Below, one piece after another: positions 1-64,000 of a stretch of 64,000 bases of DNA. Below the pieces are notes generated by a model, which did no database searches, had not been told where the DNA came from, and worked only from the letters and a program-made list of their open reading frames with translations. The translations under genes and the position numbers were made by a program. The first letter of the stretch is position 1. Each line of letters begins with the position of its first letter. Source of the DNA: Acidocella aromatica (GTDB taxonomy: Bacteria; Pseudomonadota; Alphaproteobacteria; Acetobacterales; Acetobacteraceae). The stretch spans positions 62,001 to 126,000 of the forward strand of contig NZ_JACHFJ010000004.1 of the NCBI RefSeq assembly GCF_014201825.1. The letters run 5' to 3'.

Positions 1-750
1 ACCATGGCGCATTCCTACGTGCAGGCGCATGACGACGAGGCAGCTGCCTTCGAATACTTCGCCCGGGTGCGGCCTAGGGTGCTGACATTGCTGATCGACA
101 CCTACAACACCGAGCGCGGCGCCCGGATCGTCGCGGCCCTGGCCCCACGCTTGGCGGCGGAGGGCGTCACGGTGGGCGCCGTACGGCTGGATAGTGGCGA
201 CCTCGCCGCCCATGCCCGCGCCGTGCGCGCCATTCTGGACGATGCCGGGCAGCCCAACATCCGCATTTTCGCCAGCGGCGGGCTGGATGAATACAGCGTG
301 CAGGCGCTGTGCAACGCTGACGCGCCGATCGAGGGTTTCGGCGTTGGTACCGCACTGACCACGTCCTCGGACGTTCCAGCGCTGGATTGCGCCTACAAGT
401 TACAGGAATATGCCGGTACGCCCCGGCGCAAGCGCAGCGAGGGCAAGGCGACATGGCCCGGGCGCAAGCAGGTGTATCGGCGTTATGCCCCGGATGGTAC
501 GATCCTGAGCGACACTGTGGCCCTGCTCGACGAGCTGGTGGCCGGAGAGCCGTTGTTGCAACCCGCGATGCGCGGCGGCCTGCCAGTGCCAAGCCTGACC
601 GGGCTGGCTGAAGCTCGTACCCGCGCTGCCGCCTCTCTGGCCCAACTGCCCCCGCCGTTACGGCGGCTGGAAAAGGCAGATGTGCCGGTTGAAATCAGTC
701 CTGGTTTGCGCGCCCTGGCGGCGCGGCTGGACCGGGACAACGCCGCATGA
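1..750 (+). CDS. pncB: Nicotinate phosphoribosyltransferase, C-terminal part (5' end outside window)
   Basis: The reading frame is open from base 1, so the gene begins upstream; about 249 C-terminal residues are present. NAPRTase makes nicotinate mononucleotide from nicotinate and PRPP in the Preiss-Handler route to NAD. Visible family signatures are the TMAHSY motif at the window edge, LIDTYNTERG, VRLDSGDLA and the phosphate-binding stretch FASGGLDE, followed by GFGVGT. The stop overlaps the next start (ATGA at 747-750), so the two genes are translationally coupled. A PRPP-synthase-like gene lies four genes downstream in the same run, which fits local supply of the co-substrate. Family assignment is firm; only the N-terminus is unseen. 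Confidence 0.93.
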   Translation, partial: TMAHSYVQAHDDEAAAFEYFARVRPRVLTLLIDTYNTERGARIVAALAPRLAAEGVTVGAVRLDSGDLAAHARAVRAILDDAGQPNIRIFASGGLDEYSVQALCNADAPIEGFGVGTALTTSSDVPALDCAYKLQEYAGTPRRKRSEGKATWPGRKQVYRRYAPDGTILSDTVALLDELVAGEPLLQPAMRGGLPVPSLTGLAEARTRAAASLAQLPPPLRRLEKADVPVEISPGLRALAARLDRDNAA

Positions 751-1820
751 CGAACAGCCAGGACGAGGTGATCGGGTTTCTTTCCCGCCCGGAAAGCTAC
801 GGGCTGCATGGCGGCACTGTGGAGAAGATCGAGACCCATTGCTCCATCGTGTTCCTGGCTGGGGAGCGCGCCTATAAGTTGAAACGCATGCTCCGCTATT
901 CGTCGCTCGACTACACCACGCTGGCGCGGCGCCAAGCCGCCTGTGCGGTTGAGTTGGTCCTCAACCGGCGTACCGCGCCGGCAATCTATCTTGGTGTCAG
1001 CAATATCTGCCGTGCCCCGGATGGCAAGCTCGTGTTTGACGGCCCCGGCCCGGTGCTGGAGCCCCTGGTGGCCATGCGCCGCTTCGCGCAAACCGCGCTG
1101 TTCGACCATTTGCTGGAGCATGGCAGGCTGACGCCCGCGTTGATGCAAGCGCTGGGCCGGGCCATCGCGCGGCTGCATAATGGCGCCGAGCGGACGCCGC
1201 AATTCGGTGGTAGTGCCGCGATGCGGCGTGTGATCGCGGATAATGCGCGCGAACTGGCCCGCGTGGCCAGCGCGTTGGACGGGGCCGATGCCAGCGCGCT
1301 CACCGCCCGCACCGCCGCGGCGCTGGAGGATGTGGCGGAGTTGCTCGACCGGCGACGGGCCGAGGGCAAGGTTCGGCGTGGCCATGGCGATTTGCGGCTG
1401 GCCAATATCTGCCTGTGGGCGGGGGTGCCGACGCCGTTCGACGCCATCGAGTTCAGCGACGAGATCGGCTGTATCGACGTGTTGTACGACCTCGCCTTCC
1501 TATTGATGGACTTGCTCGTGCATGGCTGTGCCGACCTCGCCAATGCCGCGCTTGATGCGTATCTGGATGTGGCGCCGGAAACCGACGGGCTGCGCGCACT
1601 GCCTTTGTTCCTGGCCCTGCGTGCCGGAACCCGCGCCTATGCTCTGGCGGGCAGCGCCACCCGGCAAGCGGATCCGGCCCAGGCCGCGCGCAAGATGGCG
1701 CTGGCGCGGCGGCACATAGCCGCTGGACGGAGCTTTCTTGCACCGCACTGGCGAGGCTTGACGCGGATCAATGCAGAAATGCAGCGGAAAGAGTTTGAGT
1801 CTCCCCGAAGCAAGGGCTGA
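747..1820 (+). CDS. Aminoglycoside-phosphotransferase-fold protein (COG2187 type)
   Basis: 357 residues resembling the N-terminal half of COG2187 proteins, which carry an APH/choline-kinase-like fold. The catalytic loop RGHGDLRLANI near residue 213 corresponds to the Brenner motif HGDxxxxN, and FDAIEFSD supplies the metal-binding acidic region; KLKR near residue 47 sits where the ATP-binding lysine is expected. Many relatives are fused to a C-terminal P-loop kinase domain; that half is missing here. The substrate is unknown and I do not propose antibiotic resistance. It overlaps pncB by 4 nt and is followed 7 nt later by the hydrolase gene, so it belongs to the salvage operon. Confidence 0.75.
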   Translation: MTNSQDEVIGFLSRPESYGLHGGTVEKIETHCSIVFLAGERAYKLKRMLRYSSLDYTTLARRQAACAVELVLNRRTAPAIYLGVSNICRAPDGKLVFDGPGPVLEPLVAMRRFAQTALFDHLLEHGRLTPALMQALGRAIARLHNGAERTPQFGGSAAMRRVIADNARELARVASALDGADASALTARTAAALEDVAELLDRRRAEGKVRRGHGDLRLANICLWAGVPTPFDAIEFSDEIGCIDVLYDLAFLLMDLLVHGCADLANAALDAYLDVAPETDGLRALPLFLALRAGTRAYALAGSATRQADPAQAARKMALARRHIAAGRSFLAPHWRGLTRINAEMQRKEFESPRSKG

Positions 1821-1827
1821 GAGGATC

Positions 1828-2478
1828 ATGTCCGAGTTTGGCCGTACTCTCCAGGTGCGCCTGCCGCCATTCGAGCGTGAGGGGGCGCTCGGCCTGCCGG
1901 CGGGTACGCCGCGCGGGATCGTGCTCTTCGCCCATGGCAGTGGCAGCAGCCATGGCAGCCCGCGCAACATGTTCGTGGCCGAGGCGCTGCGGAAAGCCGG
2001 GCTCGCCTTTCTGCTGTTCGACCTGCTGACCGATGAGGAAGCTGAGGACCGCGCCAACGTATTCGATATTTCGCTGCTCGCGTCGCGGCTGAACAAGGCC
2101 GCTACTTGGCTGGAGACCAATCTACCAGGCTGGCCGATGCCGCTGGGCTATTTCGGCGCCAGCACGGGGGCGGCGGCAGCGCTGGTGGGTGCTGCCGCGC
2201 GGCGGGATGTGCTGGCCGTGGTCAGCCGTGGTGGGCGGCCGGATCTGGCAGGTGATGCGCTCGGATCGGTGAAAGCCGCGACGCTGCTGATCGTGGGCGG
2301 GGACGATGCCGACGTGCTGGCGTTGAACCGCACCGCCTCCCGCCAGATGCGCTGTGAGCGCCGCGTGGCGGTGGTACCGGGGGCGACGCATCTGTTCGAG
2401 GAGCCGGGCACTCTGGAGCAGGTGGTGGAGCTGGCGCGGGACTGGTTCTTGCAGCATCTCAGCCCGCCGGGGGCATGA
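1828..2478 (+). CDS. Alpha/beta hydrolase (dienelactone-hydrolase-like)
   Basis: About 216 residues. The start at 1828 is chosen because AGAGGA lies just upstream; an in-frame ATG at 1771 would overlap the previous gene by 50 nt. Features of the alpha/beta hydrolase fold are the oxyanion segment LFAHGSGSSHGSPRN, the nucleophile elbow GASTG (Gly-x-Ser-x-Gly), an acidic residue in VGGDDADV and the late histidine in GATHLFEE. Proteins of this type commonly adjoin or fuse to the phosphoribosyltransferase encoded next; the two genes are 1 nt apart (stop ends 2478, next ATG at 2480). The substrate is unknown. The pairing suggests nucleotide or ribosyl-phosphate metabolism, but that is inference. 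Confidence 0.78.
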   Translation: MSEFGRTLQVRLPPFEREGALGLPAGTPRGIVLFAHGSGSSHGSPRNMFVAEALRKAGLAFLLFDLLTDEEAEDRANVFDISLLASRLNKAATWLETNLPGWPMPLGYFGASTGAAAALVGAAARRDVLAVVSRGGRPDLAGDALGSVKAATLLIVGGDDADVLALNRTASRQMRCERRVAVVPGATHLFEEPGTLEQVVELARDWFLQHLSPPGA

Positions 2479-2479
2479 C

Positions 2480-3130
2480 ATGCTGTTTACCGACCGTGCC
2501 GATGCCGGCAAGAAACTCGCCAAGCGACTGCTGCACCTAAAGGATGAAAAACCTATGGTTCTAGCGTTGCCGCGTGGCGGCGTACCGGTGGCGTTCGAGG
2601 TGGCGAAGGCCCTGGCCGCGCCGCTGGATCTGGTGCTGGTACGCAAGATCGGCGTGCCGTTCCAGGAGGAATACGCGCTCGGCGCTATCGCCGATGGCGG
2701 GGAGCCGGAACTCGTGATCGACGAAGACAACCGCCGCAGCCTGAACATATCGGAAGACTATGTGGCGCAGGCGAAAGCCGAGGCGCTGGAAGAGATTGAG
2801 CGCCGCCGCCGCGTTTACCTGGGCAACCGCGCGCCAGTTGAGATCGCCGGGCATACGGCCATCATCGTTGATGACGGCATCGCCACAGGCGCCACTATGC
2901 GCGCGGCGCTGCGCGCGGTGCGGCGGCGCAACCCGGCGCGGCTGGTGCTGGCGGTGCCGGTGGCCCCGCCGGACTCGCTGTGGCGGTTGCGGGCCGAGGC
3001 GGATGAGACGATATGCCTGCACGAGCCTGAACATTTCTCGGCTGTTGGGCAGTTCTACCAGAATTTCGGTCAGACCCAGGATGACGAGGTCATCGCCCTG
3101 CTGGCACAGGCGGAGAGAAACACACCATGA
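2480..3130 (+). CDS. Phosphoribosyltransferase (COG1926 type)
   Basis: 216 residues starting at ATG 2480. The PRPP-binding signature is IIVDDGIATGATMRAAL, preceded by the type-I PRTase segments LALPRGGVPVAFEVA and LVLVRKIGVPFQEEYALGAIA. The base substrate cannot be read from the sequence; the family is annotated only generally. Its stop overlaps the start of the PRPP-synthase-like gene by 4 nt (ATGA, 3127-3130), putting a PRPP producer and two PRPP users (this protein and PncB) in one transcript. Assignment to the family is firm; function within it is open. Confidence 0.85.
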   Translation: MLFTDRADAGKKLAKRLLHLKDEKPMVLALPRGGVPVAFEVAKALAAPLDLVLVRKIGVPFQEEYALGAIADGGEPELVIDEDNRRSLNISEDYVAQAKAEALEEIERRRRVYLGNRAPVEIAGHTAIIVDDGIATGATMRAALRAVRRRNPARLVLAVPVAPPDSLWRLRAEADETICLHEPEHFSAVGQFYQNFGQTQDDEVIALLAQAERNTP

Positions 3131-4089
3131 GTTCACGCCCGCTCACCCTTTTCGGCTTGGTCGGCAGTCGCGAATTGACGGAAACCGTCGCCGCCCGGCT
3201 GGAGGTGACGCCCGCTCTCCACGAGGAGCGGCATTTCGAGGATGGCGAGCATAAAGCCAGGCCGTTGCAGGATGTGCGCGGGCACGATGTATTCGTGCTG
3301 CACAGCCTGCATGGCGACGACCGCGAGACCGCCAACGACAAGCTCTGCCGCTTGCTGTTCTTCTGCGGTGCGCTGCGCGATGCGGGGGCGGCGCGGGTAA
3401 CCGCCGTGGTGCCGTATCTCTGCTACGCCCGCAAGGACAGGCGTACCAAACCCAACGATCCCATCACCACACGTTACGTCGCCGCCTTGTTCGAGGCGAT
3501 GCAGGTGGATGGCGTTATCGCCGTGGAGGTGCACAACCTTGCCGCGTTCGAGAACGCATTCCGCTGCCCGGTCCTGCATATCGACACGATGCCGCTTTTC
3601 GCCGCGCATTTCGCGCCGCTGCTGCGGGATGAGAAGATTGTGGCGGTGTCACCCGATGCGGGTGGCGCCAAGCGCGCCGAGCAGTTCCGTCTGGCGCTGG
3701 AGGGGCTGACTAACCACAGCGTCGGCAGTGCCTATATGGAGAAATACCGCAGCTCAGGCGTGGTCAGTGGAGAGCTGTTGGCGGGTGATGTGCGCGGCAA
3801 GGTGGCGATCATCGTTGATGACCTTATCAGCACTGGCAACACTTTGGTGCGCGCGGCGAAGGCCTGCCGGGAGGGCGGGGCGTTGCGGGTGTTCACCGCG
3901 GCGGCGCATGGCTTGTTCATTGGCGGCGCGGCGGAGTTGTTCAGTACGGCGGAGATCAGCGGCATCACCATTGCCAATACGGTGCCGCCTTTCCGCCTGC
4001 CCGCGAATGTTGGGGCGCAGCGTGCGATGATTGTCGATGTCAGTGGCGCGATCGCACAAGCTGTTATGGCCTGTCACGACGCGTTCTGA
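3127..4089 (+). CDS. Ribose-phosphate pyrophosphokinase-like protein
   Basis: 320 residues, full length for PRPP synthase. It should transfer pyrophosphate from ATP to ribose-5-phosphate in the cytoplasm. Visible motifs are RHFEDGEH near residue 35, PYLCYARKDRRTKPNDPI (flexible loop), VEVHN, VSPDAGGAKRA and the PRPP loop IIVDDLISTGNT. The loop reads DDLIST where housekeeping Prs usually has DDMIDT, and the operon context with nicotinate salvage points to a secondary, specialised paralogue rather than the essential prs; that is inference. The final gene of the salvage run; 76 nt separate it from the HPF-like gene and no strong terminator is seen in the gap. Confidence 0.85.
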   Translation: MSSRPLTLFGLVGSRELTETVAARLEVTPALHEERHFEDGEHKARPLQDVRGHDVFVLHSLHGDDRETANDKLCRLLFFCGALRDAGAARVTAVVPYLCYARKDRRTKPNDPITTRYVAALFEAMQVDGVIAVEVHNLAAFENAFRCPVLHIDTMPLFAAHFAPLLRDEKIVAVSPDAGGAKRAEQFRLALEGLTNHSVGSAYMEKYRSSGVVSGELLAGDVRGKVAIIVDDLISTGNTLVRAAKACREGGALRVFTAAAHGLFIGGAAELFSTAEISGITIANTVPPFRLPANVGAQRAMIVDVSGAIAQAVMACHDAF

Positions 4090-4165
4090 GCGTGCAGTTG
4101 ACTAAAAATTAACGCTGCTTCGGGCGGCTTGGGTGTAGTTTTGCAACCTCATCCAGGAGGCTCTC

Positions 4166-4717
4166 ATGCAAGAGCAAGTTCAAATCGCATTCCGGGGGAT
4201 GGATACGCCGATGGGGATCGAAGATTCGATCCGCGGCCATGTGGCTCATCTCGAAACATTCTTCAACCGAATCACCGCATGCAAGGTTCTGGTTGAGCCT
4301 GAGCATAAGCGCCATCACCAGGGGAATTTGTATCATATCCGCGTCGATCTAGTCGTGCCGGGGCGCGAGATCGTGGTAAAACGCGAGCCTTCCGCGCATC
4401 ATGCGAATGAGGACATACATGTCGCGATCAAGGATGCTTTCGATGCAGCGAAGCGCCAGCTGCAGGATTACGTGAGGGAGATGCGGGGTGACATCAAGGC
4501 GCATGTCGAGCCGGAGATAGGGGAGATCACGCATCTTGTGCGTGACAAAGGCTATGGCTTTCTGCGCACGAGCGATGGCAACGAGCTGTATCTGCACAAG
4601 AATGCTGTCGTTGGCGGTAAGTTCGACGACCTGCATGTGGGCGATAAGGTGCGCTATGTGGCGGATGCGGGAGAAAACGAAAAAGGCCCTCACGCTAGCA
4701 CGGTGATTCCGCTATGA
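4166..4717 (+). CDS. HPF/RaiA ribosome-hibernation domain fused to a cold-shock domain
   Basis: 183 residues with two parts. Residues about 1-105 resemble the HPF/RaiA (S30AE) domain that blocks the decoding centre of idle ribosomes, with the typical start QVQIAFRGMDT and the central VDLVVPGREIVVKREPS strands. Residues about 118-183 form a cold-shock domain containing the RNP-1-like KGYGFLRT and the RNP-2-like ELYLHKNAVV. AGGAGG lies 6 nt before the ATG. The next gene overlaps by 4 nt. HPF-CSD fusions occur in some proteobacterial stress loci; here the protein follows a PRPP/NAD salvage operon, which suggests a dormancy or low-oxygen role by inference. Confidence 0.87.
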   Translation: MQEQVQIAFRGMDTPMGIEDSIRGHVAHLETFFNRITACKVLVEPEHKRHHQGNLYHIRVDLVVPGREIVVKREPSAHHANEDIHVAIKDAFDAAKRQLQDYVREMRGDIKAHVEPEIGEITHLVRDKGYGFLRTSDGNELYLHKNAVVGGKFDDLHVGDKVRYVADAGENEKGPHASTVIPL

Positions 4718-5430
4718 GCGCTGGGCGGGAGTTGTTGGAGGCTGTTCGCGCCGCGCTGCACAGTGAGCCGAGGATTCATTCATGTGGCCAGATTAATCTA
4801 GCCCTTGCCAATGGCGAACTGACAATGGCCGGTGAGGTGGACCATATCGCCGGCAAGAAGCTGGCGCTGGAAGCGGTGGCGCGCATTCCTGGCGTGGACC
4901 GGATCATCGACAAGCTGCATGTTCACCCGTCCTCGCCCATGGGAGATGGCGAACTCCTCAACCAGGTGCGGGACGCGCTGGTGCAGGAAATCGCGCTTGC
5001 ATCCTGCGTTGTTCGCGTCCGCAGCAAGGGACATGTGGAGACGGTGCAGGCCCCGCCTGAAGCCGACGGTGAGATCGAGATCCGTGTCGACGATGGTGTG
5101 GTGACGCTGGATGGCGATGTTCCAGGCCCCGGGGAGAAGCGCATCGCCGGTGTGCTTGCCTGGTGGGTGCCGGGTAGCCGCGATGTCATCAACGGCATAG
5201 GCGTTACACCGCCGGAGCAGGATAGCGAAGCCGCGGTGACGGATGCAGTGCTCCAAGTGCTGGAAAAAGATCCGTTCATCAATGCCGAGAGCATTCATGT
5301 ATACACGCGCGGGCGGATTGTGACATTGACGGGCAGCGTGCCGCGCCCGGCGGAGCGTAAGCTCGCCGAGGATGACGCATGGTATGTCTTCGGCGTTGAT
5401 CAGGTCGTGAACCAGCTCGAAATCCGTTGA
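4714..5430 (+). CDS. Triple BON-domain protein
   Basis: 238 residues with three BON repeats: about residues 5-70 (core LTMAGEVDHIAGKKLALEAV), 75-160 (VVTLDGDVPGPGEKRIAGVLAW) and 165-238 (IVTLTGSVPRPAERKLAEDDAW). BON domains are thought to bind phospholipid or act as scaffolds. No signal peptide or membrane segment is visible, so it is probably cytoplasmic, unlike OsmY. It is translationally coupled (ATGA) to the HPF-CSD gene and ends shortly before a hairpin with a T-rich tail. Molecular function is unknown. Confidence 0.82.
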   Translation: MSAGRELLEAVRAALHSEPRIHSCGQINLALANGELTMAGEVDHIAGKKLALEAVARIPGVDRIIDKLHVHPSSPMGDGELLNQVRDALVQEIALASCVVRVRSKGHVETVQAPPEADGEIEIRVDDGVVTLDGDVPGPGEKRIAGVLAWWVPGSRDVINGIGVTPPEQDSEAAVTDAVLQVLEKDPFINAESIHVYTRGRIVTLTGSVPRPAERKLAEDDAWYVFGVDQVVNQLEIR

Positions 5431-5447
5431 CTAAAAAGCTCGAATAA

Positions 5448-5482
5448 AGCCCCCGATGCATGGGGCATGGGCTGTTTTATTC
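5448..5482 (+). terminator. Possible rho-independent terminator after the BON gene
   Basis: GCCCC at 5449-5453 can pair with GGGGC at 5462-5466, or AGCCC (5448-5452) with GGGCT (5469-5473); the second form is followed directly by GTTTTATT. The gap 5431-5703 shows nothing else that I can name. Confidence 0.5.
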
Positions 5483-5661
5483 CGTTTGATTGCCAAATTT
5501 CCCTAAATAGGTCAGAAGCCGCGCTGTAGAGTTATGGACGCAAAGGCGGGAGGCTATGCTTGCAGGTAGGGCGCAACCGGGAATGGCTAGATTTTGGCGG
5601 TTTCCGGACCAAATGCTGTGCCTTGCCAGCCGTGGCGGTCGTTCTCGAGAGCAGGCATTGA

Positions 5662-7212
<1,551 letters not shown>

Positions 7213-7222
7213 TCCACGACCC

Positions 7223-7247
7223 AGGCGCGGTGGATGGTGCCGCGCCT
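7223..7247 (+). terminator. Hairpin after the CoA-transferase gene
   Basis: AGGCGCGG (7223-7230) pairs perfectly with CCGCGCCT (7240-7247) around a 9-nt loop. There is no T-run behind it, so it is only a weak candidate for an intrinsic terminator. Confidence 0.35.
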
Positions 7248-7265
7248 GACCTCCCTGAACTGAGC

Positions 7266-7300
7266 TGCAAATTTGCATGACATTTCATGGCAATTTTGCA
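7266..7300. promoter_or_regulatory. Palindromic upstream activator sites
   Basis: TGCAAATTTGCA at 7266-7277 is a perfect 12-bp palindrome. A second, imperfect copy GGCAATTTTGCA lies at 7289-7300, with centres about 23 bp apart (two helical turns). They sit 51-85 bp upstream of the -24/-12 promoter, where enhancer-binding proteins usually bind. The same GCAAATTTGC core recurs at 17808-17817 in front of the other island operons. Which of the two encoded activators binds is unknown. Confidence 0.65.
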
Positions 7301-7350
7301 AAAAATTCCCAGGCACAAAAATAAACCAATAAATTTCAATAAGTTATTTT

Positions 7351-7366
7351 TGGCACGGTGGTTGCT
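7351..7366 (+). promoter_or_regulatory. Sigma-54 (-24/-12) promoter of the permease-ligase-P450 operon
   Basis: TGGCACG-N4-TTGCT matches the sigma-54 consensus TGGCACG-N4-TTGCW exactly, with GG (7352-7353) and GC (7364-7365) separated by 10 bases. It lies about 145 bp upstream of the permease start. Two genes for sigma-54 activators are encoded in the same island, which supports a real promoter. Confidence 0.85.
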
Positions 7367-7509
7367 CATCCCTCTCTGTCCATCTCGCGATGGGCAGGGA
7401 AGACCCCCGCCAAGACCGGACCCATAAAACCGGCGTGGAGGGGGAGACGCGAATCACATGGCGCAGGCCGTGGCTGATTCTTGGTGTCTAATGTTCAAGG
7501 GAGTTGTTA

Positions 7510-9006
7510 ATGGAACCGCATGAGCATCACGCAGATGCCGTCCACGTCGCCTCTGACGACGTGCAACTGGCAGCGCTTGGGTATAGCTCGAATTTCGACC
7601 GCACCATGTCCGTGTGGCAGAATTTCGCCTTGGGATTCACTTATCTTTCGCCGGTTGTCGGCGTGTATTCTGTTTTTGCCTTCGGGTTGCAGGCCGGCGG
7701 CCCGCCGATGATCTGGTCCTATGTGCTCGCGGGCCTGGGGCAGTTCCTCGTGGCGCTGGTATTTGGCGAGGTCGTCTCGCAATTCCCCATCTCGGGTGGG
7801 CTGTACCCCTGGGCGCGCCGCTTGGTTGGGCGCCGCTGGGCCTGGATGGCCGGCTGGCTCTATGGTTGGGCGCTGTTCACCACTATCGCCGCCGTGACCC
7901 TTGGGGCGGGGCCGTTCCTGGCCACGCTGTTCGGGGTGAGTAACACGCCGGTATTCACCACTATCGCGGCGCTGGCGCTGCTTGGGCTGTCCACCGCCAT
8001 CAACATGCGTGGCACCAAGCTGCTGGCCCAGGTGGCGATGTTCGGCTTCATCTGCGAACTTGTTGGCGCCATCGTGGTGGGGATCGACCTGTTCACCCTT
8101 CACCGGGTGCAGCCATTTTCTGTGGTGTTCAACACCTTCAACATTCAGGGCACCGGTTCTTACTGGCCAGCCTTCCTGGCGGCGGCGCTCGTCGGGCTGT
8201 TCTGTTGCTACGGCTTCGAAGCGTGCGGCGACGTGGCGGAAGAGACGCCCAATCCCGGCGTCAAGATTCCCAAGGCGATGCGCATGACGATTTATGTCGG
8301 TGTCGGCGCGTCCATCTTCGTCTGCCTGGCGCTGATGATGTCGATCCCCAACATGGCCGACGTGATCTCCGGCAAGGTCGCCGACCCGATCGGCGAGGTG
8401 CTGGCCACCGCGTTCGGGCCGATCGGCGCCAAGGCGGTCATCGTGGTGGTGATGGTCTCGTTCATCTCCTGCGTGCTCAGCCTGCAGGCCGCCGTCAGCC
8501 GCCTGCTGTTCGCCTATGCGCGTGACAAGATGATTATCGGCAGCACCTTCCTCACCCGTCTGGCCAAGAACGCTCATGTGCCCGAGGGCTCGCTGTTCGT
8601 GGCCGGGCTGGTGCCGGCGGCGATCGTGGTGATCGGCTACTTCCTGCAGGATGCCCTGGCCACGGTGCTGAACTTCGCGGTGATCGGCATCTATCTATCC
8701 TTCCAGATGGTGGTTGTGGCGGCGCTTTACGCCCGTGCCCGCGGCTGGCAGCCGAGCGGTCATTTCCGCCTGGGGGTCTGGGCTTGGCCGGTGAATATTG
8801 TGGCGCTGGCCTATGGTGTTTCCGCCATCGTCAACATGGCTTGGCCGCGCACGCCCTCCGAGGCTTGGTACCTGAACTGGTCCATGCCGCTCACGGTCGT
8901 GATCATCGGCGGTGCTGGCATTTTCTACATGCTGGTCGGGCGCCCGTATCTGCGCGGAACCGCACCCTATGCCGACGCAGCAAAGCTGCACAAGCGCCTG
9001 GGCTGA
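7510..9006 (+). CDS. APC-superfamily amino acid/amine permease
   Basis: 498 residues with about 12 hydrophobic segments, beginning near residue 35 (WQNFALGFTYLSPVVGVYSVF) and including the consensus helix-2 region GGPPMIWSYVLAGLGQFLVA and FPISGGLYPWARRLVG. The family takes up amino acids, GABA, choline-like or other amines by cation symport. The start at ATG 7510 is preceded by AAGGGAG with 6-nt spacing. First gene of the sigma-54 operon, 30 nt before a GS-like ligase gene, so I infer that it imports the amine that is then glutamylated. The substrate cannot be read from the sequence. Confidence 0.87.
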   Translation: MEPHEHHADAVHVASDDVQLAALGYSSNFDRTMSVWQNFALGFTYLSPVVGVYSVFAFGLQAGGPPMIWSYVLAGLGQFLVALVFGEVVSQFPISGGLYPWARRLVGRRWAWMAGWLYGWALFTTIAAVTLGAGPFLATLFGVSNTPVFTTIAALALLGLSTAINMRGTKLLAQVAMFGFICELVGAIVVGIDLFTLHRVQPFSVVFNTFNIQGTGSYWPAFLAAALVGLFCCYGFEACGDVAEETPNPGVKIPKAMRMTIYVGVGASIFVCLALMMSIPNMADVISGKVADPIGEVLATAFGPIGAKAVIVVVMVSFISCVLSLQAAVSRLLFAYARDKMIIGSTFLTRLAKNAHVPEGSLFVAGLVPAAIVVIGYFLQDALATVLNFAVIGIYLSFQMVVVAALYARARGWQPSGHFRLGVWAWPVNIVALAYGVSAIVNMAWPRTPSEAWYLNWSMPLTVVIIGGAGIFYMLVGRPYLRGTAPYADAAKLHKRLG

Positions 9007-9036
9007 TCCTGATCCTCTAACTAACGGATAACTTAA

Positions 9037-10365
9037 ATGACGACTGAATTGACGGCCGGGGGCATGCCCCCGGATCCGCGAGGGGCGGCTTGTTTCCACG
9101 TCGTCCTGCCGGATATCGACGGCGGCCTGCGTGAACGCCGCGTCTCCCGCGAAACTTTCGAGGCCAACGTGTGTACCGGCGGCAGCTTCTGCAACGTGCT
9201 GCATAAATGGGACGCCGCCGACAACGTGTTCGGCGACGCGCCCTTCGAGAGCGAGGCGGTGGCGGTGGACGGGTCCTCGTATCGTCCTTACCCGTTCGAG
9301 CCCAACGCGGCCTGGGTGGTCACCGACTTCACCGGCCCGTCCGCCGAGACCAGCACGCGCAACGTGCTAATCCGGCAGATCGAGAAGGCCCGCAAACTCG
9401 GCTTTTCCATGCAGGCGGCGTTTGAGTTCGAGTGGCTGGTGTTCGAGGAGGACGCCGCCAGCCTGCGCGCCAAGCACTACGAGGGACTGACCCCGTTCGC
9501 GGTGGATAACCGCTGCTGGGACACGCTCTCGGGTGCCGCCAATGCGCCGTTGATCGCAGCGCTTGAGGAGACGCTGGCGGCGGCGGACATCACCACTGCC
9601 GGGTTGGGCATGGAGCTGGGTAAGGGCTGCCTGGAGGCCACGCTGCGCCATACCGACCCGCTGCGCGCCGCCGATGACGCGGTGTTCTTCAAGGCCGTGA
9701 CCAAGGCGTTCTTCCGCCAGCAGGGCATGAGCGCCTGCTTCATGGCGCAGTCGGACGCCGCGGCCCCTGGGCTTTCCGGCCATATCCAGCTTTCGGTGCT
9801 GGATGCGTCGGGTAAGAACATCTTCGCCGCCGGGCCGGGCGAGCTTTCCGAAGCAGGGCGGCATTTCGTCGGCGGCGTACTGAAGCTGCTGCCCGAGGCG
9901 CTGGCGCTGCCCGCGCATACGGTGAACGCCTACCGCCGCATGACGCCGGGCAACTGGGCGCCGCGCACCGCCACCTGGAGCCTGGGCGGCTACACCACGG
10001 CCATCCGCGCGGTAACGGAGCCGCTCGCCGCCCCGCGCCTCGAATTCCGAATCCCCGCCGCTGATGTGAATCCCTGGCTGGGCCTGGGCTTTTTCCTCGG
10101 TGCCGGGCTGTGGGGCATCGAGAACCGCATCGCGCCATCCGAGCCGGTGCGTGCCTCGGGCAATGAATCCGCCCTGCCGGGCCTCACCCCGCTGCCGCGC
10201 GACCTCTTCGCTGCCACCCAGGCCCTGGCCGGCAGCGACACCGCCGCCGAGCTGTTCGGCAAGCCCTTCATCGACCGCTTCGTGCAGTCGCGCCTGCATG
10301 AGGTGGAGGCTCTGCGCCGTGCCGTGAGCGTGGCCGAGAAGTCCCGTTATTTCGAATCCGCTTAA
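9037..10365 (+). CDS. Glutamine-synthetase-family ligase 1 (divergent)
   Basis: 442 residues with the GS C-terminal catalytic fold. Metal-ligand glutamates are in AAFEFEWLVF (Glu130, Glu132); the second acidic block reads LGMELGKGCLEATL (Glu192, Glu199) instead of the usual ExGPGQxE, so the loop contacting the substrate is altered. LSGHIQLSVL holds the ATP/glutamate histidine, NAYRRM the nucleotide-site residues and RLEFRIPAADVNPWL the final Arg motif. Relatives ligate glutamate to amines (gamma-glutamyl amides) rather than ammonia. It lies between the permease and the second GS-like gene. A gamma-glutamyl-amine ligase is likely; the exact amine is unknown. Confidence 0.8.
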   Translation: MTTELTAGGMPPDPRGAACFHVVLPDIDGGLRERRVSRETFEANVCTGGSFCNVLHKWDAADNVFGDAPFESEAVAVDGSSYRPYPFEPNAAWVVTDFTGPSAETSTRNVLIRQIEKARKLGFSMQAAFEFEWLVFEEDAASLRAKHYEGLTPFAVDNRCWDTLSGAANAPLIAALEETLAAADITTAGLGMELGKGCLEATLRHTDPLRAADDAVFFKAVTKAFFRQQGMSACFMAQSDAAAPGLSGHIQLSVLDASGKNIFAAGPGELSEAGRHFVGGVLKLLPEALALPAHTVNAYRRMTPGNWAPRTATWSLGGYTTAIRAVTEPLAAPRLEFRIPAADVNPWLGLGFFLGAGLWGIENRIAPSEPVRASGNESALPGLTPLPRDLFAATQALAGSDTAAELFGKPFIDRFVQSRLHEVEALRRAVSVAEKSRYFESA

Positions 10366-10384
10366 GAAAAAAGGAAACTTCAAA

Positions 10385-11875
10385 ATGGATGCTGTTACCC
10401 ACACCTACAAATCCGACCTCGAAGCCTTCGTCGCCGACCCTCTGCGCGTTGAGCGCGTCCGCCAGGTGGCGGCCAAGATCAAGGCGCTGGGCATCGACCA
10501 TGTGTATTACCAGTTCGTCTCCGCCACTGGGCGCGTGATGGGCAAGGCCGTGCCCGCAGCGCATTGGGAGGCTATCGCCAACAAGGGCGTGCAGCTTTGG
10601 TACGGCGCGGTGGCCGATGTCTGTGCCGACCGGCGCGGCAATTATATCGGCTATCCCTCCAATGCCGCCGAGCTGGTGGCGCTGCCGGATCCCGAGACCT
10701 TCGTGCAGCTCCCCTGGAACAGGCGCGTGGGCCGCGTGTTCTGCACGCTATTCCGCCACCGCGAGGAAGACGTGGACGCGGGTGCGTTCCTCACCTCCGA
10801 CTGCCGCGGCAATCTGCGGCGCATCCATGCGGCGTTCAAGGCCAAGCACGGCATGGAACTGCGCGTGGGCTGCGAGCCGGAGATGATGTGGCTGAAGCGC
10901 GGCGAGGACGGCAAGGCCGCCGGCGGCGTGACCAAGCCCTACGCCTATCACATCGACCAGTTTGAGCAGCTCTCCCCAGTCATCATGCGCGTGCATGACT
11001 ACGCCCGCGCCATGGGGCTGGACATGATCCAGGGCGACCATGAGGACGCTCCGGGCCAGCTCGAACTGAACATCATGTACGACGATGTGCTGCGCAACGC
11101 CGACCGCCTGATCACCTATCGGCAGATCTGCGCCCAGGTGGCGCGTGAGTTCAACCTCATCGCCACCTTCATGACCAAGCCGTTCATGGGTGTTTCCGCC
11201 AATGGCTGCCACCACAACGTGTCGCTGTGGTCGGGCGGCGAGGAGCGGCTGAACCGGCTGGAGTTCGAGGACGAGTTGCCCGGCATGGACGAGATGTTCA
11301 GCTACCGCAAGGGCGGCGCCAATGAGTTCCTGCGCCCCACCGGCGAGTGGATGCCGACCGAAACCGGCCTGCACTGCATCGGCGGCATGATCGAGCATCT
11401 GCCCGCACTTACGGCACTTGGTTCCTCGACCGTGAACTCTTACCGCCGCATGAGCGATCTCGGCTACTGGGCGCCGGTCTATGCCGATTGGGGCATGCAG
11501 AACCGCACCGTGGGCATCCGCGTTTCCGCCCCCGGCCGTGTGGAATACCGCGCCGTGGACAGCCTGGTGAACCCATACCTGATGGGCGGCGCGCTGCTGC
11601 GCACCTTCGATGACGGCCTGACCAACCGGCGCGACCCTGGCCAGCCGGAGCAGCGCAACATCTACGAGGCGATGGAAGCCGGCAAGCAGGTGAAGCGCCT
11701 GCCGACGGATCTCGGCGCGGCGCTGAACGCGTTGGAGGAAGACGAGGTGGTGATGAGCGCCTTGCCGGGCGACATGTCGCGCGTGTTCTTCGAGCTGAAG
11801 CGCGACGAATGGGAGCGCTTCATCTCCACCGTCACCGAGTGGGACTTCAACCGCTACCTGGAAATGATCCCGTAA
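10385..11875 (+). CDS. Glutamine-synthetase-family ligase 2 (gamma-glutamylanilide-synthase-like)
   Basis: 496 residues, close in length and motif order to GS-like ligases of aniline degradation (TdnQ/AtdA1). GS beta-grasp residues lie in the first 120 aa; catalytic motifs are CEPEMMWL (Glu164, Glu166), DHEDAPGQLELNI (retains the PGQ loop), NGCHHNVSLW (His276/His277), NSYRRM and RVEYRAVDS. It should form a gamma-glutamyl amide from an amine, glutamate and ATP. It is separated from ligase 1 by 19 nt and precedes a P450 gene. It keeps the canonical loop that ligase 1 has lost, so the two may act on different amines or as a hetero-assembly. Housekeeping GlnA is less likely given context. Confidence 0.82.
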   Translation: MDAVTHTYKSDLEAFVADPLRVERVRQVAAKIKALGIDHVYYQFVSATGRVMGKAVPAAHWEAIANKGVQLWYGAVADVCADRRGNYIGYPSNAAELVALPDPETFVQLPWNRRVGRVFCTLFRHREEDVDAGAFLTSDCRGNLRRIHAAFKAKHGMELRVGCEPEMMWLKRGEDGKAAGGVTKPYAYHIDQFEQLSPVIMRVHDYARAMGLDMIQGDHEDAPGQLELNIMYDDVLRNADRLITYRQICAQVAREFNLIATFMTKPFMGVSANGCHHNVSLWSGGEERLNRLEFEDELPGMDEMFSYRKGGANEFLRPTGEWMPTETGLHCIGGMIEHLPALTALGSSTVNSYRRMSDLGYWAPVYADWGMQNRTVGIRVSAPGRVEYRAVDSLVNPYLMGGALLRTFDDGLTNRRDPGQPEQRNIYEAMEAGKQVKRLPTDLGAALNALEEDEVVMSALPGDMSRVFFELKRDEWERFISTVTEWDFNRYLEMIP

Positions 11876-11936
11876 TATTTCACCTTCCATCCGGGGCGGC
11901 TTTGGCTGCCCCGGCCCGTGCAGAAAGGACGGACAG

Positions 11937-13142
11937 ATGAGTGTCACATTGGACGCCGATTTCCTGAATGTTGCCGACCCGGCTTTTTCCATCCGCTCGC
12001 AGGCGGTGCGCGATGCGCGCGAGCGCAACTGGTACGCCCGTACGCCCTATGGCCTCGCGATTCTTCGCTATGCCGAGGTGAACGCGCTGATCAAGGACCC
12101 GCATCTGCGCCAGGGCAGCTACGCCTGGCCCGCGCATAACGGGGTGACCGACGGCGCCTTCAAGCTCTGGTGGGACAATATCCTGCTCAACAAGGAGGGC
12201 GCCGATCATTCCCGCCTGCGCAAGCTCATCAGCGCCGCCTTCACGCCCAAGCTGCTCAAGAACCTTACTCCGCGTTTCGATGCGCTGGCCAACGAACTGC
12301 TCGACGGCTTCATCGACGAAGGCCGTTGCGAGTTCATGGGCGATTTCTCCGAGCCCTACGCCACCCGCGTGATCTGCATGCTGCTCGGCACCCGCGAGGC
12401 CGATTGGCGCATGATCGCCGATTGGGCGACGCAAATGGGCATGGCGCTGGGCGTGAACTACAAGCGCGACCAGAAGATCGTGGACGCCGCGACGGAAGCT
12501 TTGTTCGACTATTCGCGCGGGCTGATCCGCGAGCGCCGCACCAATCCCGGCGAGGACTTCCTCACCCAGCTCGTCCAGGCTTCCGACAATGATGGCGCGC
12601 TGAGCGATGCCGAATTGCTGGACATCATCGTGCTGGCGATCTTCGGCGGCATCGACACCACCCGCAACCAGCTCGGCCTTGGCGTGCAGACGTTCATCGA
12701 CCACCCGGACCAGTGGGAGCTGTTGGCGAAGCAGCCGGAGCTTTCCGCCCAGGCCGTGGAAGAGGTGATGCGCGTGCGCCCCACCGTCACCTGGGTCACC
12801 CGCGAGGCGGTGGAGGATTTTGAGTTCCAGGGGCTCCCCATCAAAGCTGGCACCACGGTGCATCTGTTCTCGGAATCCGCTGGTTCCGATCCGCGCGCGG
12901 TGGAGAACCCGGGCTTCGACATTGCCGCCCGCCGCCCGCTGCATTTCGGCTTCGGCATGGGCGGGCATCACTGCCTGGGCCATGCCGTGGCCCGGTCCGA
13001 CATGGCGGTGGTGCTGCGCGTTTGGCCCGCGCGCGTGACCGCCCTGGCCAATGACGGGCCTGGCCAATGGCTGCCCGATAGCGGCAATACCGGCCCGCTC
13101 TCGCTGCCCATCACGTTCCAGCGTCGTGGAGGCGTGGTATGA
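11937..13142 (+). CDS. Cytochrome P450 (class I, soluble)
   Basis: 401 residues, normal for a bacterial soluble P450. The I-helix reads FGGIDTTRN (oxygen-activating Asp240-Thr241-Thr242), the K-helix ExxR is Glu276 to Arg279, and the haem loop is HFGFGMGGHHCLGH with axial ligand Cys346. No transmembrane anchor. It needs a ferredoxin and reductase; both are encoded on the opposite strand at 16149-17693. It overlaps the amidotransferase gene by 4 nt (ATGA). Position between the glutamyl-ligases and the amidotransferase suggests that it oxidises the amine or its gamma-glutamyl amide, for example by N-dealkylation or ring hydroxylation; this is inference. Confidence 0.92.
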   Translation: MSVTLDADFLNVADPAFSIRSQAVRDARERNWYARTPYGLAILRYAEVNALIKDPHLRQGSYAWPAHNGVTDGAFKLWWDNILLNKEGADHSRLRKLISAAFTPKLLKNLTPRFDALANELLDGFIDEGRCEFMGDFSEPYATRVICMLLGTREADWRMIADWATQMGMALGVNYKRDQKIVDAATEALFDYSRGLIRERRTNPGEDFLTQLVQASDNDGALSDAELLDIIVLAIFGGIDTTRNQLGLGVQTFIDHPDQWELLAKQPELSAQAVEEVMRVRPTVTWVTREAVEDFEFQGLPIKAGTTVHLFSESAGSDPRAVENPGFDIAARRPLHFGFGMGGHHCLGHAVARSDMAVVLRVWPARVTALANDGPGQWLPDSGNTGPLSLPITFQRRGGVV

Positions 13143-13903
13143 CCGCCAAGCCGCGCCTCGCCTATATCGCGCAGTTCGCGCATCCTGGCTCTTACGACAA
13201 ATCCAAATGGGTGCGCGTGCTGGGCGGCGATGACGAGACCATCGGCTTCAAGGCCCTGCTGGACTCCTCAGGGCTGGCCGACGAGTTCGAGTATGTCGGC
13301 GTCTCCGCGCATGAGGGCGAGGACATCTCGCTCGATTACGATGTGGCCGTGCTTGGCGGCAGCTTTGCCTCGGTGCATGACGACTACCCCTGGCAGCGCG
13401 AGATCCAGAAATGGCTCACCGCCTGGCGGCGCACAGGCAAGCCCCTGATGGGCATTTGCGGCGGGCATCAACAGATGTCAGTCGTGCTTGGCGGCCATGT
13501 CGGCAAACGGCCCGAGGGGCCGGTCGTGGGCAGCCTGCCCGTCACCCGCACCGAGGCCGGGCGCAGCCATTTTCTGTTCCGGGGCTTTACCGATGACTCC
13601 CAGTTCTTCTTCGGCAATTTCGACCATGTGGACATTGCCCCGCCCGGCGCCGTCACTTTGGCCACACGCCCCGGCCTGCCGCACGCGGCGCTGGACCATG
13701 GCGGCAACTGGGTTTCGGTGCAGTTCCACCCGGAGACGACTTGCGACCGCATGGCGACATGTTGGGCCGAGCTCGACCCCGAACAGTCCCGCTGCTACAG
13801 CTTCATTCCCGATTGCCAGGGCATGGTGGAGAACTTCCTCCGCCACGCCTTGACGGCGCGTTGCGAAAGCGCAGCGCCTCGCGCAATACTGCAGCATGGA
13901 TGA
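13139..13903 (+). CDS. Class-I glutamine amidotransferase-like gamma-glutamyl hydrolase
   Basis: 254 residues of the GATase-1 fold. The catalytic triad is visible: Cys107 in MGICGGHQQ, His197 and Glu199 in VQFHPET. There is no synthetase partner domain. In aniline clusters (TdnT/AtdA2) and in putrescine breakdown (PuuD) such enzymes hydrolyse gamma-glutamyl amides, and that role is inferred here from its place in the operon, translationally coupled to the P450 gene. It would release glutamate and the oxidised amine or its product. Confidence 0.82.
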   Translation: MTAKPRLAYIAQFAHPGSYDKSKWVRVLGGDDETIGFKALLDSSGLADEFEYVGVSAHEGEDISLDYDVAVLGGSFASVHDDYPWQREIQKWLTAWRRTGKPLMGICGGHQQMSVVLGGHVGKRPEGPVVGSLPVTRTEAGRSHFLFRGFTDDSQFFFGNFDHVDIAPPGAVTLATRPGLPHAALDHGGNWVSVQFHPETTCDRMATCWAELDPEQSRCYSFIPDCQGMVENFLRHALTARCESAAPRAILQHG

Positions 13904-13915
13904 CGAGGTGGCACC

Positions 13916-14742
13916 TTGACGGCACGGCAGGATGGCGGGCTGACGAACCAGCCTGACGATGGCGGCAACTGGGACGATTTCATCAGCGATCTGCTGGTGG
14001 ATGTCGTTGACGCGACTGGCCAAATCATATGGGTGAATAGCACGCAGGCCGAGTGCCTGGGCTTGTCCCCGGCTGACATGGCCGGGCTGAATATCGAGGC
14101 CTGCTACGCGCCGGGTTCGGCCGAGGCGTTGCGCGAACTGTTCGGACGTACCCTGCCCGACGGTTTCGTGACCACGCTGGAGCTGGACCTCGCCGGCCAG
14201 GGCGGGCGGCGTGTGCGCACATTGGCCCGCTGCCGCAAGATCCTGCGCGCCGGGCAGCCCTGTTTCCGGCTCATCAAGCTCAATCTCGGCCATGTCGGCC
14301 GGGCGTACGACGACCTCCAGGCCGATAACGAGCTGTTCCGCCGTATCATTGCCGATGCCAGCGAGGCGCATTGGTGCATCGAGTTTCTCGAACCGGTCGA
14401 TATCAACCGCGCGCGTGAGGAGGTGGTGGACCAAATCTTCGCCAACCGCTCGATCTGGCGCGTGGCCAACCCGGCCATGATGGCTCTCTACCAGTTGCCG
14501 AATGCCGGAGAGTTCCGCTCTTTCGACGTCCGGCTCTACTGGCCGCGCACGCCGGAGAACGAGGCGTTCGTCGGTCAGATCATCGATGCCAATTACCACA
14601 TTGATGCTGGTATTTCCTCGGACCGCCGCCATGACGGCACCACGGTGAATCTCGAGAACGATGTGCGGGCTGAGATCCGCGAGACTTTTCTGTACCGCAT
14701 CTGGGGGAATTGCCGCCTGGTCCGCCCGCCCGCGCAGACGAC

Positions 14743-14746
<4 letters not shown>
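13916..14746 (+). CDS. PAS-domain sensor protein coupled to a sigma-54 activator
   Basis: 276 residues. Start TTG 13916 is chosen because GAGGTG lies 6 nt upstream and no in-frame ATG is available near it. Two PAS-like modules: about residues 20-130 (VDVVDATGQIIWVNSTQAECLGL) and 140-270 (IIADASEAHWCIEFLEP and ANPAMMALYQLPN). It has no kinase, GGDEF or DNA-binding domain. The stop overlaps the next start by 4 nt (ATGA, 14743-14746), so sensor and AAA+ activator are made together; probably the detached input module of that activator. The ligand is unknown. Confidence 0.7.
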
Positions 14747-16148
<1,402 letters not shown>

Positions 16149-16152
<4 letters not shown>

Positions 16153-17378
16153 CCGGCCAGTGTTTCCTTCAGCGGGATGTTCCCATCGGCGGCGCGGCTG
16201 GCATCCAACCGCGCACCGCTCGACACCAGGGCTTTTCCGGCGGCATAGTCCTTGGTGCGGTTCACGCAGTCCAGCGCGATGAGCCGTCCCTCCCGCAGAT
16301 ACAGGATGGCAAAGCTGCGGGCAGCCTGATCGCCGCGCAACAACGCCGTGTCGTGCCCCATGTTCAGACCGGCGCTTTGCAGGCGCAGATCATACTGGTT
16401 GGACCAGAACCAGGGCAGAGCCTCATAAGGCTTGGCCTGGCCAGCGATGGCATGAGCAGCGGTGATCGCCTGGTCTGTCGCGTTCTGTACCGATTCAAGC
16501 CGTACCCACTCGCCCTGGGCAAAGCGGTTATGGTGGCGCGCGCCATCGCCCGCCGCGTAGATGCCGGGCAGGCTGGTGGCGCAGAATTCGTCCACCTCCA
16601 CCCCGTTACCCCCGGCCGCCCCCGCCGCCAGCAGCGGCGCCACCACCGGCACGATGCCGATGCCCGTGATCACGAAATCGGCGGGAAGTTCCTCGCCATT
16701 GACCAGCACGACGCTGGTAACGGCGCCGTTCGCGCCACGAAATTCGCGCAGCTGGGCGCCAAGGCGGATCTCCACCCCATGCGCGCGATGCTCGGCCTCG
16801 ATGAAGCGCGAGAGCGCCTCCCCGGCGACGCGCGCCAGCACGCGCTCCTGCGCCTCCAGCACGGTGACATGATGCCCACGCTTGCGCAGCACTGCCGCCA
16901 TCTCCAGCCCGATATACCCGCCGCCAATGACGACCGCGCGGCGGGGGACGTCGAGTTTGGCGGCGATCGCGTCGGCATCTTTCTTGTCGTGCAGCGTGAA
17001 CACGCTGGCGAGGTCCGCGCCGGGGCAGGTGAGGCGCCGGGGCGTGCCGCCCGTGGCCCAGAGCAGCTTGCCGAAGCCGAAATTGCGGCCATTGGCCAGC
17101 GTCACCTGTTGGCGCGTGGGATCAATCGCCGTCACGGCGGCGTTGGTGAGGATGTCGATTTTCTGCTCGGCCCAGAAGCGGGCGGGACGGATCAGGCAGG
17201 TCTCGAATGTGCGCTGCCCGAGCATGTAGTCTTTCGAGAGTGGCGGCCGCTCATAGGGCAATTCAGCCGTGGCCTCTAGAATGACCACGCTGCCCGTAAA
17301 GCCGAGTTGGCGCAGGGTGATGGCGGCGGTGGCACCCGCCTGGCCGCCCCCGACGATCAGGACATCTGATGCGGACAA
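16149..17378 (-). CDS. FAD-dependent NAD(P)H:ferredoxin reductase (putidaredoxin-reductase type)
   Basis: 409 residues, the usual length. N-terminal FAD-binding VLIVGGGQAGATAA, PPLSKDYML typical of P450/oxygenase reductases, NAD-binding VVIGGGYIGLEMAAVL in the middle, and second FAD motif GIYAAGDGA. It passes electrons from NAD(P)H to the [2Fe-2S] ferredoxin encoded 3 nt upstream. This pair is the natural electron donor for the P450 at 11937. It is transcribed from the minus strand, convergent with the regulator gene, probably from the sigma-54 promoter at 17747-17762. Confidence 0.92.
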
Positions 17379-17381
17379 GGC

Positions 17382-17693
17382 TCAATCCTCGGGTGCGATG
17401 ATCACATGCAGCGGCGCCATGCCCTCGGCCAGGATGACTTGGCAGGCGAGGCGCGAATTCTTCTGGCGTTCCGAGGTGCCGTCGAGCAGGTCGTCTTCAT
17501 CCTCGCTCATGGCCGAGAGCGGGGCTTCGCTGTCCACGTACACATGGCAGGTGGCGCATGAACAGCTTCCCCCGCACAGGGCCTTGATGTCGTAAATGCC
17601 CTGGTCGCGGATTGTCTCCATGAGGGACATCCCCGGCGCGGCGGCAAATTTATGTTCTGCGCCCGTGCGATCGATCACGACTAAATCCACCAA
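17382..17693 (-). CDS. [2Fe-2S] ferredoxin (adrenodoxin/putidaredoxin type)
   Basis: About 103 residues. Cluster ligands follow the adrenodoxin pattern Cys-x5-Cys-x2-Cys in LCGGSCSCATCHVYV and a distant Cys in RLACQV. The strong Shine-Dalgarno AGGAGG (17703-17708) lies inside the longest possible frame, 9 nt before TTG 17693, with GTG at 17690 as the alternative; I therefore prefer TTG or GTG over the ATG at 17711, which would place the ribosome site inside the gene. Electron carrier from the reductase encoded next to the P450 and possibly other oxygenases. Confidence 0.88.
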   Translation of the reverse strand: MVDLVVIDRTGAEHKFAAAPGMSLMETIRDQGIYDIKALCGGSCSCATCHVYVDSEAPLSAMSEDEDDLLDGTSERQKNSRLACQVILAEGMAPLHVIIAPED

Positions 17694-17746
17694 GACACAA
17701 TTCCTCCTCATTCTGAGTTCAGCGATAATTACTTGCCAAAGTAAAC

Positions 17747-17762
17747 AGCAAGAATTGTGCCG
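17747..17762 (-). promoter_or_regulatory. Sigma-54 promoter of the ferredoxin operon
   Basis: On the minus strand the sequence reads CGGCACA-N4-TTGCT, with GG (17761-17760) and GC (17749-17748) 10 bases apart. It differs from consensus only at the outermost T and the last G of the -24 box. It points toward the ferredoxin and ferredoxin-reductase genes. Confidence 0.72.
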
Positions 17763-17806
17763 GAGAGGAAAGCAAGAAGAAGCGCGGCGATTGGTGTTTT
17801 GTGTGG

Positions 17807-17818
17807 TGCAAATTTGCC
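17807..17818. promoter_or_regulatory. Shared upstream activator palindrome
   Basis: TGCAAATTTGCC contains the perfect 10-bp palindrome GCAAATTTGC, identical to the core at 7267-7276. It lies between the two divergent sigma-54 promoters (45 bp from the minus one, 154 bp from the plus one), so a single site could serve both. Confidence 0.65.
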
Positions 17819-17971
17819 TATGCCGCTGCGATTTTGTTTGGGGTTTGTCCGTGCCGGGCGTCCATCTTCTACCATTTGCTCATATCCGGGAAATTCTCCA
17901 AGCTTGCCGCGCATTTTTCCGCAATTGACGAAATTTGAGCTCAGCAGAGGGCAAAATCGGCGCTTTTGGTT

Positions 17972-17987
17972 TGGCATGGGCTTTGCG
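17972..17987 (+). promoter_or_regulatory. Sigma-54 promoter of the reductase-Rieske operon
   Basis: TGGCATG-N4-TTGCG: GG at 17973-17974 and GC at 17985-17986, spaced by 10 bases. Two mismatches to the extended consensus. It lies 40 bp upstream of the GTG start of the VanB-like reductase gene. The 17694-18026 gap is fully explained as a divergent regulatory region. Confidence 0.75.
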
Positions 17988-18026
17988 AACCCGTCCCTCA
18001 ACAAAACCAGAATTGGGGAGAAACAG

Positions 18027-18971
18027 GTGCTTACAGTTCAAGTCATGCGGCGCCGTGTGGTTGCCGACAACATCATCGCGCTTGAATTGCGCTCCGCCGC
18101 TGGCGCCACGCTGCCTGCCTTCAGTGCCGGCGCTCATATTGACGTGATGCTGCCCAACGGCCTGATGCGGCAGTACTCGCTGCTGAACGACCCGGTCGAG
18201 ACGCATCGCTACGAGATCGCCATTCTGCGCGATCCCAACAGCCGGGGTGGTTCGCTCAGCGCGCATGCGGATATACGCGAAGGGACGGCGCTGAACATCG
18301 GCGAGCCTCGCAATTTGTTCCCGCTGGCGCCCGAGGGCGGGGCGCTGCTGTTCGCGGGCGGTATCGGGGTGACGCCGCTGCTTGCCATGGCCCATACGCT
18401 GCACCGGCTGGGCAGAGCGTTCGCCCTGCATTACTGCACTCGCACCAAATCCGCCGCCGCCTTCCGCGACGAACTACGCGCCGGCCCGTTCGGCGGCGCT
18501 ATGTGGTTCCACACGGATGATGGTCCCGCCAGCCAGAAACTCGACGCCGCCGCCGTGCTGGCCGCCGCTTCGCCCGGCACGCATATATATGTCTGCGGCC
18601 CGGCGGGGTTCATCGCGCATATCTACGCCACTGCCCGCGCCGCAGGCTGGGCGGAAGATCGGCTGCATTCGGAATCCTTCGCTGCAACTCCTGCAGCTCC
18701 CGGCGGTGAGTTCAATCTACGCCTGACCAAGCGCGGCATCGTCGTGCCGGTGAGGGCGGAGCAATCGGCTCTGGATGCGCTGCTGGCGGTTGGGGTCGAT
18801 CTGCCCGTCTCCTGCGAGCAGGGCATTTGCGGCACCTGCGTCACCCGCGTGCTGGAGGGCGAGCCCGAACACCGCGACAGCTTTCTCACCAAGGCCGAGC
18901 GTGCCCGCAACAACTGCTTCACCCCCTGCGTCTCACGCGCCCGCACGCAAGAGCTGGTGCTCGACCTCTGA
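18027..18971 (+). CDS. VanB-like oxygenase reductase (flavin-NAD-[2Fe-2S])
   Basis: 314 residues from GTG 18027, chosen for GGGGAG 6 nt upstream and for agreement with the family length; a longer frame runs back through the promoter. Order: flavin-binding barrel (about 1-100, RQYSLLNDP), NAD-binding domain (105-215, LLFAGGIGVTPLLAMAH and YVCGPAGFI), plant-type ferredoxin domain (230-314) with CEQGICGTCVTRV and a final Cys in CFTPC. It moves electrons from NAD(P)H to a Rieske oxygenase of the phthalate/vanillate class, encoded 75 nt downstream. Whether it can also serve the P450 is open. Confidence 0.9.
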   Translation: MLTVQVMRRRVVADNIIALELRSAAGATLPAFSAGAHIDVMLPNGLMRQYSLLNDPVETHRYEIAILRDPNSRGGSLSAHADIREGTALNIGEPRNLFPLAPEGGALLFAGGIGVTPLLAMAHTLHRLGRAFALHYCTRTKSAAAFRDELRAGPFGGAMWFHTDDGPASQKLDAAAVLAAASPGTHIYVCGPAGFIAHIYATARAAGWAEDRLHSESFAATPAAPGGEFNLRLTKRGIVVPVRAEQSALDALLAVGVDLPVSCEQGICGTCVTRVLEGEPEHRDSFLTKAERARNNCFTPCVSRARTQELVLDL

Positions 18972-19046
18972 GTTTCGTGGCGGCTGAAGGCGCGGCCGCC
19001 ATGATCCCCATCAAGCGCCGTTCAACAAAAACATGAGGACCCAAGA

Positions 19047-20093
19047 ATGCTGCAAAAATCCCCTGGTATCTTCCTGGAGAACGCCTGGTACGTCGCCGCG
19101 CTCTCCACCGACCTCAACGGCACCGATCTCCTCGCGCGCACGCTGCTGAACCGGAACGTGCTGATGTACCGCACCGAGAACGGCGAGGCGGTGGCGATGC
19201 AGGATCGCTGCCCGCACCGCTTCGTGCCGCTGCATCTGGGCAAGCGCGATGGCGACGAGGTGGTGTGCCCTTATCATGGCCTGCGCTTCAACGGCTCAGG
19301 CGCCTGCACGCATAACCCGCACGGCAACAAGCTCATCCCCAAGGCCGCCAAGGTACGCACCTACCCGCTGCTGGAGCGCTACGGTTTTGTCTGGATCTGG
19401 CTGAGCGACGCCGAGGCGGATGAGAGCCTGCTGCCCGACTACTCGCCGCTGGTCACTGGCCATGAGAACGCCGTGGGCTACACCTACATGCACACCGCCG
19501 CGAATTACGAACTGATCGTGGATAACGTGATGGATCTCAGCCATATCGACCATCTGCACGGCGAGATCATCACCACGCGCGGCAAGCTCTCGCCCATCAC
19601 CCCCGCGCTGCGTGAGAGCGACACCACCCTCTCCGCCCGGTGGGAGTGGGAGCAGACCCCGGCTTTGCTGATCTTCAACCAGTTCCTGCCCAAGCCCGAG
19701 GACGAGGCCCGGCATTTCTTCGACATCACCTGGGCGCCGCCCGCCAATATCCAGCTCTCGGTGGGGGCGACCCAGAATAACGGCGCGCTCGACCTCGCGA
19801 ACTGCATCGGCCAGTACGATTTGCACACCGTCACCCCCGAGACCGAGACCACCACGCATTACTGGTTCGCCACGCGGCGCAATCATCTGGTCGAGGATGA
19901 AGCCTTCAACAAGATCAAGATCGAAGCCATGCACGGCGCTTTCGCCAACGAGGATCTGCCCCTGCTGGAGGCGGTGGAGAAGGAGATGGATGGCGGCGAG
20001 TTCTTCTCATTGTCACCGGTGCTGATGAGCAACGACATTGCCCCGGTGAAGGTGCGGCGCCTCCTGCGTCAGCTCATCGAACAACAGGGCTGA
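19047..20093 (+). CDS. Rieske non-haem iron oxygenase, VanA/dicamba-demethylase class
   Basis: 348 residues. Rieske centre: Cys55 and His57 in DRCPHRFV, Cys74 and His77 in VCPYHGLRF. Mononuclear iron: His166 and His171 in DNVMDLSHIDHLHG, with Asp163 as the bridge to the next subunit's cluster. The family does O- or N-demethylation and ring-methyl hydroxylation of aromatic or similar compounds. Single-component alpha-subunit type, no beta subunit. Co-transcribed with the VanB-like reductase under the 17972 promoter and ended by the hairpin at 20117-20140. The substrate is unknown; N-dealkylation of an amine would fit the neighbouring genes. Confidence 0.9.
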   Translation: MLQKSPGIFLENAWYVAALSTDLNGTDLLARTLLNRNVLMYRTENGEAVAMQDRCPHRFVPLHLGKRDGDEVVCPYHGLRFNGSGACTHNPHGNKLIPKAAKVRTYPLLERYGFVWIWLSDAEADESLLPDYSPLVTGHENAVGYTYMHTAANYELIVDNVMDLSHIDHLHGEIITTRGKLSPITPALRESDTTLSARWEWEQTPALLIFNQFLPKPEDEARHFFDITWAPPANIQLSVGATQNNGALDLANCIGQYDLHTVTPETETTTHYWFATRRNHLVEDEAFNKIKIEAMHGAFANEDLPLLEAVEKEMDGGEFFSLSPVLMSNDIAPVKVRRLLRQLIEQQG

Positions 20094-20116
20094 AACTTTC
20101 CTCTGCGTACAACTTG

Positions 20117-20147
20117 CCCGGCGTCATTCATGGCGCCGGGTCTTTTT
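20117..20147 (+). terminator. Rho-independent terminator after the Rieske operon
   Basis: CCCGGCG (20117-20123) pairs with CGCCGGG (20134-20140), followed by TCTTTTTC. The 3' part overlaps the end of the convergent activator gene. Confidence 0.75.
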
Positions 20148-21833
20148 CAGCCTATATTCCAACTGCCCGCGCCGCAGCTTCAACAGCCGTGCCGCCGCCG
20201 AGATATTGCCGTTGCTGCTTTTCAGCGCATAGTCGAAGAGTTGCGTCTCCAAACTCTCCAATCCGCCGGACTGAGCTAGCAGCGCGCCGAGATCATCCGG
20301 TACGGACGGTGCGGCAGGCGTATCGGCGTCGAGATGGCCATCCGCGGCCAGATGCAGCACCCGTGGCGCCAAAGCTTCCTCGCCCGAGAACAGGTGCCGC
20401 ACGTCCAGTGTGCCGCCCTCGTCGGCCAGGATCACGGCGCGCTCGATCATGTTCTCCAACTCGCGGACATTGCCGGGCCAGTCATAGGCCCATAACGCCT
20501 CCGCGGCGCGCTGGGTGAGGCCGCTGATCGTCTTGCCCAGGCGCTCGGTCGTGCGTTTGACGAACACGTTGACCAGCAGCGGAATGTCCTCGCGGCGCTC
20601 GCGCAAAGGCGGGATCTCGATGGGAAACACGTTCAGGCGGAAGAATAGATCCTCGCGGAACCGCCCCGCCGCCACCTCGGCGCGCAGATCGCGGTTGGCC
20701 GCCGCCACCACGCGCACATCCACCCGGCGCACCCGCGTATCGCCCACGCGCTCCACCTCGCGCTCCTGCAACACGCGCAGCAGCTTGCCCTGGGCGGAAA
20801 GTGGCAGGCTGCTGACTTCATCGAGGAAGATGGTGCCGCCCTCGGCGCGCTCGAACTTGCCGGGCCGCGCGGCGGTGGCGCCGGTGTACGCCCCCTTCTC
20901 CACGCCGAACAGCTCGGCCTCGACCAGCTCCGCCGGGATGGCGGCGCAGTTGAGCGACACGAGCGGCCCGCCCGCGCGGCGGCTGATGGCGTGCAGCGTC
21001 GTGGTGAAGCGCTCCTTGCCCACGCCGCTTTCGCCCAGGAACAGCACCGTGGCGTTGGTGGTGGCCACGCGCTTGATCTTGTGCGCCACGGCGTTGAAAG
21101 GGGCGGAGGCGCCGACGAGGTCGGGCAGTATGTTGGCCGGCGGCGGGGCCGGTGGTGGCATCGTTGCATGCGTGCGTACCGGGCGTGGCGGCGACACGAA
21201 ATCCTCGATCTGCATGAAACGGAGATCCGCCGCGGCGTCTTCCCATTCCTCCAGCGGCCGTCCCACCACCCGGCAGCGCGCATGGCCCATGGCCACGCAT
21301 TCCGTCTCGCGCCATAAAATCGGCCGTCCCATGAGCGAGGTGGTGAAGCCGCAGGCATAGCCGACCATCATCCAGCAGGCGGGCTCGCCGCACACGCCAA
21401 AATGCGCCAGGTGCGCCTCGGCCTCCCACGAGGCCTGCCAGTAATAATCACCCCAGAACTCGCCGGTGCGGGCGTTGAACTGCATGCGGTCGATGGCCTG
21501 GTTGCGTACAAAACCTTCGATCTCGCGCAGGCGCGGCCCGAGCGCCAGCACGCGGCTCAGCTCTTCGCCCTCATGCGCACGCAGGTGCAGCGCATCGGCC
21601 ATGCCCTGCTGGTAGCCCAGGCGGGTGAAGATCTCCCGGGCCTTTTCCTGCCCCAGGCGTTCGACAATCTCATGTCGCAGCGCCGCGACCGAAAAGCCGT
21701 GCATCAGCAGCATTCTTTGGTCGAAGAGTTGGATGTGCCCGGTATCGGGCGAGAAATGCAGGTGGCCGGCAAGTACGCGGTCGTCGGTTGACTCGGCAAT
21801 GAGAGTCATCGGCCGCCTGGATGCGGATGACAT
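20124..21833 (-). CDS. XylR/DmpR-type sigma-54 activator (XylR-N, V4R, AAA+, HTH)
   Basis: 569 residues from ATG 21833, preferred because GGGGGAA lies 8 nt upstream. XylR-N ligand domain about 20-120, V4R domain about 125-190 with clustered cysteines (GVCGEPACWMM, YACG, ETECVAMGHARC), AAA+ domain with Walker A GESGVGKE (267-274) and GAYTGA loop, and C-terminal Fis-type HTH (NGNISAAARLLKLRRGQLEYRL). In XylR/DmpR/PoxR an aromatic effector binds the N-terminal part and relieves repression of the ATPase. Convergent with the Rieske gene, so it probably senses an aromatic substrate or intermediate of the island. It is the second sigma-54 activator here. Confidence 0.9.
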   Translation of the reverse strand: MSSASRRPMTLIAESTDDRVLAGHLHFSPDTGHIQLFDQRMLLMHGFSVAALRHEIVERLGQEKAREIFTRLGYQQGMADALHLRAHEGEELSRVLALGPRLREIEGFVRNQAIDRMQFNARTGEFWGDYYWQASWEAEAHLAHFGVCGEPACWMMVGYACGFTTSLMGRPILWRETECVAMGHARCRVVGRPLEEWEDAAADLRFMQIEDFVSPPRPVRTHATMPPPAPPPANILPDLVGASAPFNAVAHKIKRVATTNATVLFLGESGVGKERFTTTLHAISRRAGGPLVSLNCAAIPAELVEAELFGVEKGAYTGATAARPGKFERAEGGTIFLDEVSSLPLSAQGKLLRVLQEREVERVGDTRVRRVDVRVVAAANRDLRAEVAAGRFREDLFFRLNVFPIEIPPLRERREDIPLLVNVFVKRTTERLGKTISGLTQRAAEALWAYDWPGNVRELENMIERAVILADEGGTLDVRHLFSGEEALAPRVLHLAADGHLDADTPAAPSVPDDLGALLAQSGGLESLETQLFDYALKSSNGNISAAARLLKLRRGQLEYRLKKTRRHE

Positions 21834-22036
21834 CGGTAGCGTTTCCCCCAAAACTTCTTTTTCCGGAAGCGTACAGCATGGGAGGTGTTTGCGCTACGGT
21901 CTTCGGGTTGCCACTCATCCCACCGGAATTGCTTTCCTGCGGATAGCTGGACCAATTTTCATGTCTGTGCCGTTGCCTGCGGGAGTATTCACCCCAGTGG
22001 GGCTGCCGTTTGGCGCCCTGTTTTGGGAGAAACATC

Positions 22037-22486
22037 ATGCAACGTCGTATGCTTGCTAAAACGGCTCTCGCCACGGCGGCGGCAGCGCTTCCGGCGGCCG
22101 CTCTGGCCCAATACGGAACGAACCAAGGTTCTGGAATGAACCAAGGGGCCATGGGCGTGGGTTCGGGAATGGATGCTGAGCTCAACATCGTCTTTACCGA
22201 GGAGAATCCCGGCCACTGGCAGAGCTTGGCGCAGCTGCACGTGCCAAATGTAAGTGTTTCGGGGAACCAGCTTTCCGTCTCGACGCCGCACCCGATGACC
22301 GAGGCGCACTACATCGTGAGCCACACCGTGGTGCTCGAAAACGGCCAATTTCTCGATCGGAAGACCTTCTCCTGGAAGGACCAGCCCGCTTCCAAGCACA
22401 TCCTGCCGGCTGGATATAGCGGGAAGGTGACTGTCACCAGCACCTGCAATCTGCACGATTTTTGGGTCAAGACGATGACCGTCTGA
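22037..22486 (+). CDS. Exported superoxide-reductase-like (desulfoferrodoxin-fold) protein
   Basis: 149 residues from ATG 22037 (GGGAGAAA upstream). An N-terminal signal peptide runs to about residue 24 (MQRRM, Ala-rich core, AALA). The mature part has the superoxide-reductase iron-site pattern: His in LHVP, two His in HPMTEAHYI and Cys-x2-His in CNLHDFW, that is four His and one Cys. The usual EKHVP reads QLHVP, so the sixth-ligand glutamate and the lysine are lacking. Such enzymes reduce superoxide to peroxide; KatG lies two genes downstream. Periplasmic location is inferred. Family recognition is fairly confident, activity less so. Confidence 0.72.
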   Translation: MQRRMLAKTALATAAAALPAAALAQYGTNQGSGMNQGAMGVGSGMDAELNIVFTEENPGHWQSLAQLHVPNVSVSGNQLSVSTPHPMTEAHYIVSHTVVLENGQFLDRKTFSWKDQPASKHILPAGYSGKVTVTSTCNLHDFWVKTMTV

Positions 22487-22625
22487 GTTTGACGCGCGCC
22501 GTGTCTGTGCTGGAGGTCACGGGTGTTTTTCCACGTCGTGAGCTTGGTATCATCCGTGCCGCCACAGTTCACGGCGTGGCGAAGTTGTTCTAAGAGCCCC
22601 GGACAATTTCGCCCATCGAGGACTT

Positions 22626-24248
22626 ATGATTCGCCTGGACAACATCAGCAAGCAGAACGGCTCGCGCCTTATTTTCGTCGAGGCTTCGGCCGCTTTGCAG
22701 AGGGGCGAGAAGATCGGCCTCGTCGGCCCCAACGGCGCGGGCAAGTCCACGCTGTTCCGCATGATCACCGGCCAGGAGGAGCCCGATGAAGGTCAGGTCC
22801 TGATCGACCGTGGCGTGAGCATCGGCCTGTTCAGCCAGGATGTGGGCGAGATGGCGGGCCGCAGCGCGGTGGCCGAGGTGATGGCCGGTGCCGGGCCGGT
22901 GAGCGAGGTTGGCGAAGAGCTGGCCAAGCTGGAAGCCGCCTTGGCCGACCCCGACCAAGCCGACCAGCTCGATGCCATCCTGGAGCGCTTCGGCGAGGTG
23001 CAGGCTCGCTTCGAGGAGTTGGGCGGCTATGCGCTGGAGGGCAAGGCCCGCGAGGTGCTCGACGGCTTGGGCTTCAGCCAGGAGATGATGGACGGCGATG
23101 TCGGCCGCCTTTCCGGCGGCTGGAAGATGCGCGTGGCGCTCGCCCGCATCCTGCTTATGCGCCCGGACGTGATGCTGCTCGACGAACCCTCCAACCATCT
23201 GGACCTCGAAAGCCTAATCTGGCTCGAGCAGTTTCTGGCGGGGTTCGACGGTGCGCTGCTGATGACCTCGCACGACCGCGAATTCATGAACCGCGTCATT
23301 AACAAGGTCATCGAGATCGACGGCGGCAACCTCACCAGCTTCTCCGGCGATTACGAGTTCTATGCCCGCCAGAGTGCGCTCAACGAGAAGCAGCAGCAGG
23401 CGCAGTTCGAGCGCCAGCAGGCGATGCTGGCCAAGGAGATCGCCTTTATCGAGCGCTTCAAGGCCCGCGCCTCCCATGCGGCCCAGGTCCAGAGCCGGGT
23501 AAAGAAGCTGGATAAGATCGACCGCGTGGAGCCGCCCAAGCGCCGCCAGACCATCGCCTTCGAGTTCAAGCCCGCTCCGCGCTCCGGCGAGGATGTGGCC
23601 AATCTGCGCGGCGTCTCCAAAAGCTATGGCCAGCGCGTGATTTATGATGGAATGGACCTGCTGATCCGCCGCAAGGAGCGCTGCTGCGTGCTGGGCGTGA
23701 ACGGCGCGGGCAAATCCACGCTGCTGAAGCTGGTGACTGGCACCGCCGCGCCGGATTCCGGTACCGTTACTCTCGGCGGCAGCGTGAAGATGAGCTATTT
23801 CGCCCAGCACGCCATGGATCTGCTGGATGGTGACGCCACGGTGTTTGAGACGCTGGATTCCACCTTCCCCCATGCGGGCCAGGGCAGCTTGCGCGCCTTG
23901 GCCGGGGCGTTCGGCTTCTCGGGCGACGAGATCGATAAGCGCTGCCGAGTGCTCTCGGGCGGCGAGAAAGCACGGCTGGTGATGGCGTTGATGCTCTACG
24001 ACCCGCCGAATTTCCTGGTCCTCGACGAGCCGACCAACCATCTCGACCTCGCCACCAAAGAGATGCTCATCACAGCGCTCTCGAATTACGAGGGCACCAT
24101 GCTGTTCGTCTCGCATGACCGCCATTTCCTCGCTGAATTGTCCAACCGCGTGCTGGAACTCACCCCCGAGGGCATCCACTACTACGACGGTGGCTACACC
24201 GAATATGTCGCCCGCACGGGGCAGGAGGCACCAGGGCTGCACGCTTAA
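22626..24248 (+). CDS. ABC-F family ATPase (translation-associated type)
   Basis: 540 residues with two ABC cassettes in one chain and no membrane domain. Cassette 1: Walker A GPNGAGKST (34-42), signature LSGGWKMR, Walker B MLLDEPSNHLDL. Linker with charged coiled region (EKQQQAQFERQQAML). Cassette 2: GVNGAGKST, LSGGEKARL, FLVLDEPTNHLDL. The layout resembles YbiT/EttA/Uup proteins that act on ribosomes. An antibiotic-resistance role is not indicated. Monocistronic; 139 nt after the SOR-like gene. Confidence 0.9.
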   Translation: MIRLDNISKQNGSRLIFVEASAALQRGEKIGLVGPNGAGKSTLFRMITGQEEPDEGQVLIDRGVSIGLFSQDVGEMAGRSAVAEVMAGAGPVSEVGEELAKLEAALADPDQADQLDAILERFGEVQARFEELGGYALEGKAREVLDGLGFSQEMMDGDVGRLSGGWKMRVALARILLMRPDVMLLDEPSNHLDLESLIWLEQFLAGFDGALLMTSHDREFMNRVINKVIEIDGGNLTSFSGDYEFYARQSALNEKQQQAQFERQQAMLAKEIAFIERFKARASHAAQVQSRVKKLDKIDRVEPPKRRQTIAFEFKPAPRSGEDVANLRGVSKSYGQRVIYDGMDLLIRRKERCCVLGVNGAGKSTLLKLVTGTAAPDSGTVTLGGSVKMSYFAQHAMDLLDGDATVFETLDSTFPHAGQGSLRALAGAFGFSGDEIDKRCRVLSGGEKARLVMALMLYDPPNFLVLDEPTNHLDLATKEMLITALSNYEGTMLFVSHDRHFLAELSNRVLELTPEGIHYYDGGYTEYVARTGQEAPGLHA

Positions 24249-24267
24249 GCGCGGCTCGGGACCAATG

Positions 24268-24300
24268 CGCGCCGAGACCTAAAAACGGGGGCTCGGCGCG
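24268..24300 (+). terminator. Hairpin after the ABC-F gene
   Basis: CGCGCCGAG (24268-24276) pairs perfectly with CTCGGCGCG (24292-24300) around 15 nt. No T-run follows, so termination is uncertain. Confidence 0.45.
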
Positions 24301-24314
24301 GGATATTCAGTTAA

Positions 24315-26621
<2,307 letters not shown>

Positions 26622-26636
26622 CCTGACCCGAACCCG

Positions 26637-26662
26637 CCGCCTCCGGAGAATACCGGAGGCGG
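26637..26662. terminator. Perfect hairpin between convergent katG and histidine kinase genes
   Basis: CCGCCTCCGG (26637-26646), loop AGAATA, CCGGAGGCGG (26653-26662). The plus-strand tail TATCTGGTACTTTTATT is T-rich. It probably ends katG and may also act on the opposing transcript. Confidence 0.75.
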
Positions 26663-26677
26663 TATCTGGTACTTTTA

Positions 26678-28090
26678 TTACGCCGTTGAGTGGTCTTCGC
26701 CGAGGCGCATGGCGCTGAGCGAGGTCCGCAGCCTAATGCAGACCCTCAGCCCCGGCCCGTTGTCCTCCAGCCTGATCCGCCCTCCGTGCAAAGCGGCGAT
26801 GGCCGAGGCAAGCGGCAGGCCGAGCCCGTAACCAGGGCGATGCCGGGAAGCTTCGAGCCGGGCAAAGCGCTGCATAACGCGGGCTTTTTGCCCGGCCGCG
26901 ATGCCGCAGCCATTGTCGGCGATGCTGACCTCGATCAGCTCGCCGGCCTGTGAGGCGTGGATGCTGACGCGGGACACATTTTCGGCATGCAGCATGATGT
27001 TGTCGAGCAGATTGGTGAAAAGCTGCGCGAGCAACTCCTTGTCGCCAGGAAGAGCGAGGCCAGGGGCGATGTCCGCTTCAACCGTTATGCCATTGGCATC
27101 GAAAGACGGCTCATAACTCTCCGCCAGCATGGCCAGCAGCGGCGAGAGCGCCACCATACCGAAACCTGCCCGCCGCGCCCCGGCTTCCACCTCGGCGATG
27201 CGGAGCATGGCCGCGAAGATGCCAAGCGCCTGATCGGTCTGGGCCAGGGCCTCCTCAAACATGTCCGTCAACGCCGGCTCGCTGAACCGTGCGCGGGAAA
27301 GTTCGAGATGCTCGCGCAGCCGCGCCAAAGGCGAGCGCAGGTCGTGGGAAATGTCATTGGTGACCTGTCTCAGGTTTTCCATCAGCTCCTGGATGCGCTG
27401 GAGCATGGCGTTCATTCCGGTGGCGAGACGGTCGAATTCATCCCCGCTGCCGCTGAGCCCGATCCGGCGGGACAGATCCCCGTCCATGATATTGCGGATC
27501 GTGGTGGCGAAGGCATCGACGCGCCGTTGCACGGCATGTGCCGCAAGGTAGCTGCCGAGCAGCCCGAGCGCCATGATCGTCCCGAACACGGCCAGGAAGG
27601 AGCGCGAGATCAGCTGGTCCAGGCTGCGCAGGGCGGTGGCGTCGGCGGCGATGAATAAGACCTCACCATTGGGAAAGCGCATCGCCGTGCCGCGTACCGC
27701 ATCGACCCTGGACGGCAGGCTGAGCCCATCGCGCGGGCGCAGGGTTTCCATGCCTTTCCAGCGCGCGGCCGCCGGGGCGGTGAGGCGGAAGTTCCCGGCT
27801 TCCCAGGCGCCGTCGGGGGCTAGCGCCGCGTAGAACAAGCCGTTGCCCTCGGCCATCGTCGTACGGACATTCCAGGCCAGCCCCCGATGATTGGTTTGCA
27901 AATCGCCAAGCAGGTCGGTCAGCGCGCCGGAGACATTGCTGTCGATCTGCCCGCGCCACGTGGACTCCGCCGCATGGTGGATGATGACGAAGACAAGGCA
28001 GGCGCCGCCGAGCGAGAGGGCAAGGCTGCGTAGCGCCAGGCGGAAGCCGGAAATGCGGACGAACTGGCGGAGTATCGTGTTAAGCCGCAT
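26678..28090 (-). CDS. Two-component sensor histidine kinase
   Basis: 470 residues from ATG 28090, which overlaps the last 11 nt of the response-regulator gene. One membrane segment near residues 18-40 (LALSLGGACLVFVIIHHAA), a periplasmic part, a second segment (FGTIMALGLLGSYLAAHAV), HAMP linker, HisKA box NDISHDLRSPLARLREHL with the phospho-His, and HATPase motifs NLLDNIMLHA, ADNGCGIA and GYGLGLPLA. It pairs with the OmpR-type regulator and lies divergent from an RND efflux operon, which it probably controls. The signal is unknown. Confidence 0.92.
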   Translation of the reverse strand: MRLNTILRQFVRISGFRLALRSLALSLGGACLVFVIIHHAAESTWRGQIDSNVSGALTDLLGDLQTNHRGLAWNVRTTMAEGNGLFYAALAPDGAWEAGNFRLTAPAAARWKGMETLRPRDGLSLPSRVDAVRGTAMRFPNGEVLFIAADATALRSLDQLISRSFLAVFGTIMALGLLGSYLAAHAVQRRVDAFATTIRNIMDGDLSRRIGLSGSGDEFDRLATGMNAMLQRIQELMENLRQVTNDISHDLRSPLARLREHLELSRARFSEPALTDMFEEALAQTDQALGIFAAMLRIAEVEAGARRAGFGMVALSPLLAMLAESYEPSFDANGITVEADIAPGLALPGDKELLAQLFTNLLDNIMLHAENVSRVSIHASQAGELIEVSIADNGCGIAAGQKARVMQRFARLEASRHRPGYGLGLPLASAIAALHGGRIRLEDNGPGLRVCIRLRTSLSAMRLGEDHSTA

Positions 28091-28754
28091 CGATCTTGTA
28101 GCCAGCCCCCCGGTAGGTGTGGATGAGGGCGGGGGAGAAGCCGTTATCCACCTTTCCGCGCAGCCTGCTGATATGCGCCTCGACGAGGCTGGTTTGCGGA
28201 ACGAAGTGGAAGCCCCAGACATCCTCCAGCAGCATCGTGCGGGTAACCACCTGGCCCGGACGCAGCATCAGGTACTCCAGCACCTCGTACTCCCGGGGTT
28301 TGAGTTCGATCTTCCGGCCGCCGCGCCGGACCGTCCGGGTGACCCGGTCGAGCTCCAGATCCGCGATGCACAGCGTGGTGGCTTTGGGCGGCGCGGCATT
28401 GCGCCGGGCCAGAGCGGCGACGCGCGCGGCGAGTTCCGCCATGGCGAAAGGTTTGACCAGATAATCGTCCCCCCCGGCGCGCAATCCCTCCAGCCGGTCG
28501 TCCAGCCCGCCAAGCGCCGTGAGGAACAAGGCCGGGGTTTGCACGCCAGCGCCCCGGAGTGTCCGCAGCAGGGCTAGTCCATCGAGCCCAGGGAGCATGC
28601 GGTCGATGATCAGAATGTCGAACGCGCCGGATGCGGCCGTCAGCAGCCCGGCGCGACCATCCGGCGCCACCTGCACCTCATGCCCCTCCGGTGCCAGCCC
28701 CTGGCAGAGATGCGCGGCGGCCTTCGTATCGTCCTCTATCAGCAATATCCGCAT
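28080..28754 (-). CDS. OmpR/PhoB-family response regulator
   Basis: 224 residues. Receiver domain 1-115 with acidic pair EDD near residue 8, phospho-acceptor Asp51 in IIDRMLPG, Thr in FLTALG and Lys in YLVKPF; winged helix about 125-220 with LKPREYEVLEYLMLRPGQVVTR and HIHTYRGAGYKI-type end (LIHTYRGAGYKI). First gene of the minus-strand pair; 106 nt separate it from the divergent efflux operon start. It likely regulates that operon and itself. Confidence 0.93.
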   Translation of the reverse strand: MRILLIEDDTKAAAHLCQGLAPEGHEVQVAPDGRAGLLTAASGAFDILIIDRMLPGLDGLALLRTLRGAGVQTPALFLTALGGLDDRLEGLRAGGDDYLVKPFAMAELAARVAALARRNAAPPKATTLCIADLELDRVTRTVRRGGRKIELKPREYEVLEYLMLRPGQVVTRTMLLEDVWGFHFVPQTSLVEAHISRLRGKVDNGFSPALIHTYRGAGYKIDAA

Positions 28755-28802
28755 GCATCACCAGTTAGCAAAATTTCCAGACCAGCGCGTGGCCAGACAT
28801 TA

Positions 28803-28814
28803 ATTGTTGACAAT
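28803..28814. promoter_or_regulatory. Palindrome ATTGTTGACAAT before the efflux operon
   Basis: ATTGTTGACAAT is nearly palindromic and contains a -35-like TTGACA. The identical 12-mer occurs at 34971-34982 as a probable GntR operator. Its role here, promoter element or operator, is not settled. Confidence 0.4.
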
Positions 28815-28860
28815 GTTGGCGTCATCCGTTGGGCAAGATCGCGTCGGCATGGAGGTGTTC

Positions 28861-30201
28861 ATGCGGTTCGCTCTCTCCATTCTGGTCCTTTGCGCAAGCC
28901 TCACGGCCTGTGCCACGTATCGGCCTTCTCCGCTACCGGCCTCTCCGCCATTGCGGGAGACCCTGGCCCAGCTGCGCCATAACCTGCCGGATGGCGGTGA
29001 AATCTCCACGGCCGGGCCGCTCGCCCTGCGGGATGTGGCGGCGCTTGCCGTGCTCAACGACCCCGACCTGATCGCCGCCCGGGCACAGCACGATGTCTCC
29101 TCCGCCGAGCTGCTGAGCGCCGGGTTGCCGCCGGACCCGGCCATCAATGCCGGGTTCGCCGCCCTGCTTGGCGGACCCGCGAGCATGTCCTCCATCAGCG
29201 CCGGGTTCATGCAGGATGTCGGCGCGCTCATCACCTACCGGGCGAACCGCGCGGCGGCCAAGGCGGGGCTCGCCCAGGTGGATGCCGGGATCCTTTGGCA
29301 GGAATGGCAGGTGGCATCGCAGTCGGAGCAGCTTGCCGTGACGCTCGCCGCCGATGCGGCGGCCACCGCCAGCCTCCACGCCGATGTCACGGTGCTGGCG
29401 GATGTCAACAATGCCACTCAGACACAGATCGTCCAGCATAATCTGACGCTGAACGATGCCGCCGCAAGCATGGCGGCGCTGGCGGTCGCGCAATCCGCGC
29501 TCAATGCGGCGCAGCAGACCGAAGCTCATGACCGCGACCAGCTCGACGCTCTGCTCGGCCTGGAGCCGGGCACCGAAATCCCGCTTGCCTTGCCCGAGGC
29601 TACCCCGCCGGTGCCGGATGCCATCGCCCCCGCCTTGGCCACGCTGCCGCAGCGCCGCCCGGACCTCATCGCACTGCGCTACGGTTACGCCCAGGCGGAT
29701 GCCCGGCTGCGCGCCGCCATCCTGTCGCAATTTCTGCCAGTGAGCGTTGGCGCGTCCTATGGGCGCGATACGTCCGGCGTGCTTTCCGCCGGGCCGCAGA
29801 TGAGCCTGACCTTGCCGCTGTTCAATCGCAACCGTGGCGGCATCGCGGCCGCCCAGGCCACGCGGGCGGCACTCTCGGCCCAATATGCGGCGGCGCTGGC
29901 CAATGCCGAGGGTGGTGCGCGCGCGCTCTACGCCAACATATTGCTCCTGGGCTCCCAGGCGGAGATTGCCCGGCATCAGGCGGATCAGGCTGCCGTAATG
30001 GCCCAATCCGCGCGCACCGCCTTTGCCGAAGGGCAGATCAGCGCCACCGCCCTGGCCAATCTGCAATCCACGGCCGGTGAGCGTGAACGCGCCGCCATAG
30101 GCCTCGATGCCCAGTTGCAAAGCTCCGAAATTTCGCTTGCCACGTTGCTTGGCCTTGGCTTGCCGCCGCTCGCCGCCGCACCGAAGGATCTCTCCCCATG
30201 A
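28861..30201 (+). CDS. TolC-family outer-membrane efflux lipoprotein
   Basis: 446 residues from ATG 28861, preceded by GGAGG with 5-nt spacing. A lipoprotein signal peptide with lipobox LTAC (cleavage before Cys at about residue 17) is followed by two OEP repeats rich in Ala and coiled-coil heptads; the structural repeat shows as AVLNDPDLIAARAQ and ALRYGYAQADARLRAA. It forms the outer-membrane duct of a tripartite pump with the next two gene products. Overlap of 4 nt with the adaptor gene. Confidence 0.88.
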   Translation: MRFALSILVLCASLTACATYRPSPLPASPPLRETLAQLRHNLPDGGEISTAGPLALRDVAALAVLNDPDLIAARAQHDVSSAELLSAGLPPDPAINAGFAALLGGPASMSSISAGFMQDVGALITYRANRAAAKAGLAQVDAGILWQEWQVASQSEQLAVTLAADAAATASLHADVTVLADVNNATQTQIVQHNLTLNDAAASMAALAVAQSALNAAQQTEAHDRDQLDALLGLEPGTEIPLALPEATPPVPDAIAPALATLPQRRPDLIALRYGYAQADARLRAAILSQFLPVSVGASYGRDTSGVLSAGPQMSLTLPLFNRNRGGIAAAQATRAALSAQYAAALANAEGGARALYANILLLGSQAEIARHQADQAAVMAQSARTAFAEGQISATALANLQSTAGERERAAIGLDAQLQSSEISLATLLGLGLPPLAAAPKDLSP

Positions 30202-31247
30202 AGACCTCCCACCTGCTTGCCGGGTTGGCGGCGATTGCCCTTGCCGCCATAGCGTATGTGCTTACCCGCCCCGCCGCCCCGGCGGACGGCCCGCCCGCCC
30301 CCAGCGCCACCGTCAGCGCCATCCCCATTACGCAGCGCAGCGTGGAGCTTCATGTCAGCGCCTGGGGCAGCGTCGTGGCTGGTCAGGCGGAGACGAATAT
30401 CGCCATGGCGGCGCCTGGCGTCATCACCGGCGTCCTGGTGCATCCGGGTCAGGCGGTGACCGCCGGGCAGGCGCTGGCGGTGGTGGCGCCGGACCCGCAA
30501 TCCATCGCCGATCTGCGCAAGGCGGAGGACGCGGCGCGCGCCGCCCAGGCCCAGCGCGGCCATGTCGCGGCGTTGCTGCAACAGCATCTGGCGACCACGG
30601 CCGACCTCGCCGCCGCGACGCAGGCGCTTGACGACGCAACCGCCGCCCTCGCCGCGCTGCATAATGCGGGCACGGGAGAGAACCAGACAATACGGGCGCC
30701 GTTCGCGGGCATCGTCACGGCCATCACGGCGGCACAGGGCGGCGTGCAACCAGCCGGTACGGCGGTGCTTAAGCTTGCCGCCGCCGGAGGGCTCACCGTG
30801 CTCGTTGGCCTGCCGGAAGCTGATGCGTTGCGCGTGCGGCCGGGCGATGCCGCCACGGTTAGCCTGCTCAACACCGGCGCGCAGCTTCCCGCCACGGTCG
30901 CGCAGCGCGCCGCCATGCTGGACCCGCAGACTGGTCTGGTCGACGTTACCCTGGCTCTCCGAGATACCGCGCCGCTGGGTGAGCCGGTGGGGGTGACCAT
31001 TACCACCGGAACCGTGACGGGCTACCCCGTGCCCCGTGGCGCCGTGCTGAATGACGAACAGGGCGATTATGTTTATCAGCTCGATACCCATAACGTCGCG
31101 CATCGTGAGGCTGTGCATGTGCTGGATGCGGAGGGCGGGACCGTCGTTCTGGCGCCCACCCTCGATCCTGCGATGAAGCTCGCCACCACCGGCGCCTACC
31201 AGCTCTCGGACGGCATGACCGCGACGTTGCAGGGGGCGGGGAATTGA
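30198..31247 (+). CDS. RND efflux periplasmic adaptor (MFP)
   Basis: 349 residues. N-terminal membrane anchor/signal (LLAGLAAIALAAIAYVLT), barrel-sandwich hybrid halves (GVITGVLVHPGQAVTAGQALAVV and IRAPFAGIVTAITAAQGGVQPAGT), a helical hairpin between them and a beta-barrel region. It links the inner-membrane RND pump with the outer-membrane lipoprotein. No His-rich metal-binding N-terminus as in CusB-like adaptors, so the substrate remains open. Confidence 0.9.
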   Translation: MKTSHLLAGLAAIALAAIAYVLTRPAAPADGPPAPSATVSAIPITQRSVELHVSAWGSVVAGQAETNIAMAAPGVITGVLVHPGQAVTAGQALAVVAPDPQSIADLRKAEDAARAAQAQRGHVAALLQQHLATTADLAAATQALDDATAALAALHNAGTGENQTIRAPFAGIVTAITAAQGGVQPAGTAVLKLAAAGGLTVLVGLPEADALRVRPGDAATVSLLNTGAQLPATVAQRAAMLDPQTGLVDVTLALRDTAPLGEPVGVTITTGTVTGYPVPRGAVLNDEQGDYVYQLDTHNVAHREAVHVLDAEGGTVVLAPTLDPAMKLATTGAYQLSDGMTATLQGAGN

Positions 31248-34200
31248 GTGTCGTCCCCTGGCTGGACCGGCACCGCCGCTCCGTCCTCACGCTGGCGCTG
31301 GCGTTGGCCATCGCGGGCATCGCCGCCGCGCTCTCGCTGCCGATCGGCCTGTACCCGGACGCCTCCTTCCCCCGCGTGCGCATCAATATCGACGCCGGCA
31401 GCCAGCCCGCCGGGCAGATGGTGCTACAAACCACCCAGCCCGTGGAGCAGGCGGTACGCGCCGTGCCCGGCGTGGTGGACGTGCTCTCCACCACCTCGCG
31501 CGGCTCCGCCCAGCTTACCGTGGACTTCGCCTGGGGAACGAACATGACCGCCGCCACGCTGGGCGTGAACGCGGCGATGGCGCAGAGCCTCGCCAATCTT
31601 CCGCGCGGGGTGAACTATACCGTGCTGCGCATGGCTCCCACGGTGTTCCCGTTCATGGCCTATGCGCTCACCTCCTCCACGGTAAGCCAGACGCGGCTGC
31701 AAAACATCGCCACCTACCAGATCGTGCCATTGCTCTCCGGCCTGCCCGGCATCGCGCGCGCGCAGGTGCAGGGTGGGGACACGGGGGAGGTGGAGGTGGA
31801 GGCCGACCCGCGCCGCTTGGCCGCCTATCACCTCACGCTGGATGATCTGGTGAGCGCGCTCAACGCCGCGAACACCTTGCAGGCCGTGGGCCGGGTGGAG
31901 GACCATGAGCTGCTCTATCTGCTGATGGCCGATAACAGCTTCCACGGCCTGGGCGACGTACAGAACACCGTGCTCCGCGCTGGTCCCTCCGGGGTGGTGC
32001 GGCTTTCCGATGTCGCCGCCGTGCATATGGGCGTGGTGCCGCAATTCCTGGGCGTGGACGCGGACGGCAAGCGCGCCGTCACCTTGCTGCTCTACCAGCA
32101 GCCGGGCTCCAGCATGGTGGCCGCCGCGCATGCTGTCACCCAGGCGCTGGCCGGTTTCGGTCCACAGATCCCACCCGGTGTCACGCTAAGCAAATGGTAC
32201 GACCAGAGCACGCTGGTACTGGCTGCGGCGGGTTCGGTGCGCGATGCCATTCTCATCGGCATGGTACTGGCCGCATTGGTGCTGTTCGTCTTCCTGCGTA
32301 GCTGGCGCATCACCCTGCTCGCGGTCACCATCGTGCCCGCCTCGCTGGCCGGCGCCATTCTCGCACTCTCCCTGTTTGGGCTCAGCTTCAACATCATGAC
32401 GCTGGGAGGCATCGCCGCCTCGGTGGGGCTAGTCATCGACGACGTGATCGTGATGATCGAGCATATCGCCCGGCGCAGCATTGGCGGTGAGCAGCAGGAG
32501 GGGCGGCTCTGGGTGCTGAACGCGGGTGCGGAATTCTTCCGCCCGCTCACCGGCTCCTCCGCCGCCACGCTCATCGTGTTCGCACCGCTCGGCTTTCTCT
32601 CAGGCGTTACCGGGGCGTTCTTCAAGGCGCTCTCGCTCACCATGGCGGCAACGCTGATCGCCTCCTGGGCGCTTACCGCGTTCGCCGTGCCGCTGCTGGC
32701 CGGAGCGCTGATCGACTTCAAACGCTGGAAAGACCCAGGCCTTAACCGCGAGGGCAGGCTCTTCCATATGCATGGGCGCTTGCTGGCGGCGTTGTTCCGC
32801 CGTCCGTTCCTGCTCGTGCTGCCGGTGGCCCTGCTGCTGGGCGTGGGGCTGATCTCCTACCGCAATGTGCAAACCGGATTCATGCCGAACCTGGATGAAG
32901 GCGGCTTTGTGCTGGATTACCTCACCGCGCCCGGTACCTCGCTGGCCGAGACCGAGCGTGAGATGGGCGAGATCGAGGCTATTCTGCGCCAGGACCCGGC
33001 GGTGGCCAGCTACTCCATGCGGGCGGGCGGGGGCTTTGGCGGCGATTTGGCGGAGTCCAACAAGGGGGATTTCGTGATCCGCCTCGTGCCGCTCTCGCAG
33101 CGCCCGCTGATCGATGAGGTGATGAACCGGATCAGCACCGAGATCACCGCCAAGGTGCCGGGCGTGCAGATCGACCCGCATCAGCTGATGGGCGACGAGA
33201 TCGGCGACCTGACTGGCGTGCCGCAGCCAATCGAGATCAAGCTCGCGGCGGGTGATCCGGCGCAGCTCGCTCCCACGGCAGAGCGCGTGGCCGCCGCGAT
33301 CAGTCGGATCCAGGGCGTGGATTCGGTGGATGATGGCGTCATCCCCGCAGGCGATGCGATCGACATCGCCGTGGACCCGGTACGCGCGGCGGCGCTTGGG
33401 CTCGACCCCGCGAAAGTCGCCGCCACGGTGCAGGCTGAGATGGCCGGCACAGTGGCTACGCAATACGAGGGGGCGCAGCAGCTCATCGGCGTGCGCGTGC
33501 GTCTGCCCGGTGCCGCGCAGATCAACAGCGACGAGCTGAAGGCACTGCCCATCGCCACGCCCTCGGGTGGGCTGGTGCCGCTGAGCAGCATCGCGCGCTT
33601 CACCATCGTGTCCGGTCAGCCTGAGATCACCCGCGAGAATTTACAACAGATCGTGAATGTGACGGCACGCCTCACCGGGCGCGGGCTTGGTGCTGGCATT
33701 ACGGATGTGCGGGCGGTGCTGGCCAAGCCGGGCGTGCTCGGCCCCGGGGTGACCTATACGCTGGGCGGGCTCTACCAGCAGCAGCAGATCGCCTTCGCCG
33801 GGCTCGCGCGCGTGTTCCTCGCCGCGCTGCTCGCGGAGTTCATCCTGCTGTTGTTTCTGTACGAGCGCTTCGTTTGGGTGGCCGCGGTCATGTGCACGTC
33901 ATTGCTCTCCACCACGGCTGTTTTCACCGGACTCTACGTTACCGGGCTTGAGCTCAACATCACGGCGCTGATGGGCATGGTGATGATCGTGGGTATCGCG
34001 ACGGAAATGGCGATCTTTTACGTTTCCGAGTTGCAGCATCTGCTGGCCCACATGAATCTGCATGACGCCTTGATGGTAGCCAGCGCCAACCGTCTGCGGC
34101 CAATTGCCATGACCACGCTCGCAGCCATCTTAACCCTGCTGCCGCTGGCGCTCGACCTGGGGCAGGGGGCTGGGATGCAGCAGCCCCTCGCTGTCGCCAT

Positions 34201-34300
34201 CATCGCCGGATTGCTGGTGCAGTTTCCGCTCGTTCTCCTGGCGCTGCCCGTGCTGCTCTCGTTGCCGCTACGCCCAAAGCCCGGCGGCGCCTTCGATTAA
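31244..34300 (+). CDS. RND-family efflux pump, inner-membrane subunit
   Basis: 1018 residues. The start is TTG 31244, whose TTGA overlaps the adaptor stop; no in-frame ATG is near. Typical RND layout: first helix about 12-32, large periplasmic loop, helices 2-6 around 330-480 with the internal motif SVGLVIDDVIVMIEHI (proton-relay acids), second loop, helices 8-12 around 855-1010 with MGMVMIVGIATEMAIFYVSEL. HAE/HME subclass is ambiguous. Proton-driven export of a drug, organic compound or metal; with the adjacent two-component system it is an inducible pump. Confidence 0.92.
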   Translation: MSVVPWLDRHRRSVLTLALALAIAGIAAALSLPIGLYPDASFPRVRINIDAGSQPAGQMVLQTTQPVEQAVRAVPGVVDVLSTTSRGSAQLTVDFAWGTNMTAATLGVNAAMAQSLANLPRGVNYTVLRMAPTVFPFMAYALTSSTVSQTRLQNIATYQIVPLLSGLPGIARAQVQGGDTGEVEVEADPRRLAAYHLTLDDLVSALNAANTLQAVGRVEDHELLYLLMADNSFHGLGDVQNTVLRAGPSGVVRLSDVAAVHMGVVPQFLGVDADGKRAVTLLLYQQPGSSMVAAAHAVTQALAGFGPQIPPGVTLSKWYDQSTLVLAAAGSVRDAILIGMVLAALVLFVFLRSWRITLLAVTIVPASLAGAILALSLFGLSFNIMTLGGIAASVGLVIDDVIVMIEHIARRSIGGEQQEGRLWVLNAGAEFFRPLTGSSAATLIVFAPLGFLSGVTGAFFKALSLTMAATLIASWALTAFAVPLLAGALIDFKRWKDPGLNREGRLFHMHGRLLAALFRRPFLLVLPVALLLGVGLISYRNVQTGFMPNLDEGGFVLDYLTAPGTSLAETEREMGEIEAILRQDPAVASYSMRAGGGFGGDLAESNKGDFVIRLVPLSQRPLIDEVMNRISTEITAKVPGVQIDPHQLMGDEIGDLTGVPQPIEIKLAAGDPAQLAPTAERVAAAISRIQGVDSVDDGVIPAGDAIDIAVDPVRAAALGLDPAKVAATVQAEMAGTVATQYEGAQQLIGVRVRLPGAAQINSDELKALPIATPSGGLVPLSSIARFTIVSGQPEITRENLQQIVNVTARLTGRGLGAGITDVRAVLAKPGVLGPGVTYTLGGLYQQQQIAFAGLARVFLAALLAEFILLLFLYERFVWVAAVMCTSLLSTTAVFTGLYVTGLELNITALMGMVMIVGIATEMAIFYVSELQHLLAHMNLHDALMVASANRLRPIAMTTLAAILTLLPLALDLGQGAGMQQPLAVAIIAGLLVQFPLVLLALPVLLSLPLRPKPGGAFD

Positions 34301-34315
34301 GAAAGCGCCGCCGGG
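34280..34315. terminator. Hairpin between the RND operon and the DUF1543 gene
   Basis: CCCGGCGGCGC (34280-34290) pairs with GCGCCGCCGGG (34305-34315); the RND stop codon lies in the loop. No T-run on either strand. Confidence 0.45.
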
Positions 34316-34336
34316 CGCGCATGTGCTGGCAGCGGT

Positions 34337-34870
34337 TCAACCCGCTGGGTAGGTCTCCGGCATGCGGCCGATGGGAATATAGCCGCAGCTGAAGCGGAAA
34401 GGCTGCTCCGCGCTCGCGGGGCGCAGGTGCAGATGCAGGCCGCGCCGGGCGAGATCGGCGCTGAGGTCGAGCGCCTTGTCCACCTCGAACACGCCGTCCT
34501 TATGCGGCTCGTTCCAGCCCTGCACCTGCGCCAGGGCACGGGCCACGGCGGCCTTGGCGTCCTCGGCCACGAGCAGCAGGTTTTTGTGCAGCTCGCCGAA
34601 CTCCGTGCCGTTATACCCACCGAGATTGACGAAGAAGAGCCTGGGCTGCCCCGCCGCCACCGGCTCGGCGGAGATGGTGATGTCGTAACCATCGGCCTGG
34701 GCCAGCTCGCCCCAGGCGTCCAGATGCAGGCTCTCGGCATCGCCCCACCATTGGCGGTGCAGCTCGGGGTAGCACTCGGCCTCGGTCTCGCCGGTGGCAA
34801 AGCGCACGTCGTGCAGCTCCACATTTGAGTTGCGGTAATCGCCGCCGATGGCAAACATGAACAGTTTCAC
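34337..34870 (-). CDS. DUF1543 domain protein
   Basis: 177 residues. It begins MKLFMFAIGGDYRNSNVELHD, typical of the DUF1543 family; the second half (LDLSADLARRGLHLHL) looks like a partial repeat of the same fold. No signal peptide or catalytic motif that I can name. Function is unknown. It stands alone, convergent with the RND operon and divergent from the GntR gene. Confidence 0.72.
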   Translation of the reverse strand: MKLFMFAIGGDYRNSNVELHDVRFATGETEAECYPELHRQWWGDAESLHLDAWGELAQADGYDITISAEPVAAGQPRLFFVNLGGYNGTEFGELHKNLLLVAEDAKAAVARALAQVQGWNEPHKDGVFEVDKALDLSADLARRGLHLHLRPASAEQPFRFSCGYIPIGRMPETYPAG

Positions 34871-34970
34871 ACGGGTCTCCTTCGGACTTCCGGGTTAGGA
34901 CTCGGACCATATCCCCCATGCCGGAGCCGGTCATCAGGGCTGCCTCCGGCATCTGGCGCGGGATCATGTT

Positions 34971-35046
34971 ATTGTTGACAATCTGCCTGGGTGGCTTTAG
35001 AAAACCGCCAGTTTATCGGGCAATCAGCACCATTATTGTCGACAGT
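34971..35046 (+). promoter_or_regulatory. Promoter and paired operators of the gntR-acnD-prpF operon
   Basis: TTGACA (34975-34980), 17-bp spacer and TAGAAA (34998-35003) form a good sigma-70 promoter. ATTGTTGACAAT (34971-34982) covers the -35, and the related ATTGTCGACAGT (35035-35046) ends directly at the start codon of the regulator. The shape TTGT-N2-ACAA is usual for FadR-subfamily GntR operators, so autoregulation is likely. Confidence 0.68.
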
Positions 35047-35745
35047 ATGCAAAAAACGCAGACATTGCCGGTCATCAGCACCATCGAGGGCGAAACACTC
35101 TCCGATCATGTCTTGCGTCAGATTCAATCCGCCATCGTCAAAGGCGAGATCGCGCCGGGGAGCAAAATCTCCGAGCCCGAGCTGGCGCGCGCCTATGGCA
35201 TCAGCCGCGGCCCGCTGCGCGAGGCGCTGCACCGGCTGGAAGGGCAGAAGCTGCTGGTGCGCGTGCCGCATGTGGGCGCGCGCGTCGTCTCGCTGAGCCG
35301 CCAGGAGCTGGGCGAGCTTTACCAGATCCGCGAATCGCTGGAGGGGCTGGCCTGCCGCCTCGCCGCCGAGCGCATGACCCCCGCCGAGGTGGAGGAGCTG
35401 CGCGAGGTGCTGCGCGAGCATGAGCGCGACGAAGCCTTCCAGGCCGGGCGCGGCTATTATTTGCAGGAAGGCGATTTCGACTTCCATTACCGGATCGTGC
35501 AGGGAAGCGGGAACGGGATGCTCATCCGCCTGCTCTGCGACGAGCTGTACCAGCTCGCCCGCATGTACCGTATCCAAACCTCGGCCACGCCCAACCGCCC
35601 CGGTCAGGCCTTCGCCGAGCATCACCGTATCCTAGACGCCATTGCCGAGCGCGATGGCGAACTGGCCGAGCTGCTGATGCGCCGTCACATCCGCACCTCC
35701 CGTCTCAACATCGAACGGCAAATCCCACAGGAAACCAAGGCATGA
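35047..35745 (+). CDS. GntR-family (FadR subfamily) regulator of methylcitrate genes
   Basis: 232 residues from ATG 35047; longer frames run through the promoter. Winged helix in the first 75 residues (LSDHVLRQIQSAIVKGEIAPG and YGISRGPLREALHRLEGQKL), then an all-helical FCD ligand domain with metal-site histidines (DFDFHYRIV, AEHHRILDAI, MRRHI). FCD proteins bind small carboxylates; here probably 2-methylcitrate or a relative, inferred from acnD-prpF downstream. It overlaps acnD by 4 nt. Confidence 0.9.
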   Translation: MQKTQTLPVISTIEGETLSDHVLRQIQSAIVKGEIAPGSKISEPELARAYGISRGPLREALHRLEGQKLLVRVPHVGARVVSLSRQELGELYQIRESLEGLACRLAAERMTPAEVEELREVLREHERDEAFQAGRGYYLQEGDFDFHYRIVQGSGNGMLIRLLCDELYQLARMYRIQTSATPNRPGQAFAEHHRILDAIAERDGELAELLMRRHIRTSRLNIERQIPQETKA

Positions 35746-38339
35746 ACACGAAATTCCGTAAGCCTCTGCCCGGCACCGGGCTGGATTATTTCGACGCGCG
35801 CGAGGCCGTGGAGGCGATCGCCCCCGGCGCTTACGACACGCTGCCCTACACCTCCCGCGTTCTGGCCGAAAACCTGGTCCGCCGCTGCGAGCCCGCACTG
35901 CTGACGGACGCGCTGAAGCAGCTCATCGAGCGCAAGCGTGAGATCGACTTCCCCTGGTTCCCTGCCCGCGTCGTCTGTCACGACATTCTGGGCCAGACCG
36001 CGCTGGTGGACCTCGCCGGTCTGCGCGACGCCATTGCCGATATGGGCGGCGATCCGGCCAAGGTGAACCCGGTGGTGCCGGTGCAGCTCATCGTCGACCA
36101 CTCGCTGGCCGTTGAGCATGCGGGTTTCGAGAAGGACGCCTTCGCGCAGAACCGCGCCATCGAGGACCGCCGCAACGAGGACCGCTTCCACTTCATCAAC
36201 TGGACCAAGGACGCGTTCGACAACATGGACGTGGTGCCCGCCGGTAACGGCATCATGCACCAGATCAACCTCGAGCGTATGTCCCCGGTGATCTTCTCCA
36301 AAGACGGCGTGGCCTTCCCCGACACGCTGGTCGGCACGGACAGCCACACCCCGCATGTGGACGCGCTGGGCGTGATCGCCATCGGCGTGGGTGGGCTTGA
36401 GGCCGAGAACGTGATGCTCGGCCGCGCCTCCTGGATGCGCCTGCCGGACATCATCGGCGTGGAGCTGAGCGGCAAGCGCCAGCCCGGCATCACCGCCACC
36501 GATATCGTGCTCTCGCTGACCGAGTTCCTGCGTAAGGAAAAGGTCGTGGGCGCTTACCTGGAGTTCTACGGCGAAGGTGCGTCCAGCCTGACGCTGGGCG
36601 ACCGCGCCACCATCTCCAACATGGCCCCCGAATACGGCGCCACCGCGGCGATGTTCTCCATCGACGCGCAGACCATCGAGTATCTGCGCCTCACCGGCCG
36701 CACGCCCGAGCAGCTGAAGCTGGTCGAGACCTATGCCCGCACCGCTGGTCTGTGGTCCGACACGCTGGTCAAGGCCCAGTATGAGCGCGTGCTGAAGTTC
36801 GACCTCTCCACCGTGGTGCGCACGCTGGCCGGTCCCTCCAACCCGCACCGCCGCCTGCCGGTTTCGGCGCTGGCCGAGCGCGGCATCGCCCATGCCTGGA
36901 CGCAGGAAGAGGGCAAGATGCCGGACGGTGCCGTGATCATCGCCGCCATCACCAGCTGCACCAACACTTCCAACCCGCGCAACGTGATCGCCGCCGCGCT
37001 GCTGGCGCGCAACGCCAACAAGGTCGGCCTGACCCGCAAGCCCTGGGTGAAGTCCTCGCTCGCCCCTGGCTCGAAGGCCGTGGCGCTGTATCTGGACGAA
37101 GCCGGGCTGACCGCCGATCTGGAGAAGCTGGGCTTTGGCATCGTCGCCTTCGCCTGCACCACCTGTAACGGCATGTCCGGCGCGCTGGATCCGAAGATCC
37201 AGCAGGAGATCATCGACCGCGATCTCTACGCCACCGCCGTGCTCTCGGGTAACCGCAATTTCGACGGCCGTATCCACCCCTACGCCAAGCAGGCCTTCCT
37301 GGCCTCGCCGCCGCTGGTGGTGGCCTATGCCATCGCGGGCACCATCCGCTTCGACATCGAGAAGGACGTGCTGGGCATCAGCCCCGAGGGCAAGGAAATC
37401 CGCCTGAAGGACATCTGGCCGACCGACGAGGAGATCGACGCCGTGGTGAGCACCGCGGTAAAGCCGGAGCAGTTCACCAAGGTGTACGAGCCGATGTTCG
37501 GCCATCGCGGTGCCCGTAAGCAGGTGAGCCCGCTTTACGCTTGGCGTCCGCAGAGCACCTATATCCGCCGTCCGCCTTATTGGGAGGGCGCGCTGGCCGG
37601 TGAGCGCACGCTGAAGGGGCTGGTGCCGTTGGCGGTGCTGGGTGACAACATCACCACCGACCATCTCTCCCCCTCCAACGCCATCCTGCCGGACTCGGCG
37701 GCGGGCGAGTACCTGCACAAGATGGGCCTGCCGGAGGAGGATTATAACTCCTACGCCACCCATCGCGGTGACCACCTGACCGCGCAGCGCGCTACCTTCG
37801 CCAACCCGACCCTGCTCAACGAGATGGTCCGCAACGAGGACGGCTCGGTGAAGAAGGGCTCGCTGGCCCGCGTGGAGCCGGAAGGCAAGGTGATGCGCAT
37901 GTGGGAGGCGATCGAGACCTACATGAACCGCAAGCAGCCGCTGATCATCATCGCGGGTGCGGATTACGGCCAGGGCTCCTCGCGCGATTGGGCAGCCAAG
38001 GGCGTGCGTCTCGCGGGCGTGGAGGCCATCGTGGCCGAGGGCTTCGAGCGCATCCACCGCACCAACCTGATCGGTATGGGCGTGCTGCCGCTGGAGTTCA
38101 AGCCGGGCACCACCCGCCTGACCCTGGGGCTGGACGGCACCGAGACCTATGACGTGATCGGCGAGCGCAAGCCGCGCGCGGACCTCACGCTGGTGATCCA
38201 CCGCCGCGACGGCAGCAAGGCCGAAGTGCCGGTGACGAGCCGCCTGGATACCGCCGAGGAGGTCTCGGTCTACGAGGCCGGCGGCGTGCTTCAGCGCTTC
38301 GCCCAGGACTTCCTGGAAGCCGCGCAGGCGGCTGAGTAA
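35742..38339 (+). CDS. acnD: 2-Methylcitrate dehydratase, Fe/S-dependent
   Basis: 865 residues, the size of AcnD. Aconitase-type [4Fe-4S] ligands are visible in ITSCTNTSNPRN and AFACTTCNGMSG; the swivel domain carries ADYGQGSSRDWAAKG. The short N-terminal form and the pairing with prpF mark it as AcnD rather than AcnA or AcnB. It dehydrates 2-methylcitrate in propionate breakdown; the product is a cis/trans-aconitate isomer that PrpF handles. No prpB or prpC is seen in the window, so the rest of the pathway must lie elsewhere. Confidence 0.92.
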   Translation: MNTKFRKPLPGTGLDYFDAREAVEAIAPGAYDTLPYTSRVLAENLVRRCEPALLTDALKQLIERKREIDFPWFPARVVCHDILGQTALVDLAGLRDAIADMGGDPAKVNPVVPVQLIVDHSLAVEHAGFEKDAFAQNRAIEDRRNEDRFHFINWTKDAFDNMDVVPAGNGIMHQINLERMSPVIFSKDGVAFPDTLVGTDSHTPHVDALGVIAIGVGGLEAENVMLGRASWMRLPDIIGVELSGKRQPGITATDIVLSLTEFLRKEKVVGAYLEFYGEGASSLTLGDRATISNMAPEYGATAAMFSIDAQTIEYLRLTGRTPEQLKLVETYARTAGLWSDTLVKAQYERVLKFDLSTVVRTLAGPSNPHRRLPVSALAERGIAHAWTQEEGKMPDGAVIIAAITSCTNTSNPRNVIAAALLARNANKVGLTRKPWVKSSLAPGSKAVALYLDEAGLTADLEKLGFGIVAFACTTCNGMSGALDPKIQQEIIDRDLYATAVLSGNRNFDGRIHPYAKQAFLASPPLVVAYAIAGTIRFDIEKDVLGISPEGKEIRLKDIWPTDEEIDAVVSTAVKPEQFTKVYEPMFGHRGARKQVSPLYAWRPQSTYIRRPPYWEGALAGERTLKGLVPLAVLGDNITTDHLSPSNAILPDSAAGEYLHKMGLPEEDYNSYATHRGDHLTAQRATFANPTLLNEMVRNEDGSVKKGSLARVEPEGKVMRMWEAIETYMNRKQPLIIIAGADYGQGSSRDWAAKGVRLAGVEAIVAEGFERIHRTNLIGMGVLPLEFKPGTTRLTLGLDGTETYDVIGERKPRADLTLVIHRRDGSKAEVPVTSRLDTAEEVSVYEAGGVLQRFAQDFLEAAQAAE

Positions 38340-38350
38340 GGGGACGAACC

Positions 38351-39532
38351 ATGAGCTTCGCACCCCAGATCAAGGTTCCCGCCACGTATATGCGTGGCGG
38401 CACCTCCAAGGGCGTTTTCTTCTCGCTGGATGAGCTGCCGGAAGCCTGCCGGGTTCCTGGCGCGGCGCGCGATGCGCTGCTGCTGCGCGTGATCGGCAGC
38501 CCCGATCCGTATGGCAAGCAGATCGACGGCATGGGCGGCGCGTCCTCCAGCACGTCCAAGACCGTGATCATCGGCCGCAGCGCCAAGGAAGGCCACGATG
38601 TGGACTACCTGTTCGGGCAGGTCTCCATCGATAAGTCTTTCGTGGATTGGTCGGGCAATTGCGGCAATCTCTCCGCCGCGGTCGGCCCGTTCGCCATCCG
38701 CAACGGGCTGGTGGACCCGGCCCGCGTGCCGCAGAACGGCGTGGCGGTGATCCGCATCTGGCAGGCCAATATCGGCAAGACCATCGTCGCGCATGTGCCC
38801 GTCACCAACGGCGAGGTGCAGGAGACCGGTGATTTCGAGCTGGATGGCGTGACCTTCCCGGCGGCCGAGATCGTCGTGGAGTTCATGGATCCGGCCGAGG
38901 AAGGGGATGGCGGCGCGCTGTTCCCGACCGGCCATCTGGTCGATGACCTCGAAGTGCCGGGCATCGGCACCTTCAAGGCGACGATGATCAACTCCGGCAT
39001 CCCGACGATCTTCCTCAACGCCGATGAGCTTGGCTACACCGGCACCGAGCTGCAGGACGCGATCAATAACGATAACGCGGCGCTCGCGAAGTTCGAGACC
39101 ATCCGCGCCTATGGCGCGCTGAAGATGGGGCTGATCAAGAAGCTTGAAGACGCCGCCTCGCGCCAGCACACGCCGAAGATCGCCTTCGTCGCCCCGCCGA
39201 AGGACTATACCTCCTCCAGCGGCAAGGCGATTAAGGCCAGTGATATTGACGTGCTGGTGCGCGCGCTCTCCATGGGCAAGCTGCACCACGCGATGATGGG
39301 CACGGCCTCGGTGGCCATCGCCACGGCGGCGTCCATCCCCGGCACGCTGGTCAATCTGGCGGCGGGTGGCGGCGAGCGCGAGACGGTCAATTTTGGCCAT
39401 CCCTCGGGCACGCTGCGCGTCGGCTCCAAGGCGGAGCTGGTGAATGGCGAGTGGCAGGTCAGCAAGGCCATCATGAGCCGTAGCGCACGCATCCTGATGA
39501 GCGGCTGGGTTCATGTGCCCTTCGCCGGGTAA
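38351..39532 (+). CDS. prpF: 2-Methylaconitate cis-trans isomerase
   Basis: 393 residues, full length for PrpF. Typical start TYMRGGTSKGVFF; GGASSSTSKTVII and FVDWSGNCGNLSAAVGPFA contain the conserved Lys and Cys of the active site; GTASVAIATAA in the C-terminal half. It works with AcnD to turn trans- into cis-2-methylaconitate. 11 nt behind acnD and followed by a strong terminator. Confidence 0.93.
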   Translation: MSFAPQIKVPATYMRGGTSKGVFFSLDELPEACRVPGAARDALLLRVIGSPDPYGKQIDGMGGASSSTSKTVIIGRSAKEGHDVDYLFGQVSIDKSFVDWSGNCGNLSAAVGPFAIRNGLVDPARVPQNGVAVIRIWQANIGKTIVAHVPVTNGEVQETGDFELDGVTFPAAEIVVEFMDPAEEGDGGALFPTGHLVDDLEVPGIGTFKATMINSGIPTIFLNADELGYTGTELQDAINNDNAALAKFETIRAYGALKMGLIKKLEDAASRQHTPKIAFVAPPKDYTSSSGKAIKASDIDVLVRALSMGKLHHAMMGTASVAIATAASIPGTLVNLAAGGGERETVNFGHPSGTLRVGSKAELVNGEWQVSKAIMSRSARILMSGWVHVPFAG

Positions 39533-39595
39533 ATGACTGAATTGGTTTTGTTGTGGCCGGTGCCGGTCACAACAGAACCTCTGGCGAGCCGGATT

Positions 39596-39636
39596 TAGAG
39601 CCTTCAGCCTTTGGCCGAAGGCTCTATTTTTGTTTT
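39596..39636 (+). terminator. Rho-independent terminator after prpF
   Basis: TAGAGCCTTC (39596-39605) pairs with GAAGGCTCTA (39617-39626), followed by TTTTTGTTTT. Perfect 10-bp stem, the clearest terminator in the window. Confidence 0.9.
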
Positions 39637-39747
39637 GCGGGCAAGTGCACGCGTGTGTCTTGCCAATGCTTTGATATTATTAAAAGTTTTTGCGGGGTTT
39701 GGGGCACTTTTTACAAAAAGCGCCCCAAGAGCTTCGCCTCGCTTTGC

Positions 39748-41595
39748 TCAGGCCAGTTCGGGCACCTGCTCGCGCTTCGGTGCCATCGCGGGGACAGGTT
39801 CCGCGCCGCGAATGATAAACTGCCCCACAAGCTGGGCCAGTTCCCGCGCTTCTTTTTCCAGCCCGTGGCTGGCGGCGGTGGTTTGCTCCACCATGGCGGC
39901 GTTCTGCTGGGTTACCTGATCCATCTGGTTCACGGCGGAGTTCACCTCCGAGAGTCCCGCAGCCTGTTCCCGCGCGGCGGCGGCGATGTCCGACACCAAC
40001 CCGTTGAGTTGTGCCACATGCTCGGCGATGCGGGTGAGCGCTTTGCCGGTTTCCCCCACCAGCCGCACCCCGGTTTCCACTTGCTGGCCCGAGGCCGAGA
40101 TGAGCTGTTTGATCTCCTTGGCGGCATCGGCCGAGCGCTGGGCCAGGGAGCGGACCTCGGTGGCCACCACGGCAAAGCCGCGCCCGGCATCGCCCGCGCG
40201 CGCCGCCTCTACCCCCGCGTTCAGCGCCAGTAGGTTGGTCTGGAAGGCGATCTCGTCGATGACGCCGATGATGTTGCCGATCTGCTTTGACGACGTCTCG
40301 ATCCCGCTCATGGCCTCCACGGTTTCGCGCACAACCGCGCCGGAATGCTCGGCATCGGCCTTGGCGGTTTCGGCGGTCTTGCGGGCGCCGTCCGCGCTTT
40401 CGGCGGTTTTGCGGATGGTCGCGGTCACCTGGTCGAGCGCCGCGGCGGTCTGCTCCAGGCTGGCGGCCTGATGTTCGGTGCGGCGGGAGAGGTCGTCCGC
40501 CGCCTGAGTGATCTCCCCGGCGCCGCTGCGCACGCCGCTGGTGTTGTGGGCGATGGCGCGCATCGTTTCGTGCAGCTTGTCCATGGCGGCATTGAAGTCC
40601 TGACGCAGCTTCTCGTAGCCGCTGCCAAAGCCGGTGTTGAGGCGGATCATCAGGTCCCCGCCCGAGAGCCGCTCCAGCCCCGAGGCCAGCTCATGCACCA
40701 CAAAGGCAAGTTCCTTGGCCGCCGCCTCGCGCTCGGCCTCGTTGCGTTTGCGCTCGTCTTCCAGGCGCTGGCTCTGGGCCTGGGCCTCGGCCTCCAGGCG
40801 TTGCTTCTCCTGCGCGTTCTCTTTAAACACCTGCACCGCGCGGGCCATGTCGCCGATCTCGTCGGCGCGTTGCAGCCCGGGGATGCTGCCGTGCAGCGCC
40901 CCGCCCGCCAGGCGGCGCATGGTGCCGGACAGCCCGTTCAGCAGGTCTTTCTGCCGCCCCATCACCCACACGGCCAAGGCCACATAGGCCGCCAGCAGCG
41001 GCGTGAAGATCTCGGCCAGCCCGAGCAGGTAGTTCAGCATGTCGGTACGGATTTCCGTGACATACACGCCCGTGCCGATGATCCAGCGCCATTGCGGCAC
41101 CTCCACCGCCAGGGCGATCTTCGGCTCCGGCGGACCGCCCGCAATCTGGGGGAAGGCGTAGCTGTTATAGGCGGGCTGTCCGGCCATCGCGGCTTCGATC
41201 AGCGGCTTGAACACCGGGTGTCCGTCCGCATCGGCCAGGTTCATCTGGTTGGTGCCGTTCAGCGCAGGGTTCAGCTCTGAGAGGATGGTGCCATCCTCCC
41301 CCACCACGAAGATATAGTTTGAATTGTCGTAGCGTATGGCGGAAATCGCGGCCAGCGCCTTGCTCTGCGCCTCCTGCGTGGTCATCGCCCCGCTTTGCGC
41401 CTGGGCCACGTAGTAGCTGGTAATGGTGCGCGTGGTGTCCAGAATGTCCTGTAGCTCTTTTTTCTTGGCTCCAAGGTGCAGGTTGTAGCTGTGCAGCAGC
41501 GCCATGCCGGTGCCGGACGCCATGATCGCCAGCGCCATCAGGAAGATCAGGACGAACTGTTTGGTGATGGAAAGCTTATCCAATAACCGGCTCAT
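39748..41595 (-). CDS. Methyl-accepting chemotaxis protein with single Cache domain
   Basis: 615 residues from ATG 41595. Membrane helix about 12-32 ([20 protein letters not shown]), periplasmic single-Cache domain about 40-165 ([19 protein letters not shown] and [12 protein letters not shown]), second helix, HAMP, then the cytoplasmic signalling domain with hairpin tip [33 protein letters not shown]. sCache_2 domains often sense small carboxylates. No che genes nearby, so it feeds a system encoded elsewhere. Confidence 0.93.
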
Positions 41596-41876
41596 GCAAT
41601 GGGCTCCTGAACAACCAGATGTGTCTGGCAAAAGTCTTGTTTTGTAATGTGTTGGCGCATGTTGTGTGCTTGCGGCCGCACGCACCTCAAAATATGGCGT
41701 TGATATTTATGCTAAATTAACAGCGCTTTTATGAAGCTGTGCCGGGCAGGCGCGGCCAGCGCCTTGCCGGGGTGGGCACGCATTGCAGCACGAAGCGGTC
41801 AGCGACTTTTTGGCCCTGGTTCAACCGCGTCTTCGATTGCAGGAAGCTAACCGCGCCGGGCGCTGGCCAGCATCGC

Positions 41877-42347
41877 CTATTGCCGGATGTCAGCCAGTTC
41901 CAGCTTGGTCACGGTCACTTTGGCCACGCCGCTGCTAACCAGCCCCAACTGTTTCGCCGCGGCTTCGGAGAGGTCGATGATGCGGTGGCCGTGCGGCATG
42001 CAGTCATTCACTCGCACCACGATGGAGCGGCTATCGCCGATGAGTGAGACGCGCACCTGAGTGCCCATAGGGATGGAGGATGAGGCGGCGGTCAGCGTGT
42101 CGCGGGTGAAGGCCTCGCCCGTGCAGGTGCGGTGCAGGCCGGGGCCGGGGCGGTACCAGGAGGCCATGCCGACAACGGCGGGACCGGTGGCCTGATATTG
42201 CGGCGCGGGCGGGGTGAGTTGCACTAGCGCGGGGGCTGGGGCGGGCGCGGCAATAGTGGCCTGCGGGGCGGGCGCGGTGGCGCAGGCGGAAAGGCCACCG
42301 GAAAGAAGGGCGAGCGCCAGGAATGGCACAAGACGGGTCCTGCTCAT
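41877..42347 (-). CDS. RlpA-like double-psi beta-barrel lipoprotein
   Basis: 156 residues. Lipoprotein signal peptide with LSAC lipobox (Cys about 22), a Pro/Ala-rich spacer to about 55, then the RlpA/DPBB domain: GMASWYRPGPGLHRTCTGEAF, MGTQVRV, IVVRVNDCMPHGHRIIDLSEAAAKQLGL. RlpA proteins are outer-membrane lipoproteins that cleave peptidoglycan glycan strands lacking stem peptides. No SPOR domain is present, so it is a short form. The adjacent 41596-41876 holds nothing I recognise. Confidence 0.85.
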   Translation of the reverse strand: MSRTRLVPFLALALLSGGLSACATAPAPQATIAAPAPAPALVQLTPPAPQYQATGPAVVGMASWYRPGPGLHRTCTGEAFTRDTLTAASSSIPMGTQVRVSLIGDSRSIVVRVNDCMPHGHRIIDLSEAAAKQLGLVSSGVAKVTVTKLELADIRQ

Positions 42348-42481
42348 TAAAACAGGCCGCCGGATTGTGTTGCGGGCTTGTCCATGCGGGGAGCGTAACC
42401 CGTATCTGATGCTCTTGCATAGCTTTGAGCCCTTGTTTTTAGCATTTTTCGCACAGTTTTCGCGCTCAGAGCGCGGTGGCG

Positions 42482-42895
42482 CTATGCGCCGGGCACGGCC
42501 CGCACGCGGCGTTGCAACTCCGGCAGCGCCGCCGCCACGGCTGGGGAGAGCGGCGCGCCATGGTCAAAACACACTCCTTCCACCGCGAAGACGAGCACGC
42601 GCGGCGGCAGTTCCCCCAGCGCGCGGGCCAGTTCCAGCGCGGCGGCGAGGCCGAAGCCGTGCGACGACACAGCCTCCAGCGCGGCGGGCAGCTGCGCGGC
42701 GGAGGCGTCGAATTCATGAATGCGCCCCGGCGTGCCGTTGGGGGCGGCGGCATCCAGGCAGATGAGCGTGGTCACGCCCGCGAGGTCGATCGTCAGCGGG
42801 TTTGCATGGGCCCCGCCCAACTGCGCGGTGGCGATAGGGCCGAGCGCGTCGTCCCCCCGGTCCGGGTTGCCGAAGCCAAGGATGAGCGTGGTCAT
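42482..42895 (-). CDS. [NiFe] hydrogenase maturation protease
   Basis: 137 residues, slightly short for HycI/HyaD-type endopeptidases. GFGNPDRGDDALGP carries the first nickel-binding acidic residue, ICLDAA the second and SSHGFGLAAALELA the His motif. The stretch between residues about 25 and 45 is shorter than usual. It removes the C-terminal tail of the large subunit after nickel insertion. Start overlaps the stop of the large-subunit gene by 4 nt. Confidence 0.85.
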   Translation of the reverse strand: MTTLILGFGNPDRGDDALGPIATAQLGGAHANPLTIDLAGVTTLICLDAAAPNGTPGRIHEFDASAAQLPAALEAVSSHGFGLAAALELARALGELPPRVLVFAVEGVCFDHGAPLSPAVAAALPELQRRVRAVPGA

Positions 42896-44181
42896 GCCCG
42901 GCGCACGGAAAGGCGCAGGAAATGCGTGGCGCAGGAGATGCAGGGGTCGTGGTTGCGGATGGCGGCCTCGGCGGCGGCGCGGATGGCGTCATCCGGCGCG
43001 GCCAGCATGCCGCCCACCAGCGCCACGAGGTCTTCCTCGATGGCCGGCTGGTTCTGGGTGGTGGGGGCGACGATGCGCGCGGCCAGCACGCTGCCATCCC
43101 CGGCGAAATCGTAGCGGTGCCAGCAGATGCCGCGCGGGGCCTCGGTGCAGCCAAAGCCGGTGGCGGCGCGCGGGGTGAGCGGTTGGAAAGCTTCGGCGGG
43201 CGGGGTGTAGGCGGCGATGAGCCGCAAGGCTTCCTCGCAGGCGAAGAGCATTTCCAGGCAGCGGACCAGGATGCTCTTATACGGGTTGCGGCAGACCGGC
43301 CCCAGCCCGGCCTCCTCGGCCAGGGTCTTGGCGGTCTCGGGCAGCAGGTTGGAATTCAGCGCGTAACGCGCCAGCGGGCCGGTGAGATAAGCCCCGCCGT
43401 TCCGCCGCAGCGCGTGCAGGGCGGTGGAATGGGTGACCTGCCGTTCCTCGAATTCGGTCTCGAAATCGCCGATGTCGATGTCCAGCCCGCGCGACGAGGC
43501 CAGCCGCCCGGCGGTGATGGGATATTCGCCGCCATGGCGCAGGGCCACGAATTCATAGTCCCGCTCCACCTCCGGGAAGGGCAGGGCCGCCGCCCAGCGG
43601 AACAGGCGGATGGCGGTCTCCCGCCCTTCCTCAAGCGCTGGTGCCAGCGCCGCCAGTTCGGCGCGCGTGGGCAGGCGGAACACGCCGCCGGGCCGCAGAT
43701 TCACCGGGTGGATTTCTCGTCCGCCGATGACACGCATTAGCGCGTTGCCGGTCTTTTTGAGTGCCAGCCCCGCGCGCACGATGCCGGGTTGCTCCCTGGC
43801 GAGCGCAATGCCGTCGGGCAGCCCGCAGAAATCGGGCGCGTGCAGCATGACCACATGCAGGGCATGGCTCTCGATCCACTCGCCGCAATACAGCAGCCGG
43901 CGTAAATCGCGCATCGCGGCGGGGATGTCCGCGCCAAAGGCGCGCTCGACCGCCTGTACCGCGCCCATCTGGTAGGCGATGGGGCAGATGCCGCAGATGC
44001 GCGCCGTGATGTCGGGGATTTCAGCGTAGTCGCGCCCGCGCAGCAGGGCCTCGAAGAAGCGGGGCGGCTCGAAGATGCGTAGATGCGCGGTTTTCAGCCC
44101 GCCGTTCTCGATCTCGATATCGAGCGCGCCCTCGCCCTCCACGCGGGTGAGCAGATCGACCTCAATCCGTCTTGTGCTCAT
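42892..44181 (-). CDS. hydA: [NiFe] hydrogenase large (alpha) subunit, group 3b type
   Basis: 429 residues from ATG 44181. Nickel ligands: Cys63 and Cys66 in [10 protein letters not shown], Cys414 and Cys417 in DPCISCATH close to the end; the tail FLRLSVRRA after His420 is the expected protease target. The short length and gene order with FAD, Fe-S and delta subunits match cytoplasmic NADP-linked group 3b enzymes (sulfhydrogenase type). It splits or makes hydrogen coupled to NAD(P). Hyp maturation genes are not in the window. Confidence 0.92.
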
Positions 44182-44938
44182 TGGCCTCGCTCTCCCGCTT
44201 GAAAGCCGCCGCCCCGGCGTTGAAGTTGCGGAAGGCATGGACGATCTCACGCGGCGTCTGGCCAAGCGCCGTGAAGCGCGCGGCCAGGGCGGCGGTGTTG
44301 GGGGTTTCGGAGGGGCCGAAGCAGCCATAGCAGCCGCGCCGGTAGCTGGGGCACAGCGCGCCGCAGCCCGCATGCGTCACCGGCCCCAGGCAGGGCGTGC
44401 CTTGCACCAGCACGCACACCGTGCCGCGCGATTTGCACTCGATGCACACCGGGCGGGCGGGCAGCACCGGCGCGCGCCCAGCCAGCGTGGCGGCGATGAA
44501 CTCCAGCAAACTCTCCTTGCTGATCGGGCAGCCGCGCAGTTCGGCATCCACCTTCACATGCGCCGCGATGGGGGTGGAGGTGGCAAGCGTCGAGATATAG
44601 TCGGGGTGCGGGTAGACGGCCCGCGTGTACTCGGCGGCATCCGCGAAATTGCGCAGCGCCTGGATGCCGCCTGCGGTGGCGCAGGCGCCGATGGTCACCA
44701 GCAGCCCGGCCTGTTTGCGGATCTCCTGGATGCGTTCAGCGTCCTGCGCGGTGGTGATGGAGCCTTCCACCAGCACGAGGTCGTAGGGGCCGGGGGCGAG
44801 CGTGCTGGAGGCCTCGGCGAAATGGGCGATCTCGACGGCATCGGTAATCGCCAGCAGCTCGTCCTCGCAGTCCAGCAGCGAGAGCTGGCAACCGTCGCAG
44901 GAGGCGAATTTGAACACGGCGAGGCGCAAGCGGGGCAT
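44162..44938 (-). CDS. hydD: [NiFe] hydrogenase small (delta) subunit
   Basis: 258 residues from ATG 44938. Proximal cluster: Cys14 and Cys17 in [10 protein letters not shown], then IGACATAGG; further Cys in ELRGCPIS and in [32 protein letters not shown] and GCYGCFGP, enough for three [4Fe-4S] clusters. No Tat signal, so cytoplasmic. It overlaps the large-subunit gene by 20 nt and follows the FAD subunit by 2 nt. Confidence 0.92.
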
Positions 44939-44940
44939 GG

Positions 44941-45783
44941 CTACAGCTCCCTTACGGCCAAAGCGGGGGCGATACGGTCGTAGCGCATCACCGGGCCGTC
45001 CTTGCAGATGAAGGCGGCGCCGAATTGGCAATGGCCGCACAGGCCGATGGCGCATTTCATGTTGCGCTCCAGGGAGAGGTGGATGCGCTCGGCGGGCACC
45101 GCCATGCCGAGCAGGGCCTGGGCGGTGGCGCGCATCATCACCTCGGGGCCACAGATGAGGGCGGCGGTGTTCGCCGGGTCGAAATCCGCGCGGGGCAGAA
45201 GCAGCGGCACCACCCCGACATGGCCGTGCCACATGGCATCGGCCCGGTCCATGGTAACGGCCACGTACAGGTCGAGATTGGCGCGCCACTGGGCGATCTC
45301 GTGCGGGTACAGGATATCCGGCGGGGTGCGAGCGCCGATCAGCAGCGACAGCTTGCCGTAGCGCTCGCGGTGGGCGAGCAGATGGCGGATGGCAGGGCGC
45401 AGCGGGGCCAGGCCGAGCCCACCCGCGACGATGAGCACGTCGCGCCCTTGCGTCTCGGCCACTGGCCAGGCGGTGCCGAAGGGGCCGCGCAGCCCCAGGC
45501 TGGCCCCCGGGGGCAGGCGGGTCAGCGCGTGGCTGATGGCGCCGACATCGCGGATGGTGTGGATGAACGCCGCCTCAGTGGCGCCGGAGAGGGAGATGGC
45601 GGCCTCGCCCACGCCGGGCACGTAGAGCATGTTGAACTGCCCGGGCAGTATCGCGGGTAGCGCCCCGGCCTGCGGGGCGATGTTCAGCGTCACCGTGTCG
45701 CCCAGCTCCCGCCGCGCCGCGATGACGCGGTAGGGCGTGGGCACAAAGGCGCCGCGCTCAGTAATAGGGGCCGGCATAGACAT
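44941..45783 (-). CDS. hydG: Hydrogenase FAD/NAD(P)-binding (gamma) subunit
   Basis: 280 residues; ATG 45783 or the second ATG at 45777. Ferredoxin-reductase-like FAD domain ([22 protein letters not shown]), NAD(P) domain ([27 protein letters not shown]) and a C-terminal [2Fe-2S] cysteine set [17 protein letters not shown], like the sulfhydrogenase gamma subunit. It exchanges electrons with NAD(P)(H). It overlaps the cyclic-nucleotide-domain gene by 26 nt. Confidence 0.9.
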
Positions 45784-46222
45784 CGAGCACCTGCAGCCGC
45801 GCCGCGTTCAGGCTCTGCACCAGCATGGGCAGGAAGCATTTCATCATGGCATAGCCGAAATCATGGTCGGTTTCGCATTTGCTGCGCAGGCAGGCGGCGT
45901 CGATCCCCAGGGCCAGTGTGGTTTCCACGGCCCTTATGTCGGCGCTCCAGCGGTAGGGCGGAATCAGCCAGGAGGCACCGGCGACATCGCCAGGGCCGAG
46001 TGTCTCCAGCACCACCGCGTGGCGGGCGGGCGGGGCGATCTCCAGCGCCGCGCGGCCCTGGCGGATGATGAAGAACTCGTTGGCGGGCAGGCCCTCGCGG
46101 CACAGATACTGCCCCGCCGTAAAGCGATGGTTGCGCGCGCAGCCCGTGAGCACCGCGAGATGCTCGGGCGCCAGCTCCGCAAATACGCGCTGCGTGCCGA
46201 TGACGCGCTCAAGAGTTTCCAT
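45758..46222 (-). CDS. Cyclic-nucleotide-binding-domain protein without HTH
   Basis: 154 residues: a Crp-like cNMP beta-roll ([39 protein letters not shown]) followed by a helical end ([28 protein letters not shown]) but no DNA-binding HTH. Genes of this kind are common inside group 3b/3d hydrogenase operons between the beta and gamma genes, as here (overlaps of 14 and 26 nt). Role in the complex is unknown; a sensory or regulatory subunit is inferred. Confidence 0.85.
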
Positions 46223-47336
46223 TCTGCGCCTCCCGCAGGGCCGTGGCCTCGGCCACGAGGTCGATGCCCGTGGGACACCAGGTGATGCAGCGCCCGCAGC
46301 CGACGCAGCCCATCGTGCCGAACTGCTCGACCCAGGTGGAGAGCTTGTGCGTCAGCCATTGGCGGTAGCGGGCGGCGGTGCTCTGCCGTACCGAGCCGCC
46401 ATGCAGGTAGGAGAAGTCGAGCGTGAAGCAGGAGTCCCAGCTGCGCACGCGCTGGGCGTCGGCGGTGGTGAGGTCGGTATGGTCGGCCACCGTGGTGCAG
46501 AAGCAGGTGGGGCAGACCATGGTGCAGTTGCCGCAGGAGAGGCAGCGCTGCGCCACCTCCTGCCAGTGCGGATGGTTGGCGGCGGCGGCGAGCTGCGCGG
46601 GCAGGTTTTCGGTGTTCAGCGCGCGGGTCTGCGCGGCGGCGGTGTTTACGGTCACGGCTTCGGCGGCGGCAAGGTCGCCCGCGCTGGCGGGGCGGCTGGG
46701 CAGGGCGGCCAGCAGCGCCTCGCCCGCCTCGCTGCCCGCTTCGGCCAGGAACTCATGGCGGCCGTCCAGCAATTCGGTGAGTGCGATGTCGTACCCGGCC
46801 GCCGCCTTTGGCCCGGTATTCATGGAGGCGCAGAAGCAGGTGGGCGCGGCGGTGCCGCAATTCACCGCCACGATGAAGGCGTTCTCCCGCCGCGCGGCGT
46901 AGGCGGTGTCGGCGTAGGGGCCGTCGCGCAGCACCTTGTCCTGCACCGCGATCGCCGCCAACTCGCAGGCGCGCACGCCGATGAAGGCGTATGTCCGCTC
47001 CTCTGCCGGTGGGGGCAGGAAGTCCAGGCCGTCGGCCGTCTGGCGTGTGGTGAACAGCACCTCGCGCGGCGGGAGCAGGAATTGCTTCCAGGAATGCGGC
47101 CCCACGGCATAGCCGAACAAAGCGGCATCGGTGCGCGGCTCCAGCCGGTACTGGCCTGCCTCCTGGCGGTCGGTCCAGCCTGCGGGCAGATCGTCGAGGC
47201 GGGAAATTTCGTCGTATACGATGGCGCCGTCGCGCCGCACAGGGCCTAGCACCACGCGGGTGGCGGCCAGCGCCGAGATGAGGTCCTGCAGCGCCTCCGG
47301 CGCCAGAACTCGTATTGCCGCTGTCGCTTGTTGCAT
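46209..47336 (-). CDS. hydB: Hydrogenase 4Fe-4S (beta) subunit
   Basis: 375 residues from ATG 47336, preceded by GGAGGCGG; longer frames lack a ribosome site. C-terminal ferredoxin domain with [16 protein letters not shown] and [16 protein letters not shown]. The N-terminal two thirds resemble the anaerobic-sulfite-reductase A / sulfhydrogenase beta fold ([20 protein letters not shown]). It conducts electrons between the FAD subunit and the hydrogenase core. First gene of the operon. Confidence 0.9.
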
Positions 47337-47559
47337 CAGCCGCCTCCGTTTTTCGCCCCCGGGCGGGAGGGCGACACAGACGTTACGCAGCCAGTTTAGC
47401 GCCGCAATGCCCGGCTGGCCAGAGATGTGAGCCGGTCCGGGCCCGGGTGGTATGATGGGAAAATGACACCGTCCCGTTCTGGTTTCGCGTAGTACGTCGA
47501 AGTGTGCCCTGGTTTCTGGTGTTTCGGGCCACGAAGACACAAGAATCGGAGCCCCAATG

Positions 47560-48137
47560 CTCATTCACTATGGCTGCGAAATATCCCTGACCTGCCCGCT
47601 TTCCCTGCGCGGGACCGCACGGCGGATCTGTGCACCCGGGAAACATTCAGCACCACTCCAGCGGGTCTGGTCACGCGATTTGTACGGCAATCTCTGCCGT
47701 CGCTTGGCCGAGCCTGCCGGAGACATCAAGATCCGAGGCGATGCGACGATTTATGACAGCGGCGTTCCCACGCCGGTCGTGCTTGGCGCGAAGGAGGTGG
47801 CGGTCGCCGCGCTGCCTGATTCCTGCCTGGTCTATCTTCTGGGGAGATTCTTTATCAGGCCGTGCCTTATGTCGGCATCGTCAAGGATTTCGACTTTCTG
47901 CACGCCACCAACGAGGTGCTGACCGAACGCGGCGTGCCCCTGCCGCTGCCCGGCCAGTCCACCACCACGCCGGAGACGCGCAGGGAGAAGGGGCTGGTGG
48001 TGCAGACCGCAGATCATCGGCAAGGATGTGGTGGAGCGGCTCTACGCTTCCGCGCCCGAGGGTATAGCGTGCTCGGCACGATCCGCGATACCGCCAAGGG
48101 TGCCGGTCTGCTCGGCCAATATCCGGCCTGGGAATAA
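47560..48137 (+). pseudogene. Decayed coding debris, including an SDR/epimerase N-terminal remnant
   Basis: No intact gene between 47337 and 48140. Coding-like text jumps between frames: a stretch ending VVLGAKEVAVAALPDSCLVY in one frame continues as GEILYQAVPYVGIVKDFDF in another near 47840. At 48018-48125 the words IGKDVVERL and, one frame away, RARGYSVLGTIRDTAKGA look like the Rossmann start of an NAD-dependent epimerase broken by a frameshift and truncated. Only the second piece has a recognisable family; the first I cannot name. Confidence 0.5.
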
Positions 48138-48140
48138 GTA

Positions 48141-49034
48141 TTACCCCTTGTAGCGCAGCGCCTCGACGAAAAGCGAGAATGCCGCCGAGGGCTGACGGCG
48201 GCTGGGGTAGTAAAGATGGTAGCCCGCGAAAGGCGGGCACCAATCCTCCAGCACACGCTCCAGGCGGCCCTGGGCAATGTAGGTTTCGGCGTGATCGGTT
48301 GTCACGCAGGCGAGGCCCATGCCGGATAGCGTGGCGCGCATGATCAGCCCGACATTGTTGAACGCCAGCTGTCCTTCCACGCGCACGCGCAGCTCACGGC
48401 CGTCTTTTTCAAACTCCCAGGCATAGAGCCCGCCCGCCGTGGGCAGGCGCATGTTGATGCAGTGGTGATGCGCCAGATCCTGCGGCGTGTGCGGTTTGCC
48501 GTGGCGTGCGAAATAGTCCGGCGCGCCAACCACGGCCATGCGCAGTTCCGGCCCGATCCGCACGGCCACCATGTCCTTGGCGATGGATTCGCCAAGCCGC
48601 ACACCGGCGTCGAACCGCTCGGTGACGATGTCGGTCAAGCCGGAATTGATGTCGAGCTCGACATGAAGGTCCGGGTATTCTGGCAGCAGCTTTTCCAGCG
48701 CGGGCCAGAGTACGGTATGGGCGGCATGCTCCGAGGTGGTGATGCGGATATTGCCAGCCGGTTTTTCACGTAGACGGCTCAGCGCGTTCAGCTCTGTCCC
48801 GATGCTCCCCAGCGCCGGGCCGAGCGTTTTCAGCAGGCGCTCGCCAGCCTCGGTGGGGGCGACGCTGCGTGTGGTGCGGGTGAGCAGCCTGATCCCGAGC
48901 CTTGCCTCAAGTCTGCGGATGGTATGGCTCAACGCCGATTGCGAGGTGCCGAGCTTCGCCGCCGCGCGGGTGAAGTTCCGCTCCTCCGCCACCGTGAGAA
49001 AGGCGTTGAGATCAACGAGATCTTCCCGCTGCAT
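48141..49034 (-). CDS. LysR-family transcriptional regulator
   Basis: 297 residues. HTH in the first 65 residues (LNAFLTVAEERNFTRAAAKLGTSQSALSHTIRRLEARLG), then a periplasmic-binding-like effector domain. Resembles LysR proteins that sit beside aldo/keto reductase and SDR genes. Divergent from the cupin-ADH pair; the likely intergenic binding zone is 49035-49135. A motif at its own start (GCATTCATGAA, 49031-49041) recurs upstream of the AKR gene. Confidence 0.93.
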   Translation of the reverse strand: MQREDLVDLNAFLTVAEERNFTRAAAKLGTSQSALSHTIRRLEARLGIRLLTRTTRSVAPTEAGERLLKTLGPALGSIGTELNALSRLREKPAGNIRITTSEHAAHTVLWPALEKLLPEYPDLHVELDINSGLTDIVTERFDAGVRLGESIAKDMVAVRIGPELRMAVVGAPDYFARHGKPHTPQDLAHHHCINMRLPTAGGLYAWEFEKDGRELRVRVEGQLAFNNVGLIMRATLSGMGLACVTTDHAETYIAQGRLERVLEDWCPPFAGYHLYYPSRRQPSAAFSLFVEALRYKG

Positions 49035-49135
49035 TCATGAACCTCTGATATGACTTCAAGCTGATTATCCGATCTAATCCTGTTCCCGGCTGAGTGCCAT
49101 ACAAGATGCACCAGAAATTCCGGGAGAATTTGATC

Positions 49136-49537
49136 ATGGACATTATGCGCAACGGTGGCACGGCCTCGCGGCCCGGTCCGGTCGATTATTTCACGGGAAC
49201 GGTGCGCGTCGATGCGCCTTTCGCTGGCACCGATGGCGCGCGTGTCAGCGGCGCCACCGTCACCTTCGAGCCAGGTGCGCGCACAGCCTGGCACACCCAT
49301 CCGCTGGGGCAGACGCTGATCGTCACCGCCGGGCTCGGCCGTGTGCAGAAAGAGGGCGAGCCGGTGCAGGAGATCCGCCCCGGCGATATCGTCTGGATCA
49401 AGCCCGGTGAAAAACACTGGCACGGCGCCGCGCCGCACTGCGCGATGACGCATATCGCCATCGCGGAAGCGCTGGATGGTTCAGTGGTCACCTGGATGGA
49501 ACAGGTGAGCGACGCCGACTACACCGCCGCAATTTGA
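49136..49537 (+). CDS. Cupin-domain protein
   Basis: 133 residues from ATG 49136 (GGGAG upstream); an in-frame ATG at 49106 is possible. Single cupin barrel with metal motif 1 [21 protein letters not shown] (two His, Gln where Glu is usual or the later Glu) and motif 2 [17 protein letters not shown]. Similar small cupins accompany dehydrogenase genes and have been called carboxymuconolactone- or mandelonitrile-lyase-like; the reaction here is not known. The stop overlaps the region of the ADH start. Confidence 0.8.
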
Positions 49538-49548
49538 TGGAGACCATG

Positions 49549-50595
49549 ATGAAAACCAAAGGCTACGCCGCTTTCACCTGCGACACGCCGCTCGCGCCGT
49601 TCAGCTTCGAGCGCCGGGCTCCGCGCGAGAATGATATTGTCATGGAGATCCTCTATTGCGGCGTCTGCCATTCAGACCTGCACTGGGCCCACAATGACTG
49701 GGGCTGGACCTCATACCCGGTGGCGCCGGGGCACGAGATTGTCGGGCGTGTTATTGAAACCGGCAACGCCGTAACCCGCTACAAGGTGGGCGGTGCCGTG
49801 GCCGTGGGCTGCATGGTGGATAGCTGCCAGAGCTGTGACCAATGCCGGAAGGGGCTGGAACAGCTCTGCCGGGAGGGCAACACCGGCACTTATGGCGGGC
49901 GTGACCGCATCACCGGCGAACCTACCCAGGGTGGCTATTCCAAGTATTTGGTGGTGCGTGAGGAATTCGCCCTGCGCGTGCCGGAAGGGCTCGACCTCTC
50001 CCGTGCCGCGCCGCTGCTCTGCGCGGGCATCACCACCTATTCGCCGCTGCGCACCTGGAATGTGGGACCTGGCAGCCGCGTGGGCGTGGTGGGGCTTGGC
50101 GGGCTTGGCCATATGGCGGTGAAGCTTGCCGCGGGGATGGGCGCGGAAGTGACTGTGCTGAGCCGCCACCAGGGCAAGGAGGCCGACGCTTTGGCCCTGG
50201 GCGCGGCGCGGCTGCTGGTTTCCACCGACGCGGCGGCGATGGCCAAGGCGGCATCGGGTTTCGACCTCATTATCGACACCGTGCCGGTGAAGCACGACCT
50301 CAACCTCTATCTGCCGCTGCTGGATGTGGACGGCACGCTGGTGCTGGTCGGGCAGATCGGCCCAGTCGCGGAGCCAAGCACAGTGCCGTTGATCCTGGGC
50401 CGCCGCCGCATTACCGGGTCGCCTATCGGCGGCATCGCGGAGACGCAGGAGATGCTGGATTTCTGTGCACGCAAGAACATCCTGCCCGAGTGCGAGATGA
50501 TCAACATCCAGGACATCAACACCGCCTTTGAGCGCATGGACCGTGCCGATGTGCGCTACCGCTTCGTCATCGACATGGCATCCCTCGATGCCTGA
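49549..50595 (+). CDS. Zinc-dependent NAD(P) alcohol dehydrogenase (YahK/CAD type)
   Basis: 348 residues from ATG 49549 (GGAG 6 nt upstream; ATG 49537 and 49546 also in frame). Catalytic zinc: Cys in YCGVCHSD and His-Glu in PGHEIVG; structural zinc: Cys-rich DSCQSCDQCRKGLEQLC. Rossmann motif VGVVGLGGLGHMAVKLA. It reduces aldehydes with NADPH, as in YahK/cinnamyl-alcohol dehydrogenases. Co-transcribed with the cupin gene. Confidence 0.92.
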   Translation: MKTKGYAAFTCDTPLAPFSFERRAPRENDIVMEILYCGVCHSDLHWAHNDWGWTSYPVAPGHEIVGRVIETGNAVTRYKVGGAVAVGCMVDSCQSCDQCRKGLEQLCREGNTGTYGGRDRITGEPTQGGYSKYLVVREEFALRVPEGLDLSRAAPLLCAGITTYSPLRTWNVGPGSRVGVVGLGGLGHMAVKLAAGMGAEVTVLSRHQGKEADALALGAARLLVSTDAAAMAKAASGFDLIIDTVPVKHDLNLYLPLLDVDGTLVLVGQIGPVAEPSTVPLILGRRRITGSPIGGIAETQEMLDFCARKNILPECEMINIQDINTAFERMDRADVRYRFVIDMASLDA

Positions 50596-50604
50596 CCTAC
50601 AACC

Positions 50605-50641
50605 GGGCCGTGCAGTGCCGTGCTACGGCACCGCACGGCCC
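50605..50641. terminator. Long hairpin between convergent ADH and SDR genes
   Basis: GGGCCGTGC-A-GTGCCGT (50605-50621) faces ACGGCAC-C-GCACGGCCC (50625-50641): 16 paired bases, one mismatch, 3-nt loop. No T-run. Confidence 0.55.
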
Positions 50642-50710
50642 GCCCGTTACGGCCTGAGCGCCATCCGGCACGCCCCCCCGACGCGCCACCGCCAGCGCGG
50701 AGATGGAAGC

Positions 50711-51451
50711 TCAGAATTCCTGCGACGTGGGGCGGAAGAGGATCTCGTTCACATCCACCTCGTCAGGCTGAGAGATGGCGAAAGCCACCATACGGGCGAA
50801 GCTCTCGGCCGGAATGGCGCAGCTTTCGTAAAAGCTCCTGATCCCCGCCGCCACATCCGGTTCGGTGATGCTGTTGGGCAACTCGGATTCCACCGCACCC
50901 GGCGAAATGATCGTGGTGCGGATGTTGTAGGGCTTCACCTCCTGGCGCAGTCCTTCGGAGAGCATGCGCACCGCCGCCTTGGTGGCGGCATAGACCGAGC
51001 TTCCCGCCCGAACCTTGTGCCCGGCCACTGACGAGACGTTGATGATATGCCCGGATTTCCGCACCGTCATATGCGGCAGCGCGGCGGCGATGCCGTAGAG
51101 TACGCCTTTGAAGTTTACGTCGATCATCTGCTCCCATTCGGCGATTTTCAGCCGCTCGAGCGGGGAGTGCGGCATCACGCCGGCATTGTTGAGCAGAACA
51201 TCCACGCGCCCGTGCAGGCTGACGGCCTGGTCAACCAGCGCCTTTACCTGGGCGGCTTCGGTGACATCGGTTTTGAGGCAGGAGGCCTGATCCTGCCCCA
51301 GCTCCCAGATCAGTGCTTCCAGCCGCTCAATGCGCCTTGCCCCCAGCATGAGCTTCGCGCCTAGCCCGGCAAGGTGCCGGGCTGTTGCCTCGCCCAGCCC
51401 TGAGCTGGCGCCCGTAATGACGACGATTTTGCCTTCGATGTTGTTGGTCAT
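50711..51451 (-). CDS. Short-chain dehydrogenase/reductase
   Basis: 246 residues, classical SDR. Cofactor motif [22 protein letters not shown], catalytic Ser in [15 protein letters not shown] (Tyr-x3-Lys) and [10 protein letters not shown]. Oxidises or reduces an alcohol/ketone with NADP (Arg in GARRIERL suggests NADP). Downstream partner of the aldo/keto reductase gene (12 nt gap) and probably a target of the LysR protein. Confidence 0.92.
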
Positions 51452-51463
51452 ATGCGTGCGCTC

Positions 51464-52854
<1,391 letters not shown>

Positions 52855-53313
52855 TCAAGGCTCTCGGTGGCGGCGGATTACCTCAGCGTCGCCGTGCCCG
52901 CCAACGCCAAGCCGCTGTAGCAGCTGGTCACGGCCCATGACATCTGCCAGCGAGAAGCGCTCCAGCACGGCGAAAAACGCCTCCAGCGCCTGATCCAGCG
53001 GGTCGGGCAGGCCGCAAGCGCCATTGAGCTTGCACTCGGCGCAGCCGACGAGGTCGATCTCGCCCTCGGTATGGCGCAGCAGCCGGCCGATATTGATCTC
53101 ACCGGCCGGCCGGGCCAGCCGGATGCCACCTGTGCGTCCGCGCAGCGACTGGAGATAGCCACTGCCCGCCAAGTCGCTGACCACCTTCATTAGGTGGTTT
53201 TGCGAAATGTCATAGGCGGTGGCGATCTCGCCGATTGAGCAAAGCCGGTCGGTATGGGCGGCAAGGTAGAGCAGCACGCGGATGGCGTAGTCAGAGAAGC
53301 GGGTCAGGCGCAT
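52855..53313 (-). CDS. nsrR: Rrf2-family nitric-oxide-sensing repressor
   Basis: 152 residues. Winged helix in the first 70 residues (RFSDYAIRVLLYLAAH, IGEIATAYDISQNHLMKVVSDLAGSGYLQSLRGRTGGIRLA) and [Fe-S] ligands Cys91, Cys94 and Cys100 in CAECKLNGAC. NsrR loses DNA binding when NO attacks the cluster. Divergent from hmp, its usual target. The gap holds AT-rich dyads that could be its sites. Confidence 0.9.
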   Translation of the reverse strand: MRLTRFSDYAIRVLLYLAAHTDRLCSIGEIATAYDISQNHLMKVVSDLAGSGYLQSLRGRTGGIRLARPAGEINIGRLLRHTEGEIDLVGCAECKLNGACGLPDPLDQALEAFFAVLERFSLADVMGRDQLLQRLGVGGHGDAEVIRRHREP

Positions 53314-53326
53314 TTCGCATCATCCT

Positions 53327-53400
53327 AAAACATGCATCCGTATTGCATGATATGTTTGTCTCCGATATATAGCATCTGTAATGCATGATTTGGAGTGCAA
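53327..53400. promoter_or_regulatory. AT-rich dyads in the nsrR-hmp gap
   Basis: AAACAT (53327-53332) and ATGTTT (53351-53356) flank an inner GCAT...TGCATGAT region, forming an approximate 30-bp dyad; further ATGCAT/TGCAAT words lie at 53381-53405. NsrR sites in proteobacteria are AT-rich dyads with ATGCAT-like halves, so these are candidate operators. Confidence 0.45.
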
Positions 53401-53544
53401 TTCATGACAGACTCTGAGCCGGATCCGGCCCCACGGGGCGGCCAAAACGCCACGTAGTCCTTCCGCCTACCGCGCCGGACTCAGCGTCTCCCTCCCGAGG
53501 GAGGTGCACGGCGCAACACGTCACCAAACCACGAAAGACAGAAA

Positions 53545-54732
53545 ATGCTTACACCGGAACAAACCGCCATTATCAAAGCCACCGTTCCTCTCCTGGAGAC
53601 CGGCGGTGAGGCGCTGACCACGCATTTCTACAAGACCATGCTCAGCGAGTATGACGAGGTGCGCCCGCTCTTCAATCAGGCTCATCAGGCCAGCGGCTCC
53701 CAGCCCCGCGCCCTGGCCAACAGCGTGCTGCAATATGCGCGCCACATTGATAATCTCGGTGCGCTCGGCAATCTCCCGGCGCAGATCATCCAGAAGCATG
53801 TCGCGCTGCAGATCCAGCCCGAGCATTACCCCATCGTGGGCACGTGCCTGCTGCGCGCCATCCGCGAGGTGCTGGGTGCGGAAATCGCGACCGATGCGGT
53901 GATCGAGGCCTGGGGCGCGGCCTATTGGCAGCTCGCCAACATCCTCATCGGGGCCGAGAAGGCGGAGTATGACCGTCTGGCAACGGCACCCGGCGGCTGG
54001 CGCGGCGCACGGCAGTTCCGCGTGGCCCGCAAGGTGGCCGAGAGCCAGGAGATCACCTCGTTCTACCTGGAGCCGGTGGATGGCGGCGCGGTGGTCGAGT
54101 ATCTGCCGGGTCAGTATTTGGGCCTGCGCCTTGTCATTGATGGCCAGGAGGTGCGCCGCAACTACTCGCTCTCGCAGGCGGCGAATGGCAAAACCCTGCG
54201 CATCAGCGTGAAGCGCGAGAAGGGCGGGGTGGTCTCGAATTACCTGCACGACAAAGTGGCGGCGGGCGATGTCATCGACGTATTCCCGCCAGCCGGCGAG
54301 TTCACGCTTAAACCCGGCACATCCCCTCTGGTGCTCGTCAGTGGCGGTGTGGGCATCACCCCCACGTTGGCGATGGCCGAAGCCGCGTTGGCGGAAGGTA
54401 AGCGAGATGTCATCTTCGCCCATTATGCCCGCAATGGCGATGTCCATGCCTTCGGTGATCAGATCGGCGCCTGGGCCGAGGCCTATCCGCAGTTTCGCGC
54501 GCATGTGGTGTACGAGCAGGGGGGCAAGGAGGACGGCGCGTGGCCGACCAAGCTGGGCCGGCCCGAGATCGCGCATCTCGAGGAATGGTTGCCCGAGAGC
54601 CGTGATTGCGAAGCCTATTTCCTTGGCCCCAAGCCCTTCATGGCATTTATCCGCAAGAGCCTGTTGGCGCTGGGTCTGCCGCAGGAGCGCCTGCACTTCG
54701 AGTTCTTCGGCCCCGCCGAGGCGTTGAACTAA
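53545..54732 (+). CDS. hmp: Flavohaemoglobin, NO dioxygenase
   Basis: 395 residues. Globin domain 1-138: Tyr29 (B10), proximal His85 in IIQKHVALQI, Tyr95 and Glu138. FAD domain about 152-255 (RNYSLSQA), NAD domain about 260-395 (LVLVSGGVGITPTLAMAEAAL, YFLGPKPFMAFI). It oxidises NO to nitrate using O2 and NADH in the cytoplasm. Divergent from nsrR and followed by a strong terminator. Confidence 0.97.
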   Translation: MLTPEQTAIIKATVPLLETGGEALTTHFYKTMLSEYDEVRPLFNQAHQASGSQPRALANSVLQYARHIDNLGALGNLPAQIIQKHVALQIQPEHYPIVGTCLLRAIREVLGAEIATDAVIEAWGAAYWQLANILIGAEKAEYDRLATAPGGWRGARQFRVARKVAESQEITSFYLEPVDGGAVVEYLPGQYLGLRLVIDGQEVRRNYSLSQAANGKTLRISVKREKGGVVSNYLHDKVAAGDVIDVFPPAGEFTLKPGTSPLVLVSGGVGITPTLAMAEAALAEGKRDVIFAHYARNGDVHAFGDQIGAWAEAYPQFRAHVVYEQGGKEDGAWPTKLGRPEIAHLEEWLPESRDCEAYFLGPKPFMAFIRKSLLALGLPQERLHFEFFGPAEALN

Positions 54733-54742
54733 GCGCTTTCCC

Positions 54743-54780
54743 ATATGCCGCCGTCCGTAGAGGGCGGCGGCATATTTTCT
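54743..54780 (+). terminator. Rho-independent terminator after hmp
   Basis: ATATGCCGCCG (54743-54753) pairs with CGGCGGCATAT (54765-54775), then TTTCT. Perfect 11-bp stem. The stretch 54781-54939 shows no gene. Confidence 0.8.
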
Positions 54781-54939
54781 GCCCGGCGGGAGGCGGAGGT
54801 TGCGCCTGCACGGTCTGCGCCACTGCTACGCCGCGCCGTTCTAGCTTGAACCGTAACCGGCCCAGAAGACACGGGCATGCCAGACGCGGACGGCACCATC
54901 ATCCAGACTGCGGCGCTGGCCGCGGCGGCCCTCAGTGGC

Positions 54940-55434
54940 TTAGAGGAGTGCCGTTAATGGGCTTGTGTCATGCGCGAGATACCGCCAAGTGACCCCGCAA
55001 ACCAAGAGAGCGACGATGACGCCCTCCATGGGAGAACCAGTGCGGCATAGCGGCAATCCCCAGGTTTTTTGAAGCGGCCAGGCCAGCCTCAACCCTCGCG
55101 GTGTCAGCATGTCCGCCGCTAGGTGGGACAGGTAGCCAACGGCCAAGGCGGACACCTCCGCTTGCCGGTACCCTGAGTGCAGCAGCAGCGCCACCAGACC
55201 AACCACCGCGACAGCCGAGTGCGTTAAGCCACGGTGGCCCAGGATTGCGGCGATCGCCGTTGAAATCGGCCGGGCGCGCCGGCCAATCCAGGAGTTGGGG
55301 TGGTCCACGTCCGGCAGGAGCGATCCGCCCACGGCCAGTGCGAGATAAGCTGGATCGAAGGAGGAGAGGTGTAACAGGGGCGCCGCGGCGATCCACGCCG
55401 CAAGGCCGACAACGACATGGGATTTAACCATCAT
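54940..55434 (-). CDS. YdjM-like membrane-bound metal-dependent hydrolase
   Basis: 164 residues with about four hydrophobic segments (VVVGLAAWIAAAPLL, AYLALAVGGSLL, VAVVGLVALLL, GVIVALLVCGV). Conserved polar motifs LPDVDHPNSWIG, GHRGLTHS and GYLSHLAADMLTPRG hold the His/Asp metal-site residues of the YdjM family (DUF457). Inner-membrane protein of unclear substrate. Alone, divergent from thiC. Confidence 0.82.
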   Translation of the reverse strand: MMVKSHVVVGLAAWIAAAPLLHLSSFDPAYLALAVGGSLLPDVDHPNSWIGRRARPISTAIAAILGHRGLTHSAVAVVGLVALLLHSGYRQAEVSALAVGYLSHLAADMLTPRGLRLAWPLQKTWGLPLCRTGSPMEGVIVALLVCGVTWRYLAHDTSPLTALL

Positions 55435-55615
55435 TCCACGTGGCTATACGCACCGCTTGAACGCGGCAAGACGCCGCCCCGCTGCTCGTGAATGCCTCGT
55501 CTTGGCCTTTCGCGGTGCCAAGCGGTAACCGCGCTAGGCAAGGCCAAGGCGTCCCCGGCCAAGCGCCTCTGCAAGAATGACTTGACAGCCCCCGCCCATG
55601 ATGCTCGGCTCGGCC

Positions 55616-57592
<1,977 letters not shown>

Positions 57593-57748
57593 GGCTGGCC
57601 TCGAAGCCGGGGCGGCTTCATCGGCGGCAGGCCGGGCAGGTTCAGAGGAGGGCGCAGCGTGAAGATGCGCCCTCTGTAATCCGCGCGGCATCCGCCGCGT
57701 CATCCTGCCTCGAAGGCACGCGCACGCTTGGCTTCGCGGCAATGCCGG

Positions 57749-58213
57749 TCAGCTGTTTGCCCGTTTGAATGCCAGTAGCCGAGCCGTTAGGTCCTGCCGT
57801 ATTTGTCCGTCCTGGGCATAGGTCAGGCTGCGCGCCTCCACGATGGCCCGGTCCGGCTTGGAGCGGGAGGGGGTGATGTTGATGATCCGGCTTCTGACAT
57901 GCAGGATGTCGCCGGGGCGGGTTGGCTGTGGCCAGGTCACATTGGCGCCCGCACCGATAAGGCCCGAGGCGAAGGGCAGGCTCTGCACCAGCAGCCTCAT
58001 GGTGATGGCTGTTGTATGCCACCCGCTGGCGGCCAGCCCCTGAAAGAACGAGGCCTGTGCGGCTTCGTCGTCGAGATGGAAGGGCTGAGGGTCGAACTGC
58101 GAGGCAAAAGCGATGATCTGTGCGGCATCGAGCTGGTGCTCGGCGCTGACGAACTCGTCTCCGACGGCAATATCGTCGAGATAGAGTTCGCGGGCGGCGT
58201 GATCAGACATCAT
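57749..58213 (-). CDS. MaoC-like (R)-specific dehydratase
   Basis: 154 residues with a hot-dog fold. Hydratase motif ASQFDPQPFHLDDEAA (Asp and His of the active site) and LAASGWHTTAI. Such proteins hydrate enoyl-CoA or enoyl-type thioesters. AGGAG is 5 nt before ATG 58213. Overlaps the TetR gene stop by 4 nt; with the divergent enoyl-CoA hydratase it suggests a small acyl-CoA pathway. Confidence 0.87.
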   Translation of the reverse strand: MMSDHAARELYLDDIAVGDEFVSAEHQLDAAQIIAFASQFDPQPFHLDDEAAQASFFQGLAASGWHTTAITMRLLVQSLPFASGLIGAGANVTWPQPTRPGDILHVRSRIINITPSRSKPDRAIVEARSLTYAQDGQIRQDLTARLLAFKRANS

Positions 58214-58809
58214 GGACGCTCCTTTGGGGGTGGGATGACGTGGCGTTGTTCGGCGCGCAACAATCCGAGCAGCGTCGCGCAGATGCCGCGCAGCAACGTG
58301 CTGTCGCTAGCCACGCGCGCCTGCATCAGCGCGCCCTCATAGGCGCTGACGAAAAAGACGGCGAGTTCAAGCGCCCGGGGCGCGGGAATACCGGTGGCCT
58401 CAATGGTCCGTGCCACCTCGGCCTGCAGGGCGCGGAAGCCCTCGGCGAGGGCAGCGCGCAGTTCGGTTTGTTCGGCGTGCACCTCCAACGCCGTTGCCGC
58501 CAGCGGGCAGCCATATTCGAAGCCGCTGGCTTCCAGGCGCTGGCGCATGCCCTCAAGCCAGAGTTCCAGTGCCTCGATCGGATCGGCGCTTGCCGCGCGC
58601 TTGCGGGTGAGAGAGGCGGTGATACGCTCAATCGATAGTCTGATGGCGGCAATGGCAAGGCCAGTCTTGCCGTCGGCGAAGTGGTGATAAAGCACGCCTT
58701 TGGGAGCTTGTGCCCGTTCCAGGATCTCGTTCACGCCGACGCCGGCGAAGCCCTTGCGGGCCAGCGATGTGGCCATGGCATCGACGAGGCGTTCGCGGGT
58801 TGAACTCAT
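58210..58809 (-). CDS. TetR-family repressor
   Basis: 199 residues from ATG 58809. HTH RERLVDAMATSLARKGFAGVGVNEILERAQAPKGVLYHHF, then an all-helical ligand domain with CPLAATALEVHA. Resembles the LmrA/YxaF or NemR-like group. It lies between the MaoC gene and the divergent hydratase gene, with a palindrome in the gap as likely operator. Confidence 0.92.
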   Translation of the reverse strand: MSSTRERLVDAMATSLARKGFAGVGVNEILERAQAPKGVLYHHFADGKTGLAIAAIRLSIERITASLTRKRAASADPIEALELWLEGMRQRLEASGFEYGCPLAATALEVHAEQTELRAALAEGFRALQAEVARTIEATGIPAPRALELAVFFVSAYEGALMQARVASDSTLLRGICATLLGLLRAEQRHVIPPPKERP

Positions 58810-58820
58810 GCGGTTTCTCT

Positions 58821-58838
58821 CTAGACCGGTCAGTCTAG
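58821..58838. promoter_or_regulatory. TetR operator CTAGAC-N6-GTCTAG
   Basis: CTAGAC (58821-58826) and GTCTAG (58833-58838) form a perfect inverted repeat around CGGTCA. It lies 12 bp from the tetR start and 50 bp before the hydratase start, the usual place for an autoregulatory site; TAGAC-type halves are common in this family. Confidence 0.75.
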
Positions 58839-58887
58839 GGTGGGCTAGCGTGGCGCCAACGTCAAGAGCGATTTGGAGGAGAGAAAC

Positions 58888-59658
58888 GTGAGTGCTGAAT
58901 TCATTGCCGAGAAGCTGGCGGCCGATCCGCGCATACTTGTCATCCGTTTGACGAGGCCGGAGAAAAAGAATGCCCTGACGGCCGCCATGTATCACGGCAT
59001 GACGGAGGCGCTCGATGCGGCCAACGAAGATCCCGAGGTCCGTGCCGCCGTGTTTCTGGGATCGGAAGGTGCTTTCAGCGCGGGCAATGATCTTGCGGAA
59101 TTCATCCACATCGCCTCGAACCCTGCCGCCGCCGGCGAGGCGCCGGCGGCGTTTTTCTTTCTCCAGGCTTTGGTCGGCTTTGACAAACCTCTTCTCGCGG
59201 GCATTGACGGTCTCGCTGTCGGGATCGGCACGACACTGAATTTCCATTGCGATCTCAGCATTGCCTCCAGCCGGTCGGTTTTTGCTACGCCTTTCGTCGA
59301 TCTCGGATTGGTGCCCGAAGCGGCGTCGAGCCTGCTGGGGCCGCTGACCATGGGGCATCAACGCGCCTTTGCGCTGTTGGCTGCGGGCGAGAAGTTCTCA
59401 GCCCACGATGCCCAGCAGGCGGGGCTGGTCTGGAAAGTGACGGCGCCAGAGGATGTGGAGCGTGAGACGCTTGCCGCCGCCGCCAGGCTGGCGGCCAAAC
59501 CACCCGAAGCCCTGGCCCTTACCCGCCGGCTTCTGCGCGGCGACAAGACCGCGGTGCTGAGCCGGATCGAAGAGGAAGGACGGCATTTCGTAGCTCGCTT
59601 GAAGTCGCAAGAAGCGATCGACGCTTTTCGCGCCTTCCAGAACCGGCGCAACTCCTGA
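58888..59658 (+). CDS. Enoyl-CoA hydratase/isomerase (crotonase family)
   Basis: 256 residues from GTG 58888, chosen for GGAGGAG 6 nt upstream (an in-frame TTG at 58873 would put that ribosome site inside the gene). Crotonase oxyanion motifs: GSEGAFSAGNDLAEF and GLAVGIGTTL; the second usual catalytic Glu position reads VDLGLVPEAASS with Glu kept. It hydrates or isomerises enoyl-CoA. Divergent from tetR-maoC, probably repressed by the TetR protein. Confidence 0.9.
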   Translation: MSAEFIAEKLAADPRILVIRLTRPEKKNALTAAMYHGMTEALDAANEDPEVRAAVFLGSEGAFSAGNDLAEFIHIASNPAAAGEAPAAFFFLQALVGFDKPLLAGIDGLAVGIGTTLNFHCDLSIASSRSVFATPFVDLGLVPEAASSLLGPLTMGHQRAFALLAAGEKFSAHDAQQAGLVWKVTAPEDVERETLAAAARLAAKPPEALALTRRLLRGDKTAVLSRIEEEGRHFVARLKSQEAIDAFRAFQNRRNS

Positions 59659-59753
59659 GGGTGGCTTGAAGTCTTCGCGGCTGTTCGGTCGCGGAGCATC
59701 GTTGCATTAAGCCAAGAGCCCCCACCTTGCGCTACCTCAAGGCGGCATGCGTG

Positions 59754-59774
59754 TCGTTGTCATAATGACAACGA
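59754..59774. promoter_or_regulatory. Perfect 21-bp palindrome, operator-like
   Basis: TCGTTGTCAT (59754-59763), central A, ATGACAACGA (59765-59774). It lies 24 bp before the P-type ATPase remnant, where a metal-responsive operator would be expected. The binding protein is unknown. Confidence 0.5.
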
Positions 59775-59797
59775 TTGCCGCAGTGGGGGGCTAGCTG

Positions 59798-59986
59798 TTG
59801 CTTGGCAATTTCGCCGAGGCCCTGATTCTGATTGGCTTCGCCACGCTCAATGTCGTCATGGTCGTGGTCCAAGAAGAGCGTACGGAAACGGCGCTTGTAG
59901 CGCTACGTGAACTGGCCAGCTCGCAGGCGCTGGTCTGGCGCCTCCGCGTTGTGGGGCGTGCGTCAGTACGTAGGTTGCGCCAGTAG
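59798..59986 (+). pseudogene. P-type cation ATPase remnant
   Basis: 62 residues; the segment EALILIGFATLNVVMVVVQEERTETALVAL closely recalls the second transmembrane helix and actuator-domain start of cation P-type ATPases (usual form GFxQExRAExALxAL). Everything else, phosphorylation DKTGT included, is missing; the frame dies in the 3' end of the convergent flavoprotein gene. A truncated relic. Confidence 0.55.
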
Positions 59987-61024
59987 GTGGGTGATGTCCG
60001 GGGTGAATTCCCGCGCGGTCCGGCCTGCCCCGATCAGAGTCGCAGATGCCGCGCCGGTCCAGTTGCCATAGCCTGCAAGCCACAGGCGCGGCTCATGCAA
60101 GGCGCGCTGCTTGACCACCTCGACGCGCCCATCATCGCCAACAATGCCCAGCGGTTTGAGGTGCCCGGTTGCGGGCCTGTAGCCGGTGCACCAGATGACC
60201 GCATCAACGAGCGTTTCTGTTCCGTCCGGCCAGACCACCCCGGTTTTCGTGAAGCGTGAGAAGGGCCGCACAGAGGTCAGAACGCCACGGTCACGCGCCT
60301 CCTTTACCGGCGGTACCATGACAATGTCGCCAATTGTCGTGGTGGCGGCTGTGCCGAAATCGCCTTTTACGCGGGCACTGGCCCGCTCGAACAGCACGCG
60401 GCCATCGACATCATCGGGCAGAAAAACCGGCTCTGAGGTGGTTACCCAGCGCGTATCGGCAACCCAACTCAGCTCTGCCACAAGCTGCGCACCGGAATTG
60501 CCGCCGCCGACGATAAGGACGTGTTTGCCAGTGAAACGCTCTGGATTACGGTACTGTGCCGAGTGCAGCTGCTCGCCTTGAAACAGCGCGCGGTCTGGAT
60601 AATCCGGAATGAAGGGGGCAGACCAGGTGCCGGTGGCGCTGACAACGGCACGCGCCGTGCGGCAGCTGCCATCGGCAAGGCTAAGGCGCAGCAGCGCACC
60701 ATCGCGCGTAACGGCCTCCACCTTGGCGGGGCGCTCAACCGGGAAGCCGTAGCGGGCTTCGTAACGGGTCAGATAGTCTATGACCTCATCTCGCGTGGGG
60801 TAGTCCGCGCTCGCGCTGGCGGGCATGGGCCAACCTGGCAGCGAGCTGAAGGCGGCGGGTGAGAATAGGCGCAGGGAATTCCAGCCATGGATCCATGCTC
60901 CCCCGGGGGTTGTGCCAGCGTCAAAGAGCATGAAGTCCAGCCCGGCCCGGCGCAGGTAATAGGCTGTCGCCAAACCTGCTTGGCCACAGCCTATTATGAT
61001 GACGCTGTGGTCCGGAATGCTCAT
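59963..61024 (-). CDS. FAD/NAD(P)-binding monooxygenase-like flavoprotein (ArsO/FMO type)
   Basis: 353 residues from ATG 61024 (a GTG at 61042 is possible). FAD motif [21 protein letters not shown] motif [17 protein letters not shown] and the [12 protein letters not shown]-type segment [10 protein letters not shown]. The size and pattern match putative flavin monooxygenases sometimes linked to arsenic genes (ArsO) and to thioredoxin-reductase-like oxidases. No ars genes are adjacent, so the substrate is open. Confidence 0.82.
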
Positions 61025-61526
61025 GCTGTTCAAAATTTCCACATGGGTAGAGGCCTGGGGGGTGGATTATACGTGCTTAGCGGATGTTTCATGCCACTTA
61101 TAGTGAGAGATCGAGCGACAAAATCGACCAAGCGGCTAGCTGTGCGGAACCGGTGTCTGCCAAAATGAAACCGGGGCCTCTCTCTGGGGTAGGTGTCACG
61201 CGATTAGGGGCGTTGATTGGGCTTTTGGCGGTGAAGACCGACGTCTTCTCGAAGGACATCACGGTTGAGATGCGAGTGTCCTTCGAGAGGGCCAAGGTCC
61301 GGTTCTTCCAGTGCCAGCATGAGGACCACATCGCCATGCTGGAGCGCGTGCTGCGCGAGAGCGGCACCGGCTGGACCGCTGATGCGTGCTTCGCGCAGGG
61401 GCGGGGCGTTCAGGCCCCGCTGCGCTCTGGTGGGTTATAGGGAGTCAGAAGCATGGCGCGCCGGGGAACGCCCGATGCGCCATGCAGCAGCATTTGTTTT
61501 TTTGTTGGGTTTCGGCCTTAGCCGGC
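61025..61526. other. Gene-poor stretch with a 12-bp inverted repeat
   Basis: No recognisable gene. A 118-codon frame (61084-61440, plus) has no family resemblance. TCTCGAAGGACA (61247-61258) and TGTCCTTCGAGA (61277-61288) form a perfect inverted repeat around an 18-bp spacer. Possible remnant or structured RNA; no call. Confidence 0.4.
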
Positions 61527-62174
61527 TTACCAGCCGCCCATCATGCCCCGGCCGCCGTGCCGGGTGGCCAGACCAGGCAGAATCTCGCTGGCTTGGCCCT
61601 GCTGATACTGCGTCAGATGCGGCATGAGCGCATCAGCAGCGGCTTTCTTCTGGTCGTAACCCTGCTTCATCAGCGCGACCATCTTGGTCATGGTGTCGAA
61701 ACGTTGATCGGGTGTCACCGCACCGCTGGCTGGCGGGTGCCACAACGACTTCACCCCGTCCGCGAAGCTCTGATCCGCCGCCGTCACTGCCGCCGCATAG
61801 GTGTTCCAGGCATCGGTTTCGCCGGCCGTGATGTTCAGCTCGTCTTTCAGCGCTGCCAGCCGGTCCGCGATCGAGACCGCCGGTCCGCCCCAATGGCCGG
61901 GTCCGGTGCCGGGACCACCCCAACCGCCCATCATACCGGGCCAGGGTTTTCCACCCCAACCGGGCATCATGCCGCCACCCATCATGCCAAGTCCGTCGCC
62001 CCAGCTGCCGCCCATCATGCCAGGGCCGTAGCCATAGCCTGCCGGTTCCTCCGGCTGGGCCGTGGGGGGGGATGCGGCGGTGCCTGATGCCTGCGCCAGG
62101 GCGGCCGGTGCCATGCCAGCAAAAGCCAGACCTGCTGCGACAAATGCAGCAAGGCCGTGTGATGTCTTGCCCAT
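61527..62174 (-). CDS. Exported Met/Gly-rich Spy/LTXXQ-like protein
   Basis: 215 residues from ATG 62174 (AGGAG upstream). Signal peptide to about residue 30 (LAAFVAAGLAFAGMAPAALAQA), then a low-complexity section of MMGG, WGG and PG repeats (about 45-100), then a helical domain (ADRLAALKDELNITAGETDAWNTYAAAV) ending with LTQYQQGQ, the LTxxQ motif of the Spy/CpxP group. Periplasmic; Met clusters could bind copper, which is inference. It stands alone. Confidence 0.75.
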   Translation of the reverse strand: MGKTSHGLAAFVAAGLAFAGMAPAALAQASGTAASPPTAQPEEPAGYGYGPGMMGGSWGDGLGMMGGGMMPGWGGKPWPGMMGGWGGPGTGPGHWGGPAVSIADRLAALKDELNITAGETDAWNTYAAAVTAADQSFADGVKSLWHPPASGAVTPDQRFDTMTKMVALMKQGYDQKKAAADALMPHLTQYQQGQASEILPGLATRHGGRGMMGGW

Positions 62175-62568
62175 GAAATTCTCTCCTATGACTGCTGGCA
62201 TAGCGCTGCACGAGAGGCTGGCAGCCTCATGCCGGTGGGAACAAAACACGGGCGGGAGGATGTGTCCTTGATTTCGCTCAACCCAGCTTCGGGCGGTGGG
62301 AACTAAGGAGCCTGCAACGGCCCGTGGTTCAGTGCGGGGGCGCTGAGCCGTCCAGAGGATGATGTTTCGTAGCCTATCGTGTTCCGTGCCGGTTTAGCCC
62401 GCGCGGTCTGACCTCCTGGGAAGGCAACCAGCCAGCGAAAGACGAACGGCCCGACCTGGGGCGGAAACAGCACCACCAGCCGCCATCGCTACCGGCGGGG
62501 TGGAGGAGAAAGCTGGATTAGGCTGTGGTGATGGTGCGGCTGGGCGCGTTGGGGAAGGGCAGGGCCTA
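62175..62568. other. Gap between the Spy-like gene and the EamA gene
   Basis: I see no gene. It contains GCCCCCGCACTG on the minus strand (62330-62341), a word also found in cobalamin riboswitches, but the other conserved parts are absent (see rejected items). Confidence 0.4.
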
Positions 62569-63624
62569 TTAGGGCGTGCGTCTATGCGTGTGCCGGTGGT
62601 GCAAGTCCGGGTAGTGCGCATGGCTGTGGACCAGTCGCGCGTGCCGGTGCCTGTGTGAGTGTGGCTCTCCCGGCGGTACGTTCGCGCCGTGCTCGTGCTG
62701 GTGGTGTTCATCGTGACTGTGGCGGTGCTCGTGCTCCAGTTCATCATGGACATGCTCGTGCTCATGCCGCTCCGCCAGATGCAGCCAGAGGCCGAGGCCC
62801 ATGAGCGCGCCCGAGACTAGCAGCCTAGCGGACAAGGGCTCGCCGAGGAACACCACGGCGATCGCGGCACCCACGAAGGGGGCGAGGGAGAAATACGCGC
62901 CGGTCCGGGCGGTGCCGAGATGGCGGAGCGCCAGAACGAACAGCACCAGGCTAACCCCGTAGCCGAGGAAGCCGACCAGCCCGGCCGCCGCGAGCAGCCC
63001 CGCCGTAGGGAAATGCCCACCCGCACCAAGCGCCAGCGCCACGTTCACCGCGCCGGCCACCAGCCCCTTCATCATCGCGATCTGCACCGGGTCCGCTGAG
63101 GACAATTTCCGGGTGAGGTTGTTATCGATGCCCCAGCACAGGCAGGCGCCGGCGATCAGCCCGGCGCCGACATCCAGGCTCGCCCGCCCCTGCCAGGAGA
63201 GCAGCGCCGCCCCGGCCAGGATGGCGAAGGCGCCGAGCAGCAGCCGCCGGTCCACGTTCTCCCGGAAGGTGACCCAGGCGATGCCCATGGTGGCGAGTCC
63301 CTCAAGGTTTAGCAGTAGCGAGGCGTTCGCCGCCCCCGTGTGAGACAGGCCAAACATGAGCAGGAGCGGCCCGCCGAGGCCGCCGGAGAGGATCACCAGC
63401 CCGAGCCAGGGCAGGTCTGCGCGCCGCAGCGGCGCCTCCGCCGCTGGGATGCGCAACCCCGCACGGAAGATTTGGATGGAGGCGAGCCCAAGGCCGGCGC
63501 TCAGGTAGAGAAGCCCGGCCATCATCCAAGGGCTCACCACCCCGAGCAGGAGCTTGGCAAGCGGCGTGCTGGCGCCGAACAGAACGGCCGAGAGAAGGGC
63601 GAGCAGGATGCCTGTGCGTGACAT
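62569..63624 (-). CDS. EamA/DMT-family transporter with His-rich C-terminal tail
   Basis: 351 residues. Ten hydrophobic helices (residues about 5-285) with the two EamA repeats (ALLSAVLFGASTPLAKLLL; ACLCWGIDNNLTRKLSS). The last 65 residues hold about 23 His with Glu/Asp/Arg (HEHEHVHDELEHEHRHSH and later HSHRHRH), a cytoplasmic tail fit for Ni, Co or Zn binding. Probably exports or imports a metabolite or metal; the His tail suggests metal. Single gene, transcribed away from the tRNA. Confidence 0.85.
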   Translation of the reverse strand: MSRTGILLALLSAVLFGASTPLAKLLLGVVSPWMMAGLLYLSAGLGLASIQIFRAGLRIPAAEAPLRRADLPWLGLVILSGGLGGPLLLMFGLSHTGAANASLLLNLEGLATMGIAWVTFRENVDRRLLLGAFAILAGAALLSWQGRASLDVGAGLIAGACLCWGIDNNLTRKLSSADPVQIAMMKGLVAGAVNVALALGAGGHFPTAGLLAAAGLVGFLGYGVSLVLFVLALRHLGTARTGAYFSLAPFVGAAIAVVFLGEPLSARLLVSGALMGLGLWLHLAERHEHEHVHDELEHEHRHSHDEHHQHEHGANVPPGEPHSHRHRHARLVHSHAHYPDLHHRHTHRRTP

Positions 63625-63769
63625 GGCGGCACCCTAGCCTAGTCGCCCCCGGCTGTCGTCGGGCATCGCGGTTGCGTTGGGCGCTGCCCGCCCCGCCGCG
63701 CGCTTCCCACCGGGCGATCTGCGGCGTTCCGGGACCATTGGGGGGAGTGGTGGGGTGCCCTAAAACGCC

Positions 63770-63799
63770 AACGGGCCGGTCATCGCTGACCGGCCCGTT
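63770..63799 (-). terminator. Terminator of tRNA-Arg
   Basis: AACGGGCCGGTCA (63770-63782) and TGACCGGCCCGTT (63787-63799) form a perfect 13-bp stem with a 4-nt loop. On the minus strand GGCGTTTTAGG follows, giving a short T-run. Confidence 0.8.
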
Positions 63800-63824
63800 A
63801 ACGCGTGATTGCCAAGGAATTCCG

Positions 63825-63901
63825 TGGCGCGCCCGAAGAGATTCGAACTCCTGACCCTCAGATTCGTAGTCTGATGCTCTATCCAGCTGAGCTACGGGCG
63901 C
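63825..63901 (-). tRNA. tRNA-Arg (anticodon ACG)
   Basis: 77 nt including the encoded CCA. Acceptor GCGCCCG pairs with CGGGCGC; D-arm AGCTCAGCTGGATAGAGC; anticodon loop GACTACGAATC with ACG; T-arm GTTCGAATC. Reads CGN arginine codons after deamination of A34. Confidence 0.95.
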
Positions 63902-63956
63902 GTTGTGAGCGGGGGTGTAATCGAACCTTCTCGATCAGGCAACCCCCACCGGCAAA

Positions 63957-64000
63957 TTAAATCGCTTCGAGCTCCGCAATCAGTGCATCGCCCATCTCGG
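63957..64000 (-). CDS. 3' end of a gene continuing beyond the window
   Basis: On the minus strand the frame reads E M G D A L I A E L E A I and stops at TAA (63959-63957). Too short to name; it precedes the tRNA by 55 bp on the same strand. Confidence 0.4.
   Translation of the reverse strand, partial: EMGDALIAELEAI

What the first reader, a model, noticed from the sequence alone, without database searches (positions are those of the whole stretch)
7266..21833. Candidate new amine-catabolism island combining gamma-glutamylation, P450 and Rieske chemistry
Seen: permease, two GS-like ligases, P450, class-I amidotransferase, a PAS regulator pair, P450-type ferredoxin and reductase, VanA/VanB-like Rieske pair and an aromatic-type activator, all tied by similar promoters. 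Known: aniline clusters (tdn/atd) pair a GS-like ligase and an amidotransferase with a Rieske dioxygenase; mycobacterial morpholine/piperidine genes pair a P450, ferredoxin and reductase with a GS-like gene. I know of no described cluster that holds both sets plus two GS-like genes. Inference: an amine, perhaps aromatic or N-alkylated, is imported, glutamylated, oxidised twice and deglutamylated.
Basis: partly seen in the sequence, partly recalled or inferred. Interest (0 to 1): 0.88.

Follow-up and report, generated by a model that had tools for sequence, protein, structure and literature searches.

The report
Two-ligase amine operon beside guaiacol genes
An acid-loving bacterium carries two neighbouring but separate gene sets: one that probably tags an amine with glutamate, oxidises it and removes the tag, using an unusual pair of ligase-like proteins, and another that probably strips a methyl group from a wood-derived phenol.

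Summary
The listed genes exist but form two modules, not one island. Module A (about 7266-17818): permease, GS1, GS2, P450, amidotransferase, PAS protein, sigma-54 activator, ferredoxin, reductase. Four other genomes of the genus keep its seven-gene order; none has the Rieske/XylR triad beside it. Module B (about 17972-21851), that triad, has an oxygenase 64-65% identical to a solved enzyme and to a gene of Cupriavidus necator N-1, source of guaiacol O-demethylase; in one relative it lies about 20 kb from module A. The shared 'promoters' are sigma-54 sites, and each module has its own activator. A double-oxidation amine pathway is unlikely.

Module A resembles the Ipu-type gamma-glutamyl-amine pathway, with two new features. 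The adjacent GS1-GS2 pair recurs in 11 loci outside Acidocella, with a related P450 (6) or a PhyH-type oxygenase (5); the oxygenase changed at least twice. In all 16 pairs GS1 lacks an ATP-site arginine that 24 of 24 unpaired relatives keep, so GS1 is probably a modified partner of GS2. Substrate unknown; no activity shown.

The parts
7266..7277 (.). Palindrome TGCAAATTTGCA, candidate activator-binding site of the amine operon
   Evidence: Only two matches of 11/12 or better in 64 kb, here and at 17807; simulated mean 0.25. Before the permease it is 12/12 in G012, 11/12 in G025, 10/12 in G017 and G007, below 10/12 in G009.
7351..7366 (+). Sigma-54 -24/-12 promoter of the permease operon
   Evidence: 12 of 12 consensus positions; 11-12 of 12 in all 6 permease upstream regions of the genus that were read, this one included.
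7504..9006 (+). APC-family permease (start more likely ATG 7510)
   Evidence: Pfam AA_permease_2 4e-45; best NCBIfam TIGR03428, urea carboxylase system permease, below cut-off.
9037..10365 (+). GS1: glutamine-synthetase-fold protein with Tyr319 in place of an ATP-site arginine
   Evidence: Pfam Gln-synt_C; Tyr/Phe in 16 of 16 GS1 with an adjacent GS2, Arg in 24 of 24 without one in the flanks held; predicted fold TM 0.80 to 11zs.
10385..11875 (+). GS2: candidate gamma-glutamyl amide ligase, metal ligands and ATP-site arginine kept, Trp in place of the ammonium-site Glu
   Evidence: Pfam Gln-synt_C; residue alignment; best PDB hit glutamate-methylamine ligase 9qur.
11937..13142 (+). Cytochrome P450 (35% identical to its best solved relative, 3p3l)
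   Evidence: Pfam p450; 86-93% orthologues in 4 other genomes of the genus.
13139..13903 (+). Class-I glutamine-amidotransferase-type hydrolase (deglutamylation, inferred)
   Evidence: Pfam GATase 1e-14.
13916..14746 (+). PAS-domain protein, putative sensor partner
   Evidence: Pfam PAS_4/PAS_9; next to the activator in L021-L024.
14710..16152 (+). PAS / sigma-54 AAA+ activator with GAFTGA motif
   Evidence: Pfam Sigma54_activat 2e-58; motif read in the translation.
16149..17378 (-). Ferredoxin reductase
   Evidence: Pfam Pyr_redox_2, Reductase_C; 74% orthologue beside the operon in G007.
17382..17711 (-). [2Fe-2S] ferredoxin, presumably for the P450
   Evidence: Pfam Fer2; also beside the operon in G007, G017 and G009; sigma-54 site upstream in all four.
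17747..17762 (-). Sigma-54 -24/-12 promoter of the ferredoxin operon
   Evidence: 10 of 12.
17807..17818 (.). Second copy of the palindrome (11 of 12)
   Evidence: lies between the ferredoxin and VanB promoters.
17972..17987 (+). Sigma-54 -24/-12 promoter of the Rieske pair (separate module)
   Evidence: 10 of 12; orthologous VanB in G007 has a 12-of-12 site at L075:4698(-).
18027..18971 (+). VanB/GdmB-like Rieske reductase (separate module; start inferred)
   Evidence: Pfam Fer2, NAD_binding_1; 64% to G007, 49% to C. necator N-1 pBB1.
19047..20093 (+). VanA/GdmA-like Rieske oxygenase, probable O-demethylase (separate module)
   Evidence: Pfam Rieske, VanA_C; 7qwt E 9e-154, 64.2% over 335 aligned residues; 64.7% to C. 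necator N-1.
20124..21851 (-). XylR/DmpR/MobR-type sigma-54 activator (separate module)
   Evidence: Pfam XylR_N, V4R; best NCBIfam MobR, phenol degradation, 524 bits, below its cut-off of 999.

Best explanation
The region holds two adjacent, independently regulated sigma-54 catabolic modules. Module A (about 7266-17818) is an amine-use operon. The permease imports an amine. GS2, possibly with GS1 as a non-ligating or regulatory partner subunit, spends ATP to join it to the gamma-carboxyl of glutamate. The P450, fed by ferredoxin and reductase, hydroxylates the glutamylated amine. The GATase-type hydrolase then releases glutamate and an amino alcohol (or ammonia, if hydroxylation is on the carbon next to N and the amide falls apart to glutamine). 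The PAS protein and its sigma-54 activator switch on both the permease and the ferredoxin operons. Module B (about 17972-21851) is a guaiacol-type Rieske O-demethylase with its own phenol-type activator. Shown by sequence: gene families, conserved order, promoter sites, the GS1 arginine loss, the oxygenase swap. Inferred: every reaction, the substrates, a GS1-GS2 complex and the regulator targets.
For: Order permease-GS1-GS2-P450-GAT-PAS-activator kept in 4 of 4 other loci of the genus read, the activator cut by the contig end in one. Ferredoxin beside it in all 4 loci where both sides could be read, this one included. Sigma-54 sites conserved before the permease (6 of 6) and the ferredoxin (4 of 4). 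Rieske/XylR triad beside the amine operon only in the window; in G007 it starts about 20 kb beyond the permease on the same contig. VanA 64% to 7qwt and 65% to C. necator N-1; on a Sphaerotilus plasmid the homologous pair lies between two sigma-54 regulators (58% and 48% to XylR) and a phenol hydroxylase operon. GS1 and GS2 carry Trp where a canonical GS (8ool) has Glu, as methylamine ligase 9qur does; all metal ligands are kept. The GS1-GS2 pair stands with a PhyH oxygenase instead of the P450 in 5 loci, one of them followed by the same PAS and activator genes. Ipu pathway with permease, IpuC, P450 and amidotransferase (PMC6776027, passages).
Against: No substrate or activity is known for any gene here. 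The palindrome copy at 17807 also lies in the region shared with the VanB promoter, so cross-regulation is not excluded. In A. aquatica another aromatic Rieske operon (benABC with benD and benE) lies just beyond the activator; it is a different, well-known system and has no sigma-54 match of 10 or more, but it shows that aromatic oxygenase operons can settle beside this amine operon. The reductase is linked in only 2 of 4 loci. Loss of one arginine does not prove loss of activity in GS1. No XylR relative was found within 5 kb of the C. necator or Acinetobacter VanA homologues. The 7qwt entry is titled only 'Rieske (2Fe-2S) domain protein'; that it is GdmA is recalled.
Confidence: 0.75

Rival explanations
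1. One reading: one island in which a single amine, perhaps aromatic or N-alkylated, is glutamylated, oxidised by the P450 and again by the Rieske system, and deglutamylated.
For: Genes are contiguous and all three operon heads have sigma-54 sites; a palindrome copy lies in the ferredoxin/VanB intergenic region; A. aquatica has a different aromatic Rieske operon (ben) beside its amine operon. I raised this rival from 0.06 to 0.08 for that last fact.
Against: The VanA/VanB/XylR triad is beside the amine operon in 0 of 4 other loci of the genus and separate in G007; relatives of VanA sit with phenol hydroxylase genes; own XylR/MobR-type activator.
Confidence: 0.08
2. GS1 and GS2 are both working ligases with different amine ranges, or act on the two ends of a diamine; the Arg to Tyr/Phe change in GS1 is compensated.
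For: GS1 keeps all metal ligands and the arginines at the three other positions looked at and is under clear sequence constraint; ABC transporters accompany several modules, the one scanned having a general solute-binding protein.
Against: The arginine is kept in 24 of 24 unpaired relatives, in 15 of 15 GS2 and in 6 of 6 other GS-family proteins of the same genome that I fetched, and lost in 16 of 16 paired GS1.
Confidence: 0.35
3. The GATase is a safety valve that hydrolyses excess gamma-glutamyl amide, as described for the aniline system, rather than the last catabolic step.
For: Described for the aniline dioxygenase system in the introduction of PMC11335346.
Against: The Ipu pathway postulates the amidotransferase as the productive step (PMC6776027, passages). 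Nothing here distinguishes the two.
Confidence: 0.25

Closest known systems
Ipu pathway for isopropylamine (Arthrobacter aurescens TC1, PMC6776027 passages; the Pseudomonas KIE171 original is not held)
   Same: Permease, GS-like amide ligase, multicomponent P450, amidotransferase, glutamylated intermediate
   Different: Two GS-fold genes here, one with an altered ATP site; PAS/sigma-54 control; oxygenase exchanged for PhyH in relatives; no alcohol or aldehyde dehydrogenase seen in the operon. Sequence identity to Ipu proteins not measured
Aniline / 1-naphthylamine dioxygenase systems (tdn, atd, npa; PMC11335346 abstract and sections 3 and 10)
   Same: GS-like ligase plus GAT-like hydrolase with an oxygenase
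   Different: Their oxygenase is a two-component Rieske aromatic dioxygenase; here the conserved partner is a P450, and the nearby Rieske gene is VanA/GdmA-type and separate
Piperidine/morpholine-type P450 clusters (PMC9477822 passages; PipA and MorABC otherwise recalled)
   Same: P450 with electron carriers and a GS-like gene next to it
   Different: Identity to PipA/MorA not measured; no second GS, GATase or sigma-54 activator in the passages read
Guaiacol O-demethylase GdmAB (PMC12997858, PMC13288931, PMC11837543 passages; original Bleem et al. 2022 not read)
   Same: Module B: VanA-type oxygenase 65% identical to a C. necator N-1 gene, VanB-type reductase
   Different: Activity and substrate untested; XylR/MobR-type activator next to it
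Puu pathway (gamma-glutamylputrescine; recalled)
   Same: Glutamylation, oxidation, hydrolysis; a C26-type hydrolase and an aldehyde dehydrogenase occur in related locus L102
   Different: P450 or PhyH in place of the amine oxidase; two GS-fold proteins

Membership tests
Ipu-type gamma-glutamyl-alkylamine pathway | GS-fold amide ligase without the ammonium-site Glu | tested here: met
   Trp at that position in 15 of 15 GS2 and 15 of 15 GS1 aligned; Glu in 8ool, Trp in 9qur; the residue's role is recalled
Ipu-type gamma-glutamyl-alkylamine pathway | P450 with electron carriers and an amidotransferase together with the ligase | tested here: met
Ipu-type gamma-glutamyl-alkylamine pathway | One amide ligase (IpuC) per cluster, as in the passages read | tested here: not met
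   Two adjacent GS-fold genes; hence called a variant, not a member
Ipu-type gamma-glutamyl-alkylamine pathway | Gamma-glutamyl amide formed and hydroxylated | not testable with these tools
   Needs enzymes and mass spectrometry
Aniline dioxygenase (tdn/atd) system | Rieske aromatic dioxygenase conserved with the ligase and GAT | tested here: not met
   VanA/VanB/XylR beside the operon in 0 of 4 other loci; VanA_C type. A. aquatica has a benzoate dioxygenase there
CYP151 (PipA/MorA/AurH) P450 family | At least 40% identity to a family member (rule recalled) | tested here: inconclusive
   35.1% to 3p3l, which I recall as AurH, CYP151A; PipA and MorA were not at hand
Guaiacol O-demethylase GdmAB (module B) | Close sequence relative of characterised GdmA | tested here: met
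   64.7% to a C. necator N-1 pBB1 gene, 64.2% to 7qwt; that these are GdmA rests on recall plus the strain named in PMC12997858
Guaiacol O-demethylase GdmAB (module B) | Demethylates guaiacol to catechol | not testable with these tools
   Enzyme assay needed
GoaS amide synthetases (PMC11335346) | Additional '15th motif' in the N-terminal domain | not tested
   The motif is in a figure, which is not held

The most novel reading that the evidence does not exclude
GS1 and GS2 form a mixed ring in which GS1 has given up ATP-dependent ligation and shapes, gates or regulates the amine site of GS2: a hetero-oligomeric gamma-glutamyl amide synthetase serving a widespread alphaproteobacterial amine pathway whose oxygenase can be either a P450 or an Fe/2-oxoglutarate enzyme.
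Probability: 0.4. Interest if true: 0.75.

Novelty: new variant of a known kind. Interest (0 to 1): 0.6.

Why it matters
Glutamine-synthetase-fold enzymes normally form rings of identical subunits (recalled). A conserved pair in which one member has lost an ATP-site arginine in every case seen (16 of 16), standing beside two unrelated oxygenase types, points to an undescribed two-subunit way of tagging amines. The GS1-GS2 pair is also a simple marker for amine-use operons in genomes, where such genes are annotated only as 'glutamine synthetase'. Splitting off the Rieske genes keeps a false double-oxidation pathway out of annotation and suggests that this Acidocella can use methoxylated phenols.

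Tried and rejected
One island with two oxidations: rejected on synteny and homology. On rechecking I found a distant Rieske match in A. aquatica beside the amine operon; it is the alpha subunit of a benzoate dioxygenase operon, benA, benB, benC and benD above their NCBIfam cut-offs, with benE. It is not a VanA orthologue, but it is told as evidence against. Similar promoters as proof of co-regulation: rejected, the number of sigma-54 matches of 10 or more (6) being below the simulated mean of 8.35. From I first took G007 VanB to lack a sigma-54 site because I had set a wrong start; the site is there, 12 of 12. A CYP151 label for the P450 was not kept (35%). 2-Phenethylamine, suggested by work on the related genus Acidiphilium, has no support: PMC7142476 (passages) reports no effect on growth of Acidocella sp. 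C78, and the terms glutamine synthetase, gamma-glutamyl, amine oxidase and P450 do not occur in its main text. Substrates of Acidocella aminolytica were not found. IpuC in Roseobacter litoralis (PMC4103551 passages) and RDX strain DN22 (PMC10820124 passages) gave nothing usable. A GS plus PhyH amine pathway in print: one search listed 4 papers (titles and starts of abstracts seen), none on this; searches listed none on a two-GS amine cluster as far as titles and abstract starts show. These searches cover only openly licensed PMC papers.

Limits of the counts. The arginine loss is one evolutionary event (the 16 rows are one side of a branch, 100/100), so 16 against 24 is not a set of independent tests. 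The 24 unpaired genes were read with flanks of about 1.5 kb or less (L117 also with 8 kb, as L129; L092 and L098 have under 350 bases on one side). G012, whose contig ends inside GS1, has Tyr and was left out. Six other GS-family proteins of the genome were fetched, of 8 matches listed for it, GS1 included; none is a Glu-bearing canonical GS, so 8ool is the only such comparison. P450 loci not counted because no GS1-GS2 pair was detected in the stretch held: L026, L028, L030, L035-L041, L043-L056, L058, L062; L027 and L029 have GS2 and P450 without a detected GS1; L031-L034 and L061 have a more distant GS-like gene (38-43% to GS2) and L057 one at 30%.
Full report
Where it lies. The window is G000:C4:62001-126000 of a 2.88-Mb genome.

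Observation. G+C content of the stretch (0.63-0.66) is within the range of its flanks, so composition does not mark it as foreign. The open frame of the VanB-like gene begins at 17757, but alignment with relatives and a ribosome-binding-like GGGGAGA put its start at GTG 18027 (inference).

Two modules. The order permease-GS1-GS2-P450-GATase-PAS-activator is conserved in all four other loci of the genus read (L021-L024; identities 67-94%; in L021 the contig ends inside the activator). In the genus, GS1 orthologues (82% or more) occur in 6 of 38 genomes, one of them (G012) cut by its contig end. P450 orthologues (87% or more) occur in 5 of the 37 genus members. The ferredoxin lies beside the operon in the window, G007, G017 and G009, the four loci where both sides could be read, and the reductase in the window and G007. 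VanA has an orthologue (76-77%) in 1 of the other 37 genus genomes, G007; four more give only 28-36% matches at E 1e-30 or better. In G007 it stands as XylR-VanA-VanB on the same contig, 19.7 kb between the permease and XylR, 26 kb from P450 to VanA.

A result on the other side. In A. aquatica a Rieske gene 26% identical to VanA over 200 residues lies beyond the activator. It is benA of a benzoate dioxygenase operon: benA, benB, benC and benD above their NCBIfam cut-offs, with benE. No sigma-54 match of 10 or more stands near it. In KAb 2-4 the genes next to the ferredoxin are an acyl-CoA dehydrogenase, an AMP-binding ligase and a reductase 44% identical to the window's. So the neighbour changes from species to species while the amine operon stays, which fits separate modules, though it also shows that aromatic operons can be found there.

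What module B is. VanA matches PDB 7qwt at E 9e-154, 64.2% over 335 aligned residues. Its best plasmid hit, 64.7% over the whole length, is Cupriavidus necator N-1 pBB1. PMC12997858 names C. necator N-1, and PMC13288931 C. necator, as a source of guaiacol demethylase GdmAB (passages). That 7qwt is this GdmA is recalled. On a Sphaerotilus plasmid the homologous pair lies between two sigma-54 regulators (58% and 48% to the window's XylR) and a phenol hydroxylase operon; on an Acinetobacter plasmid a phenol monooxygenase gene is about 4.5 kb away. No XylR relative was found within 5 kb of the C. necator or Acinetobacter genes. The window's activator is closest to MobR of phenol degradation in NCBIfam, below that model's cut-off. 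Module B is therefore most likely a guaiacol-type O-demethylase with a phenol-type sensor.

Regulation. A -24/-12 site matching all 12 fixed positions stands at 7351; weaker ones (10 of 12) precede the ferredoxin and VanB. The number of matches of 10 or more in the window (6) is no more than in simulated sequence (mean 8.35), but a 12-of-12 site is rare (0.05). Sites are conserved before the permease in 6 of 6 (11-12 of 12) and before the ferredoxin in 4 of 4 loci of the genus (10-11 of 12). G007 VanB has a 12-of-12 site too. The palindrome TGCAAATTTGCA stands before permease and ferredoxin; at 10 of 12 or better it is also seen before both in G007 and G017, and before neither in G009. This suggests that one activator, presumably 14710-16152, serves both operons. 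Because the second copy lies in the intergenic region shared with VanB, an effect on VanB cannot be ruled out.

What module A is. The pieces match the described Ipu logic: permease, GS-like ligase, P450, amidotransferase (PMC6776027, passages). In GS1 and GS2 the metal ligands are kept, and the residue at the position of Glu327 of bacterial glutamine synthetase (ammonium site; numbering and role recalled) is Trp, as in glutamate-methylamine ligase 9qur and unlike the canonical 8ool. This argues against plain glutamine synthesis. The P450 is 35% identical to its best solved relative 3p3l.

The GS1-GS2 pair. In a sample of 386 alphaproteobacteria, 65 have a GS1-like match at E 1e-70 or better, the window's genome included, but only six others reach 46% identity; all six have GS2 next to GS1. 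One of these six (G195) also has the P450; 2 of the 386, the window's genome included, have it at E 1e-90 or better. In the other five a PhyH-family Fe/2-oxoglutarate oxygenase follows GS2 (Pfam in L102 and L106; 57-69% relatives in L103-L105). L103 is the clearest case: GS1-GS2-PhyH-PAS-activator-ABC transporter, the window's layout with the oxygenase exchanged. With P450 the pair is also found in Defluviimonas (L025), Ruegeria (L059), Paracoccus TOH (L060), Filomicrobium (L042) and G745 (L128). In all, 16 loci: 11 with P450 (5 of them Acidocella), 5 with PhyH. On trees of GS2 and GS1 the two oxygenase types do not form separate groups (3 and 2 label changes); holding either type together is rejected (GS2 p-AU about 3e-51; GS1 8e-6 and 6e-5). 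So the oxygenase changed at least twice, or genes recombined. Groups were set by gene content, but I already knew from identities that the Acidocella GS2 is nearest to PhyH-linked ones (78% and 76%).

GS1 is not an ordinary second ligase. At the position of Arg339 (an ATP-phosphate contact, recalled), all 16 GS1 with an adjacent GS2 have Tyr or Phe (window, the other 15), whereas 24 of 24 GS1-like proteins without a detected GS2 keep Arg, as do 15 of 15 GS2 and 6 of 6 other GS-family proteins fetched from the same genome. The 16 are one side of a branch with 100/100 support, so this is one old change kept ever since. The predicted GS1 model (mean pLDDT 79) has the glutamine synthetase fold (TM 0.80 to 11zs). 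GS2 with P450 but no detected GS1 occurs in L027 and L029, which suggests that GS2 can work alone. The likeliest role of GS1 is partner or regulator of GS2; another catalytic activity is possible.

Limits. No substrate, activity or expression is known. Neighbouring genes in relatives (aldehyde dehydrogenases, GMC oxidoreductases, SHMT) fit the use of an amino alcohol or aldehyde, but do not name the amine. Literature searches covered only the held open library.

Noticed in passing
L102, L103, L104, L105, L106: GS1-GS2 pair followed by a PhyH-family oxygenase instead of a P450: a second glutamylation-oxidation operon type, not found described.
   Followed up: partly
L078:6676-11796 (A. aquatica): Benzoate dioxygenase operon (benE, benABCD) just beyond the amine operon's activator.
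   Followed up: yes
   Followed up: no
L061 (Gordonia KTR9 pGKT2) 9986-15478: A P450 56% identical to the window's stands next to a GS-like stretch, an FAD oxidoreductase and a second P450; I recall this plasmid as the RDX-degradation plasmid (xplAB), so those genes may have arisen beside an amine module.
   Followed up: no
L027 and L029: GS2-P450 without a detected GS1, each with a GMC oxidoreductase near by: perhaps a one-ligase form followed by alcohol oxidation.
   Followed up: partly
window 5704-7212: Acetyl-CoA hydrolase/transferase-family gene just upstream of the amine operon; kept there in G012 (96%), not found beside the operon in the other loci read.
   Followed up: partly
window 42482-47564: Minus-strand nickel-hydrogenase large-subunit homologue and a 4Fe-4S protein, possibly a NiFe hydrogenase cluster.
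   Followed up: no
window 35742-39532: Aconitase-family gene followed by prpF, a likely 2-methylcitrate (propionate) pathway piece.
   Followed up: no
window 4166-4717: S30AE ribosome-hibernation domain fused to a cold-shock domain.
   Followed up: no
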